Shown here: one piece after another, positions 1 through 64,000 of the stretch
How the letters are laid out: every line of letters starts with the position of its first letter
Position numbering within the stretch: position 1 is the stretch's first letter
DNA from: Turnera subulata
Taxonomy: Eukaryota > Streptophyta > Magnoliopsida > Malpighiales > Passifloraceae
Direction: 5' to 3'
DNA length: 64,000 bases
NCBI GenBank assembly: GCA_028386065.3
Contig: JAKUCV010002075.1
Location: 132,807 to 196,806, forward strand
Notes under the pieces: generated by a model
What the model was told of the DNA's origin: nothing
The model's input: only the letters and a program-made list of their open reading frames with translations
The model's database searches: none
Position numbers and translations under genes: made by a program

Positions 1-865
1 AAAGTTTAGGGTTCTATCTATAAAGTTCAAGGCCTCAGAAGTCAAGATTTTAATCCTAGGGTCGTGATTAAAACCCTAGATCGGATGGTTAAGAGTTATG
101 ATCATAAAAGAGGAAAAAATCGGAAAAATTACCTTCCCGGTGCTACATGACCGCTAAGGTCTGGTGGTCATGGATAAAATAGAAAATGTCTTGTCCAAAA
201 CAAAAAAGAGAAGCAAATGTTATTTTGCTCGTATATCTTTCTTCTGTAATTATATATAGAATTTCTCGATGAAAATCTTATACAAATTTATAACTTACTG
301 GAAGGGAATGGTGTAAGTAATGCTTTCAATATTTGATATATATGATGACATGAGGATGGATTTCACATTAAAAAAAAAAAGGAGAGTGGTTTTTTTTTTT
401 TGAAAAAAGAAACAAAATCACTAAACTGATTCTAACTTTTTTTTTTCAAAAAAAAGAAATTAAAGAAAAAGGAAAGCCATACAAGTGCGCCGGAGCCGGA
501 GTATATTGGTAATTGGAAAGAAGGAGAATAAGAATCAAAGAATCCCTTGTAGTGCCAACACAAATATGTTAAATCCAATATTATCCATGGCGTGCAACTG
601 TGATTAAGCAGGTGCAAGGAGCATTGAAACCGGTACTATCAGTTATCATATACACAGCCGTGGAGGATTAATTTGGTTTTGTTGTTGATTGAATTTGAGA
701 CCCACAAAATCGCAAGTTCTTCCACAGAGACCCAGTCCAGCAATAATCAAAAAGATTTCGCCACAATTTTTTTGTTTTTGCTTCGTCTGGTGGTGGTGGT
801 GGTGTTACATTTTTTTTTTTTTTCTTCTCTGCGTTAAGAATTTCTTGCATGGTTAGTGGGATATC
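1..865 (+). other. 5' flank of the LPAT gene
   Basis: No convincing gene. The stretch holds several T and A homopolymer runs (around 370-400 and 437-455). Just before the LPAT start codon there is a (TGG)n microsatellite at about 788-804 followed by a T-rich/CT-rich tract at 811-828, which probably lies in the 5' untranslated region. I see no TATA box that I would defend, so the transcription start cannot be placed. Confidence 0.4.
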
Positions 866-3800
866 ATGGCGTGGCCGGCTGCACTTGTTGTTCTCCCCGT
901 TGGTATACTTTTCTTGGTGTCTGGCCTCATAATCAATCTCATTCAGGTCCATTACTATTTCTCTTTGCCTTTAGATTGTTGATCAAGAACAATTTATGAT
1001 AATCGTTGGAATTCATGTCTTCTGCATGCTTTGCTAGCCAAAACATACAATTAGAAATATGTCATTTTTGCAGGCAGTTTTCTACATCCTTGTTCGCCCT
1101 TTGTCAAAAAATCTTTACAGAAGGATTAATAAAATAGTTGCAGAGCTACTCTGGCTGGAGCTTATCTGGCTCTTAGATTGGTGGGCAGGCTTGAAGGTAT
1201 TTCTTTTTTCTGCTTTTCTTCTTGATTTTCTTATTTCCTTTAGCTTATTTATGATGTGCACGTTACTTAAGGCTCTTTTTTCCCTCTCATCCCATCAATT
1301 AGGGAATCACTAATTGGGACTTCCATAGCAATTCTCATAATTGTGAAGTTATATATAACCTTATCTGATAGAAGAAGGGGAGGGTTGTGCTCATTGTATA
1401 CCTGTCATTGGACAACAAGAAGCAAGACATTCACTGTGTTTTGTACCTTAAGTCTAATATTTCTTCATTCCTGGCTCATTATAGCTCCTAACAACAAGTA
1501 GGAAATGAAGCTAAAAGCATGAACCTCCATTTAAAGTTTAGCTTTGGATCTGGAGAACATTTTGAAAGTCTTTTTTTCTTTTTTTCTTACGATCACCTAT
1601 TTATTGTGCATTGCACTGTCATTTTATGTTCCTTCACGGACCATGCACTATTTCTAGACAGAACTACTGCATATCTTTGTCCGTAATATGCTAACCTTCT
1701 GTCTGAGTTGGTTATAAGATGAGTGGTCCTATTCTTTCCCTAACTGCTTAATTGCATCTTCTGAATGCAGATTGAAGTGTATGCAGATGATGAAACATTC
1801 CAATCAATGGGTAAGCCACAAAAAATGTTCATTAATTATGAGTACCTGAACTTGTTTAATCTGTTTATGATGGGTAAATGAACTTGTCCTTTCTGTGTTT
1901 TCTTTTGTAATATATTCAGTATATAAAGTTAAGGCACATAATTTGTTTTCATTTTCATGTGCTAAGAGTTACATTTTTTTTTTGAGAAAATTTCAGGCAA
2001 GGAACATGCACTTCTCATTTGCAATCACAGAAGTGACATTGATTGGCTTGTAGGATGGATTATGGCTCAGGTGCCTTTATTCTTGCTTGCAACATTACGA
2101 GAAAGTTAATTTTAACCTTTTGTTCTGTTGCACGCACACTACTGTCCTTTTATCTTTAAAGTTTGATGATCCTAAATTTAAATGTTTTATCCTTTATCAC
2201 CAACATGGAGCTTGAACTGGAAGAATGCTGAAGTATGTTGAGCAGAGAGCCAATAAGTTTTCTCCTTCCATGTGTTTTTGCTTTTCCGGAATGATTTCTA
2301 CATCCAAATTGTTTATACCTCACCTTGCTGCTGGGTAGGAAAGTATTAGTATCAACGGCAATTTATGTTACCAAAACAATCAGATATTATAGCTCCTCGT
2401 GCATAACTTATAATTGTGTGATTTATGTTTAAGATAACTTCTAGAAAAATGTAAGATTACATGATCCAATATTTCTCTTTTCATTTTTGATAATACATTA
2501 TTTTCATATGTAGTTCAGGAGAATAGTAAGGTTCCTAAAAAGAATATAGTACAGAGCTGGCTACCATAGTAGCTTATAAAGCCTTGAGTTTGACAGCTCA
2601 AAGTTGAAAGAAAAAGAACAAAAGGCTTGCCACAATTCAAAAATTTCCTCTAAACATGTTTTATAAATGCAGTCATTCTATAATCAGCTCATACTGGTAA
2701 TCGTAATCATATCATCTCTTGATTTACTTTCTTTTTCTTTTATCCTGTTCAAACAGCGTTCAGGTTGCCTTGGTAGTACACTAGCTATAATGAAGAAAGA
2801 AGCAAAAGTACTACCTGTGAGTCCATAGAAAAGCATTCTCCGGTTCTTTTTTTCTTTCTTTCTCTTCTTGTTGTGCTACCTGCCTAACGGAGATGGTTTT
2901 CCTTTTCTGGAACTGTTTCTTATTTATCCTTGCTTCTCATTTGTAAATATATCTGCATCAAATAGAACATACTACATTAATATACCCTAGCTGTGGAATT
3001 CGTCAGCATTGGTGGTTGATGCTGCTGTTTTCTAAAGCCAATCTAAGCCTTCATAAAATGTGCTTTGACTGCTTTCATTGAACATCTGAAGTAAGAGGAT
3101 GTAAATTTACTTAATACGAGGGAACCTTTTCAGTTTTTCCAAATCAACATTATACTATGATGGTGATTTGGGAAGCGGAATATGTGCACCAGGTAAGCAA
3201 ATATATAAAGTTTTTGGTATCTGAGGCTTGAGGTAGCTCAAGGTCTTTTTCCTTGCTATTTTTTGTATGTACTTCCATTAGTTGCATTGTTGAAGAGTTA
3301 TTTCTTGTTGCTTTTTTCTAAGAGTGAATCAGTAGCAATGGTGTCATCAGATCAATTATTCATTATTCATATCTCCAAAAAAAAAAAAATCAATTATTCA
3401 TATGTTTTACCCTTAAATCTCTACAGGATAATTTTCCTTGCTATTTAAATAAAGTTTGTGACTATGTCACCTCGTATCAATGGCAGTACAATTAGTTACA
3501 GTCAAATTGGTTGTATAGGGATTGAAATCTGTACTTGTTTATTGACTTAATAATCATCCGCATGATTGTAGTTGTAGAGTGTACTATCTTTTTATCCATA
3601 AACCAAGGTCTAAAAGATATGGGAAATCGATGCAGATCATAGGATGGTCAATGTGGTTTTCTGATTATGTGTTTCTGGAAAGAAGCTGGGATAGGGATAG
3701 AACAACTCTGGAGGTAAGTTGCAATTTATGGTGGATGCAATATCTTTATAATGGATCATATCTTTGCTCGTCACGTTATATCTTACAAGATTCAGCACTG

Positions 3801-6444
3801 CAGTCGGCTTTTAGAAAACTGGCAGATTTTCCTGTGCCTTTTTGGATAGCTCTTTTTGTGGAGGGAACTCGCTTTACGCAAGAAAAGCTGAAAGCTGCCC
3901 AGGGGTTTGCTGCTTCAAGAGGGTTGCCTATCCCTCGAAATGTTCTGCTTCCAAGGACAAAGGTGATAATTCATAATTTACTCGGGGCTAGCCATCCACA
4001 AAATTGACTAAGATTCTTTAGTTGACTTATAATGTGGAGCATTTTGGTAGCAAATCATGGTATTGTTAATTTCTTCTAGTTAGAAAGAATCTAGAAAATC
4101 CAAAAAAAAAATTCAGGATCTTTGCTTTCACTTAATAAAAACCATCACTTGTACTAAGGAGTCTTGCATACAACTAATGCCTAGTGCTTATAAAGTAATT
4201 TTTGTTATCACATACATTGCAGCCTATTACCAGAACTGTTATTGTTAGTTCTCTAATGAAGCACATCTCATTATGGAATGTTTTGTTTTCCTTTCAGGGT
4301 TTTGTGTCAGCAGTAACTCATATTCGTTCCTTCGTTCCAGCAATTTATGACTGCACAGTGGCTGTTCAAAATAAGCAACCTGCACCAACGATGCTAAGAA
4401 TCTTTAAAGGACAATCATCTGTGGTAGGTTAACTGGACCCTGAAGACAAATAACTAGATTAAGACTTAGCTTTTGAGAACTGAGAACTTACATCAGTTCC
4501 TGGCTGGCAATTCTTTTTGCCATTCTCTTTAAATTTATAGTCAGAAGTCACTAATATTTTACTTTTTTTTATCAACCTCTCTGCTAACAATCTCCGGATT
4601 CCCTTGCACTTGACACACAATCTGAAAATTTCAAACCGAGGAAATTATCCACCCTCATCAAATCAGATTTAAGCTATCAGCTTGGAATATGGTTATATCA
4701 ATTTGAATAATTTTATTTTCTTTGTCAATCTCAAAAATTCATGAGAAGGTCCATCAAGGCTCGAGCTACATGTAAAGAAAGTAGCCTCCTTATGTTGGAA
4801 TGGTTTTCAAAATTAGGACGTAATTTGAACTCAGATGGAGCCATGCCGTTGGTCGTGTATATGTTATTCTCTTGGCTCAATGGAAGTTATAATAATTGCA
4901 GCTGAACCAGAATTTCATCACAAACACGCACATGACTCTGTTTTTGTGCAAGTTCAACCTGGCTTGAGCTCTAGCTACCCTAATGTAACAAGGCCAAGCT
5001 TCCCAAGCCGGTCCCATTCCTTACAAACAGCAAAGATGATTATGCCTCACAGTCGTGACTTGCCTAGCCTTCTGGGGCTATAAGGCCAAGCCACTATAGA
5101 TTTATACCCCATTTAGTGTTTGGTGGCTTGATTATATGGAATCCTTATGGCTACTTGCTCTTTTAATCCTATGGGTAAACATATGACAACACTGACCAGC
5201 CTGCAGTACTACCTAGCCAGTGAGCGTATCTGGAAACATCTAATTTAACCCTGAGTAAGCTTTAGTGTCTTTCAAGTCTAACATTTTATGGCGTTTACCA
5301 CAGATAAATTTGCAAATCAAGCGACATTCAACGAAGGAACTACCAGAAACATCTGATGGGATCGCCCAGTGGTGCAAGGATGTATTTGTGACGAAGGTAA
5401 CATATCATGGACCATTCATTTTCATTAAAAAGTAAAACTTGTGAAATATTACATCAGGCAAAAGCAAATTTTTTTTTTTTCCTTGTAACACCTAAAATGC
5501 CTAATCACTTCATCTGCATGAGGAAAAAGGAAAAATCATACATCATGCTAATCGGATTTCTTATTCGTTCATGTTTCTGCGATCAATGGTGATTCCCTAC
5601 TGTCAGATTGCACTTAACTAAATGAATTAGCCAACAGTCTGATATGGAGTATCCAGAGTTTGTTGCTGATTTGTAAATAATAGTCTAATGGAAGAAACAG
5701 AGGATTAAGTAAGTACCATTAGTAAATTAGATCCATCACCGGCAGAACATGATGTTGAAGCATAAGCATTATAAAATGGATGTTCTTGCTGATTCCTTAT
5801 TGTACCTACTCATATTTGTGCACTCGGTCTTTGTTGCTACCGGAAGCATTTGTACAAAATAATTAGGCAAGAATGAGTGGTTATTGTCGCAATAATCAAT
5901 CACGAAAAGAATCACATCAACTGCTCATTGTTTGTAAAAACTTTTAGAATGCTTCAGGATTCTATATATTTGCCATGTTTTCAGATTATGCAGCAAACTG
6001 TTTAGTAACTTTTCGATTACACTATACCAGGATGCTTTGCTGGAGAAATATGCTACTACAAGCACATTCAGTGAGCATAAACATCAAGAGATTGGTCGGC
6101 CTAAAAAATCTCTGATTGTAAGACAGCGCAACACAAAAAGGGATTATAATTCCATACAAGATTTGCATTTTCACTCCACTTAACCACGATAAATATATTT
6201 TCTTTAAAATTGGCAGGTGGTTATTTGCTGGTCAAGCCTTCTTGTCTATGGTATTTTCAGATTATTCAAGTGGTTGTTAATCTCGGAGTACTCATGGGAA
6301 GTCATTGTCTTTTCGGTGGCTTTATTGATTCTTGTTACCATTGTCATGCAAATTCTCATTCATTCATCCGAATCGGAGCGTTCTACACCGCCTAGAAGGG
6401 TTCATCCATCAGATGAAATGAAGCAACAGCTTCTTCAGAAATGA
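866..6444 (+). CDS. LPAT2: 1-acyl-sn-glycerol-3-phosphate acyltransferase (LPAT2-like), 11 exons
   Basis: Transfers an acyl group from acyl-CoA to lysophosphatidic acid, making phosphatidic acid for membrane lipid and triacylglycerol synthesis in the ER. Exons: 866-946, 1074-1196, 1771-1810, 1997-2070, 2757-2816, 3636-3713, 3804-3962, 4298-4423, 5304-5396, 6031-6117, 6217-6444. All introns are GT-AG and the joined frame is open, giving 382 residues, the usual plant LPAT2/3 length. Exon 1 encodes a hydrophobic N-terminal segment (about residues 5-25). The acyltransferase block I motif HX4D is visible as NHRSDIDW (exon 4), followed by the FVEGTR block (exon 7). Two hydrophobic segments close the protein in exon 11, before a charged tail ending QQLLQK. 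The start at 866 opens the hydrophobic segment, as in relatives. The assignment to LPAT2 rather than LPAT3 is by recalled similarity. Upstream intron lengths vary but no insertion is obvious. Confidence 0.93.
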
Positions 6445-7103
6445 GCCAACATACTGTGCTGCTCCTTACCTTGTATACAAGTTAGTGGCTCCATTGTTTG
6501 TTGCTAAATGTAAGTATAACTTTATATATGTTTTCCACACTTGCGGTTTTTGTGCTTCCGCGTAGATTAATTAATATAGATTGAACATATATACATGGAC
6601 ACTTTAAGATATGCAAATCTGTACTGATGTTTCGACAAAATAAAAAGTCTGTACTGATGGAAAATATGCAAGTCATGATTAAATGCTTTTAATGAGCATT
6701 GAGGTAACCTAAGACAGCGATACGACCTATGAGCATTTAGTAACTGAAGAAAGCGAAAGAACAATAATCAAATAAAAACAATAACAAGGACATGTAAGTG
6801 GATATTGTAAATTTTAGTGAAATAAGGTATACATCTTACCTAAATTGAGAGGTGATCCAACGAGTGGAAAAAAGAGAACCAAATATTTAATAAGATAATA
6901 AAAATAAATGATAAAAAGACAAAAAAATAATAAAGCAAAGTTTAACTTTCCATAAAAGCCAGACTAAACAATAAAGTACCTCGTATTTTTCGCAGCAGTA
7001 CCTTGCCCAATCCTAGTTTGAACTAATAAAAATTTCTCTTCAACTAATGACTTGGTTTTTTTTTTTTTGAATTTCTGACTAGTACATTAAGTTTCATTAA
7101 TTT
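6445..7103. other. intergenic, 3' flank of LPAT
   Basis: Contains the LPAT 3' untranslated region and AT-rich spacer. I see no gene and no clear element here; short open frames on the minus strand at 6482-6764 have no recognisable features. Confidence 0.5.
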
Positions 7104-7345
7104 ATGTACTTTAATTTTGTTCAATCATATACTTAAATTTCTAAATTATGTTCAATCGTGTATCTCAACTGACCGCGTATGGAGCCCACTGATATTTTTT
7201 GGCTACGTGACAACTCCATTTGATTGCCATATGGCCAAACATGTCAATGAGTCCTACATCTAGTCAGATAAGTCAATAGGTACACAAACAAATATAATCT
7301 AAAAGTTTGAATATATGATTGAACAAAATAAAAGTTCAAGTACCA
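7104..7345. mobile_element. MITE-like element with imperfect terminal inverted repeats
   Basis: The arm at 7106-7140 and the arm at 7302-7343 are inverted copies of each other, sharing the core TTTTGTTCAATCATATA with a short indel near the outer end. The roughly 160 bp between them has no coding potential. This fits a short non-autonomous DNA transposon. I could not define the target duplication, so the superfamily is open. The following 7346-8141 is spacer without a supported gene. Confidence 0.55.
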
Positions 7346-8141
7346 TAAAAAAAGCGAGCAAATTGCAGGGCTTAAAAAGTACATATTGCAGGGGTTTTAA
7401 CCCCCAATATTTGCTGTTGCGGGGTTGCTCAAACTCTCCCAATTAAGACCGTCGCAAATTGCTTACAGGGTTTTTGAGCAATCCTATGACAATCCCTTTG
7501 CACTCCTGCTTTCTGTGGTAAATGGCTTTTAATGGTTACACAACCAGTTTCCATGAATGCCGCAATGAATTATTCTTGGCAAAACTTTGCAATGATTAGA
7601 TTACCCATTGATTTCTCCCCGCAATGGGTGCCACAAAGAGCCAAGATCAATCCATATGCACTTCACCAGAATTTCTGCCTTTACCATTTCCCAAACATCA
7701 GCAATATCTTATCTAATATGAACAATTAATGTGGATATTACAACCCTGCCTCACCCATCACTACTTTAGCAAATTATTCTCTGATTTATGTTGTCCTTGT
7801 TTGTTGGCGGTGAGATCATGTTTGACAAAAAGGATCACGGGATGAATTATTCTAAATACAATCAATTAGCCTCAAAGAATATTCTAGTCAAAATTATCAT
7901 TTGGAGGAGCAAGCAACCATTGATGAACTCCGTATAGCTAACTTTATTGCACCGACAACACTAAGCTGCCACATTTCGAGGGTCCAACCTTGTCTGTTCT
8001 GATTCTTATAGGGTTCTTCATTATGAATACTTATCAAACATGCTATCTGAAGAACCATGGACACAATAAGAGAAAGAACTGCACATAACGTTTATGAATT
8101 GTGTCAGCAGTTTGCTTCACTTATTCTTATTAGTCTTGCTT

Positions 8142-8177
8142 GTGTCTTTTCCCATCAATCTCTTCTAGGAGTACTGC
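8142..8177 (-). pseudogene. endogenous caulimovirid RNase H fragment, left of the LTR element
   Basis: These 36 bases match the stretch beginning near 17933 in the second copy of the same viral segment. They continue on the far side of the retrotransposon at 15974, so they are the left flank of a split viral fragment. Read on the minus strand they encode part of the reverse transcriptase/RNase H junction. Upstream of 8142 the match stops. Confidence 0.75.
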
Positions 8178-8868
8178 TGTGGAAGCCCGTACCCCAATTA
8201 AATAAAAATAAAATAATTAAATAATTAAAATATCGCATCAAATCTAAATACTAAGAACAATAAAACAATAAGATGTTATGTGTTGGTGTGTGATTCTGAT
8301 TTGCTTGTATGCTGTACTTGTGCTCGTGAACTACTCACCCTACGAGCATGACTTCACTTTCATGTATACTTAGACTTTTAATGTTCACTGAGTAGGCGAC
8401 TCACATAATCGCCACCGTTGTTTTTCAGACCTTAGTTAGCGTGCAGACTCACTTATACCTTTGTCTCGGAGATCAGACGCAGTCACCTCAGCAGGTAGTT
8501 GTGCTTTATCTCTCGGTGGGATCCATAGGGCCATATGCATGATATTTTCTATCTTGAGTATTATTATTATTTTCATCTTCCGCTGCATGTGAAATAACTC
8601 GAGATGTCATAAATATTTTATCTCTATATCGGCAGTTAGCCGGAGTTGATTTTGTGATATTATGTCGGCGTGATGCCGTGATGGCTTACTACTTGTTAAG
8701 CCGGTTGATCTCATTTACTTTTGTGACATCTCGTTGTTAATACATTTTCATGGAAAATGTTTGTATGCCGAAGCATCGGTTTTTGTACCCCGGGTTTCAA
8801 GAGTATTTTGGTAACTCTTTTTCATTTAATTATTTTATTTTTATTTAATTGGGGTACGGGCTTCCACA
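8178..8868 (+). repeat. 5' LTR, truncated and re-ended by an inverted copy of its own 3' end
   Basis: Positions 8226-8868 match 15331-15973 of the 3' LTR with five substitutions, all transitions, and no indels. The first 45 bases (8178-8222) are a perfect reverse complement of the last 45 bases of this LTR (8824-8868), and equally of 15929-15973. The 3' LTR has nothing like these 45 bases before its matching part. So this LTR is the terminal 643 bp of a roughly 3.24-kb LTR with an inverted end attached. Confidence 0.85.
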
Positions 8869-8870
8869 GT

Positions 8871-8882
8871 TGGTAGCGGAGC
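8871..8882 (+). other. primer-binding site, initiator tRNA-Met type
   Basis: TGGTAGCGGAGC lies two bases after the 5' LTR end. It matches the usual plant initiator-methionine tRNA primer site, TGGTATCAGAGC, at 10 of 12 positions. This is the expected place for minus-strand cDNA priming. Confidence 0.75.
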
Positions 8883-9009
8883 GGGCTTCAGATCCTTGGT
8901 TTTAAAAGAAAAGTGACCTTAAATTACGAGTGATTTTAGTGTTAAATCCGGTTTCCTATTTTGAGATTTAAAAGTGTTTTGACTTGTTTGCATTCATATA
9001 GGCATCACT

Positions 9010-10323
9010 ATGGATCCACCGCAAGACTGGCACAATGCTGATGGGCTGGATGAACTTCCTAGTCATGTTTCCGACTCTGTGTCGGTAATGCCAGTCCCTA
9101 ATGGTCAGGGAAATGTTGGTGCGACTGGAGCACAGAATGCAGTGCCATTAGTACCTCCTGGTATGGATGCGGCGTTACAACAACAGTTTCAGGCTTTCCT
9201 GCAGTGGCAGCAATTTCAACAGTTTCATCAACAACAACAAGGCGCCCAAGCCGTTCCGGTCGCACCTGCCGTAGCACCAGTTGTTGGCGATATGGAGAGT
9301 GGTTATAAGCACATGGATAAGACAGCAGTTGAGATGTTCTCAGGAGAGAGAATCACAGCAAGGGTGGCCGATGATTGGTTCCGCTAGGTGGAGAACGTCT
9401 TGGAGAAATTCATGTATACACCAGAGCACTGGGCTCGATTTGCGGCACACAAGTTCACGGGTTACGCATTGAGCTGGTGGCAAGGACTTGTTATGAACCT
9501 ACCTAGACCAGTGGTGATGCCATGGGCAGACTTCAAGGACAAATTCTACAAGGAATTCCTTACCGTTGGATTCTTGGAGGACCAGAAAAAGCAGTTTTTG
9601 GAGGTGAAACAGGGACCCGATGAGTCAGTTTCTGCATTCAGGATCCGATTCAGTATTCTTCTCTCCTACGCCAAGGAGTTTGTACCTGATGAGGTGACAC
9701 AGTGTAGGCGATTTGTTGACGCTCTGCGTCGCGAGTTGGCGATGGTAGTGGCCGGTGGGAGACATCGGACTTGGGAGGCTGTTTGTGAGGCCGCTTTTGA
9801 TGCTGAGAGGATTCAGTTGATCGGGCAGGAGGCCCGGCCAGCCGAGCGGGAGAGACAGCCAACAATGCCGGGACAGAAGAAGCAACATTTTGGTTCGGGT
9901 GATGCAAGTTACATGAGTCGACAGGGTTCTTCCTACCAAGGTTCGAAGAAGTCCCGAGGACAGAAATACCAGGGTGGACCGGGCAAGTCTTCGGGAGGAA
10001 AGCCTTATCAGTCTGGATCTCAGAGGCGGGGCCCTTGGACTAGACCTCCTATTATATGTTGGTATTACGGGAAGCAGGGACACCACCAGTCAGAGTGTTA
10101 CACGAGGATTCGTGATAATGGAGGTAGGGGGTCCCAGTATACCGTACAGAACTCCGTGGCTAATGGTACAGGTTCTTCTACTCCAAACAAGAGTGTTGGA
10201 CACAAGGGAGGAAGTCGTGGGAGTTCTGGAGCCCCGGGTCGTGGAGGTGCTGATCGATCTGTGGCGACTCCCAGGGTGTACTCTATCACTCGAGAGGAAG
10301 CGGCTGACGCTCCAAAAGAATGA
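9010..10323 (+). pseudogene. retrotransposon gag with an in-frame stop and damaged zinc knuckle
   Basis: Encodes a capsid-type polyprotein of the retrotransposon gag family. The frame opens MDPPQDWHNADG and is continuous for 438 codons except for one TAG at 9385-9387, where a sense codon is expected between WFR and VENVLEKFMY. The gag core follows, with WWQGL, FKDKFYKEFL and FLEVKQGPDESV, then a Gly/Ser/Arg-rich basic stretch. Near 10057 a zinc knuckle reads CWYYGKQGHHQSEC; the usual CX2CX4HX4C has lost its second Cys to Tyr. Relatives continue into protease and reverse transcriptase, but here the frame ends after ADAPKE. About 75 bases downstream, CTTCGAGGACGAA resembles the motif that normally follows pol in such elements, consistent with deletion of pol. 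Confidence 0.85.
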
Positions 10324-10594
10324 GATGTCTCGAGTGGATTCACTTTACTTTGTTGTGTTGATTTTCTTCTATTATTATCGTTATTATGTAAGACTTCGAG
10401 GACGAATTATTAATAAGAATGAAATGTTGTCAATGCTTGTTTTGGAACATTCACATAAGTGGAAATTTATACCATAATTAAGCAGAAATATAAATATTAT
10501 TAAAACTAACAATAATATTACAAAGGGGAAACATTACATTGATCTTGATATTTTATATTTTATAAAAAGGGAAATATTACAACGATTTTGATAT

Positions 10595-10600
10595 TTTATT
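10595..10600 (-). terminator. poly(A) signal AATAAA for the antisense unit at 11300-10617
   Basis: Minus-strand AATAAA sits 17 bases after the stop codon at 10617 and closes this unit. Plant poly(A) signals are degenerate, so this is supportive rather than proof. Confidence 0.4.
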
Positions 10601-10616
10601 AAAATGGAAAATACAT

Positions 10617-11300
10617 CTAACGGTTCGGAACGACGTTGACACGGAAGCTGTTGGGATCGCTGTTGATGTTGACCGTGACTCTGTCGCTCCACGAGAGCCA
10701 CATGCCGCCTCTGTCGCGCTGGCCAGGAATCTCGAACCGGTTAGCTTGAGGGAATCGGAGAGGGATGAGACCGTGATCGTCCCGAGGTTGCCACTGCGTC
10801 TCCGTCAGAAGAACCATATTCGGTTTGTACTGGTTCTTCAAGTCCCTCAGCGTACGTGAGAACTCTTGAGCGCGCCTTGCAACTCCCCTGCAGTTCCATA
10901 CCAGCAGCCGTACCTTTGGCCAAGTTGGAGGTAAGCACGTCATTCTGGGTATGCTCTGAGCCGTCATCGAGAGCTGGTAGTAGGCGCCTTGCTCCACCGT
11001 CTGGCAAGTGGACTCCAGGTTGAACTCCTAAAGCCTGTCGGAGATGAAGAACATCACGGAGTTTGCCGATCCGTAGTAGGATGTCCTCAGAGTGCCACGA
11101 TCCTCCAGGAAGAACACCTCTTCTATTGGTGTGACAAAGAACCGCGATGAGTAGAGCTCGCCGACGAAGACCAGTCGGGGCATCCTGCCGAGCTCGTTCG
11201 GTAGTTCTTCGGCACGTTCATTGACCATGCTGTAGGCCAGTCGGTTCCTTCTGCCAAGGTTGGCACCTTCGACAAAGAAAACTGATGATGGGGCAGGCAT
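10617..11300 (-). pseudogene. antisense ORF in the retrotransposon, endonuclease-like C-terminus, one internal TAG
   Basis: One minus-strand frame of 228 codons runs from ATG at 11300 to a TAG at 10617, broken only by an in-frame TAG at 11030-11028. The N-terminal 90 residues (MPAPSSVFFVEGANLGRRNR...) are not recognised. After the internal stop the same frame encodes VRLLVWNCRGVARRAQEF, then NMVLLTETQ and GGMWLSWSDRV. This order resembles the start of endonuclease/exonuclease/phosphatase domains, as in plant LINE ORF2, but it is short and the later catalytic motifs are absent. A TATA box and an AATAAA bracket it, so it looks like a self-contained gene. The TAG could be a disabling mutation or a readthrough site; the sequence cannot decide. 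Product unknown. Confidence 0.55.
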
Positions 11301-11412
11301 GGTGTTCTGGATATGTGGGTGTTTGGTTTTTCTTGAGTTTTGAGGATTCTTTGTTTGGGCGTGTGGCTGCTTTAAAAACGATTTTTGATGACTTACCCCT
11401 CATCCTACCGTC

Positions 11413-11419
11413 TTTTATA
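11413..11419 (-). promoter_or_regulatory. TATA box for the antisense unit at 11300
   Basis: On the minus strand GTTATAAAAGAC lies about 113 bases upstream of the ATG at 11300. The sequence between is A/C-rich near the start codon (AACTCAAGAAAAACCAAACA), as plant 5' untranslated leaders often are. Start of transcription would fall near 11385. Confidence 0.5.
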
Positions 11420-12100
11420 ACCCTAGGAGGAGCGTGTTTATTACGTTCGAATTTTAAGTGTCTGCGTTTTGAAATTTTACCGTTGCCTCATTTATTGCCT
11501 CGACACGCTATGTGTTTGTTGTTCGAGCAATAAATGCCAGAGGTTATCAGTCCTTCTCTACCTTACAATTTTCAATTTCCCGGGCTACTTCAACTTGGTC
11601 TCCTTAAGACTTGTTCCTACATCTTTGTCACATGCACTCGTGACCGTTGTGGCTAGACCGTGTGGACCACACCTCGAGTAGAGTGCGTGTGCGACAAGCT
11701 TACAGCTGTTCGGACAGCGTGGAGAGGTGCGAGACGAGACAGACGTTTTGGCCCATACGGACAATTGTGGACAAGTGGGTAACGTGTCTTTCGAGGAAAC
11801 AGGATGTTCCCGTGATCATCGCCTTGCGAGTTAACGAACGTCTTTTTCCACGAGGGAAACCAACGTCACCGTTAGCTGTGAGCGTTACGTTTCTCGGGAT
11901 CGAGGATGTTCACGATCGATCTAGGGCGCCGAACATGGAAACATGTGTTATTGTAACCTCTTAATGTTTTGACTTTATTAAACGGGTTTTGCCTCATTTA
12001 TAATTCCTTTATGTTTGATTTCATATCTTTATTGCTGGTTTTAATCTGTTTAAAATGAAATATCGTAACATAAGAGTTTGGATTTACGAAGAAAGCTTAT
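11420..12100. other. spacer between the two antisense units
   Basis: No reading frame I can support. The sequence from about 11640 to 11960 is rich in CG dinucleotides compared with its surroundings and would lie upstream of the TATA box at 11413-11419, so it may include promoter sequence for that unit. Confidence 0.35.
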
Positions 12101-12106
12101 TTTATT
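12101..12106 (-). terminator. poly(A) signal for the antisense ORF at 12540-12142
   Basis: Minus-strand AATAAAATAAG starts 36 bases past the stop codon and gives this unit a complete promoter-ORF-polyadenylation layout in under 500 bp. Confidence 0.45.
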
Positions 12107-12141
12107 GATTTCGAAACTTTTACAACAAAAGGAAAAGCACT

Positions 12142-12540
12142 CTACGGAGTTACATGATGTTTCAGATCGGTTACAAGTTTTTGTATATTCGCGACCTGAG
12201 AAGAAAGTCCCATACAGGCCAGTTCAATTTGCATCACTGCAGTGTGGACCTTCTTCAGTGAAGTGTCCAGTTGCTTCATTATCTGCAGTGGTGTGCTAGA
12301 CTTATCTGCTGCCTTGCCTTTCCTATCTTTTGCATCCTTGTTACCAGAAGGTCCTTCATTGCTTACACGCTTCTTTCGCCGTCTTGGGGGAATCACCATA
12401 TGCTCCTTTAGGCCGATGATGTTGGTCTTGAACCGCTTCTTCGGGGGTTCCTCATCGGAGCTTGTCGGGAAAGCTCTACCACCGATGTAACTGTTATCCT
12501 CTGAGTCAGAGGTAGTACGGGATCTTAGTGGTGAGTCCAT
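12142..12540 (-). CDS. antisense ORF of the retrotransposon: basic, probably nuclear 132-residue protein
   Basis: An intact minus-strand frame starts with ATG at 12540 and encodes 132 residues. The first third is acidic and Ser-rich (MDSPLRSRTTSDSEDNS). Two basic clusters follow, PPKKRFK and PPRRRKKR, each looking like a nuclear localisation signal. A Lys/Asp/Gly-rich linker leads to a C-terminal segment (about residues 85-130) with spaced hydrophobics suited to a coiled coil. No enzymatic motif is seen. It sits between gag and the 3' LTR with its own TATA box (12574-12581) and AATAAA (12101-12106). Some plant Ty3/gypsy elements of the Tat lineage are reported to carry extra antisense ORFs with promoters in this position. 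Whether this one is homologous to those is inference. Confidence 0.6.
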   Translation of the reverse strand: MDSPLRSRTTSDSEDNSYIGGRAFPTSSDEEPPKKRFKTNIIGLKEHMVIPPRRRKKRVSNEGPSGNKDAKDRKGKAADKSSTPLQIMKQLDTSLKKVHTAVMQIELACMGLSSQVANIQKLVTDLKHHVTP

Positions 12541-12573
12541 AGTTGTGTGTGAGTTCTCAATTATTAGGTTCGG

Positions 12574-12581
12574 TTTATATA
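12574..12581 (-). promoter_or_regulatory. TATA box for the antisense ORF at 12540
   Basis: On the minus strand CGCTTATATAAACCG lies 34-41 bases upstream of the ATG at 12540. This spacing predicts a very short 5' leader. The motif is a textbook TATATAAA. Confidence 0.55.
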
Positions 12582-12710
12582 AGCGGAAGAAACACCGCTT
12601 AAGGGTATAAGCGACATCTCGCAGTGAGTTCGGACACCTGGTGGAGAATACCAGAAACTTATCGTGGTAGGACCTACGGACTTGATGATTGAATTTCGAG
12701 GATGAAATTC

Positions 12711-12729
12711 TTTTTAAGGTGGGTAGAAC
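12711..12729 (+). other. polypurine tract and preceding retroelement tail
   Basis: A purine-rich run, AAGGTGGGTAGAAC, directly precedes the LTR start TGTAACGCCCCGG at 12730. Just upstream, AATTTCGAGGATGAAATTCT is the kind of motif that precedes the 3' LTR in many plant Ty3/gypsy elements. This fixes the start of the 3' LTR at 12730 rather than near 15300. Confidence 0.7.
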
Positions 12730-15700
12730 TGTAACGCCCCGGTTTTCCGTTTTTGGATTTATAAAGAAAATTCCGAATTTCGGTAATGGAAATAAAATTA
12801 ACTTATTTCCCCTTCGGATTTATTAATTTTAAGCAGTAATATGTCGTTTTTGAGCTTTGTCGGACGTAAAACGAGTTTCGGGATGAAACGCGGCGTTTAA
12901 CGTAGTTTCGGTTTAAACTACGTCGTTTTGGGGTTAAAAAAAAAAGTCAACCTGGCGGGTTGACCCAGCCAAACCAGACGACACGTCGTCTGGCTGGCTA
13001 GGTCAAGCCCAGCACAGGCGCGCGCCCCTCATTCTCTTCTTCTTTTTTTTCTTTTTCTTTTCTCCTCCACTTTTCTTTTCTTCTGCCCGTTGCTCCTCCA
13101 CCCAGCCGCCGCCACCCTCAACGGCTTTGTCTTCCACTACCACCATCAACCGCGCCCTCATCAGTCTTTAACCCCCACACCCTCACCCTCTCTTTTCCTC
13201 CTTATCTCTCCTTGTCTTCGCTCCTGACCCGAGGTACCGGAAACCTCCAATTCCTCCACATTCCTCTTCCACCACCAACAACATCACCTTTGTCCTTCTT
13301 CCTCGTGCTTTCCGCCGCCCCAGTCGTCTTCGCCAGTCGCTACCGCCACGAGCTCGAGGCGATTTGCGTCCTCACTGGGCGTGTTAGGATTGAAGGTGAG
13401 GCTGGGAACGAACCGAACCTGTGCCGCCGTCGCTCGGTAAGTGCCTCCGTTGTCCTTCCTCTTCCTCTTCTCCTTTTCGTTTTGGCGGAGACAGATTGAT
13501 GATGATGACGGTCTGCTGCTGATGGTTCTGTCTTCCGGTGGCAGAGCTTGCAGACGCGCGGTTCGTCACGACGTCTGGGTTCGTCCTGGAGCGGTGGACG
13601 ATGGGCAGTGACGACTAATTTGTTCCATTCTGGTAAGGACCCTATACCAATTTCTTAATACGTGTTGTTGTTGGAGTTGGTTTTGGTTTGAATCGAGTGA
13701 TTGAATGGATGGTGGCAGTGCGTGATGGTTGCTTCCGGTGACGCTGTAGAAGTTTTTCCCGGCAAGTTGGCAGTGTTTTCCGGGTAAGGAATTGTTGCCA
13801 TAGTTCGCTTAATTTCGTTTTATGCCTGTATATGTTGGATTTGAGCTGTATATCCTGTTGGTTGTTGTTGTTTTGGACGATGGCAGCTGTGTGGGGTTGT
13901 TTTGGGCTGAGTGGAATTCCGGCGAGGTGACCAAAATCCGGCGAGCGCGCACTGTTCCGGCGAGGGCTCGGGAATTTCCGACGAAGGCTCGGGTTCTGTC
14001 TAGCGGAATATATGTCTCGTTCTACGACTGTTTGACGGTAATTACTTTTGTTTGTCTCGGTTTTGTCTTGTATATGAATTTTGAATTATTGATAGAAATA
14101 CATATTTATATGAACGTGTATATAATGTGAATTGGGGTTAACCGAGAGTGGAGAGTTAGAGTGTGTGGCCGGGGGAAATTACCGACACGGATAGAACCTT
14201 AGGCCGATTAACCTTGGGCTCGGGATGGCATTAGGACGATTTTAGGAAAAACCGAGCCCAGGCCCAATAATCTCAATTCGAAGCTTAGAATGTTTTAAAA
14301 GGACTTAAAGTTATGGACTTAGGACCTAATCACGGGTAATTAAATTCACGGACATTAAGAACGGGTTCGAAGCCCAAATTTCATAATCGGTAAATATGGA
14401 CTTAAGAAAGTGGGCCCACGGCCCAGAATTTGTGAATAAGGATTTAGTGGGCCTTAGGCCCCGAGAATTTGTTAATTGACTTAAACCGATGAATCTTGGA
14501 TCCCTAATCGTGGGAGTTATGGAAGAGAAAATATCCTTTTGGACTTAGACCCGGAAGTCTTATAAATTGGATAGTTAGGGTCGAGAGATACTCGATTAGA
14601 GAATACCATTAGCATACATACACGTTTTATTCCTAAAATTGGTTTAGTGATTATATTATGTGTCGGTATTCAGGCACGGGAGATACCTCGGGAGCTGTAG
14701 ACTCGGATCGGGAAGAAGTCATAGCTGCATTTTTGAGGTGACATTACAAGTCTTTTTATATATGTTTTGTGAATGCATGTTGGTGTGGTTTGTTTGTTTA
14801 CTTGCCTTGTTTGCTACATGCGATGGTTGGAATTGTATACCTGCTTGTTCTCACATGCCTAATTTCTATATGAAAAACTGTTATGAAAAACTACTTTGGT
14901 GATAATGCATGGTTATGGGCCACAGGCCCGGATGAAACAGCGACACATACAATTCACACTTCCCTGAAAGACATAATGTATCTCAACGGAAATGTAAAAA
15001 AAAAACGTAATTAAGAATAAAATACTAAATTCTACTGTGTATCGGTTGGTAGCCCCGAGGGAGGGTTGGGTACCCTCGGGTCACATTATGCTGTTTAGCA
15101 TGCCCAGGGGATGTAGGTGCACCCCTGGAAGACTTGCACCGGTTAGGTGTGTCTGAGTGCACCCTCAGGTAGCTAGCGGCCACTCGAGAGTTTTCAGTGG
15201 TTTTGGCCTTAGAATCTACCCCTTCTGAGGTTCGACATTTGGGTTTCACACCCTGATCTGATCAGATGCACTACCGAGACTTGACTCACAGTAGAGGGCC
15301 CATAATGATAAAAATAATAATTATAATAATTAAAATATCGCATCAAATCTAAATACTGAGAACAATAAAACAATAAGATGTTATGTGTTGGTGTGTGATT
15401 CTGATTTGCTTGTATGCTGTACTTGTGCTCATGAACTACTCACCCTACGAGCATGACTTCACTTTCATGTATACTTAGACTTTTAATGTTCACTGAGTAG
15501 GCGACTCACATAATCGCCACCGTTGTTTTTCAGACCTTAGTTAGCGTGCAGACTCACTTATACCTTCGTCTCGGAGATCAGACGCAGTCACCTCAGCAGG
15601 TAGTTGTGCTTTATCTCTCGGTGGGATCCATAGGGCCATATGCATGATATTTTCTATCTTGAGTATTATTATTATTTTCATCTTCCGCTGCATGTGAAAT

Positions 15701-15973
15701 AACTCGAGATGTCATAAATATTTTATCTCTATATCGGCAGTTAGCCGGAGTTGATTTTGTGATATTATGTCGGCGTGATGCCGTGATGGCTTACTACTTG
15801 TTAAGCCGGTTGATCTCATTTACTTTTATGACATCTCGTTGTTAATACATTTTCATGGAAAATGTTTGTATGTCGAAGCATCGGTTTTTGTACCCCGGGT
15901 TTCAAGAGTATTTTGGTAACTCTTTTTCATTTAATTATTTTATTTTTATTTAATTGGGGTACGGGCTTCCACA
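12730..15973 (+). repeat. 3' LTR, about 3.24 kb
   Basis: Begins TGTAACGCCCC directly after the polypurine tract and ends CTTCCACA at the target duplication. Its last 643 bp equal the 5' LTR. Internally it has ACGT-type palindromic promoter-like motifs (about 12915-12990), a pyrimidine-rich tract (13030-13090) and a GC-rich segment. Open frames inside it (for example 13212-13499 and 15862-16263) show no protein features and are treated as chance. Related LTR sequence occurs at 58965-59686 and 59905-63185. Confidence 0.75.
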
Positions 15974-15978
15974 ACTGC

Positions 15979-16250
15979 TCCCCAGTACTCATCACTTGTA
16001 TTTGTCTGGAGAATTCTGGTGCCATTGGATGGAATCTTGAGTGGAGGAGGGTCCTGGGCTATCTTCTTTACTCATCCTCCCTTATTAACTCTATTAAGCT
16101 TCTTCATGGGTACTCTCCCCATGTAAGCCAGTATGGCTCCGCTACCACAGGTCATCGGGAGCCTCCCATAATTAAAAGGCAAACACGCAAGGCAAGACCT
16201 TTCTCAAGCCCACACCATAGGGCGATTCTGTCTCAAGCCTCTCTAGTGCC
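15979..16250 (-). pseudogene. caulimovirid reverse transcriptase/RNase H fragment, copy 1
   Basis: Nearly identical to 17969-18220. The minus strand reads the connection between reverse transcriptase and RNase H, including IAQDPPPLKIPS and SDEYWGA, before running into the LTR insertion. Both copies share the same edge sequence AGAATCGCC near 16230 (copy 1) and 18220 (copy 2), then diverge, marking an old rearrangement breakpoint. Confidence 0.75.
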
Positions 16251-16423
16251 CTTGCCTGGATAATCATGGAAGGACCGTAACTAGGATAACAAGGAAGAAA
16301 CTTAACATAGCTAATAATAGAGAACTTTCAAGAACAGAGAGAGGATTTTAAAAACTCATAGTTTATTTCACAAGTCAGGGAAACTTGGAAAATCCGAGAT
16401 GTCCCTTCTTACATCTTGAGAAC

Positions 16424-16432
16424 CCTTTTATA
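16424..16432 (-). promoter_or_regulatory. pararetroviral promoter TATA box with downstream AATAAA
   Basis: Minus-strand TCTATAAAAGGGTT is a strong TATA box in the viral intergenic region. AATAAA follows on the same strand at 16367-16362, about 60 bases downstream. Caulimovirids place their poly(A) signal shortly after the transcription start so that the genomic RNA is terminally redundant. The pairing seen here fits that layout. Activity is not known. Confidence 0.6.
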
Positions 16433-16613
16433 GAGGCTGAGGGTCTCTACCAGCTACACAACTAGTGGGAATACAGGGTCCCAATGACACTGACTTTAAA
16501 CAAAGGACTAGACAGACAATGACTCAACATTCACGTGGTGTTTCTGACACCATTATTACAACACGTTAAAATACTTTAAACTTGATAAGATTCCTGATAA
16601 GCTTTTGAAAAGC

Positions 16614-17955
16614 TTATTTGTTGATTGGTTCATGGTTGGGGCTGAGATTACAATCCTTATCTAGGTCATAGGGACTGCCTGGCCAGTCGTCATGTATGAC
16701 ATCATCTAGATCAAGACAACTGTCATCATTCAAATCACGTGCATTATTTAGTGCATCGAATTCTTCATTCTCAATGCGAAGTTGGTTGTCCCCTTCTTGA
16801 ATGTTCTGGAAAACATTGTCATATGCACAACAGATCTGGGAGTATGGATTTTGTGAGTCTTGAAATCTGGCTGGATCCGGAGGAATCAGTGACAAGGGAA
16901 CCATAGCTATGGTGTTGGACCCTTTGTCCCAATCTGGATTGTAACCATTAATGACACAGAGGTATTACCATGCTTCTTTTAACAGATATGGAGGTGGTTC
17001 CACTGTGGTATACCTTTTCCATGGAGTGACAACTGGATGGGGAGTTGGAGGATAACTCTGGTAGGGTCTGAATGCTGTGAACAGAATACACAGTCGTGGA
17101 CAAAGGTGGTCCTCTGTTTCATCCAAAGCTGATTTGAGCCAGGTTCTCCACTGATGAAGTGGAGCAAACCACTGCAAGAGTGTCCACTGATTTGAACCTT
17201 GTTCATCTAAATCCATTAAGTGTTCAAACACGTCCAAAGCTTTGAGATGCAGGATGCCATAATTTGTGGTGAACAAACACCAGTTGTACCAAAGCTCATC
17301 ATCTAAAAAGCTATTGATGTGGACAATGCTGACTCGTCTGAACAGATGATCTGGAAAGAACTGGGATGAAAAGGTTTGGAGAAGTCTGCTCCTTGGTACA
17401 CCAGGAAATTAGTCAGAAAATAGAACATGACATTTCTAGCATATTGTCGGATGATGAAAACATCAAGTTTCTTCTTTTGAGCCAGGACAGGGGGCATTGT
17501 TTCTGGATTTATAGCCATGTCTGACCAGGAGGCTTGGTTTTCCGGTGTTTTCCAATAGAAATTGGGAGAGGAGGAAGCCATTAAGACCAGTGGGATGATC
17601 TTGACAGGGGAAACCAAATGAATGGATGATTTTTGTGTTGGCCGTGAGAGCATATCCGGTATGAGGTTGTGGTCTCCTTTTATATGCTTCACTGAGAAGT
17701 CATATTTGTCAAAACACTATTTCCATCTGAGGAGTTGTTTGTCTGGTACTCTCTTGTTTTTGAAATCAAGAATCTTTGGGAAAGATGAGTTGTCCATTTC
17801 CATAATAAAGTGAAAATTTTCCAGATAAAATTCAAACTTCTTGATTCCATATTTGACTGCAAGGAGTTCCTTGTGGGTAGAATGGTAATGGAGTTCTGCG
17901 TTGGAAAAGTTGTTACTTGCATGGCCGCAGTAGTGTCTTTTCCCATCAATCTCTT
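16614..17955 (-). pseudogene. caulimovirid RNase H and C-terminal polyprotein region
   Basis: The minus strand encodes the RNase H end with the hallmark HIKGDHNLIPDMLSR (near 17690-17640), then a C-terminal extension with TLLQWFAPLHQW and SYPPTPHPVVTPWKRY, ending with an acidic tail and EPINK at 16614. Frames are interrupted at about 17949-17689, 17303 and 16965-16904 by stops or shifts. This region lies downstream of the reverse transcriptase fragment at 18220-17955. Confidence 0.8.
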
Positions 17956-18220
17956 CTAGGAGTACTGCTCCCTAGTACTCATCACTTGCTTCTGTCTGGT
18001 GAATTCTGGTTCCATTGGATGGAATCTTGAGTGGAGGAGGGTCCTGGGCTATCTTCTTTACTCAGTCTCCCTCATTAACTCTGCTAAGCTTCTTTATGGG
18101 TACTCTCCCCATGTAAGCCAGTATGGCTCCACTACCACAGGTCATCGGGAGCCTTCCATAATTAAAAGGCAAACACGCAAGGCGAGACCTTTCTCAAGCC
18201 CACACCATAGGGCGATTCTA

Positions 18221-19127
18221 TCAATGAAAGGTGGATTCAGTTGTCTGGACAGGATGGGTTTGTTGATGAAGGTTCTCATAATTTGTGACCCATTCTAAAG
18301 GAATGAGACTAGAAAGCTGTTCCTTTGGAAGTTGTCTTGGAGCTTGGATAATTGTTGGTGTCGAATCCGTATCAGCATAAATGAATAAGGGATCTGTTGA
18401 AATCCCTTGAGTGGGAAGGTTGACTGCATGATCTTGGAGACGATAGACCAACTGATGGTCTAAAGTAGCTGTAATTGCATTTGCTACTTGTTCAGCTCCG
18501 ATGATCTGGACTTGTATCTTTAGTGCTTGGCTCAAATGAGGGTCATTCAAGGACATGTTGAAATTTGGGAAGAAAGTAAGAACTATGCTCCCAGCATTCA
18601 GAGTGGTCAAGACCGTACCAATCACAGCGTCTTCATAACGTAGATATCTTGTATCTAGTAATGATGGCCTCGCTGTTACTAATAGCCCTTTCCTCCCATG
18701 ATATGAGAGGACAAGCCGAATGGCTCCAAGATGGAGGTGAGAAAAGTGCTGCTTTTTCCATTGAATGATAAATTCCTGGGGAATCTCCAAGGTGACATAC
18801 TGTTCAGCAGTTAAAGAACTCAACGTGCACTGAGACAGTTTGGATGACTGGACATATTCCTTTACTGCAGGTCGTCTATTAGAAATTATGGTTCTAATAG
18901 AGCGAGAGATGGATCCTTTTTTAAAAGTGTAAGGGTTTACTAGAGGTAAAAGAGAGTCTTCAACCCTGGCTTCTTCAGGGATGTGAGTAATTTCTACTAG
19001 GTGATCTATTTTATTTGTGATGGAGGATCTAGCATTATCTGGAGTAGAAATAGGTGAAGTGAGTGTGGGGGTAACAGAGGTAGTGGATCTAGTGAGTTGG
19101 GGTGTTTCTATTGTGTTAGTTTTGGTC
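18221..19127 (-). pseudogene. caulimovirid movement-protein region
   Basis: The minus-strand frame is open from about 19127, the edge of recognisable sequence, to two adjacent stops at the 18221 junction. Movement-protein signatures include LEIPQEF, AIRLVLSYHGRKG, LLDTRY and FPNFNMSL, in the order expected for caulimovirid cell-to-cell movement proteins. In intact viruses it would continue into capsid coding sequence. Here it is fused directly to a reverse transcriptase fragment, so everything between is lost. Its long open frame suggests this part integrated relatively recently or is decaying slowly. Confidence 0.8.
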
Positions 19128-19270
19128 TAAAGAACAAAACTATAGTTCACATTTGATTATGTATACTAAAGAGGAGATTCAAGCCAAATAGAGTGTTGCT
19201 ATTGCATGCTTTTGGGATTGGCCTCTGAATTGCTTCATATTAACGACAATTACTCTTTCAGAATCAGGAA

Positions 19271-19420
19271 GGTGCACCTACCTTCTCGGTGCTCATTCCA
19301 TAAAAACTCTGAAGTTAAACGTGCTTGACTTGGAGCAAATCTGGGATGGGTGACCTCTTGGGAAGTTTTCCAAGGTCCCGTGTTGGTTCGTAGTGACAGT
19401 TGTCAAGCCGGGACGTTACA
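19271..19420 (+). repeat. 5S rRNA-derived repeat, probably a Cassandra-type LTR fragment
   Basis: The segment contains GAAGTTAAACGTGCTTG and GATGGGTGACCTCTTGGGAAG, matching the internal promoter boxes of plant 5S rRNA in the right order and spacing. The 5' third is diverged and an extra TTTTCCAAGG interrupts the end, so it is not a functional 5S gene. It ends GGGACGTTACA, like the CA end of an LTR. Cassandra TRIM elements carry a 5S-like sequence in their LTRs, the best explanation. No partner LTR was found. Confidence 0.6.
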
Positions 19421-19779
19421 CTCACGTTGTCGCTCTTGCCTTTATATTTGAAGATATTTGTTATATATCCTATGATTTTCATCTTATTTCCTGAAGTAAT
19501 GACATGCTGACTAAACTAATAAAATAGTCAAGTGTGCCATACATCATATATCATATAAAACCCCATGTAAATTACTTTGTAGCTTGTTAAGCTACTCATT
19601 TTTGTGTTCTCAATGAACTTCTATGATTTTAATTTTGTAGGCAACCGATTGCTTGCAAAATATCATTCTTCTTATTCGTATGTAGAAGTTTTGTTCCATC
19701 GTGGCTAAATTGACATTAATTGTCTGGATTCTTTTATAAGATCATGGTTACATCTACAAAAACCTGACAATTCCATTTC
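19421..19779. other. spacer upstream of the hAT-like pseudogene
   Basis: AT-rich sequence without a supported gene. It may be the 5' non-coding part of the following hAT-like element, but no terminal inverted repeat could be defined. Confidence 0.35.
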
Positions 19780-22240
19780 TACTTCTAGTGGTCGTGGAAA
19801 GGTTGATCCTGCTTAGGAGCATTTTAGTTTTTGTTTGCGGCACTATTGTGAAGAAAAGTTTTACTTGTCTCGCTTGTGGGAAACGTTACAATGGTGGTGG
19901 CATTACATGATGAAATATCATCTAGCTGGAATTCCTGGAAATATCAGTGCATATCCAAATATCGGGTTCGAGTCCTCGTATACGCAGAAAATTTCCATTG
20001 GGACACTCACCCACCATACCCAGGTGCGCGACACGGGTCGAACTGGATTAGTCGGGGCAAAGCTTCGGATACCGATTGGGAAACCAAAAAAAAAGAAGTT
20101 CGTTTTTAGTTTAAAGAATATTTGAAGGAAGTAGAAGCAGAAAAAAAAAGGTATCAAATGTTTACAGAAAACTATGTTGAAGAGAATGATAGAATGGAAG
20201 AGGTTGGTACAAATAATCAAGCAAGATCAAAGACACAAAGCTAAACAAAAGCAACAAGAGCAGTCCAGAAAGCAAAAGGTAAAGGAAAAAGGAAGATTAA
20301 CAAAACAAGTGTTGCATCTAAACATTTTTCACTTAGTGCAACTCTTGATTTTCAAACATCTCTCAGGAGTTGTTTGCAACGCAAAGATACTAAGCATAAA
20401 GTTAATATGACATTTGTAAGGTGGTTTTATGATTTCTGCATTCAATGCAGTTCGTTCAATCTACTTTCAGCCTATGGTAGATGCTCTTACTAATATTGGA
20501 CTGGGATTTAAAGGACCTTCTTACAATGACATACGGGTGAATCTTTTGAAGGACTGCAAAAAGTAATTTGTTTATTGATGCATATCGACGCAGTTGGTCT
20601 ACTAATGGGTGCACACTTATGACAGATGGATGGACTGAGCAAAAAGAAAGAACATTGATTAACTTCTTGATTTATTGTCTTGCGGGTCTTCCGTTTATCA
20701 AATCTGTGGATACTTCAGACATTGTTAAGGATGCAACAATTTTCTTTGTTTTATTTTCCAAAGTAGAGTGGATTAGACCGAAAAATGTGGTACACATTGT
20801 TACAAATAATGTAGCCAATTATGTTGCTGCTGAAAGGTTACTCAAAGAGAGGTATGAGAATATTTTTTTTGGTCACTATATGTTGCATATTGTGTTAATT
20901 TAATTTTGAAAGATATTGCTAGCTTGCCACATATAGAATCACTTGCATCACATGCATCTAAAGTGACAATATTTATGTATAACCATAATGCTATGTTGGC
21001 TTGGTTGAGGAAAAGAGAAAATTAGAAGGAAATTGAGCGTTGAAGAGCCACTTGCTTTGCTACCACTTTTATCACATTGAAAAGTATGGTAGATCATAAA
21101 CATGACTTGTAGGCTTTGGTGACAAGTCCATTTTTCACAAGTCATAAGCTCCCATAAAATGTTAATAGGATTCTTATTTCTTCTACCATTTTGGACAAAA
21201 AAATTTGGAATGATTATGCAATAGCTATGCAAATTGAGCTCTATTAATTCCATTGTTGCATATAGTGGATGCCAATGAAAAATTTTCACTGGGGTATGTT
21301 TATGAAGGCATGGCTAGGACTATATCGACTATTAAAAAGTTGTTCAAGAACAAGGAGATGCACTAGAAGGCTTATACAAAAATCATCAATCAAAGATGGG
21401 ATAAATATTTGTGTGGCAAGCTTCATGCCGCTGCATATATGCTTAATCCGGCTTTTGCATATAAAGATGAGTATAAAGTTTTTTCTACTATTGAGGCTAC
21501 ACAAGGCCTTCTTAATATCCTTCAGATTCCTAGCTTGTGCAATGATCCTAAACAAGCATTGGATGAGATCAAAATTTATAGAAAATGACAAGAAAGCTTT
21601 ATTAGAGACTTAGCTTTGACTTCTAGTACCACCACACAGTGAGAATTTTTTTTTGTAATCTTTTGTAATTTTTTTTACAGTATATACTCTTCATCTTTTT
21701 TTAATTTTCATATGCAGATGAACAGTGGAAATTATTTGGAGATAGTGCCCCACATTTGCAAAAGATGGCTATCCGAATTTTAAGCCAAACTTCTTCTTCT
21801 GGTTGTGAGCGAAACTAGAGTCTGTTTGAGCGAATTTATATGAAGAAAAGGAAAAAATAGGAACATCAACAGCTTAATGAATATTAAAAGATAGATAATG
21901 CATTGTTGCTTTTTAATATTTTATTTTTTTCATATTGTTGGCTTATTATTGATATAATGTTTGTCTTTATAATTTTTTAAGGTTGTATTACAAAAGGAGA
22001 GAGTTTGATCTCATAGATTATGAGTGCATTGATAAGACTGGCTTTATTAACGTTCGTTTCATTTTATTTTATTTTAGATGCAGTTGATGAATATATATCT
22101 GCAGTATTCTATTCTATTCTGCCATACTAAACTTGAATTCTTTTGCTGGAAGTTCAAGTAATACATTTGGAGAATTTGGTGGATTTCGAGGTGATTATGA
22201 TGACGACAGTGAAGATGAGTTTGGTGCAATGTTGTAGAGC
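19780..22240 (+). pseudogene. hAT-superfamily transposase remnant (BED finger, DUF659-like, hATC)
   Basis: Pieces in several frames line up as a plant hAT-type transposase. Near 19860-19925 is a BED zinc finger (TCLACGKRYNGGG, then KYHLAGIPGN after a frameshift). EYLKEVEAEK-like coding follows at about 20110. Residues from 20568-20903 include GCTLMTDGWTEQKERTLINF, characteristic of the DUF659 region. Near 21740-21830 the C-terminal dimerisation block reads QKMAIRILSQTSSSGCER. Stops and shifts interrupt every domain, so it is dead. A SINE has been inserted after the BED finger. Terminal repeats were not identified. Confidence 0.8.
19958..20096 (+). mobile_element. SINE, 5'-truncated, tRNA-derived (Au-like)
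   Basis: Begins with a pol III B box, GGTTCGAGTCC, continues through GACACGGGTCGAACTGGATT and GTCGGGGCAAAGC, and ends with an A-rich tail (20084-20096). The body resembles plant Au-type SINEs as I recall them. The A box region is missing. It interrupts the hAT-like coding sequence between the BED finger and the next recognisable block. Confidence 0.6.
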
Positions 22241-24482
22241 TAGAGCTAGATCTTCAATGTCTAGATTGATCTTATCTTTACTTATGATTTATTTCTGAAA
22301 TTGTTTTTGATTTTGTGGTATTTATGTCTTATGCCCAACAATTTCAAACTTTCTGTTGTTCATGTATAGATTTATTTTGGGATTGGTCTTAACATTTTAA
22401 GTACTTGTTTGTTCTCATTTGGATGATTGGATCATTAGTTTGAAATGGATATTTTGTTAGAAGATTTTTTTTTGTCTTTTCACTGGCATTCTTACAAAAA
22501 TTTATGAAGAATTAATTAGGGGATCCCTTTTGAAGAATTCTTAGATAATAGGAGAAGCACTGATAGGAGAATCTTGTTGGAACAATAACAATCAACCTTA
22601 TCTAATTTGCTTAAAGGAAATTATGTTATTGAGGAACAACCTAACAAGTAATAACAATGAAGCTTATTTTAGCATAATAAAAATAAGGAAGCTTATTACT
22701 CTTAGAAAGAATCTAGGCTGCAAAAGTAGTTATATTAATTCTCTGAGACGGATTTAGAATGCCAAAAGCTAGTAATTCCATTACAGGTTATTTACCCGTC
22801 GAGAAATTGAGTTTGAGTTCTGCAAATTCTGCTAACAGGGCCACTTTGTCGCAGGTCTGATTTGGTAAATTAAAGTATAACAAAATTGAGTAGTGAACCC
22901 CAATTGGTCTAGATCCTTTATAATATGAATCCTCGTTTATTTACAGTTATTTGCTATTTATTTTACCGTCCATTACAATCTTTAACTACATACTCCCAAT
23001 TGATATTTTATTTTACTATTTTTGGCCTAACAGATTGAGTCTATTAGTTGGTTATTTTTTGCCTAGTCCCTGTGGATAACATCTTGTGTGCTACTGCGAT
23101 CTGTATGCTTGCAGAATCAAAATCGACACATCAATTCTTCTTGCAAATTATCTACAATCACAGCAGAAGGATCTTAATCAGTACCCTCCACATCATCAGT
23201 GTGTTTAATCTTCTTGTTACTATGTTGAATCAAATCCTGTTCCTGACTCGTTTTCTCACCCATCGCTGCAGGAACCGAATCATGAGTTCCTAACATAAAA
23301 ACCTAACGCTGGCACCGAATCATGAGTTTTTTCTTGATACTGAAGTTTTCTCTAAAACCGAGAAGAATTTTTAGGTTCGGGTTTTGTTAATATGAGGGTA
23401 TGTGAGTGCCATTTTTGTTAATCACGCACTCTATGATTTTGAAATTTTTAAAATAATTTTAGGGAAAAACAAACATAATATTTTTCAAGAGATAAATAGA
23501 TCTCTTAATCAACATTGATTTTGTTTCCTTATGAAATAAATCTTAAATAAATCAAATAAATATTTTTTATTAGAAAATAAAAATAAAAGAAGAATCAAGA
23601 GATATATTGGATTGCTAAACATTAGTAGATAATGATATATATTGAACTTCAATTGAAAACTATACCTATTAGTTAACCCAAACAATACTTGCTGTAATTG
23701 TGTAAAAAAATTAGCTACAGTCTGGAATGTCCGAAACAAGTTGAGGGCTTTTTGCTAGTTTCCACCAGAATAGGAACTTTCTTTTTTTTTTTTTTCTTTC
23801 AAAGAAATCTCCATCCTCCACTAGCAATGTTTTGTTTTTTCTGTTTTACTCTGTGGAAAAATTCCCATATTTCCCATCCTCCGGTTAAAATAACTGTTAA
23901 AACTGCTTGGGTTGGGGTCTTGTTTTTTTTTTTTTTTTGTTGATTTATTTTTTAACTGAATCAAGAAGAATCATAAGGGGCGGCATATTACCTTACCACC
24001 TGCGACACAACCTTTCCAGTTATGGTGGCGCTACTTCCATCTTTAGTTACCGCACCGCACGTACTACCTGTCCTTTCCACAGTTTCCACAACAAAGCACT
24101 AAAGCACCAAACACCCACCCCCACCCCACCACCACAGCATTTTTTTTCAAATCTACAACAAAGTACAAGCACAACAAAAGCCAGCACCTCACTGCCCCTG
24201 GATCCTGCCGCTAATCATTTTCAACTTTTTTCCTTTAAAAAGATTCACAGTTTACAGTTCACCCAAGGAATCAGACCAAAGTATACGTCGTTATCATCCG
24301 ACTTTTCATCAACTGCGTTTGCTTAGACGGCTCTTCTTCCCGGATAAGCCTGTATAACAGCAACATCGTATCTGTCTTTACTTTTGCCTTCTGTGATACT
24401 GATATATGCACGTGGTCGTGGAGGATATCTTATAATAGTAAGTTGGATTGGAGTCTTTACAGACGAATCCACACCCCTATAT
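22241..24482. other. intergenic region, upstream of XDH-A
   Basis: AT-rich spacer with T homopolymers at about 23779-23795 and 23921-23938. A C/A-rich stretch at 24100-24200 precedes XDH-A. CTTATAATA at about 24429 could be a TATA box but is weak and close to the start codon. No gene is supported. Confidence 0.4.
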
Positions 24483-27400
24483 ATGGGTTCACTGAAGAAC
24501 GAGGCGGACATGGAACAGACTGGAGATGATGCCTCGTCGTCCGGCGAGGCCATCCTCTACGTGAATGGAGTTCGCAGAGTGTTGCCTGATGGTTTGGCTC
24601 ACCTCACCCTTCTCGAGTATCTTAGAGGTAACTAATGGATGATGGGCGCCCAAGAATTCCACTTTTGAATCCAATAGCTTGCTTGTACTGTGTTCTTGTG
24701 TTTTGGACTTCTATCAAGTAAAGAGCTTGATGCAACAATTTGATGGGTGTTTCCTCCCTCCTGTTTTTTGTGTTCTCAATTTGGCAAGTTGCTTTTTTGG
24801 GGGTACGAAAATGGAGGGTAAAATACTAAAGGGAGCAGAAAGTCTTGCACACATTGGCTCACTGAGCTGCGTAAATTTAGTGTTTAAGTTTAATCAGCTA
24901 CTCCTTAATACTCCTATTATTAGCTGAATTTTGTGAATTTTTTTTTTGATTTACTAGAAACTTAATCATAGTAACTAACTGCCGTATTAGTAGAATTGGC
25001 TTAATTTCTATGTTGTCAGTCTTTGCCGAACTCTTTTAGTGCAACTGAGCAGGAAGGAGTGGCACTTGGAAAATTTTGGGATATAGATGATGATGTATTT
25101 GAATGCTGACCTTATTCTAGTTTCCCTCTCTATCTCTCTTCTCTTTCTGAATTTCTCTTCTGTTTTGACGTAATGAAGACATAGGTCTGACTGGCACTAA
25201 GCTAGGCTGTGGGGAAGGTGGTTGCGGTGCCTGCACTGTTATGGTCTCTCACTATAACAAAACATTGAGGAAATGTGTGTGAGTTTCTTATTCTGTTTCT
25301 TTTCTTCTTCCTTTGAGATTTCACTCAATTTGTGATGTATTCTATTATTTCTAAGGATCAATTGGAACTTTACCCTGGGAACATTCTTTTCAGGCATTAT
25401 TCGGTTAATGCATGCTTGGCTCCTTTGTATTCTGTTGAAGGGATGCACGTTATTACAGTTGAAGGAGTTGGCAATCACAAAAGTGGTTTGCACCCAATTC
25501 AGGTAGAAACATTGTTGTAACTATATTTTCTCTGTTTTTGTGCACAGTGCTCACTGTTAGCCGTTCTTTTGAATAATTCCTAAGGACCCTGTCTAAAATG
25601 TATTAACTTAATACTTATTGTTCGCTAACTTTTGCATACCTTTTGTGGGTTGGACTATGAAATCTGCTAGTACATTGTTAGTATCATAGTGTGGGAGTTG
25701 ACTATTGTACCAGTATCCATGAGGCATAATGTGAGAGATGAATCTTTACCTATCGGTCACTCCATTTTTTTCCCTGGGATTATACAGATAGTTTGTCCTA
25801 GTTGTGCGGGCACTTAATTGAGGATAATAGACTGCCTTGTTCATTCTATAAGTTTTGTATCTTTAACATTTAAACTTACTGTTTCTTCATGTCAAACCAT
25901 TTACAGTAAAAGAAATATTTATTAAAAAAATCTTTTGGGATACCTGAATGAGGTCTTACAAGTCTCTGCTTCTGCACTACATCCTGCAGGAAACCTTGGC
26001 TCGCTCCCATGGCTCCCAATGTGGATTTTGTACTCCTGGATTTATCATGTCAATATACGCACTATTGAGATCAAACCCAAACCCACCTACTGAGGAGCAA
26101 ATTGAGGAATGCCTTGCTGGAAATTTGTGCCGATGTACTGGCTACAGACCAATTGTTGATGCATTTAGAGTTTTTGCTAAAACAGATGATGCGTTGTATA
26201 CCCATACCTCCAGCGAGTTTCTCTGCCCATCAACTGGTAAACCTTGTTCATGCAAATCAGAAACTGTAAATAGCACACATAAGTATGAGCAAAATTTGGC
26301 TTGTTCCAATAAGTATAAACCTGTCTCTTACAGTGAGGTTGATGGTAGCAGATATACAGACAAAGAGCTTATTTTTCCTCCTGAGCTGTCACTGAGGAAT
26401 CCAAGTCCTTTGAACTTGAGTGGATTTGGTGGGCTTAAGTGGTACAGACCCTTGAGACTTCAACATTTGTTGGCATTGAAAGCAAAATATCCAAATGCAA
26501 AGTTATTGGTTGGCAACTCTGAAGTAGGGATAGAGATGAGGTTGAAGAGAATACAGTATGATGTATTGATCTCTGTTGCACATGTACCTGAACTCAATGC
26601 CTTGAGTGTTAAAGATGATGGCCTAGATATAGGGGCTGCAATCAAATTGACTGAACTCCTGCAAACATTTAGGAAAGTGGTCAATGAGCGTGATGCTCAT
26701 GAAACATCATCATGCAAGGCTTTCATTGAACAATTAAAGTGGTTTGCTGGGATGCAAATAAGAAATGTGGCATCTGTCGGAGGGAATATATGCACGGCCA
26801 GTCCCATATCAGACTTGAACCCTTTATGGATGGCTGCTAGAGCGCAGTTTAGAATCATTGATACAAAAGGAAACATTAGAACGACGTTGGCTGAGAATTT
26901 CTTTCTGGGTTATCGAAAGGTGGATCTTGCTAGTGGTGAAATTTTGCTATCAGTATTCTTACCATGGAATAGGCCTTTCGAATTTGTGAAAGAATTTAAG
27001 CAGGCTCACAGGAGGGATGATGATATTGCAATTGTAAATGCTGGAATGCGCGTATCTTTTGAGGAAAAACGTGAAGAGTGGATAGTATCTGATGCATCGA
27101 TTATTTATGGTGGGGTTGCCCCTGTGTCTTTGCGTGCTATTAAAACAAAGGAGTTTCTCGTTGGAAAGAATTGGAATCAGGAACTTTTTCAAGATGCTTT
27201 AAAAGTATTGCAAACGGATATTTTGCTCAACGAAGATGCTCCTGGCGGGATGGTGGAGTTTAGGAAATCTCTGACTCTTAGTTTCTTCTTCAAATTTTTC
27301 CTTTTTGTTATTCAACAGATGGAAGGGAAGAAATCCGTTACGGAAAGTATACCAGCATCTCATTTATCAGCTGTTCAACCATTCAAACGGCCATCAGTTA

Positions 27401-30400
27401 TGGGAAGCCAGGACTATGAAATTAAGAAACATGGTACATCTGTGGGCTTGCCAGAGGTTCATATGTCATCTAGACTTCAGGTATGTGAAAAATCAGAAGG
27501 ATGCATGATTTTACATTGGACATGGTGCATGCATGCACAAATAAGCTCAATTCAATATTTGAACTGTGTGGAAAGTTTTTGGGCTGGTTCTTAGTGCAGC
27601 TGACAAATTTGAGTTTCTTTTTTGGACACTTATTGCTTTTCCTGTCATGAGGCTTTTGCATAACTGCACAATCAACACTTCCAAATGTTGAATGACTTTG
27701 TATTTGTCATATCCAATGCATTTTGGTAGATATCTTTTTCAGGGGACTTGTGTCTTCATGATCTTCATTTGTAACTTTCTCTAGGTTACAGGGGAGGCGG
27801 AGTACGTTGATGACATACCAATGCCCTCCAATGGTTTGCATGCTGCATTAGTCTTGAGCAGAAAACCTCACGCCCGAATCCTCTCAATAGATGATTCAAA
27901 AGCCAAGTCCTCACCTGGGTTTGCGGGCATATTTTTAGCCAAAGATGTGCCTGGAGATAATCATATTGGACCGGTGGTTCATGATGAAGAGCTATTTGCG
28001 TCAGAGTTTGTGACTTGCGTTGGCCAGGTAAGAAGATTACCAAATGGTTGAGGTTTTATACTTTCCGTTGTCTTGATAGTTCTGTTCTTTTATTAAAGTT
28101 TTAACTAGTTGTGTTTAAAAGTTCTATGTGTTGATTACAATAAATTTAAACCCAACTCAATCTCTAATTGGAGCTATGATGAAAAAAAAAAAATGGTTTT
28201 AGTATTTGTAATATCAACAACATAAGCAGTCAAGACCTCTGTGCCCCTCTCACGTTCCAACCCAAGAAGCTTTAAAGGCAATAGCACAGATTGCTTGCTC
28301 TCCAGCATCAAGCTTGCAAGCTCTTGGCCAAATGCCCAAAAGTTGTGTGTTTGTATTGTAATACCCTGAACATAATTATGACCTGCTAAAGCTGATCTAT
28401 GGCAATGCAATACAATTAATAAATTTTCTATCGATTTTTTTTGTGAATATATGGAGATGAGATGGTTTCTTGGAATATATTGATTATTTTACTTTTTGGC
28501 GCACACTGACGCTTGGATATATTCTTTTTCCAGGTTATAGGAGTTGTTGTGGCAGATACTCATGAAAATGCTAAACTAGCGGCAAGAAAAGTTCACGTTG
28601 ATTATGAAGAACTTCCAGCAATATTGTCGATAGAGGAAGCAGTCAATGCTGAAAGTTTCCATCCCAACACTGAGAAGTGTTTGAAAAAGGGTGATGTGGA
28701 TCTCTTTTTTCAGTCAGGTCAATGTGACAAGATCATAGAAGGGGAAGTTCAGGTGGGTGGTCAGGAGCACTTCTACTTGGAGACTAACAGTAGTCTGGTT
28801 TGGACTGCGGATTGTGGCAATGAAGTTCATATGATTTCATCCACGCAAGTAAGTTATTTGTTTTCAGTGTTGTTCATAAGTTACCTCTTTCTCACTTACC
28901 CATGCCATACCTACAACGAAAATTAAACTAATGAAAGATGCACCGACTTCAAAGTAGAAGAGTAGATCTTAATGACAGATCTTCTCATAACCATGTCTTT
29001 TTTTTTTATGTACCAACAGGCATGCATTACTATATGTATGGTTGTAGAGTGGTTCCTGTTCTCGATGAATGTCTTTTATTGCATGCATGACTCTATTTCC
29101 ACATTGGTTCTCGTTACGGTTTGTAAAATGCATTGCTTGATTCTGCTCTCCGTTTCAGTGTCTTGGTCAAAGTATTTTCTTTTATAACAACTTCAAATGC
29201 ACACACTCCGTTGGTTCTGTCTTGATCTTAATTGCATTTTTTGGTTATTTGAAATATCATCTTTTAATGTTTCGATGCCCTGTAGCACAACTGCGAGCCT
29301 TAAATTTGATAGTGTTGTCAACCAAATGTGTTTGTGTGTCCATTGTACAGTGATTGTTTAATACATCTAAATCACAAGAGTCATGGCATTATATTCTGTG
29401 TGCAGGCTCCTCAGAAGCACCAAAAATATGTGGCTCATGTTCTTGGTCTTCCAATGTCAAAAGTAGTTTGTAAAACTAAGCGAATTGGCGGTGGATTTGG
29501 TGGAAAGGAAACAAGAGGAGCTTTCATCAATGCTGCTGCTTCTGTTCCGTCATATCTGCTGAACAGACCTGTAAAGCTCACATTGGACAGGGATGTAGAT
29601 ATGATGATAACTGGGCAGCGCCACAGCTTTCTGGGAAAGTACAAGGTGTCAATTTTATTTCTCATCCTGGATTTTTGTGTGTGTTCTATATATATATGTG
29701 TGTGTGTGTGTATGTATGTATGTGTGTGTATATATATATTGTTTTAATTGCAGAACATAAGGTAGAATTATTCTGGGTTTGAATTGCCACTTTATGGTTC
29801 CTGAAGTTCAAATGGAATATTTTACCACTATTGCATCTTCGTTAGAGGCCTCCAAACATGATCCTCATTCTTTGGTCTGCAGGCAGTATAATACATCTAG
29901 ATCAGCCATTTCTATGTTTCAGCTCAAAATGGAAAATTTGCACCTGCACATAACTGTTTCTTGGTCATGTCCTGAAGTAAATAAAAAGGATCTACAATAA
30001 TTTGGTTGTTTGCATTGGTTTGTCTTTAGCAAAGGAGAATGAGGTCGGGTAACAAGAAGGGGCGGGCACTAGGGGTGTCATGTTTTAACAGGGTTTACCA
30101 TGGATTGACGAAGCAAGAGGTGGCAATGGAAATCCAAGTAGTACAAAAAAATTGTTTTCATTCTCCCAATGTTAATACTTTTCATTGTCAGTTCATGTGC
30201 CTTAAAAATTTGGCTAGCTAAGAAAAAGCAGGAGAGACTTGTTGAAGCTTTTCGTATCAGGTGAACTTGGTAATATTCATGATGCAACTTCCTTGTAATC
30301 ACTTGACCACAGACATAGATTTCGCGAGCCAATAAAAGGAAAAAGAAAAAAGAACACTGGAAAACTGTTTTTGCCTTCCCCTCGTTCTGATGCTTTCCTT

Positions 30401-33400
30401 TGCTCATAGAAGTATCACTCTATACTTTTTTATGTTAGTCAATGGGTGTAACCTTTGACTAAATGAACTTCATTTTCCTTTAATTGCTCTGGAATTATTA
30501 GTCTAACTGAAGGCTTACAAATGTCCAAATTGTATTTAGGTTGGTTTCACAAATGAAGGAAAAGTACTTGCCTTGGATCTTGAGATCTACAATAATGGTG
30601 GAAATTCTCTTGACCTGTCTCTCCCTGTCCTTGAACGTGCAATGTTTCACTCTGACAATGTATATGAGATACCAAATATGAGGATAAGGGGTAAGGTTTG
30701 CTTTACTAATTTTCCCAGTCACACTGCATTCCGCGGATTTGGGGGTCCTCAAGGTATGATTATAGCTGAGAATTGGATTCAAAAAATTGCCATGGAACTT
30801 AACAAAAGCCCAGAAGAGATAAGGGTAGAACACTCATTCTTGTTAATTTATCATTTATTTACTTGCAGTTATATTTTTCCTTACTGATGATTTTTTATAC
30901 TCTGGGAACTCAGGAAAAAAATTTTCAAGGTGAAGGATCAATGACGCACTACAGCCAAAAACTGGAAAACTGTACTTTGGCCACGCTTTGGAATGAATTG
31001 AAGTCCTCCAGCAACCTTTCCATGGCTCGTGAAGATGTTAATCAATTTAATCTTCACAATCGGTGGAAGAAGCGTGGTGTAGCTATGGTCCCAACAAAGT
31101 TTGGCATATCTTTTACCACTAAGTTTATGAACCAGGTAATGCTTGTAACTATATTTGTGATGTTGATTTGTATAGTTGCTATTGTAAGCAGTATATGCTT
31201 GCCATACTTTCAGCCAAATTAAAAGGATTGTTTCAGTCATTTCTTTTATTTTTTTCGTTTCTACTCTTCTGTCGCTGGGCAGATCAAGTTTCCTATTCCA
31301 GATGTGTGGGATAGAAGGAATAAGTTGCTTCACAATCATAAGCAAGCTGTATAGTGAAGGATGAATGCAGCTATAAATCATATGAAGCTAATTCTAGGTT
31401 CAAAAATCATTTTCTCCAACGGTTTGACATTTGAGAATAATGGCTGTTTAAAATGATATTAGAACTGGAGGCTTTAGGATTAAAGTTACTTCTCCAATAC
31501 TCTATTGCTGCTGCTATTATAAAATGATGATTACATGGCGTGCTATGGAATCTGTGTTAGATAACATATTGTTCCTCAATGATTATCTGAAATTTGAGAA
31601 TCCAGAATTAGTTCTTACTTGTTTATGCTCTTCTTCATGTAGCAAGCGTCCAGATTGTTTCTTAAGTCTGTATCAGTTATTAAAGTGCTTCTTGACCTCA
31701 TCCTTGCATATTGTTATTTCTACTATTGGTCTTCGCAATTATCATACTTAGTACCAAAGTCCCACGTCCATCCTACTTGTTACATCCTGTTAGTATTGGC
31801 CAAAGAATATCCATTCATCTCAATGCCATAAATTGTCAAGACATGAAATAAATTTAATCCAAATAAGTCCAATTCTGATATTATACTTGGAACATCTGAC
31901 AAATTGTTTCCCTCGGTTTCTTTTTCTAATATTAATCCTGTCACGTATGGTACCTCTTTGAAGGATCCTGACTGTGTTCATTTCTTCTTAATTGCAGGCT
32001 GGTGCTCTTGTTCACGTGTACACTGATGGAACTGTTTTAGTTACACATGGAGGTGTTGAAATGGGGCAAGGTTTACACACAAAAGTTGCTCAAGTTGCTG
32101 CCTCTGCCTTTAATATTCCACTCAGTTCTGTGTTTATATCAGAGACAAGTACTGACAAGGTACGGAAAACCATGCTGCTGCTGGGGCTGTTTTTTCATTT
32201 TGTTTATTATATTAATTGTTATAGATTTGCCGATTCTGGCCTCTGGTGGGCCTTCTGCATGATTGCAATAGGAACTTAATATGATTTGATCCACTTTATG
32301 TGGAGTCTGAGGGAACCCCAAGAGTTGATAAAGTTGTATTCCACATGGAAAATGGTGGCATGAAAAGTTTGACTCAAGGGGAATGCTGTGATGCCTAGAC
32401 ATTGCTTATATCTACTTAATGCCTTTATAGTGCTGTTAATATCTGAAATCTCACAATTCTGGCTTAGGCCTAGCATCATTCCAATAATATCTAATTCATA
32501 CTCTACCTGTCTGTAATTTACTAATTTATGGATTGGGCCCATTTTGTTTTAAATATTACAAGATACTGGAAAAATATGCTTACGCTATAATTTAGAGTGC
32601 AAATGAAAAGTAGCACAACACTTACTTTCTTAGTTGTTGTAAATGTAATATAACTTGTTGGAAAAGTGGATCTCATCCATAAAATGTAGGATAGGGGAGA
32701 TTGTATTAAAGCATCGAATGGATTTTGTAATGTAAATGTATATGAGAACTCTCTGGTGCTTCTGAGTTGAACTTTTTTGGCTCTCATTGTTCCTTCATTC
32801 TTTGTTTCTGTCAACATCAAGCAGAACTATCATATATAGTTTCAAGGATCAAAAATGATTGCTAGAACCTGGCATTCTGAGGTGAAATGGGAAAATAAAT
32901 GCTGCATTTGTTTTTCTTTCTTAGTTTCTCTTTTTTATAAGCTTATCTTTTATTGATGTGTCTTTTGGCTTGCATTAAATGATCAGATTCCTTACTTCTC
33001 TTCTCCATATGTGTTTATTTGTGTGTTTTCTGCAAATCAGGTGCCCAATTCTACACCAACAGCAGCTTCTGCAAGCTCTGATATGTATGGAGCAGCAGTT
33101 CTGGATGCATGTGAGCAGATAAAGGCACGGATGGAGCCTGTTGCCTCGAAGCATAATTTCAGCTCTTTTGCTGAGGTAGCCTTTGGTTTTTTGGACTCCA
33201 TTGCATGGTTGTTCAGATCCTATATGTGATTTTTAGGATCCTATTTTCATCTTCACACTTTCATTTCTGAAATTTCTGTGGTTTTACTTCATCTGTTGGT
33301 ATAGATGTTCTGGTCTCAATCAATCGGAGCAGTGTACAGATGCAAATTAATGAAAGCACCTTAGAATGTAGATGGAATCTCTGTTTGAATAGCCTTTTGA

Positions 33401-34613
33401 AACTTGAATTTTCGTGACCATCTAAGTTCCTAATTGTTATGAATTTAGTCAAAGGTTCACTATTGATTTGGTGCTAAATTTTTTTTGCAGCTGGTCGGGG
33501 CATGTTACATGCAGCGAATAGATCTGTCTGCTCATGGATTTTACGTTGTTCCAGAGATTGGATTTGATTGGATATCTGGTAAAGGAAATCCATTTAGGTA
33601 TTTCACCTATGGAGTTGCATTTGCTGAGGTTGAGATTGATACTTTGACTGGAGATTTTCATACAAGGACAGCCAATATTATCTTGGATCTCGGTTTTTCT
33701 CTTAATCCGGCCATTGATGTTGGACAGGTGTGTTTCTCTCTCCTCCTGAGGTCTGTCTAATCACGATTGCAAACTTCAATTCATTGACCTCCCAAGTTGT
33801 ACTGCCTATAATTTAGTCCTTCTAGGAGAAACCCGGAATTTTGTTGGTCTCTGAATTCCTTTCTATTCTTGTCCAGAAAAGGAATTCCTTCTTGTGGCAA
33901 ACGCTTTGATAAGTTTGTATCTAACAGTTGTGCATTCCAATATGATACAGATTGAAGGAGCTTTTATACAAGGCTTGGGGTGGGTAGCCCTAGAAGAACT
34001 AAAATGGGGTGATGCAGCACATAAGTGGATTCCTCCGGGCTGCTTGTACACTTGCGGGCCTGGAAATTACAAGATTCCTTCCATAAATGACGTTCCATTC
34101 AAAATCAATGTTTCACTGCTAAAGGTAAGATTCTATCAACTTCTTGTCATTTGCTGTGATAATTTCATTCCTCAAAAACTATTTATTCTCAACATTTTTG
34201 GTTGCTTCTTTTCATGCTGTTGTTTTGACTTGAGCTGTCTCTTTCATCTCCAACATGTGTCAAGAAGATTGATTTGAACTCATAAAGAATGTTTTGCTTG
34301 TGCGTTTGATGATCTAACGTGGCCTTTAATTACAACTCTTTCTGCATCCATGATTCCTTTGCTTTCACAGGGTCATCCAAATAAAACAGCTATACATTCA
34401 TCAAAAGCTGTAGGTGAGCCTCCATTTTTCCTGGCTTCAGCCGTCTTTTTTGCCATCAAAGATGCTATCAAAGCTGCACGAGCAGAGGTCGGGCATATTG
34501 AGTGGTTCCCTCTTGATAATCCAGCAACACCGGAACGGATTCGTATGGCCTGTTTAGATGAATTCACTGCACCATTCGTGAGCTCCACTTATAGACCCAA
34601 GCTTAGTGTTTGA
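24483..34613 (+). CDS. XDH1: xanthine dehydrogenase, first tandem copy (XDH-A), 14 exons
   Basis: Oxidises hypoxanthine to xanthine and xanthine to urate in purine catabolism, using NAD+. Exons: 24483-24627, 25179-25278, 25394-25502, 25990-27480, 27785-28027, 28534-28848, 29406-29645, 30540-30824, 30914-31135, 31998-32159, 33041-33175, 33491-33727, 33951-34124, 34371-34613; all GT-AG. The joined frame is open and gives 1366 residues, the size of known plant XDH. [2Fe-2S] cysteines: C59, C64, C67, C89 and C129, C132, C165, C167. The FAD site reads LLVGNSEVG (290-298). Molybdenum-site equivalents of bovine Q767, K771, E802, R880, F914, F1009, T1010 and E1261 are Q801, K805, E836, R914, F948, F1043, T1044 and E1302. 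Start 24483 ([12 protein letters not shown]) resembles plant XDH N-termini; 24510 is an in-frame alternative. Likely the conserved housekeeping copy. Confidence 0.95.
29688..29738. repeat. TG/TA microsatellite in intron 7 of XDH-A
   Basis: Alternating TA, TG and TATG units (tatatatatgtgtgtgtgtg, then tatgtatg) directly after exon 7. A simple sequence repeat likely to vary in length between individuals. Confidence 0.85.
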
Positions 34614-35218
34614 AGCATCGATGAGAACATCTTCTATCTAGATCCATTATATGCAAGTTATCATACCTGTTTGTATCTTTATCTGTTTTCCTAGACCATT
34701 TCTGGAATCCTTATAAAAAGATACGAAAAATATGATCAAATGTAACATTTTCTTCACCTTGTAATAAAAACCATCTTAGGCTGCAAAGACCAGGGTAAGA
34801 AGTGCCAGTTAAATGTCAGTTGATGCAATAGCTGAGGAAGGATACTTCTCTGCTGCTACCTGTTTTGCTGTAATAATATTAATATTCACGAGCAGAAATA
34901 CAAACACTCGAAAATAAAGCTTATGATATCAAAGGTTTCCGTCGGGGAAGTAAACTAGATGCGTTCGCTTGTGCCAGCAGTTTATAGTATTAATTATGGT
35001 TAGAGGAATGTTATGTTAGCAATGTGTGTACCCTTTAAATAAATATCTTAACATACTTGAATACTTTTCCATCTACAAAAACCATGTCATGCCCTTTTAT
35101 GCATAAAACAAGATATCTTGACTTTTTTTCTCTCTCTACTTGCCTTCTTTTTCTTTTTCTTTTTTTTGCCATCACATTTTTTTTTTCTTTTGCTAATCTT
35201 TTTCTATTATGAGAATTT
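34614..35218. other. 3' flank of XDH-A
   Basis: Contains the XDH-A 3' untranslated region; AATAAA occurs near 34762. The rest is AT-rich spacer without a supported gene. Confidence 0.45.
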
Positions 35219-35714
35219 TGTGATGATCCAAGTCCTATATTAGAAGAAGTGAGAGAGGTCTTTGGCATATATGTAACGAAACAATTGACTACTAAATAAG
35301 TGAAATAACTTTAAGCTTAAGCTTTTGAGTCACTGGTTTTGGTCCATTCATGGAGTTTATTTTGGGCTAGTCAATTACTTGGTCGTGACAAAATTGTACT
35401 GGGGCCGATCTCACTCCAGTTTCATGTGGGCTTGGGCCATACGACTTTTGTCTCAGATTGAAACTGAGACAATGATCGGAACGGCCTGGTGATCGGGGTA
35501 CCTATAATTTGGATTTGGACTCTCCTTGCGAGGTCTAAAATTGGGAGAATGTAATGGCCCAAGTTTCACATCGGAAGCGGGTGAGAGAGGTCTTGGGCGT
35601 ATATGCACGACGTATTTGGCTAACAAATAACCTCAAGCTTAAGTTTTTACGTCACATGGTTTCGGTCCGGCCTTGGAGATTATTCTAGGCCAATCTACTA
35701 CTTGGGGCGTGACA
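35219..35714 (+). mobile_element. TRIM-type miniature LTR retrotransposon
   Basis: Two similar direct repeats of about 170 bp, 35219-35390 (TGTGATGATCCA...TCGTGACA) and 35550-35714 (TGTAATGGCCCA...GCGTGACA), flank a 159-bp interior. The interior starts with a degenerate tRNA-Met primer site (TTGTACTGGGGCC) and ends with a purine-rich tract (AAAATTGGGAGAA) next to the second LTR. No coding capacity. The size fits terminal-repeat retrotransposons in miniature. The two LTRs differ at many positions, so the insertion is old. No clean target duplication is visible. Confidence 0.75.
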
Positions 35715-35900
35715 TCTTTATAATATTTATATTGTAGTAGAATTTTCATGCAAGATGCATTAAATTGGAAAAATAAATAAACCCTGATAATGACTGTGAG
35801 AATTCTAAATAATATTTAATTAACATAAAAGAGCCGTTCACAACTAGTACTAGTTGAGGAGCCTCAGTAATAAATTTTTTCGTTCCATAAAAAAAAAAAA

Positions 35901-36470
35901 GATTTCTACATAGGTAGTCCAAAGCAAATCAAACCTAATTACTCAATTTAATTGAAGTTTTACCTATTAAAACAACATATTTATGGACTTAGATTATGCC
36001 TGTTACCTTACATGAATTTCACCATTTATTGCCTATAATCCTACGATGGTAACTAAGTAACATTGAAAAGGTGCATGATGTGGTTCTATAAATGGTACTT
36101 TTAAGAAAATTTAGCATGGATAATCCACACAAATTAAACTTAAATATCCAATTGTATTGTAGTTTTACTCATCGAAACAGCTTATAGTCTACTTGGATTC
36201 TGTTACCTTACATGAATTTACTGCCTATAAATGATAAGAAATTTCAGCACAGATGTCCATACCAAAACAAACTCAAATGCCCAAATTAATAATAATTTTT
36301 AGAAACTCAATTTATAGTATTCAGTCTTGTGAAGACAACCTGTGATCAGCTTGGTATTATGTTACCTTATATGAATTCTCTATTTATTGCCTACTATCCC
36401 ATTAATGGTAAGTGATGCTGAAATGGAAAAACTCATCTTGAAAAAGCACCTGGCTTTATAAATAGCCTGT
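35901..36470 (+). promoter_or_regulatory. triplicated promoter module upstream of XDH-B
   Basis: Three imperfect direct repeats, roughly 35901-36110, 36111-36238 and 36239-36470. Each contains GTTACCTTAYATGAATT (36002, 36202, 36361) followed by a tract like ATTTATTGCCTA and then a TATAAAT box (36087-36093, 36226-36232, 36457-36463). The last one, CTTTATAAATAGCC, is about 350 bases before the XDH-B start codon and is the most likely functional TATA box, with transcription starting near 36490. The unit lengths differ because of internal indels. Confidence 0.6.
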
Positions 36471-36811
36471 TTCTATATTACACTTGTTTCAGTAACTTGC
36501 AACTTTGCATTTCTGACTTGTGGCTATTCAGTAGAAACAGTGAAGAAGATTGGATCTGGAGGTGTGGAGTTGATGTGTTTGTGGTTGGAATAAGAACTAC
36601 GGTTTGGGTTCTTTTCTCTGTAATTCTTTTTTTTTTTTTTTCCTTTGTTGAGTGTTGTATTGTTTGCTCACTACTTCGCCGGCGCATGCACCAGACACAT
36701 TGCTTACCTATCTTCTTCCTACCTTTTTCAAACATAAAGTATGCTTCCTAAGAGACTCACATGTACTTAATTAGTCTTTCACTTAGTTTTCTTTTCATTG
36801 TTTTCTTTCCA

Positions 36812-39800
36812 ATGAATCATCAGAAGAAGAACATGGAGAGTGATGGAATTGAGAGCTTATCAAGTGAGGCCATCCTCTACGTGAATGGAGTTCGCAGAGT
36901 GTTACCTGATGGTTTGGCCCACTTCACTCTTCTTGAGTATCTTAGAGGTAATAATATATGAACTAGTTAAGCTTCAAAAACTTTTTCTTTTTTTTTTTTC
37001 AAGAAAGTTAATATACAAAATAAAAAAGGAGTACCCGGGGGTATCCGGGTAATTTTTTGGGGCCATAATTGCCTTTATAAAAATAAATGTTGAACCTAAG
37101 GTTTAATTTTGGTTAAACCTTTGAAAATTATGACCCTTGGCTGTAGCAGTTTTAACACTGGCCCGGATTTAGTAACTGTACATTATATGTTTTCTTGTTG
37201 CCAACACTACTTGTATGGGTGAATTGATGGTGGTTTGGGGTTGGAGATCATGGATATTTTCTAAAATCCCATTGTATATATAAAAAAAAGCTATATGTTT
37301 TGTTTTTTTTTTTAATAATACTATAGGTTTACTTTATTATAGGACAATAATGTAATATTATTCGTAAAATAATGTTGTTCATAACTACCTAGAAAATCAG
37401 AGAAGAAAATGGTCAAAATCTGCCATGAATTGCAAGTAATAACCTTTTTGTTATCGCAAGATCTATTCTGCCACCACACCACCATTTGCAAAATTTTTAA
37501 TTGAAAAAAAAAAAGAAGGAAAGTGGCTAGAAGTTAATATATATTTTAATCTTCCATAAAATTGTTTACCAAAGTTAATCCATACAATTTAAAAACATAC
37601 AGTCCGCACCTTATTGAACTGATTTCACTCTTAATTTTATGCATACTCTTTCTAGCTAGCAGCTGCCCCTTTGTTTCTTTTAATTGAAGACTGTGAGAAA
37701 CTGAGAACTGTTCAACTTACCAGAAACTACAGGAGAACGTATTTTCTAAGTGACTGTAAATGACTCCTCTCTCCATCTCTTTTTTTTTTTTTTTTAATTT
37801 TCTCTTCTGTTTTTGAGGGAATATATATAGAGAATGGTCGGACGGGAACAAAGCAAGGCTGTGGTGAAGGTGGTTGCGGTGCCTGCACCGTTATGGTTTC
37901 TCATTATGATGCAACACTGGGTAGATGCTTGTGAGTTTGTGATCATTTCTTTAATTTTTGTCCCTTAATTAATTCATTCATGTATTCTCTCTAAGGATCA
38001 CTTGTAACTTTATCATGGTGGGAAACAACCTTTTTATTTCCAGGCATTATGCGGTTAATGCATGCTTGGCTCCTTTGTATTCCGTCGAAGGGATGCATGT
38101 TATTACAGTGGAGGGAGTTGGGAACCGAAAGACAGGCTTGCACCCAATTCAGGTCACTTCTTCTTTTTTTTTTTTTTTTTAAAAGAAAAATTACTTGCAT
38201 TTTTACTGTTTTCTCTGTTTTTATTTTTCAGGGTACATTCTTAGTTTCTTGCTTGACGTGGTTCTTTTGAATAACTACAAAGGCCCTTCTCTAGATTCTG
38301 AAATAAGGTTCTTATAAGTGTCTGCGTTTGCATGACATTTTGCAGGAAGCATTGGCTCGGTCCCATGGCTCCCAATGTGGATTCTGTACTCCCGGATTTA
38401 TCATGTCAATGTATTCCCTATTAAGATCAAATCCAAATGCACCCACTGAAGAGCAAATTGAAGAATGCCTCGCTGGAAATTTGTGCCGATGTACTGGTTA
38501 CAGACCAATTGCTGATGCATTCAGAGTTTTTGCCAAAACAGATGATGCATTATATACAGGTGCATCATCATCTTTGAGCCTTCAAAGCAGCAAGTTTGTC
38601 TGCCCCTCAACTGGTAAACCTTGCACATGCAAATCAGAAACTGTGAATGATACACATCACTATGAGCAAAATTCTGCTTGTTGCAATAAGTATGGACCTG
38701 TCTCTTACAGTGAGGTGGATGGGAGCAGATATATTGAGAAAGAGTTTATTTTTCCTCCCGAGCTCTTACTGAGGAAACTAACTCCTTTGCATTTGAGTGG
38801 TTTTGGTGGGCTAAGATGGTACAGACCCCTAACACTCCAGCATTTGTTGGCCTTAAGAGCAAAATATCCAAATGCAAAGTTGTTGGTTGGAAATACCGAG
38901 GTAGGAATAGAGATGAGGTTGAAGGGAATCCGGTATGATGCATTAATCTCTGTTACACATGTACCTGAACTCAATACCTTGAGTGTGAAAGATGATGGCC
39001 TGGAGATAGGGGCTGCTGTTAGATTGACTGAACTCTTGCAAACATTTAGGAAGGTTGTCATTGAGCGTGATCCTCATGAAACATCATCGTGCAAGGCCTT
39101 CATCGAACAACTTAAATGGTTTGCTGCAACGCAAATAAGAAATGTGGCATCTGTTGGAGGGAATGTATGCACAGCCAGTCCCATATCAGATTTGAACCCT
39201 TTATGGATGGCTTCTAGAGCAGAGTTTCGAATCATGGACATGAAAGGAAACATTAGAACGACCTTGGCCGAGAATTTCTTTCTGGGTTATCGAAAAGTGG
39301 ATCTTGCTAGTGGTGAAATTTTGCTATCGGTGTTCTTACCATGGAGTAGGCCTTTTGAGTTTGTAAAAGAATTTAAGCAGGCTCACAGGAGGGATGATGA
39401 TATTGCAATTGTAAATGCTGGAATGCGCGTCTCTTTTGAGGAAAGATATGAAGAGTGGATGGTATCTGATGCATCGATTGTTTATGGTGGGGTTTCCCCT
39501 GTTTCTTTGTGCGCTGTAAACACGAAGGAGTTTCTTGTTGGCAAAAATTGGAACCGGGATGTTTTAGAGGGTGCTTTAAAAGTCTTGCAAACTGATATTT
39601 TGCTCAAGGAAGATTCTCCTGGTGGGATGGTGGAGTTTAGGAAATCTCTGACTCTTAGTTTCTTCTTCAAATTTTTCCTTTTTGTTGCACAACAGATGGA
39701 GGGGAAGAAATCGATTATGGAAAGTATACCAGCATCTCATTTATCTGCTATTGAACCATTCCATCGCCCATCAGTTATGGGAAGCCAGGACTATGAAATT

Positions 39801-42800
39801 AAGAAACATGGTACATCTGTGGGCTTGCCAGAGGTTCATATGTCATCAAAACTTCAGGTATGCAAATGATAAGAACGCATAAAGTGGGAACAAAATAATT
39901 TTCTGATGTAGCAAATCTTAGTAGACATTCTTTTCCTACTGAAGCATGAACGAAAATGATGTTCCTTCTGCTTTATGATTCTGATCTATTTGACTCCAAT
40001 TGTTTCATGGGTTTTTGTGATTCATGGAATTGCAAGTTTATGATTGAAATATTTACATTTATCCATATTCATTATGAAAGGGTTTCCGTTGCCTAAGAGA
40101 TCCAAAACTTTTCAGGTATTATCCATAATTTGTGGTAATCCACTGCTTATTTGCTACCAGTTTGATGTCAGTGACATTTTCGTTGTCTTTGTGGGTTTGA
40201 TACAACATAAAGTCTCCCTTGGCTAAAGCATTATGCGTGTTTATAGACCTAAAAGCAATTTGGATTTTTGAGCTGTATGACAAATTCGGATGAAGGATTT
40301 TGAAGAGGAGGCCTGATGAAATGGTAGTCCTTTTCTGTTCAACCGAGATTATTTGACACTTACAATCATTTGAACACATAGTTTTGTACATGTCTAAAAT
40401 GGCATTATTTCCTCTTCTGAAGCTTTCACCTCTAGTTCCAGCAGATCAGTCATGCTGTTAGATTTTCTTTCCTTTTCTCACTTTCAGGAAATGCCTTTTT
40501 ATCTTCGTGGGTTACTTCTTCTAGGTTACAGGAGAGGTAGAATACGTGGATGACATACCAATGCCTTCTAATGGTTTGCATGCTGCATTAGTGTTGAGCA
40601 CAAAACCTCATGCACGGATTCTTTCCATTAGTGATTCAGAAGCCAAGTCCTCACCTGGGTTTGCTGGCATATTTTTGGCCAAAGATGTGCCGGGTGATAA
40701 TCACATTGGACCTATTGTTCATGATGAGGAACTATTTGCTTCAGAATTCGTGACTTGTGTAGGTCAGGTAATAGCCTAAAGGAGATTGTTCAGATCATAA
40801 AATACAGAAATTATAACCTGAAAAAAAACTGATCTATCCCAATGCAATGTTATGAATTAATGAACTATACCGATTTGAGTTTTCCTGGGAATATGTTGAT
40901 TATTTCTTCTTTTCTGGTTCAATCATTTTCCAGGTGATAGGAGTTGTTGTAGCTGATACTCATGAAAATGCTAAACTCGCAGCAAGAAAAGTTCGGGTTG
41001 ACTATCAAGAACTCCCACCAATATTGTCAATACAGGAAGCAATCAATGCCAAAAGTTTCCATTCTACCACTGATATGTGTTTGAAGAAAGGTGAAGTGGA
41101 TCTTTGTTTTCAGTCAGCTCAATGTGAAAGGATCATAGAGGGAGAAGTTCAGGTGGCTGGTCAGGAGCACTTCTACTTGGAGTCACAAATCAGTCTGGTT
41201 TGGACTATGGATTGTGGCAATGAAGTTCATATGATCTCGTCCACACAAGTAATTTTCTTTTTTCAATTTTGTTCGTATGTTTCATTTTTGTCATTTAAGT
41301 TTACCATGCCATGCATGAACTGAAATACAAACTATTGGTAGTTGCACTAGTCTGAAGCTTATTTTGTGAATGCATTGTGCACTTTTGCTGTTTTATTTGC
41401 CTTTCTGCTTACATGGAGAGTTGGTATTGTCCTGGTCACTGAGACCATAACTTCTTACCAGAAGTTTAATTAGGATGCTCCCTGAAAGGTCTTCTGGTGT
41501 GCATCTATCTGTGCAGGCTCCTCACAATCATCAAAAATATGTGGCTCATGTTCTTGGTCATCAATTGTCAAAAGTAGTTTGTAAAACCAAGCGAATTGGC
41601 GGTGGATTTGGTGGAAGGGAAACAAGGTCCGCTTTCATTGCTGCTGCCGCTGCTGTCCCTTCATATCTGCTGAACCGCCCTGTTAAAATCAAATTGGACA
41701 GAGACATAGACATGATGATAACTGGGCAGCGCCACAGCTTTCTTGGAAAGTACAAGGTATGAATTTTGATTCTCAAATTTTTCTCTCTCTTTTTTTTGGC
41801 CAGGTTCATTCTCAATCTGGAGTTTGGTGCATTATGTATCATCAGTTTGTATCTATGGTATTTGCTTGTAGATCTTATATTAGGGAGACATTACATAAAT
41901 GTGGACATGCTTTGTTATTAATTGCCTCTAGAAATCTATAGCAACTTTTTTGCCATGCTGTAGTAAAATCATGAAGCCTTGATTTTCCCAAAAGCAGGAG
42001 ACAATTGTTGAAGGGTTCTTGTTGAATTTTTTTTTTATATAAATATATTGGAGGGGAAGAAAGAGTGTTTATGGTTGTTATAACTCAGAGATTATCTCAT
42101 GGGCATATGGAATTGCATGTCTCTAACAACACCAGGTTGCATAGTGTGGCAACCCTCACAGGTACAATATTATACAATATAACTAAAATGAATAAGTCCC
42201 AAAAAGTAGAACAAATAGTTTCACATATCTACCCTCCAAAGAATTATTTATTATAAATTATACTATTTATATACGAAAGGCAGATAAAAATGATTGAATT
42301 ATAATTTTTTTATAATTATTTTATTTTATATTATATTAAAGATGAAAGAAAACAACACATTTCCTTCAAGTTTCTTTTTCTCTCCAATTATTTTACATCC
42401 TACCTGTTTTTTTTTTTTAAAAAAAATGAGTAAGAAAAAAAAAGACACTCAGATCTCTTTTCTCTTACTTTTAACTCTCAATAATATTCTTTCATTTCCT
42501 TCCATTCCTTCCAAAATCTACTCTGTCTCCAATTCTCATCCTTTTTACCTGAAAACAAATGAGAATATGTGTATGGATAAATATTTTGGTTTTATTCTAT
42601 TTTTTCCTACCATTCTTTTATTCTTAATAGTATATATTGCAAGCCTGAGATATTAAAAATTATTCTTATAACTTTTAAATATCAAAATTACTCTTTAAGT
42701 TGGTATTGTGATGTAAATAATCATTATTTTTCTATTTGGCCCTTATTTCATATTTTTAGGGGTAATAAAATTAATGAAGTGAAAATTCTAGTAACTTCCT

Positions 42801-45800
42801 ATAACTTTCATCAAAATCTTATCACATAAGACTAACTGCATAGTAACTGTTTTCTAAAAATATTACACGGCATCAAAATCTTTATAAACACTCTAATTTC
42901 TGGTAAAATTGGTAACTTATTGATCATGATCACAGAAGAAGTTAGAAATAAAAGATAAGCCAACTAAAGTAAAGAAAAATCATAAAAACAAGGTAATAGG
43001 GATAAAATTGTAGGCTGTTCACGGGTCAGGTTTGGTCGGTTATGGGCCTAACCGATACCCGACCCGACAATATTGCGGGTTGAGAATTGTCACCCAATCG
43101 GATGGTCGGTTGATCGGTTAATTTAAAATTGGGCTAACAATAAAATGGGCCAGCCCACATTGTCTATTCTTTTTGTTTTTAATGGATCAGCCCGCACAAT
43201 TTTTTCCAACGCTTGCTATAGGCTAAGAAATTGGCCCAATACACCTTTAGCCCAAGTATCTAATGGCAGCATATTCAAATTCAACAATACAAACAATAAT
43301 AATCATGTGGCTTGCACAAAATAAAACCATTTGACTTTGAATCCTGAAATCTAATAGTTCAACCACCAAAAATAAAATCTTGTAAATGTTTTCCAAACAC
43401 AAATTGGACAGGATTACTGATGTTCGGGTCTTGAATGATGAAGAAAGGAGATTGATGGGGGATTGTAAATTCAACCTTGCTAAACGCCAAAAGACAAAAG
43501 AGTGTCTGTGGAAACAGAAATCGAGGATCAATTGGCTGAAACTTGGAAATAAAAACACAAGGTTTTTTCATGTAAGTGCGAGCAACAAGGGAAGGAGAAA
43601 TTCTATTTGTTAGATTATGGTTGGTGATCGTGTGTTGGAAGAGCCAAGTGATATTAAAGGGGCAGCGAGGGATTTCTTCCAAGAGACCTTTAAATCTCTG
43701 CCTAAGTCGAAACTTAAATGGGGTAATACCCCCATTGGCTCAATATCTGATGATGACGCGATTTGGCTTGAGAGACCTGTAGATAAGAAAGAGGTAAAGG
43801 AGGCTTTGTGGGATTGTGATGGAGATAAGTTTCCGGGTCCTGACGGGTTCAATATGAATTTTTACAGGAGGGCCTGGCCTTTCATCAAGGAGGATCTGTT
43901 GGAGTTGATTAGGGAATTCCTAAAGACAGGGATATTACCATGTGGTGTGAACAGAGGTTTTTTTTTTGGTCTAATACCCAATAAAGCAGAGGCGATGGAA
44001 TTCAATGACTTCAGGCCGATATGTCTTATTCACGGAATCTACAAGATCATATCTAAAATTTTGGCGAGAAGGTTGAAGAGAGTTATGCCAATGGTGATCA
44101 GTGGGAATCAACACGCTTTTATTGAGAACAGGCAAATTCTCGATTGCATGCTTTCGGCCTCTGAAATCGTCCACCGATTGAAGAAATCTAAGACAAAGGC
44201 GATTATGTGGAAAATTGATTTTAGGAAAGCGTTTGACTCTGTGTCTTGGGACTTTCTGCTGGATCTTCTAAAGGTCATGGGTTTTGGGGATAATTGGAGG
44301 AAGTGGATCAGAGGTTGTATCAAATTCCCAAAATTGGTTGTTCTGTTAAATGGATGTCCATCCGAGGAATTTGTGGCCTACAGGGGACTGAAACAAGGGG
44401 ACCCTTTATCTCATTTTTTATTTAATATTATGGTGGAAGGACTATCTTGTTTGTTCAAGCAGGCTGTGAGGGAGGGATGGTGCAAGAAATTCGAGTGTGT
44501 AATGTGGTGGGGTATTTGCTTCAATTCGTAGATGATACCCTATTTTTCTGCCCATATGATGAGAGATCTTTGCTGAATTTAAAGAGATGCCTGAGGTATA
44601 TCCCTGTCAGGATTAAGCATCAATTTCCACTAGAGTAGTGTTGTAGGAATTAATTTATCACGAATTAACTAGCTGGATTCTTGTTGGGAAAAGCGGATCA
44701 ATTGCCTATCAATTACCTGGGTTTGAAGATAGGCGCGAATATGAGCAGGAAAAGGGCATGGGATCCGGTGATTGATCGAATTAAGTGCAGATTAGCATCA
44801 TGGAAGGAAAAATTTCTATCTCTAGGTGGGAGGGTTACCTTAATTCGAGCTGTCTTTAGTAATCTACCCACCTATTATCTTTCATGTTTTAAGATGCCTG
44901 TTGGGGTTGCAAGTAAAGTGGTGAGTCTCCAAAAGAAGTTCTTATGGGGGCGCTGTGGTGAAAGGAGGAAGATGTGTCTAGTAGCTTGGAGTAAGATTGC
45001 TAGACCAAAGAGATTCGGTGGGATGGGTATTGAAGATTTGCTTATCAAAAATCAGTGCTTTCTCTTCAAATGGACTTGGAGATTCTTAAATATTGATGAT
45101 CAATCAGTCGATGCTCCAGTTTGGTCCTAAATAGTCAGATTAGAGTATAGGCTGATTTCGGGTTCATCTTGGTCGGTATTTAATCCATGTAAATCCTCTG
45201 CAGTTTCGCGAGACATTGTCATTTCGGGGGAGGTGGGAAGTGCAGGTGACAGGAGGCTATGCAATAACATAATGAGGGAGGTTGGAGATGGTAGATCCTG
45301 TATGTTCTGGTCTGATTGGTGGTGCTCCGAGGGGGTGTTAATGGAGAGCTTTCCAAGGCTATTTTCGGTTTCGAATAAAAAATTTGCGTCTGTGGCCGAG
45401 GTTATGTGGGAGGGAGAAGGAGGGATTGGAAGGAATTTTGGTTGGAGAAGAAGATTGTATTCCTGGGAATTGGACGAGGTTAGAACTCTTAATGATTAGC
45501 TAGATAGGGTGGTGTTGGCACCGGAAAAAAAAAGATGGATGGAGATGGATTGAGGATAGGACAGGCGTGTTTAGTGTGAAATCTGGATATGATTCTATAT
45601 TTAATAAGAATTATCGCTGCAGAGGAAAGCCGTGGTTTGGTTGGGGTGTGCACCCTTCAAGGTGGAGTGTTTCTTATGGATGGCAATGTATAACGGGATC
45701 GCGGTAAAGTCTATCTTGCTTCGAAATAACATAATCTCCATTGATAATGCTAAGTGTGTTTTCTGTAGGGTTGATGTTGAAGATATTTGGAAATTGTAGA

Positions 45801-48800
45801 TTTGTGTGGAATCTTTGGTGCAAGTTATGCGAGTGGAGGGGAGTAAGTTGGTGTATGCCAAAAACCCTTAAAGACTTGTTTATTCAGTGGATGGGGTTTG
45901 GAGGGTCGAATAAAACAAGAGCTCCATGGATGGTTGTGTTCTTCACTACGATTTGTAATCTCCCAACCTTGTTTTCCTTATGACTTGCCTGCGCTGATTT
46001 CTTGTGCAGATAGTATGTTAGTATAGAAGGGTCCTATTTTTAATCTAACAATTGTTTAGGGCTGTGGTCATGACTGGTATGTATCGGGTCTTAGGGGGCT
46101 TATAGCTTGTTAAGCCTCGTGCTCTAGGGATTGTTGGTAAAGTCATCTCTTTGATGACGATACCTTCTGTACACTTGTTTACTCATCAATAAAATTCTCG
46201 TTCTATAAAAAAAAAAGACTCACTAAACAACACAGAGTCGAATGAAAGTCCCATCCTCTCTAAATAAAAACACAAAAAACCAAGCACCAACATAGCTATT
46301 CACCCAATCTCTTCACTGATAGGACATAAAACATTGCCATTCAAACAATAATACTACCCTTTCTAATGAAAACCATCAATTGAAAACACGACGGGATTGT
46401 AATATCCATTCCATCTGAATGGATTCATGTGGAGCCTTAGTCTTTGATGCTTCTGGCAGAAACCTAGCCCAGACCATGTTACAACAAGAAGAAAATCATA
46501 GTGAGAATGCATCATCAAAGTATCAAATATACCTTCAGCAGTGAAACAAGAACGACATAATCAAATCAAGAAATAGAGCAATTACAACAAAAACCCAAGA
46601 ATAAATTGCAGGTAGTGGGTGTTTACAAGTAAACAGTCATTCAAATAAATAAGAGAGCATTAGGGAACAAGATTTTACTATTCCAACAAAAATTGCACTG
46701 CAATCATGATCATTCATTCGTCAACTAATAAAGAGTCCTTTGCTGGAATTCTGGAAAAGATCACTAAAATGAAATGACCTATTGTTGGCATATTGTATAA
46801 GTACTTGAAAGTTGACTACATCAAATAAATTTACCTTTTTCAATCTCTTTATATTCCTCAATGTTGTTCATCAACTGTTGAAGATCTAACATTGCCTTTG
46901 AAGTACAGAACCAATTTTGACAACACACAAGAGCTTCAACCATAGCAGGAGATAAACAACTTCAAAAAGGATCAAGAACACGTCCTCCTATGCTAAAAGT
47001 TGATTCTGATGATACTGTGGATACCGGAATTGCTAAAACATCCTTTACTATCATGGACAAAACTGGATATTTTGATGTATTTTGCTTCCACTACCTCAAA
47101 ATATCAAACTCCTCTCTACAAGTTTCACACGCATCTATCAAATACTTTCCCAGCTCATTTTTATTCTCCAAACTGTCCTCCTCTAGCAAATGTTGCTTAA
47201 ATTGGGAAGTTAAATCTACCTCCATATCTTCAAAATCATCAGAATTTTGGGACTGCTTAATAGAAGAACTAGCTTCAGAGTTACCATTGAGTTTCTCATA
47301 GTGTTCATACAATCTCATCAATATTTCCTTTACCTTGGTAGCAAAACCACCAGCCACACTTATTTCATACAATTTACCAAGACAAAACGACACATACTTT
47401 AGCTTGTATCTAGGATCCAAACCCAATTGTCACTAACAACAAAGTATTGAAGTTGTTAAAATCACCCCAATACTTTGTATACTTGGTCAACATATCACTT
47501 TCCATTTCAGCTAACAAAGGATCCCTTTTACTAACCAAAGAACTCAGATTTTTTTGTATCGAAGCAATCTCATGGGAGAAAACATTGGAGGTAACAAAGT
47601 ATGAACCAGAAAATTTCAATGTGGTAACATAAAATAACTTTAAGAACTTCACAAAATGTTTGTATGTTTCCCAATCAATAGAACTAGGAGGTTCCAAGTG
47701 CTTTCCCTTTCCATGGGTATCGAGCTCGGCAAAATAATCCCTATACTTCCTATCATCCTCTTCTAGCCGGTTAAACACTTTCTGAAATTTCAGTGCTGCC
47801 TCTAACATCATATAGGTGGAGTTCCACCTTGTTGGTACATCTAGACACACCAAACTTTTACTTTCAAATTTCAAATTCTCCATGCAAACTTTGAAAGAAT
47901 CTAACCTAGAAGGAGAAGATCTAACAAATCTCACAGCATTTCGGATCTTGATAATTGAGGCATTGAGGTCTACTAAACCTTCATTGACTATAAGATTGAG
48001 TATATGCGCACAACACCTCACATGTACAAATTCATTGTACAAAATGTTAGTTTTCCAATCCCAAATTCTCTTCCTTAAAGAATCAACTACAGTATCATTA
48101 GAAGATGCATTATCTACAGTGACACAAAGAATTTTATCAATCCCCCAATCCACTAAATAACTCTCAATCATTCTTGCTATAGTTGCACCTTTATGATTTG
48201 GAATTTGACAAAAATTCAGAATTCGTTTATTCAGATTCCAATCATCATCTACCCAATGACATGTCAAGCACATATAGTTGATGTTTTGAATTGAGGTCCA
48301 TGTATCGGTAGTTAGACAAACACGCTGGCCCTAAAAAATAGCTTTCACTTTATCTTTCTCTTCATGATAAAGTTTCATACAATCTCTAGCAATGGTAGTA
48401 CGAGAAGGGACAACAAATAAAGGTTGCATGGCTTGACAAAATTCCCTAAAACCTTCACCCTCCACCATTGTAAAGGAAAGCTCATCAACTATAATTATCT
48501 TAGTTAGTTTTTTCCTATAGTTTTCTGGTGTGTAAATTGTGGTTTTTAGACTACCCATATGCACCCCACCATCAACTTCCTCTATTTCACTTCGGTTTGA
48601 CTACTAAATATCTTTGCCTTTTATCCTTAACTACTTTATAAGGATACTTAACCATTCTTCAAGTGCCCCGATATACTACTAGTCCCATCATTCTTAGAAT
48701 GGCATCCATATTTTCTACCACAATATTTGCATGCAGCCCTAAGATGCTCTGGATCTTTACCTTCTATTCTAATAAAGTGATCCCAAATAGCTGAAGGTTC

Positions 48801-51800
48801 TCTATTAGAAAGATTTCGCTTGTTCTTACCAGTCATCTCTTTCTTTTCACTATTATTTGGATTCTGATTTCCAGGGGCTGTAACAGGAGCATTGCAGTCC
48901 TGTATTAGTCCACTAACATCAGTGGATATTACTGCATTGGGTGGCAACTCAGCCATCCTTTTATACTGCAAAAAAATTATATACACAATAAATAATTATA
49001 TCAGTAATGTTGCTGCACAAAAACAACGGTATACAACTAAATTTGAGATTAACATTATATGTGTATGGTGACATGTTGTATCGTGGCTCTTGGTTTGTAA
49101 GCTTTGTTTTGAACTCGGGTTTTGAACCCGCATGCAGCATCTAGTAGCTTAAAAAAAATAGATTTGTTCTGATATGTGGAAGGTCACTATATGATACAAA
49201 ATAAATGTTGGTAGTACTTATATGCATGATTGAGCCATCAGTATACCGTTGGGGACAACATGCTGTTCTTCGTTAACCTGATTGGTGCACATTCCAATGA
49301 AGTCAATATATTTTTCCTTTACCTTATTAGCAATTAATAGTTGAGGACTTGATGGAAAACCTACTTCAGGTTGGCTTCACAAACGAGGGAAAAGTGCTGG
49401 CTTTGGATCTTGAAATCTACAATAATGGTGGAAATTCTCTGGACTTGTCTCATTGTGTCCTTGAACGTGCTGTGCTTCATAGTGAAAATGTCTATGAGAT
49501 ACCAAACATGAAGATACAAAGTAAGGTTTGCATTACTAATTTTCCCAGTAACACTGCATTCCGAGGATTCGGGGCTCCTCAAGCTATGCTTATAGCTGAG
49601 AATTGGATTCAAAGAATTGCAGTGGAACTTAACAAAAGCCCAGAAGAGATAAGGGTATGACAGAAAATCCTGTTAATTTTTTTTCCTTTACCTACAGGCT
49701 GCAGTTATAGCCTTTGTCTTCACTAGGATATTGTTTTTTGGTATTCTCTCATCCAATGGAAATCCTCTCAGGAAATGAACTTTCAAACTGAAGGATCAAT
49801 ACTATCCTACGGCCAACGACTTGAATACTGTACACTGACCAAGCTGTGGAATGAACTAAAGTCCTCCAGCAACCTATTGAAAGCTCGTGAATCTACTAAT
49901 CTATTTAATCTTCATAACCGGTGGAAGAAGCGCGGTGTTGCAATGGTCCCAACCAAGTTTGGCATAGGGTTTCCAGTCAAGTTTGCAAACCAGGTAATGC
50001 CTGAAACCACAATATTGATGTTAGTCTACAGCTGGCTCGGTGCAAGTCATATGTGTTATTTCACCCTGGTGAAGATTGTTCCTTTTTGTTATTTCTTTTG
50101 TCTTTCATTTCAATTAGACAGTTGACAGGCAGATCAAACTCCTATTCCAATTATGTGCGATGGATGAAATGAATTGTTTTACAATCAAAAGTTCCATCCC
50201 CATCTTCAACAACCATTTTCTCAAACTCTTTTTAAGATCTTGAAGATGATGGTTAATAAAATGGTATTGCAGCAGAAACTTTTTGTTGTTTGTCAAGATG
50301 ATGACAAACTTGTGAGAAGGCTTACTAGTGTGTGTTAAGTAATAAGATGCTTCTCAGAAATCTTCTGATTTACTATAGATCAACATTTTTTTTGGTCATG
50401 TAGCTAGAAGTCAAATTTGTGCTTAAATTTGTGTCAGCCATTAATGTTCTGTCTCAAGCTCACCTTGGCTTCAGAGTGTGATTTTTAAAATTCGTATTCA
50501 TGATCACCACAATCTTAACTTGGATAAGCAGAAGTACCAAGGTACAACTTAACCAATCTGCTTGTTAAATCCTGGCTGGTCTTTGCCAAATAATTTTCAT
50601 TCATCTTTATTTGTAAGGTATGTCATAAATATATGTGTATTGCGACTCTGATACAGTAAAAGTAGCATCTGACAAATTAGTTTCTTTTGTGTCTTAGTGT
50701 TGGTCTAGTCCGATGTAAGACATACATATTTGAAGGATCCTGGTTGAGGTCATTTCTTGTTGATGAATGTAGGCAGGTGCTCTTGTTCATGTCCACACTG
50801 ATGGGACTGTTTTAGTTACTCACGGAGGTGTCGAGATGGGGCAAGGTTTACATACAAAAGTTGCTCAAGTTGCTGCTTCTGTCTTTGATATCCCTCTTAG
50901 TTCTGTGTTTATATCAGAGACAAGTACTGACAAGGTATGAAAACCATGTTGCACCTGGCGTGTTTTAAGGTTTCATTCTCTGGGAAATTAATTAGTTTTG
51001 GAGTCTTGCCATTGCCTCCTTGACAGAATTAAGGTGCGAACTGATAGCTTACATATATTTTCTCTCTATACATAATTTATGGACAGGGTCCTTTTTGTAT
51101 CAGACAGAGAACATACTGGACATACATGTTTAGATCATAATTTTGGATCCGAAACACAGTAACTTTTATATTTTAAGTTGTTCACAATGCAATATAACTA
51201 AAATTTTTGTGGGTGCATCTCGAATATGAATCTAGGATGGAGGCGGAAGTGGTTGAAATGAGCAAAAAAATTTTTTTTGTCATGAACTATTTGGGAACTT
51301 CTTCGTGCTTCTGGATTAATTTTCAGTTCTGATTGTTAGTTGCATTTTTTTTGGTTTACCATCTAGCAAAACATAGGTATATCTTTTTCAGATTTACAGA
51401 TAATTGCTAGAACCTGGCATTCTGAGGTGAAGTTGGGAATCATTTGTAGTGTCTTTTTTATCTTCTAGATTTCCATATTGAGTTCCCATCATTGTAATCT
51501 GATTTATCATTTTTTTATCCATTCAACTACTGTTAAATGGTTTGGTTTTATGTTTTCTGAAAATCAGGTTCCTAATGCGTCAGCAACCGCTGCTTCTGCA
51601 AGCTCTGACCTGTATGGAGCAGCAGTTTTGGATGCATGTAATCAGATAAAGGCACGGATGGATACTGTTGCTTCAAAACAGAATTTCAGCTCTTTTGCAG
51701 AGGTAGCCTTGATTGGTACTGTATGGTATCTGCAGTTAGAAGTTCTACTGATGTGGTTCCATGCCATAATTTTTTAGCATCCTATATATTTCAGTTTCAA

Positions 51801-53040
51801 GCCTCAAGCATATCAATTTTCACACCTCATCCATTCATTTCCGCAATTTCTTGTCTATCAGTATAAAATTCAAAAATTCTTTGCCCATCAAGGTCCATCA
51901 TTGTTTTGAGTCTAGCAAAGGATGTGGTGAATGTAACAATAGAGACTGATTTTGTGTGTGAAATTCATATGCAGCTAGCCAGTGAATGTTACTTTCAGCG
52001 CATTGACCTCTCCGCACATGGATTTTACATTACACCAGATATTGGTTTTGATTGGGTATCTGGTAAAGGAACCCCATTTAGTTACTTCACCTATGGGGCT
52101 GCATTTGCTGAGGTTGAAATTGACACTTTAACTGGAGATTTCCATACAAGGACGGCCGACATAATCTTAGATCTTGGTCATTCTCTCAATCCAGCCATTG
52201 ATGTTGGACAGGTGTTATTTCCAATTCCTTCTTCCCAGTGACAGTCGCAAATCTTCCTTCAAAGTAGTTCCATTTAACTTCGAAAGCTGTATCGTCTGTG
52301 ATTTGATAAATTTGCAGAATTTTATAGGTACCAGCTGAAGTCTTTCTTTTTGCATCAGAATCTTAAAATAAAATTTTCTTTTATGTTCTGTCAATGCATT
52401 CAGATTGAAGGAGCTTTTACACAAGGCTTGGGATGGGTAGCCCTAGAAGAACTAAAGAGGGGTGATGCAGCTCATAAGTGGATTCGCCCTGGCTCTTTGT
52501 ACACCTGTGGACCTGGAACTTACAAGATTCCTTCCATAAATGATGTTCCATTTAGGTTCAATGTTTCACTGTTAAAGGTATGATTGTATCAACTTCTCAC
52601 TGACTGCTGGAGAAAATATAATGCCCCAACAATCTGGATTCTCTATTTTTCTTTCTAGATTTTTTGTTTCTTTCCACAAAGTTCTTTAACTATGGCTAGA
52701 GTTTTCTCTTGCGCAGTTGAGGAGCTAGTCAATAATTAAGAAGTGTCTGGTCCACACATTAGGTTTTTTCTGCTTGTTGATTCCCCTTCTTTCACAGGGT
52801 CATCCAAACGTGAAAGGTTTACATTCATCAAAAGGTGTTGGTGAGCCTCCATTTTTCCTGGCTTCTGCCGTCTTTTTTGCCATCAAAGATGCTATTATAG
52901 CTGCAAGAGCAGAAGTTGGGCATCATGAGTGGTTCCCTCTTGACAATCCGGCAACTCCGGAAAGGATCCGTATGGCTTGTTTAGATGAATTTACGGAACC
53001 ATTTATCAGTTCCGATTACAGACCAAAGCTTAGTGTTTGA
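36812..53040 (+). CDS. xanthine dehydrogenase paralogue, second tandem copy (XDH-B), 14 exons
   Basis: Exons: 36812-36947, 37831-37930, 38044-38152, 38346-39857, 40525-40767, 40934-41248, 41517-41756, 49370-49654, 49772-49993, 50773-50934, 51568-51702, 51975-52211, 52404-52577, 52798-53040; all GT-AG. The joined frame is open: 1370 residues from ATG 36812, or 1363 from ATG 36833, which better fits the family start. Exon lengths equal those of XDH-A except exons 1 and 4. All eight Fe-S cysteines are kept ([21 protein letters not shown]). Catalytic E840, R918 and E1306 (bovine E802, R880, E1261) are present. The bovine K771 position is N809 and T1010 is P1048, with nearby changes GIGFP for GISFT, FGAPQA for FGGPQG, GGRET for GGKET and SKGVGE for SKAVGE. 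Probably a purine or aldehyde hydroxylase with altered specificity. Intron 7 is 7613 bp because of transposons. Confidence 0.88.
43013..43250. mobile_element. hAT-like terminal region with subterminal repeats
   Basis: Starts TAGGCTGTTCACGGGTC and contains repeated GGTCGG, CCCGACCC and GGGCC/GGCCC motifs, typical of the ends of plant non-autonomous hAT elements as recalled. It may be the 3' end of the element whose transposase lies at 46821-48956, later split by the LINE. The opposite end was not found. Confidence 0.4.
43385..46215 (+). pseudogene. 5'-truncated LINE (L1-type) with reverse transcriptase, in XDH-B intron 7
   Basis: Coding begins in the linker between endonuclease and reverse transcriptase ([20 protein letters not shown]). 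The reverse transcriptase follows at 43617-44531, with [45 protein letters not shown] and, after a frameshift near 44450-44530, the catalytic FVDDT box at about 44528. Downstream pieces at 44681-45130 and 45233-45499 belong to the C-terminal region in shifted frames. An A-run at 46206-46215 marks the 3' end. The endonuclease is absent, so the copy was 5'-truncated on arrival and is now also frameshifted. Confidence 0.85.
46216..46820. other. intronic sequence between LINE and hAT coding remnant
   Basis: No coding potential recognised. By position it may be the 3' non-coding part of the minus-strand hAT element into which the LINE inserted. Confidence 0.3.
46821..48956 (-). pseudogene. hAT transposase (ZBED / RICESLEEPER-like), antisense to XDH-B
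   Basis: The minus strand encodes, from 48956, an N-terminal region and a BED zinc finger ([28 protein letters not shown]). The RNase H-like transposase core follows in 48564-47410 ([45 protein letters not shown]). A DUF4413-like segment ([12 protein letters not shown], 47424-47091) and the hATC dimerisation block with [16 protein letters not shown] (around 47020-46960) complete it. Breaks: a shift near 48645, an in-frame TAG at about 48330 and a shift near 47410. All domains are present in order, so it is a fairly young but dead copy. Confidence 0.88.
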
Positions 53041-54792
53041 AGCATGCAGCAGTGAAGTGATAATTATCAATTTGGCTCCACTGTTGTACTTACTGTTCAT
53101 GCATGCCTCTTTGTACTTCTGTACTTGTTGTAGCTCTAGGCACATCTCTTGAATTTTAGTAACAATATGTAAGCTTAGGTGGCCAAGAGGCAAAGACCAA
53201 ATGGGAACTCATTTTCTTTAATTGCCTTCATAACATTACAGGATGACCGAAGGACATCAGCTGGTGTACTACTTCTTGGTGTTTCTTTATTAATGAAATA
53301 GACTTTTAGCATATATGACAAAGATTTATGGATTGAACATGCTTAATTCTTTTTCCTCTCCTACGTGGTTTTGTCGGGAACTTATGTTTGGAGATACACA
53401 GCATGATTAATTAATGTGTCTGTCATCTGTTGCAATTGGAAAATTAGAGTTGCGTTAGTTTCATTTCTTAAAAAAATGGGGAAGAAGCAAGTGGTGGCTT
53501 CTCTTGTCAAAGTCCACCCCGAAGGTGTGGATGTATGTATATTCATAGCCATATAGGCATTCCCACCCGTAGAATGTCACTGTTTTCGAAATCCTCATTG
53601 CTTGCAGGCGGATCATGGACAAGTTCTTACCCTTGTGTAGAACACGTCCTCTGATCTATTAAAGATCAGTAGACAATTGTATATTCTAGCTGGTATATCA
53701 AGTCTAGAAATCTTCAAATTTGAAGACTCATTCAGATTTTTCACCAGCTAATATTTATGTGGTACTTTTTCCATTCTTTCAACTAAAAATTACCAGTGCA
53801 AAATGCCCCTTAATTAGTTAACTTCAGTTTATATATAAGCTTCTACCTCGCCACTTTCTATCACCAGGCATATATGGCCTTTTCTTTTCCGAAAAGAAAA
53901 GAAAAGAAAAAGCTAGACGAAACTAAGAGGTAAGTAATAACCGACATCAATTAATTTATCCATTATGATTTTGTGCCCATTCCCATGTACCAAAAAAATT
54001 TGATGATTTGTTGACTAGACGATTGCAACTGGGGATAAAGTAATATATAAGAACACGGAAACTTGCTGGAGAGCAAGACATAAGTCTATATGAGTATTAA
54101 AAATATCAATTTTTCACAATTACTTTGACATATTCATACCTAATATGATAGTTACTATCTTCACGATGCCTGCATATTTTCTTGAGAAAAAGGATGCCTG
54201 CATATTTAAAATTGTATTATGAGGCACACAAATTTCCTCTGATCATTTTAAAGAAGAATAAGGTAATGAGTCACTTTCTGTCCAGCCTAGTCAATGGACT
54301 TGCAGCGCAGATGTGTAAAACCTTCCAAACATTTGTGTGTATATATATACATGCTAACTAATTAATCCTGAAGATCTAATATTCATGGAATATTTTACTT
54401 TATGAACTCAGGACTTTTGAGTCCACCGCGCCTTCAGCTGTAAAGAAATGAACAAGCTAGCTAGCTAACTTTGATATGGTATATTTATCTTGTTATTATA
54501 TGATTTAGGGGGTTTACCACAGTTGCACTTGGTTTGTTAATTACTGTTTGACCAAATAAATTAAAACAGCTGAAGCTAAGTTAAGATAGCGCTGCATGCA
54601 GGCAGATAGTGATATTCCAACAATTTCTACCGCATATTGAGAAACTCCAATGATATTCTTTGTTCTCGATAGGAAAACGAGTAAAAACATACATGTCAAC
54701 CAAATTTTAATGAAGAAGACGCGTTCTTAATATGGGAGCAGACAGCTGATATGTTTCATTCCTTTTTGAACTGCAGTACTGATAAACAACAA
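53041..54792. other. intergenic region downstream of XDH-B
   Basis: Holds the XDH-B 3' untranslated region and AT-rich spacer. Short A/G-rich simple repeats occur at about 53887-53910. I see no gene or defined element. Confidence 0.45.
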
Positions 54793-55402
54793 AGTATGCT
54801 AGAATTGTTCGAATATCAATATAATTAGGTAAACAAGAGAGAGAACAGAACAAGAAAGAGGAAGAACAAGCCCATAAAACAACAAAAACAGCAAGCTAAA
54901 AACATCACAAGTATTCTACAAGATGTATTACAGGTTGGGGAAGGAAGGGCCCACAGTGCCGCCGTTGATCGACGACGAGGAGAGGAGAGGAAAGGAGAGG
55001 AAAATGAATTGAGGGATTAAGGGTTTCAAACTGGTTAATTGGGGGTGATTGATCGACGCGATGAGGAGAGGAGAGGAGAGGAAAAAGAATTGAGGAATTA
55101 AGGGTTTGAAATTAGTTAATTGGGGATAAATTTGAAACAAACTTCAATCGTGTTAACAGGAACAACATAATACTTGTTCCGTTAACAGTAGTAAGGAGTA
55201 ACTATAAATTTTGAAAAACATAAGGGACCTATAAAAAAATACTTTTAATAAATATCTATTGTGTTTTATTAGGTTGGAAAATTATTGCCACGTGGCCCTA
55301 TCACAAAGCAACACGTGGGGTATGTATTGGTGCATACCCAATAAATGGCAGCACCGAATCATTCACCAGTATGCTAGAATTGTTCGAATATCAATATAAT
55401 TA
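54793..55402. repeat. 35-bp direct repeats flanking a 540-bp insert
   Basis: The sequence from AGTATGCTAGAATTG to CAATATAATTA occurs identically at 54793-54827 and 55368-55402. The 540 bp between (54828-55367) has no recognised protein. It contains a tandem pair of about 82-bp units (54964-55046 and 55047-55127), rich in GGAGA, followed by TTGAGGRATTAAGGGTTT. It could be an insertion with duplicated flank or a local segmental duplication. Confidence 0.7.
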
Positions 55403-55868
55403 AGATGCAAATCCCAGTTCCTAAATTAATACCTCCTATAATAACTACAAATTAAGTTAGAATTGTTCTTCCAATAATATTCGTTTCAACACATATATAA
55501 TAAACTTGTGTTGCACTGCTGGAGGCATTGCATACAGTAGCATAAGCCGATTTTCTGGCGTTGTTCATCGTGACTACTTCAAATCAAGGTAAAATAAAAG
55601 AAGTGCGCGTAAGTCTTGTATATGTGCTAGCTAGTGGGATCCCATGACCCATTTTGTTTAGCATTTGAACGAATGTACAACGCAAAGGACGTAGAAACAA
55701 AACCATTGGTGGTTGGATGCATCATGACCAATAAACTATTGCTGCAGTAGTTGAGGATACCGCTATATAATCTGCAAGCTCCATAGCACTCTCAACTCAC
55801 AGCTAGTCCTGGGAGCTCTCAGTCCTCTCCAAAGTTGTAGGACCTGAGAGCAATTAAGTTTCCCAAAA
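55403..55868 (+). promoter_or_regulatory. extensin promoter with TATA box at 55764-55770
   Basis: TATATAA in CCGCTATATAATCTG lies 99 bases upstream of the extensin start codon, predicting transcription from about 55800 and a leader of roughly 70 bases. The rest of the flank shows no motif I would assign. Confidence 0.6.
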
Positions 55869-57482
55869 ATGGCCATACCATGGCCTCACCTAGTGTGTGC
55901 CTTGCTATTTTGCTTGATAGCCAGCAACATTGTTGCAGCAGATGACTACAAACCTTATGTTTATGCATCACCCCCACCCCCACCTTACGATGACAATTCT
56001 CCTTCACCTCAATCTTCACCACATCATCATCCCAAGACACCCAATCCCTATTATTATAAATCTCCACCACCACCATCTCCATCACCCCCTCCACCGTATG
56101 TTTACAAATCACCTCCTCCGCCGTCTCCGTCACCTCCCCCTCCTTATATATATAAGTCTCCTCCTCCCCCCTCACCTTCACCGCCACCACCATATGTTTA
56201 TAAGTCTCCCCCACCTCCTTCTCCTTCCCCACCTCCTCCTTATGTGTACAAGTCGCCACCTCCCCCATCACCTTCGCCGCCACCCCCTTACATTTATAAA
56301 TCCCCACCACCTCCTTCTCCTTCCCCACCTCCTCCTTATGTGTACAAGTCCCCGCCTCCACCTTCCCCTTCACCACCTCCCCCATATGTTTATAAGTCAC
56401 CACCTCCACCTTCTCCGTCACCACCTCCTCCATATGTTTACAAGTCCCCGCCTCCCCCATCACCTTCACCACCTCCCCCATACGTCTACAAGTCCCCGCC
56501 TCCACCATCACCTTCACCTCCTCCCCCATATGTTTATAAGTCTCCACCTCCACCATCACCTTCACCACCTCCACCATATGTTTACAAGTCACCACCTCCT
56601 CCATCTCCATCACCTCCTCCACCATATCTGTATAAGTCCCCACCTCCTCCATCACCATCTCCCCCTCCTCCTTATGTTTATAAGTCTCCACCTCCACCAT
56701 CTCCCTCACCACCTCCTCCGTATGTTTACAAGTCTCCACCACCACCATCTCCCTCACCACCTCCTCCATATGTTTACAAGTCTCCACCACCACCATCTCC
56801 CTCTCCACCTCCCCCATATGTTTATAAGTCCCCACCTCCACCATCTCCATCACCTCCTCCACCATATGTTTACAAGTCACCACCTCCTCCATCTCCATCA
56901 CCTCCTCCTCCATATGTTTACAAGTCTCCACCCCCTCCATCACCTTCACCTCCTCCTCCGTATGTTTACAAGTCTCCACCCCCTCCATCACCTTCACCTC
57001 CTCCTCCGTATATTTATAAGTCTCCTCCGCCACCATCTCCTTCACCTCCACCTCCTTACATTTACAAATCACCACCACCTCCATCACCGTCACCTCCTCC
57101 ACCATATGCTTATAAATCGCCACCCCCACCATCTCCTTCTCCACCACCTCCCTATGTATACAAGTCACCACCACCTCCTTCTCCCTCTCCTCCTCCTCCA
57201 TACGTTTATAAGTCTCCACCTCCACCTTCTCCTTCACCACCTCCTCCATATATTTACAAGTCCCCACCACCTCCATCTCCATCACCACCCCCTCCCTACA
57301 TTTATAAATCTCCACCTCCTCCATCTCCTTCTCCACCACCCCCCTACATCTATAAGTCTCCACCACCTCCGTCACCTTCTCCACCACCTCCTTATGTATA
57401 CAAGTCCCCGCCACCTCCATCACCATCACCACCACCTCCTTATTATTATAGCTCTCCACCGCCACCTCCTCTTCATTACTAA
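55869..57482 (+). CDS. extensin, hydroxyproline-rich cell-wall glycoprotein, single exon
   Basis: A 537-residue structural protein of the primary cell wall. Residues 1-24 form a signal peptide (MAIPWPHLVCALLFCLIASN..., cut near AA-DDY). A short spacer with SPSPQSSPHHHPKTPNPYYYK leads to 28 perfect units of SPPPPSPSPPPPYxYK, where x is V, I, L or A, then a variant unit ending YYYSSPPPPPLHY. SPPPP blocks are the classic sites for proline hydroxylation and arabinosylation. YxY motifs support isodityrosine cross-links, and Lys adds charge for pectin binding. No intron is needed. Unit DNA differs mostly at third positions. Repeat count may vary among alleles and is prone to assembly error. Confidence 0.96.
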   Translation: MAIPWPHLVCALLFCLIASNIVAADDYKPYVYASPPPPPYDDNSPSPQSSPHHHPKTPNPYYYKSPPPPSPSPPPPYVYKSPPPPSPSPPPPYIYKSPPPPSPSPPPPYVYKSPPPPSPSPPPPYVYKSPPPPSPSPPPPYIYKSPPPPSPSPPPPYVYKSPPPPSPSPPPPYVYKSPPPPSPSPPPPYVYKSPPPPSPSPPPPYVYKSPPPPSPSPPPPYVYKSPPPPSPSPPPPYVYKSPPPPSPSPPPPYLYKSPPPPSPSPPPPYVYKSPPPPSPSPPPPYVYKSPPPPSPSPPPPYVYKSPPPPSPSPPPPYVYKSPPPPSPSPPPPYVYKSPPPPSPSPPPPYVYKSPPPPSPSPPPPYVYKSPPPPSPSPPPPYIYKSPPPPSPSPPPPYIYKSPPPPSPSPPPPYAYKSPPPPSPSPPPPYVYKSPPPPSPSPPPPYVYKSPPPPSPSPPPPYIYKSPPPPSPSPPPPYIYKSPPPPSPSPPPPYIYKSPPPPSPSPPPPYVYKSPPPPSPSPPPPYYYSSPPPPPLHY

Positions 57483-57946
57483 AGCTTCCCTCCACTTCTG
57501 GTTGTGGACTAAACCAGTGGGTTTCTTTTTATTAAATTCATGTAAGCATTCTGCAATTTGCTTAAAACGTGTGGCACACTTGCTTTTTCTATTTTTCTTC
57601 AATATGAGATTAATATCTAACCGAGACATTATCTTGCACTCTAGGTTCTAAAGTGACGAAGACAATAACTGCTGTTAGAAGTGCTACAAACAGTAGTCAA
57701 GTGATGTTTTGGTGGGTAGAGTTCGGTTATTTGGTATCATGCAAAATACGAGGAAACCTGTCATTCTCAAGATGGACAAGCAGCATGGACGTAGTGCTTC
57801 GCGGCGTTTACAAGAATATACTTTTCTACTCATAATGATTTTACTGGATGCTATCACATTTGTTTGTTTTCTTTTTTTCTTTTTCTGCTTTATGTCTTAT
57901 AATCACTCTTCTCGTTGGCCTGTATTGTTTTATGTATTCATGTTTT

Positions 57947-57952
57947 AATAAA
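57947..57952 (+). terminator. candidate extensin poly(A) signal
   Basis: AATAAA in TGTTTTAATAAAAAAAAG, about 465 bases after the stop codon. Nearer plant-type degenerate signals could also serve. Confidence 0.35.
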
Positions 57953-58715
57953 AAAAAGATTGGACATCTTTTCATAGTTTTTCTGGGTGAGATCTTTTCT
58001 AAATGTTGACGACTATATATACCTTTTTTGTTATCAGTACTATGTTATTATATGATGCACCAGATGTACCTCCGATTGTAAGAAGTCAATTAACGACCCA
58101 ACCACTTAATTTTTGGGCATGAACGACCTAGTTACTAGCTTTTGTAGTATTGGACCAATATGTATTTGGGATATAACAGAATCTTATGCATTTTTTTTAC
58201 GGTGAAATCTTTTGCTTTTAAACATCATATGCTAAAAGTTATCTAAGATAACTATAATAAATTACATGGATAACATGCAAAATCTTAAAATATTATATTG
58301 CAATTTTAAACATTTTTATGTCGTTTTAAATATTTTATGTCCATTCACTTTGCCGATTTATTAAATATTGTCCCTATCTTTTATTTCGGGAGATTTTGTT
58401 CTTAAATTTGTGGTTTACCGAATAATTTTGTCCATTTTCTCTTTTGTTAGCCGGTAAGTCATCTTGGGGTTGACATAGAGACTAGAAATTTTTAATATTT
58501 TCCCATTTTTCTTCCTAAATTCTTTTCTAAACCAATTAGGAAACCGAAAAGTTGAATTGCTTATTTTCTTTATAAAAAAATCTAAGTGGGACGTGGTAGT
58601 ACCTACTCAACGCCAACCCGAGCACCGTACACTCCTGCCACCAGACCAACCATCACAGAACCACTATCAATTCCACCTCATCCAACCATAAACACAACTT
58701 AATTCACTTGTAGGT
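57953..58715. other. intergenic spacer
   Basis: AT-rich sequence without a supported gene or element. Confidence 0.45.
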
Positions 58716-58741
58716 AAAAAAAAAAAAAAAAAAAAAAAAAA
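58716..58741. repeat. A26 homopolymer
   Basis: An uninterrupted run of 26 A residues. It may be a retroposon tail, but no retroposed body is recognisable before it. Confidence 0.9.
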
Positions 58742-58769
58742 CAACGAGTAGCCATCAAACACCACCAAC

Positions 58770-58956
58770 CAGTGTTATTAAACCCCGGACCGGGGGTTGA
58801 ACCGCTCGGGCCTCCGGGTCGCGGTTTTTTTGGGTAAATACTAGCCAAATTGCGGTTCAACCGGAAATTAATAAAGGAATCATTAACCCAGCCACCCAGA
58901 CGGGTCACGGTTAATCGGGTTCGACTGTCCGGGTTAGTCCGGATTTGATAACACTG
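58770..58956. mobile_element. hAT-type MITE with perfect 8-bp target duplication
   Basis: A 187-bp element beginning CAGTGTTATTAAA and ending TTTGATAACACTG, an inverted repeat with two mismatches in the outer stretch. It is flanked on both sides by CCACCAAC (58762-58769 and 58957-58964). An 8-bp duplication and CAGTG ends are hallmarks of the hAT superfamily. The interior is rich in CCGG and GGGTC motifs and has no coding capacity. Confidence 0.88.
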
Positions 58957-58964
58957 CCACCAAC

Positions 58965-59686
58965 ATCCATGGGTACGCCCTTCAATAGTATAGTAGTGAG
59001 AGTACCCCTTACAGAGCTGGTGCCTTGGGGATTGTCGGGTGTACCCCTTGGTTATTTGTTATTATCTATTCTTTTGGTGAGAGTACCCCTCACAGAGCCG
59101 GCGACTTGGGGACAGACGGGTGTGCCCCAAGGTTCTTGTATTGCGTATTCTTTGAGGAGAGCACCCCTCCTAGAGTTGTCGGTCACTTGGTTGTTAGTGG
59201 TTTTTCACTTGTCGGAACTTACCCATTCCAGTGTACTGATATATGTATATGGTTTATGTTTGGGCATACGCCCTGGGGAGCTGGCTAGTCGCTACCGCGC
59301 CCGACGCACACAGTAGAGGGCCCTAATCAAACATTCAACCCTAATAAACGTTAAAGTATAATTACAATAATATGATTAAGGACAAGTGTGGGCTTTAATT
59401 CTAATGATGACTTGTATTGTGCACTGTGACTTGCTTTGTGCACTGTGGCCTTAACTACCATGTACTGATGCTATTGTGGTTGTTATCCTCTCCTCGGGTC
59501 GGATCCATAGAGTGCATTACATTCATGTTTCTGTCTTCCGCTGCATACTTGTATTGTATTGTTTATTGTATGATTAATTGTGCAATGATTATGTTGTTTG
59601 TATCGTATTCCGGGTAAAAGGACAATTTGGTCATTTCACTTGTTATAATTAATTTAAACTGGACATTTTGGGATACGGGTGTTTCA
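58965..59686 (+). repeat. LTR remnant related to the 8-16 kb retrotransposon
   Basis: Shares the order of landmarks with the last part of the 12730-15973 LTR: ACAGTAGAGGGCCC (59310), GGATCCATAG, CTTCCGCTGCAT (59535) and a terminal GGGATACGGGTGTTTCA (ends 59686). Sequence identity is otherwise modest, so it is a related family, not a recent copy. Its 5' part is missing or lies beyond the MITE. Confidence 0.55.
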
Positions 59687-59698
59687 GTAATGAATACT

Positions 59699-59815
59699 AG
59701 GGATGACAGCGGGGTGGAGATTTTGCGAGTGGAGGAATCCCCGCCCCGTCCCCTCCGTGGGGAATTTGGTCCCCATCCCCGCTCCCCACACTCCCCGTGG
59801 ATCCCCACACTCAAA
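59699..59815. repeat. GGGGA/TCCCC-rich repeat
   Basis: Starts TAGGGATGACAGCGGGG and continues with repeated CCCCGCCCC, GTCCCC and GGGGAATTTGGTCCCC. Such sequences are common at ends of plant hAT-like elements, as recalled. Only one end is seen. Confidence 0.35.
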
Positions 59816-59904
59816 GTATTTATTTTAAATATTTATAATTTTCTACTAGAAAGCTTATTTTTTTTTCTAAATCCAATACAGTTACATCAAGTAATTACTA
59901 AAAT

Positions 59905-62900
59905 TGTAACGACCCGGGTAAAATTTTCGTGATTTTTACCAAGCTGTTTTGACTTTTACGGTGGTTAATAAATTTTTATCGCGGTCGAACAAGAATTCTA
60001 CCAATCCGAGTCAATATTTCATTATTTTCATTATTATTTTTACTAAATTGTTATTATTGTTATTATTGCTACCATTATTATTACGATTAATATCTTGATA
60101 AGATATATAATTACCCATATTCCAATAATTTACTAATTAAAGGTTTCAAAGAAAATCTTTGATGACTTTTGGCTAAGCTTTTACTTATGTAATTTTCAAC
60201 GAAATTACTATCTACAATTCTAAAGAAAATGTCTCTCCATATTATTCTTTCCTTACTAAAATTCAATATTATTGTGTATTGTTGTTGTTAATGTTGTTAT
60301 TAATATTATTATTTTTATCAAGATATTTATTAACTACTCTTTCATAATTACTAATAAACAAGTTTTAGGAAATTAATTTTACCAAATAAGTATAGAGATT
60401 TATTTTGGACTTCATCTAAAATTAAATGGTTTACTAAAAGCTTTCTTAAATTACATTTTGAAATAAATTATGTCTAAGTATGGAACACAAGGTTAGGTGT
60501 AATTTTGGCCGATACGACGTAGTTTTGGCTAGGCCAAAACATAAAACACACGAAGGCCTGCGTTTTGACCAAGGCAGTTGACTGAGTTTGGGGACGTCCA
60601 AAACGACGTCGTTTTGTGTGTCGGCAAGGCTCAATTATTTGCCCGACAACACGTTATTTTTGTGCCCCACTCCTTTTTCTTTTTCTTTCTTTTCTCCTTT
60701 CTCTCTTTCTTCCTCAATTCTTCTCCAGTCCCCATCTTCCTCTTCTCTGCCGCCTCTGCAAAATCGCTACCGATCTCTCTTCCTCCTCTTTTCTTCCTCT
60801 TCCGGTTCGCAGACACACCACCGCCGACCACACCTCCTCCCTCCCTCTCCTCCTCTTCCTTCTTCCCTTCTACCAGAAGCTGCTCGCCGCCAACGCGCCG
60901 CTCCTTCCTTCTTCTTCCTCGCGACGACTCCGGCGCTCCTCCCCGCAGCAACCGCAGCAGCGAGCCTCCACCGCAACGCTGCGTCGCCAGCCAGCTGAAG
61001 CCGTCCTCCTCTGCAGCAAGGCCTCACCCCGAGCTCAGTTGCCGTCGCCGCCGGGTCTTCGCCGCGCCTCCTCCGCCTCAATCGCTGCAACGGAAGCAAG
61101 GACAACGCCGTTGTTGCAGAGGACCGCCACCGTGCATAGGGAAGCCGATCCCTCTTTCCTCTCTTCATCCTCTTCCTTTCTCCTTTGCTTCACAGTCGCC
61201 GCTCCTCCTTATTGTCGCCGACAACGGTGTGGTGTGGGTAAGTCACGGCGATGACTCTTTCCTCTTTCTCCTCTCTTTCTTTAAACCGGCTTAGGATGGA
61301 TTAAGCTAATTGTTGTTTGTTCTTGGTTGATTGTGGCTTTGTTGTTGAATCGGGTGTGTTTGGTTGAAGTCGATGGAGGGGATGCTGTGGATATGGGTGT
61401 TGTTGTTCTGGTTGGTGGATGTGGCCGTGTGGTGAAACACCGGTCACCAGCACATTGCCGTGGGGATGGAATGTCTACTGACGGCGGGAGTGTTGTCTTG
61501 GTGGATGAACTGGTTCGGTCTTCTCGTAGGTGAACAGTAATCGGGAATGATGTCTGTGAACAATAACCTCCGAAATCCGGCTAGCTTCCGACAAGGCCTG
61601 GGTATTTTCCGGCGAGGTCTCGGGTATCTGCTGGCGTGAACAGTGCGTTCTTCAGCAAACGGAACTCGATGGACGGGTTGTTTTGGTAATTCCTCGGACC
61701 CATCTACACCATGGGCTCAGGTTTGGGCTCGGTGCACAGGCTGATGTGCGGAGGCTCATGTTCTCGGGATGATATTAACGAATTCGTCTAACGGAACTAA
61801 ACAACCGGACAGATTAATAATCAGCCCTTTAATTGAATTTGGTTAAAACAATTAATAATTTTGTCTACAGTTATTTGGAATATTATTCTTGTTAATTAAT
61901 ATAACTAAACAAAAGTTAATTTATAGTACGCTTTAATATTTCTCTTGGGCTAAAAAAAAAAGGAAAAGGGCAAAACATTAATACTCACCTCCTGCACAAT
62001 CTAGACATCGGTTTTACTACTAATTTTGGAATACACTAGTAGTAATACTAAATCACGCATATGCCTATGTAAGTATCGATTCTATTACTAATCCTAAATG
62101 TATTATGGATATTTACATTATTAAATTTTTAAAAGATAAGATATTTGAATACCAGTTATATTATCTTATTATCAGAAAACATATTGTTATCAATTGTTGA
62201 ATATAATATTGTGAGCTATGCAATCTATCATACTAGTATATACGAGTTTTATTATATTAGTAGACATTCGTTACATTATTCAATGAGCCATAGTATTAAT
62301 ATTAGCTTTACCCTATTTATAATTACCGATTATATAAGAATATATGTACTTATGAATATTCTTTCCTGCAACATTACATTATAATTATTTTATGCCGTAT
62401 ATCGATTATGCTAATTTATGACCAGAGGAAATAATTCTATTTAACGATTTAAATTATCAAACATAATACTTATATGCCCATTATGATATATTTGTCGGTT
62501 GTACTATTTAAATTACTATAACTGTCGTATACATAATTATTATTTTTACCGAGAATAATTATTTTATGAAATGCTATTTACAAGTATTTTATCGGCTATA
62601 ATTATTTTACAGCCGTAATAGCAACGTTTAATGGAAACGGTTTGGAAACGATGATAACGATGATTAACCGTGGATAAGCAGAATAATAATTAATCTCATG
62701 CATTGCATTCTTTGATGTGCATTATTTGTGATTATACGTGTTGATATGATATAGGGACAGATAAAACCATATGGATTATGTGTTGATTTCATAGACTTAC
62801 CAAGTGAGGTTATAAACTTATAAACTTCGGTATGCTGCCCGTGATACCCCGGTTGTTTGTTTGATTATAGTTTATATGCTATCTTGCGTACCTGTCTTGT

Positions 62901-63185
62901 TATTGCTGGCTACTATTGTGATTATTGTTATATGCTTGATGACTACTGTGGATTAGCTGTTGTGCTTTGTGATGTTGATATGATTATTGTGATGTTCGTA
63001 TGAGATATGTGGTATTTGATCGGTCAATGGCAGTGACCCAGTATTATGACGTTGGATTTCCAGAAGAGCTGTGAGGCAGAGGGCCTGCTCGGGAAAGTGA
63101 GTATGATGAATTACTGTTGGATAGTGGAATAAGAAATAATAATAAACAGTGGTAATATCATCTAAACATCTAGATTGTCACGTGA
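59905..63185 (+). repeat. long LTR, plus orientation, interrupted at 63186
   Basis: Starts TGTAACGACCCGGG like the 12730 LTR start and has the same internal layout: AT-rich opening, the 16-bp palindrome AAAACGACGTCGTTTT (60600-60615), a pyrimidine-rich tract (60660-60730), a GC-rich segment, and further on GCAGAGGGCCTGCTC (about 63073). The long frames in it (60578-61294 in three phases) are low-complexity Ser/Pro/Arg translations, not genes. The terminal part of this LTR is not seen before the next element begins. Confidence 0.55.
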
Positions 63186-64000
63186 TGAAGCGCCCCGACC
63201 CGTATTTACCGGTCACAGTAAACACGTGCCGGAACTATTCTTATTGATGGAACAGACAGTACCTCACACTCAAAATACTACACTGTAAATCCAAATACAG
63301 CAAAAGTACAAAGCAACATCTGTCACCCACACTCGGGGACCATTATTCAATCCACACTCAAAGCTCAACGAAGCAGCACAATCCAGCATATCAACATCAT
63401 AAGCAATATAGGAAAGCAGCAACACAACAACATATATGACACAGCAGCGGAAGACTTATATGCACATACAGCGGAGGTATGGATCCGGAGTCAGGTGGAG
63501 AAGAAAGCAGCAGCCATCGAACGTCGTACCTGAACTACGAAGCAACTAAACCTACGGGAAGAAACCCCGCAGGCGAGGGGTGAGTCCGAAGTGCTCACCG
63601 ACGAAGGATAAATAGAGATATATAATCAACCGTAACACTTTCGAAGTAAACACAGACAAACACGACACAAGAAATCTACCATAACACAACTGAGCCGAGA
63701 CCAAAAGAATGTTTATTATTATTACCAATTTTATCCTCTGGGCCCCGTCACTGGACAAGCTAGGGTCGTACCTGGTTATTAACTAATTCCGGATGCCAGG
63801 CCAAATCACAATCCGGGATCAACATCCCAATAACAACCAATCCGGGACCAACATCCCAATAACAATCTCATCCGGGATCAACATCCCAATATCAATCTCA
63901 TCCGGGATCAACATCCTCAATAACCAAACCAAATCGGCCATGACACCACAGAACTAGCCTCTAACCATCTAGTCGTACCACTACTTTCCACGTGACAATT
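63186..64000 (-). repeat. LTR end in minus orientation, running off the window
   Basis: Read on the minus strand, it ends GTCGGGGCGCTTCA, resembling the ends of the other LTRs (TACGGGCTTCCACA, ATACGGGTGTTTCA). Further in it has GTCTTCCGCTGCTG (about 63440-63453), matching the CTTCCGCTGC landmark near the 3' end of those LTRs. It appears inserted into the LTR that starts at 59905. The element continues beyond 64000. Confidence 0.5.
63811..63925. repeat. four tandem copies of a 30-bp unit
   Basis: Units start at 63811, 63840, 63870 and 63900 with the consensus ATCCGGGATCAACATCCCAA plus about 10 more bases. A shorter relative, ATTCCGGATG, precedes them at about 63786. They lie inside the minus-orientation LTR. 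Confidence 0.85.

What the first reader, a model, noticed from the sequence alone, without database searches (positions are those of the whole stretch)
8178..8868. 5' LTR begins with a 45-bp inverted copy of its own 3' end
The 3' LTR is about 3.24 kb (12730-15973), fixed by the polypurine tract. The 5' LTR has only its last 643 bp, preceded by 45 bases that are the perfect reverse complement of the LTR terminus. The whole element thus has 45-bp terminal inverted repeats and still made a precise 5-bp target duplication. A plausible history is an incomplete cDNA whose end folded back and copied the LTR terminus, creating an end that integrase could use. That would be a rescue route for defective cDNA.
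Basis: partly seen in the sequence, partly recalled or inferred. Interest (0 to 1): 0.75.

Follow-up and report, generated by a model that had tools for sequence, protein, structure and literature searches.

The report
Retrotransposon with inverted, truncated left end
A plant jumping element was copied into DNA wrongly, so that its left end is a short inverted copy of its right end, yet it still inserted cleanly, which suggests that faulty copies can be rescued and gives a rare trace of how the copying went wrong.

Summary
8178-8222 is a perfect 45-bp reverse complement of the LTR terminus; the rest of the 5' LTR (8223-8868) matches the end of a full 3,244-bp 3' LTR. The 5-bp target duplication ACTGC is exact, and an unoccupied paralogue of the site aligns without gaps to the joined flanks. 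The odd end was therefore most likely made before integration. The joint occurs once in the 519-Mb genome (up to 3 mismatches). It lies where two similar AT-rich LTR tracts meet, with the similarity on the inverted-end side only. A second copy (L064) joins the same two tracts at another point with the loop reversed, as self-primed minus-strand strong-stop DNA would, but its flanks are entangled with a palindromic repeat, so it supports recurrence only with reservation. Of 30 sampled 5' ends 26 were readable: 24 normal, L064, and the window copy itself. Known kind: aberrant reverse transcription. New variant: a U5 terminus at both ends. The strand order is inferred, not shown.

The parts
8173..8177 (.). 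left copy of the 5-bp target-site duplication, ACTGC
   Evidence: sequence; empty-site paralogue
8178..8222 (+). inverted U5 terminus (45 bp, perfect reverse complement of LTR end), outermost part of the 5' LTR
8220..8222 (+). 3-nt junction overlap AAT between inverted terminus and LTR stub (equals 15325-15327)
8223..8868 (+). LTR stub in normal orientation (last 646 bp of the LTR); about 2.6 kb of the LTR's first part missing
   Evidence: alignment; 5 mismatches to the 3' LTR counted in that alignment
8871..8886 (+). primer-binding-site-like stretch, two bases after the LTR end (assignment by position; the tRNA was not identified)
   Evidence: sequence; the LTR-end/PBS joint occurs 247 times in the genome at up to 3 mismatches, control 0
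9388..10323 (+). gag reading frame (Retrotrans_gag PF03732); no pol domain in the four frames scanned, so taken as non-autonomous
12716..12727 (+). polypurine-tract-like sequence before the 3' LTR
   Evidence: sequence
12730..15973 (+). full 3' LTR, 3,244 bp
   Evidence: sibling LTRs
15299..15338 (+). inner AT-rich tract of the LTR at which the inverted terminus is joined
15929..15973 (+). LTR terminus (U5 end) with its AT-rich tract; same sequence as the donor of the inverted end
15974..15978 (.). right copy of the target-site duplication, ACTGC
17933..18219 (+). unoccupied paralogue of the insertion site

Best explanation
This is a gag-bearing LTR retrotransposon, apparently non-autonomous, whose left end was built wrongly during reverse transcription and then integrated normally. 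SHOWN: the outer left 45 bp are the U5 terminus in inverted orientation, joined to the LTR at an AT-rich tract that resembles the U5 AT tract, and the element has a clean 5-bp duplication. INFERRED: a short minus-strand DNA that began at the tRNA primer (5' end = U5 terminus, 3' end about 45 nt on) annealed through its AT-rich 3' end to the similar tract in a longer minus-strand DNA and was extended as plus strand through the rest of the LTR into the primer-binding site. This DNA-primed strand replaced the normal plus-strand strong-stop DNA, which is primed at the polypurine tract. After ordinary second-strand transfer and copying, the cDNA had a left end that is a genuine U5 terminus, and integrase joined two U5 ends to the target. 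The bases at both LTR borders inside the element read AAC|TGT, which, if kept in the cDNA, may be why the swap was tolerated.
For: Exact terminus and exact 5-bp duplication; gapless empty-site paralogue. Similarity at the junction is on the primer side only: 13.0 against 0.0; 5 of 3183 LTR positions reach 13.0, the joint included, four of them in this same tract. In a separate test the inner tract is the best match in the LTR for the first 70 nt of the minus strand (15.5, next site 14.0). U3 border AAC|TGTAACG, reversed U5 border AAC|TGTGGAAG. Siblings are ordinary: of 33 stretches fetched hold a 5' LTR joined to the PBS; 3 are cut by N or contig ends, 10 reach an ordinary LTR start and one (L030) runs into the first part of the LTR with no start found. 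A second copy, L064, joins the same two tracts, again with one-sided similarity (10.5 against 0.0; site ranked 1 of 2143 positions of the LTR part in hand).
Against: AT-rich tracts match each other easily: 5 of 89 other 70-mers of the LTR minus strand find an equal or better match somewhere in the LTR, so such similarity is not rare in itself. The exact overlap is only 3 nt. Neither the 45-nt primer nor the longer minus-strand template is observed. L064, the only other case found, has tangled flanks and by itself would fit a later rearrangement. One pattern search for a joint at the next-best AT tract found nothing. Later correction of an imperfect palindrome to a perfect one could have moved the apparent junction (not tested).
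Confidence: 0.5

Rival explanations
1. Fold-back or template jump of the minus-strand 3' end: minus-strand synthesis into the left LTR stopped at the AT tract, the 3' end jumped to the U5 end of a minus strand (for example the displaced flap) and copied 45 nt out to its 5' terminus.
For: Also pre-integration; explains the exact terminus and the duplication. Self-priming of minus-strand strong-stop DNA is described for HIV-1 (passages of PMC4668388). L064 has the layout expected of self-primed strong-stop DNA.
Against: No pairing for the 3' end beyond the 3-nt overlap: right-side score 0.0. By reasoning, folding back on its own left LTR would run on into the primer-binding site instead of stopping at the terminus, and jumping to the flap leaves a branched end. 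The predicted fold of the isolated strand does not pair the two tracts.
Confidence: 0.27
2. Post-insertion rearrangement: a normal 5' LTR was altered by a replication or repair event with two template switches (TGT/CTGT at the LTR start to the inverted LTR end, then back at the AT tract), deleting about 2.6 kb.
For: LTR start and reversed LTR end share TGT, and here also the preceding C (one search reports 46 nt with 8177/8869). The second joint has the right similarity for a strand moving rightwards. L064's right flank shows that complex joints occur.
Against: Both switch points would have to fall by chance exactly on the element's two termini. The LTR parts differ at only 5 sites in 646, leaving little time. 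Flanks and duplication are intact.
Confidence: 0.13
3. End-joining of a broken LTR fragment (45 bp of U5 end) to an incomplete double-stranded cDNA before integration.
For: 3-nt microhomology is enough for microhomology-mediated joining.
Against: Does not predict the one-sided similarity of about 20 nt at the joint nor reuse of the same tract pair in L064.
Confidence: 0.07
4. Assembly artefact.
For: The assembly has gaps (runs of N in several fetched loci) and the LTR is highly repeated; reads could not be seen.
Against: No N in the window. A mis-join would not be expected to put the exact terminus next to an exact duplication confirmed by an empty paralogue.
Confidence: 0.03

Closest known systems
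HIV-1 proviruses with asymmetric LTRs (PMC9278108; passages read)
   Same: Integrated copies with one intact and one truncated LTR, ascribed by the authors to misalignment during reverse transcription; 26 of 88 proviruses there.
   Different: There 24 of the 26 have an intact 5' and a partly deleted 3' LTR; the two with a shortened 5' LTR lack under 100 nt. A figure legend mentions proviral genome inversions, which I did not look into; the passages shown describe no inverted U5 terminus at the left end.
Self-priming of minus-strand strong-stop DNA in HIV-1 (described in passages of PMC4668388, citing Guo et al. 1997; that paper is not held)
   Same: Minus-strand strong-stop DNA primes DNA synthesis on itself; L064's layout is what this would leave.
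   Different: In those passages a side product reduced by nucleocapsid protein, not an integrated element; the window copy needs the reciprocal reaction (5' fragment as primer).
Plant non-autonomous LTR elements carrying only gag (TR-GAG type; name recalled, not from a call)
   Same: Long LTRs, gag frame with PF03732 and no pol domain in the frames scanned, many copies.
   Different: Ordinary members have two full LTRs; this copy does not.
Retroviral autointegration products (recalled)
   Same: Abnormal LTR joints made before integration into the host.
   Different: Autointegration joins the terminus inward; here the terminus faces outward and is joined by its inner side.

Membership tests
LTR retrotransposon, Ty3/gypsy-like, non-autonomous | two LTRs with TG...CA ends, 5-bp target duplication | tested here: met
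   siblings (e.g. L009 AGTAA, L010 CGATC, L014 TACTT). The left LTR is a stub whose TG comes from the inverted U5 end
LTR retrotransposon, Ty3/gypsy-like, non-autonomous | gag domain | tested here: met
   Retrotrans_gag PF03732, E 8.3e-14
LTR retrotransposon, Ty3/gypsy-like, non-autonomous | pol order (integrase after RT) that separates Ty3/gypsy from Ty1/copia | tested here: inconclusive
   no pol domain in the 4 frames scanned; the superfamily rests on the gag model and general knowledge
Aberrant reverse-transcription product (asymmetric-LTR type) | clean integrase-type insertion with unequal LTRs | tested here: met
Aberrant reverse-transcription product (asymmetric-LTR type) | joint at similar or repeated sequence | tested here: met
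   (3-nt exact overlap, one-sided score 13.0, 5 of 3183 positions); control: 5 of 89 other 70-mers match as well somewhere
Self-primed minus-strand strong-stop DNA | joint at the 5' end of the RNA (start of R) | not testable with these tools
   no transcript data; the two joints lie within about 30 nt of one another in the LTR
Self-primed minus-strand strong-stop DNA | inverted U5-R followed by a short direct U5 end and PBS | tested here: not met
   met in L064, not in the window copy, whose loop is in normal orientation
DNA transposon or foldback element with terminal inverted repeats | terminal inverted repeats shared by the family, and a transposase | tested here: not met
   inverted end seen in this copy alone; siblings examined have ordinary LTRs; no transposase domain in the 4 frames scanned

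The most novel reading that the evidence does not exclude
Minus-strand strong-stop DNA can repeatedly stand in for plus-strand strong-stop DNA: as a short primer on another minus strand (window copy) or by folding on itself (L064). This yields cDNAs with no U3 in the left LTR and a U5 terminus at both ends, which integrase accepts. It would be a by-pass of polypurine-tract priming, directed by a fixed pair of AT tracts in the LTR. The high-copy palindromic repeat seen beside L064, which has the same TG...CA terminus at both ends and 5-bp duplications, might be an extreme product of a similar route.
Probability: 0.3. Interest if true: 0.72.

Novelty: new variant of a known kind. Interest (0 to 1): 0.5.

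Why it matters
Fossil integrations of faulty cDNA record which strand primed on which template, information that otherwise comes mostly from test-tube work. A U5/U5-ended element with a perfect target duplication would imply that the integrase used here does not need a U3 end and that plus-strand priming at the polypurine tract can be by-passed. Such copies lack most of the left LTR, so annotation by LTR pairs may miss them. The idea is testable by counting inverted left ends in long-read plant genomes.

Tried and rejected
Autointegration was rejected because the terminus faces outward. One founder with many descendants was not found: the 48-nt joint occurs once in the genome at up to 3 mismatches, and among the 40 LTR copies scored (of 2746 first-look candidates, so a capped list) only the own locus covers query positions 1-24 in that orientation. 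A joint at the next-best AT tract was sought with one exact-anchor pattern: 0 matches. Two exact-anchor patterns for joints at the inner tract each gave the same 2 places, window and L064. Their recall is limited: in 71 LTR ends in hand the anchors that were checked occur in 48, 56 and 61 (the slightly shorter anchor was not checked), gaps were fixed ranges, and joints elsewhere in the LTR were not sought. L064 was first read as a second clean integration with a 4/5 duplication; the paralogous target and more right flank showed that GATAT flanks a composite whose right end is an arm of a palindromic repeat, so that reading was withdrawn. L052 is also odd (no LTR upstream of the joint); by eye it looks like a nested, inverted relative at a contig end, but this is unresolved. 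L021 has an older inverted LTR beside it, read as nesting. Folding the supposed strong-stop DNA gave a stable structure (z -3.14; 0 of 20 shuffles as good) in which the U5 tract does not pair with the inner tract; this speaks against an easy fold-back, in L064 too. Ten paper searches listed no report that I recognised, from titles and abstract starts, of an integrated LTR element with an inverted U5 left end; some searches listed 20 of 48, 15 of 30 and 15 of 28 papers; only open-licence PMC text is held. Passages, not whole texts, were read of PMC4668388, PMC9278108 and PMC10986323.

Full report
THE OBSERVATION. The left end of the element begins TGTGGAAGCCCGTACCCC and is, for 45 bp, the perfect reverse complement of the LTR terminus at 15929-15973; the same holds for 8824-8868. 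Behind it the 5' LTR follows the 3' LTR to the end; the two parts overlap by three bases, AAT, at 8220-8222 = 15325-15327. The 3' LTR is complete (12730-15973). The duplication is ACTGC on both sides. The window holds an unoccupied paralogue of the target (17933-18219): the two flanks, joined after removal of one ACTGC, align to it over 287 nt, 272 identical, no gap. Insertion was therefore clean at base level. The 5' stub and the 3' LTR differ at 5 of 646 sites (counted in the alignment), so the copy is young.

THE ELEMENT. Two adjacent reading frames after the primer-binding site (9010-9387, 9388-10323), the second with the Retrotrans_gag domain (E 8.3e-14), and no Pfam domain in the other three frames scanned, suggest a non-autonomous, gag-bearing element. 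It belongs to a large family: the LTR-end/PBS joint occurs 247 times in the 518.7-Mb genome at up to 3 mismatches, with 0 in the reversed-pattern control. The host is a plant, judged by an extensin-like gene in the window (the name is my reading of the repeats). Four sibling LTRs measured are 3,142-3,569 bp long; L038 has a shorter one. Sibling LTRs begin TGTAACGCC, and 5-bp duplications are seen, e.g. AGTAA, CGATC, TACTT.

IS THE INVERTED END SHARED? Not as far as could be seen. The 48-nt joint pattern has one match in the genome at up to 3 mismatches, and among the 40 LTR copies scored (capped; 2746 candidates) only the own locus covers the first 24 bases of the query in that orientation. 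This is one event in one copy.

IS THE MECHANISM REPEATED? The first 30 of the 100 listed joints, all with 0 mismatches, came with up to 1.5 kb of upstream sequence. Four cannot be judged to 690 nt upstream: L051, L066 and L071 are normal as far as they go and then meet N or a contig end; L052 shows no LTR upstream and is probably a nested relative. Of the other 26, 24 continue as normal LTR as far as they can be read, one is the window copy (L069), and one, L064, is abnormal. The other 217 joints were not read this way; 14 of the stretches also hold a 5' LTR joined to the PBS (two of them at the same places as L048 and L053), and none of the 11 readable ones has an inverted end. In L064 the left LTR reads: reversed LTR from the terminus inward for about 680 nt, up to the same inner AT tract, then the last 15-19 bases of the LTR in normal orientation, then the primer-binding site. 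Its inverted part differs from its own 3' LTR at only 4 of 682 sites, so this too arose in that copy. Two exact-anchor patterns for joints at the inner tract found these two places and no other; their recall is limited.

CAUTION ON L064. I first read its duplication as GATAT/GTTAT. A paralogue of the target (L077) and more right flank show that GATAT flanks a composite: behind the 3' LTR come GTT and one arm of a palindromic, high-copy repeat ending GGGCCTTCACA, then GATAT and the expected target sequence. That repeat has TG...CA ends, and 5-bp duplications flank it at two of three other places examined: TGCAA at C4970 and AATAG at C246. GTT is also what follows the LTR end in the family's LTR/PBS joint, which suggests an unprocessed cDNA end. 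But a history in which the repeat came first (its start, TGTGAAGGCCC, resembles TGTGGAAGCCC) and the element was later rearranged inside it is not excluded. L064 is good evidence that the two AT tracts can be joined again; it is not a second clean integration.

WHICH STRAND DID THE COPYING? A growing strand that changes template should pair, at its 3' end, with the new template, so similarity between donor and acceptor should lie on the side already synthesised. In the window copy the 30 bases on the inverted-terminus side score 13.0 against the LTR upstream of the joint, a value reached at 5 of 3183 LTR positions (the joint included; four of the five in the same tract); on the other side the score is 0.0. 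So the strand most likely grew from the U5 terminus inward: a minus-strand DNA of about 45 nt, started at the tRNA primer, that annealed to the inner tract of another minus strand and was extended as plus strand. In L064 the similarity lies on the side of the long reversed arm (10.5 against 0.0; site ranked 1 of 2143 positions of the LTR part in hand when the overlap is counted): a minus strand of about 680 nt that folded on its own 5' end, copied it, and copied the tRNA end that gives the primer-binding site. The two copies would be reciprocal products of one hybrid between the U5 tract and the inner tract. Against this: AT-rich tracts resemble each other anyway (5 of 89 other 70-mers of the LTR minus strand match somewhere in the LTR at least as well), and the predicted fold of the isolated strand does not pair these two tracts.

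WHY BEFORE INTEGRATION. The outer terminus is exactly the U5 end; the duplication is exact; the empty site aligns without gap. A later rearrangement would have to hit both termini by chance, helped only by the shared (C)TGT. Autointegration would put the terminus inward. [quoted passage not shown] The bases at both LTR borders inside the element read AAC|TGT, so a U5 end on the left may be close to what integrase normally sees there.

WHAT IS KNOWN. Asymmetric LTRs are frequent in HIV-1 proviruses (26 of 88) and are ascribed to misalignment in reverse transcription; 24 of the 26 have a deleted 3' LTR (PMC9278108, passages; a legend there also mentions proviral inversions, not followed up). Self-priming of minus-strand strong-stop DNA is described for HIV-1 (PMC4668388, passages). 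Homology-independent transfers of completed strong-stop DNA are described in vitro (PMC10986323, passages). Ten paper searches of the open-licence library (three of them listed only part of their hits) showed no integrated LTR element with an inverted U5 left end that I recognised from titles and abstract starts; most subscription literature was not searchable.

VERDICT. Real; a rare product of faulty reverse transcription that was integrated cleanly; a new variant of a known kind. Pre-integration origin is likely (my estimate 0.85). The DNA-priming direction is favoured but unproven (0.5). Recurrence is suggested by one further copy with complicated flanks.

Noticed in passing
L074, L078-L084: A high-copy, nearly perfect palindromic repeat (arms about 160 bp around CATCTGCAGATG, ends TGTGAAGGCCC...GGGCCTTCACA, in tandem units joined by AAAAAAGGCGCCTTTTTT or similar in the three places fetched) with a B-box-like GAGTTCGAATCC and 5-bp duplications at two of three places (TGCAA at C4970, AATAG at C246). 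The same LTR-like terminus sits at both ends; its class is unclear.
   Followed up: partly
L084 (C814:125860-126260): The same palindromic repeat is joined near its centre to a sequence that by eye resembles the reversed U5 end of a related LTR family, similar to the joint beside L064.
   Followed up: no
window 55869-57482 (+): 537-aa extensin-like reading frame over an array of about 29 copies of a 48-bp repeat (SPPPPSPSPPPPYVYK); marks the host as a plant.
   Followed up: no
window 10617-10997 (-) and 12142-12540 (-): Antisense reading frames inside the element, without Pfam match; the first looks by eye like a piece of LINE-type endonuclease. The whole internal region is shared with sibling L010 at 93%.
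   Followed up: partly
window 9010-9387 and 9388-10323: The gag frame is split by one in-frame stop between two adjacent open frames.
   Followed up: no
window 24546-34618 and 36866-53045: Blocks of about 77-93% identity in direct order, which look like parts of two further related mobile elements or a duplicated region.
   Followed up: no
C469, L021 about 3435-3911: A sibling element sits head-to-head beside an older inverted LTR relative (77-83% identity), probably a nested insertion.
   Followed up: partly
L052 (C1005:1-231): A 5' LTR/PBS joint at a contig end with only the last bases of the LTR, preceded by what by eye is a reversed LTR start; nested insertion or another abnormal end.
   Followed up: partly
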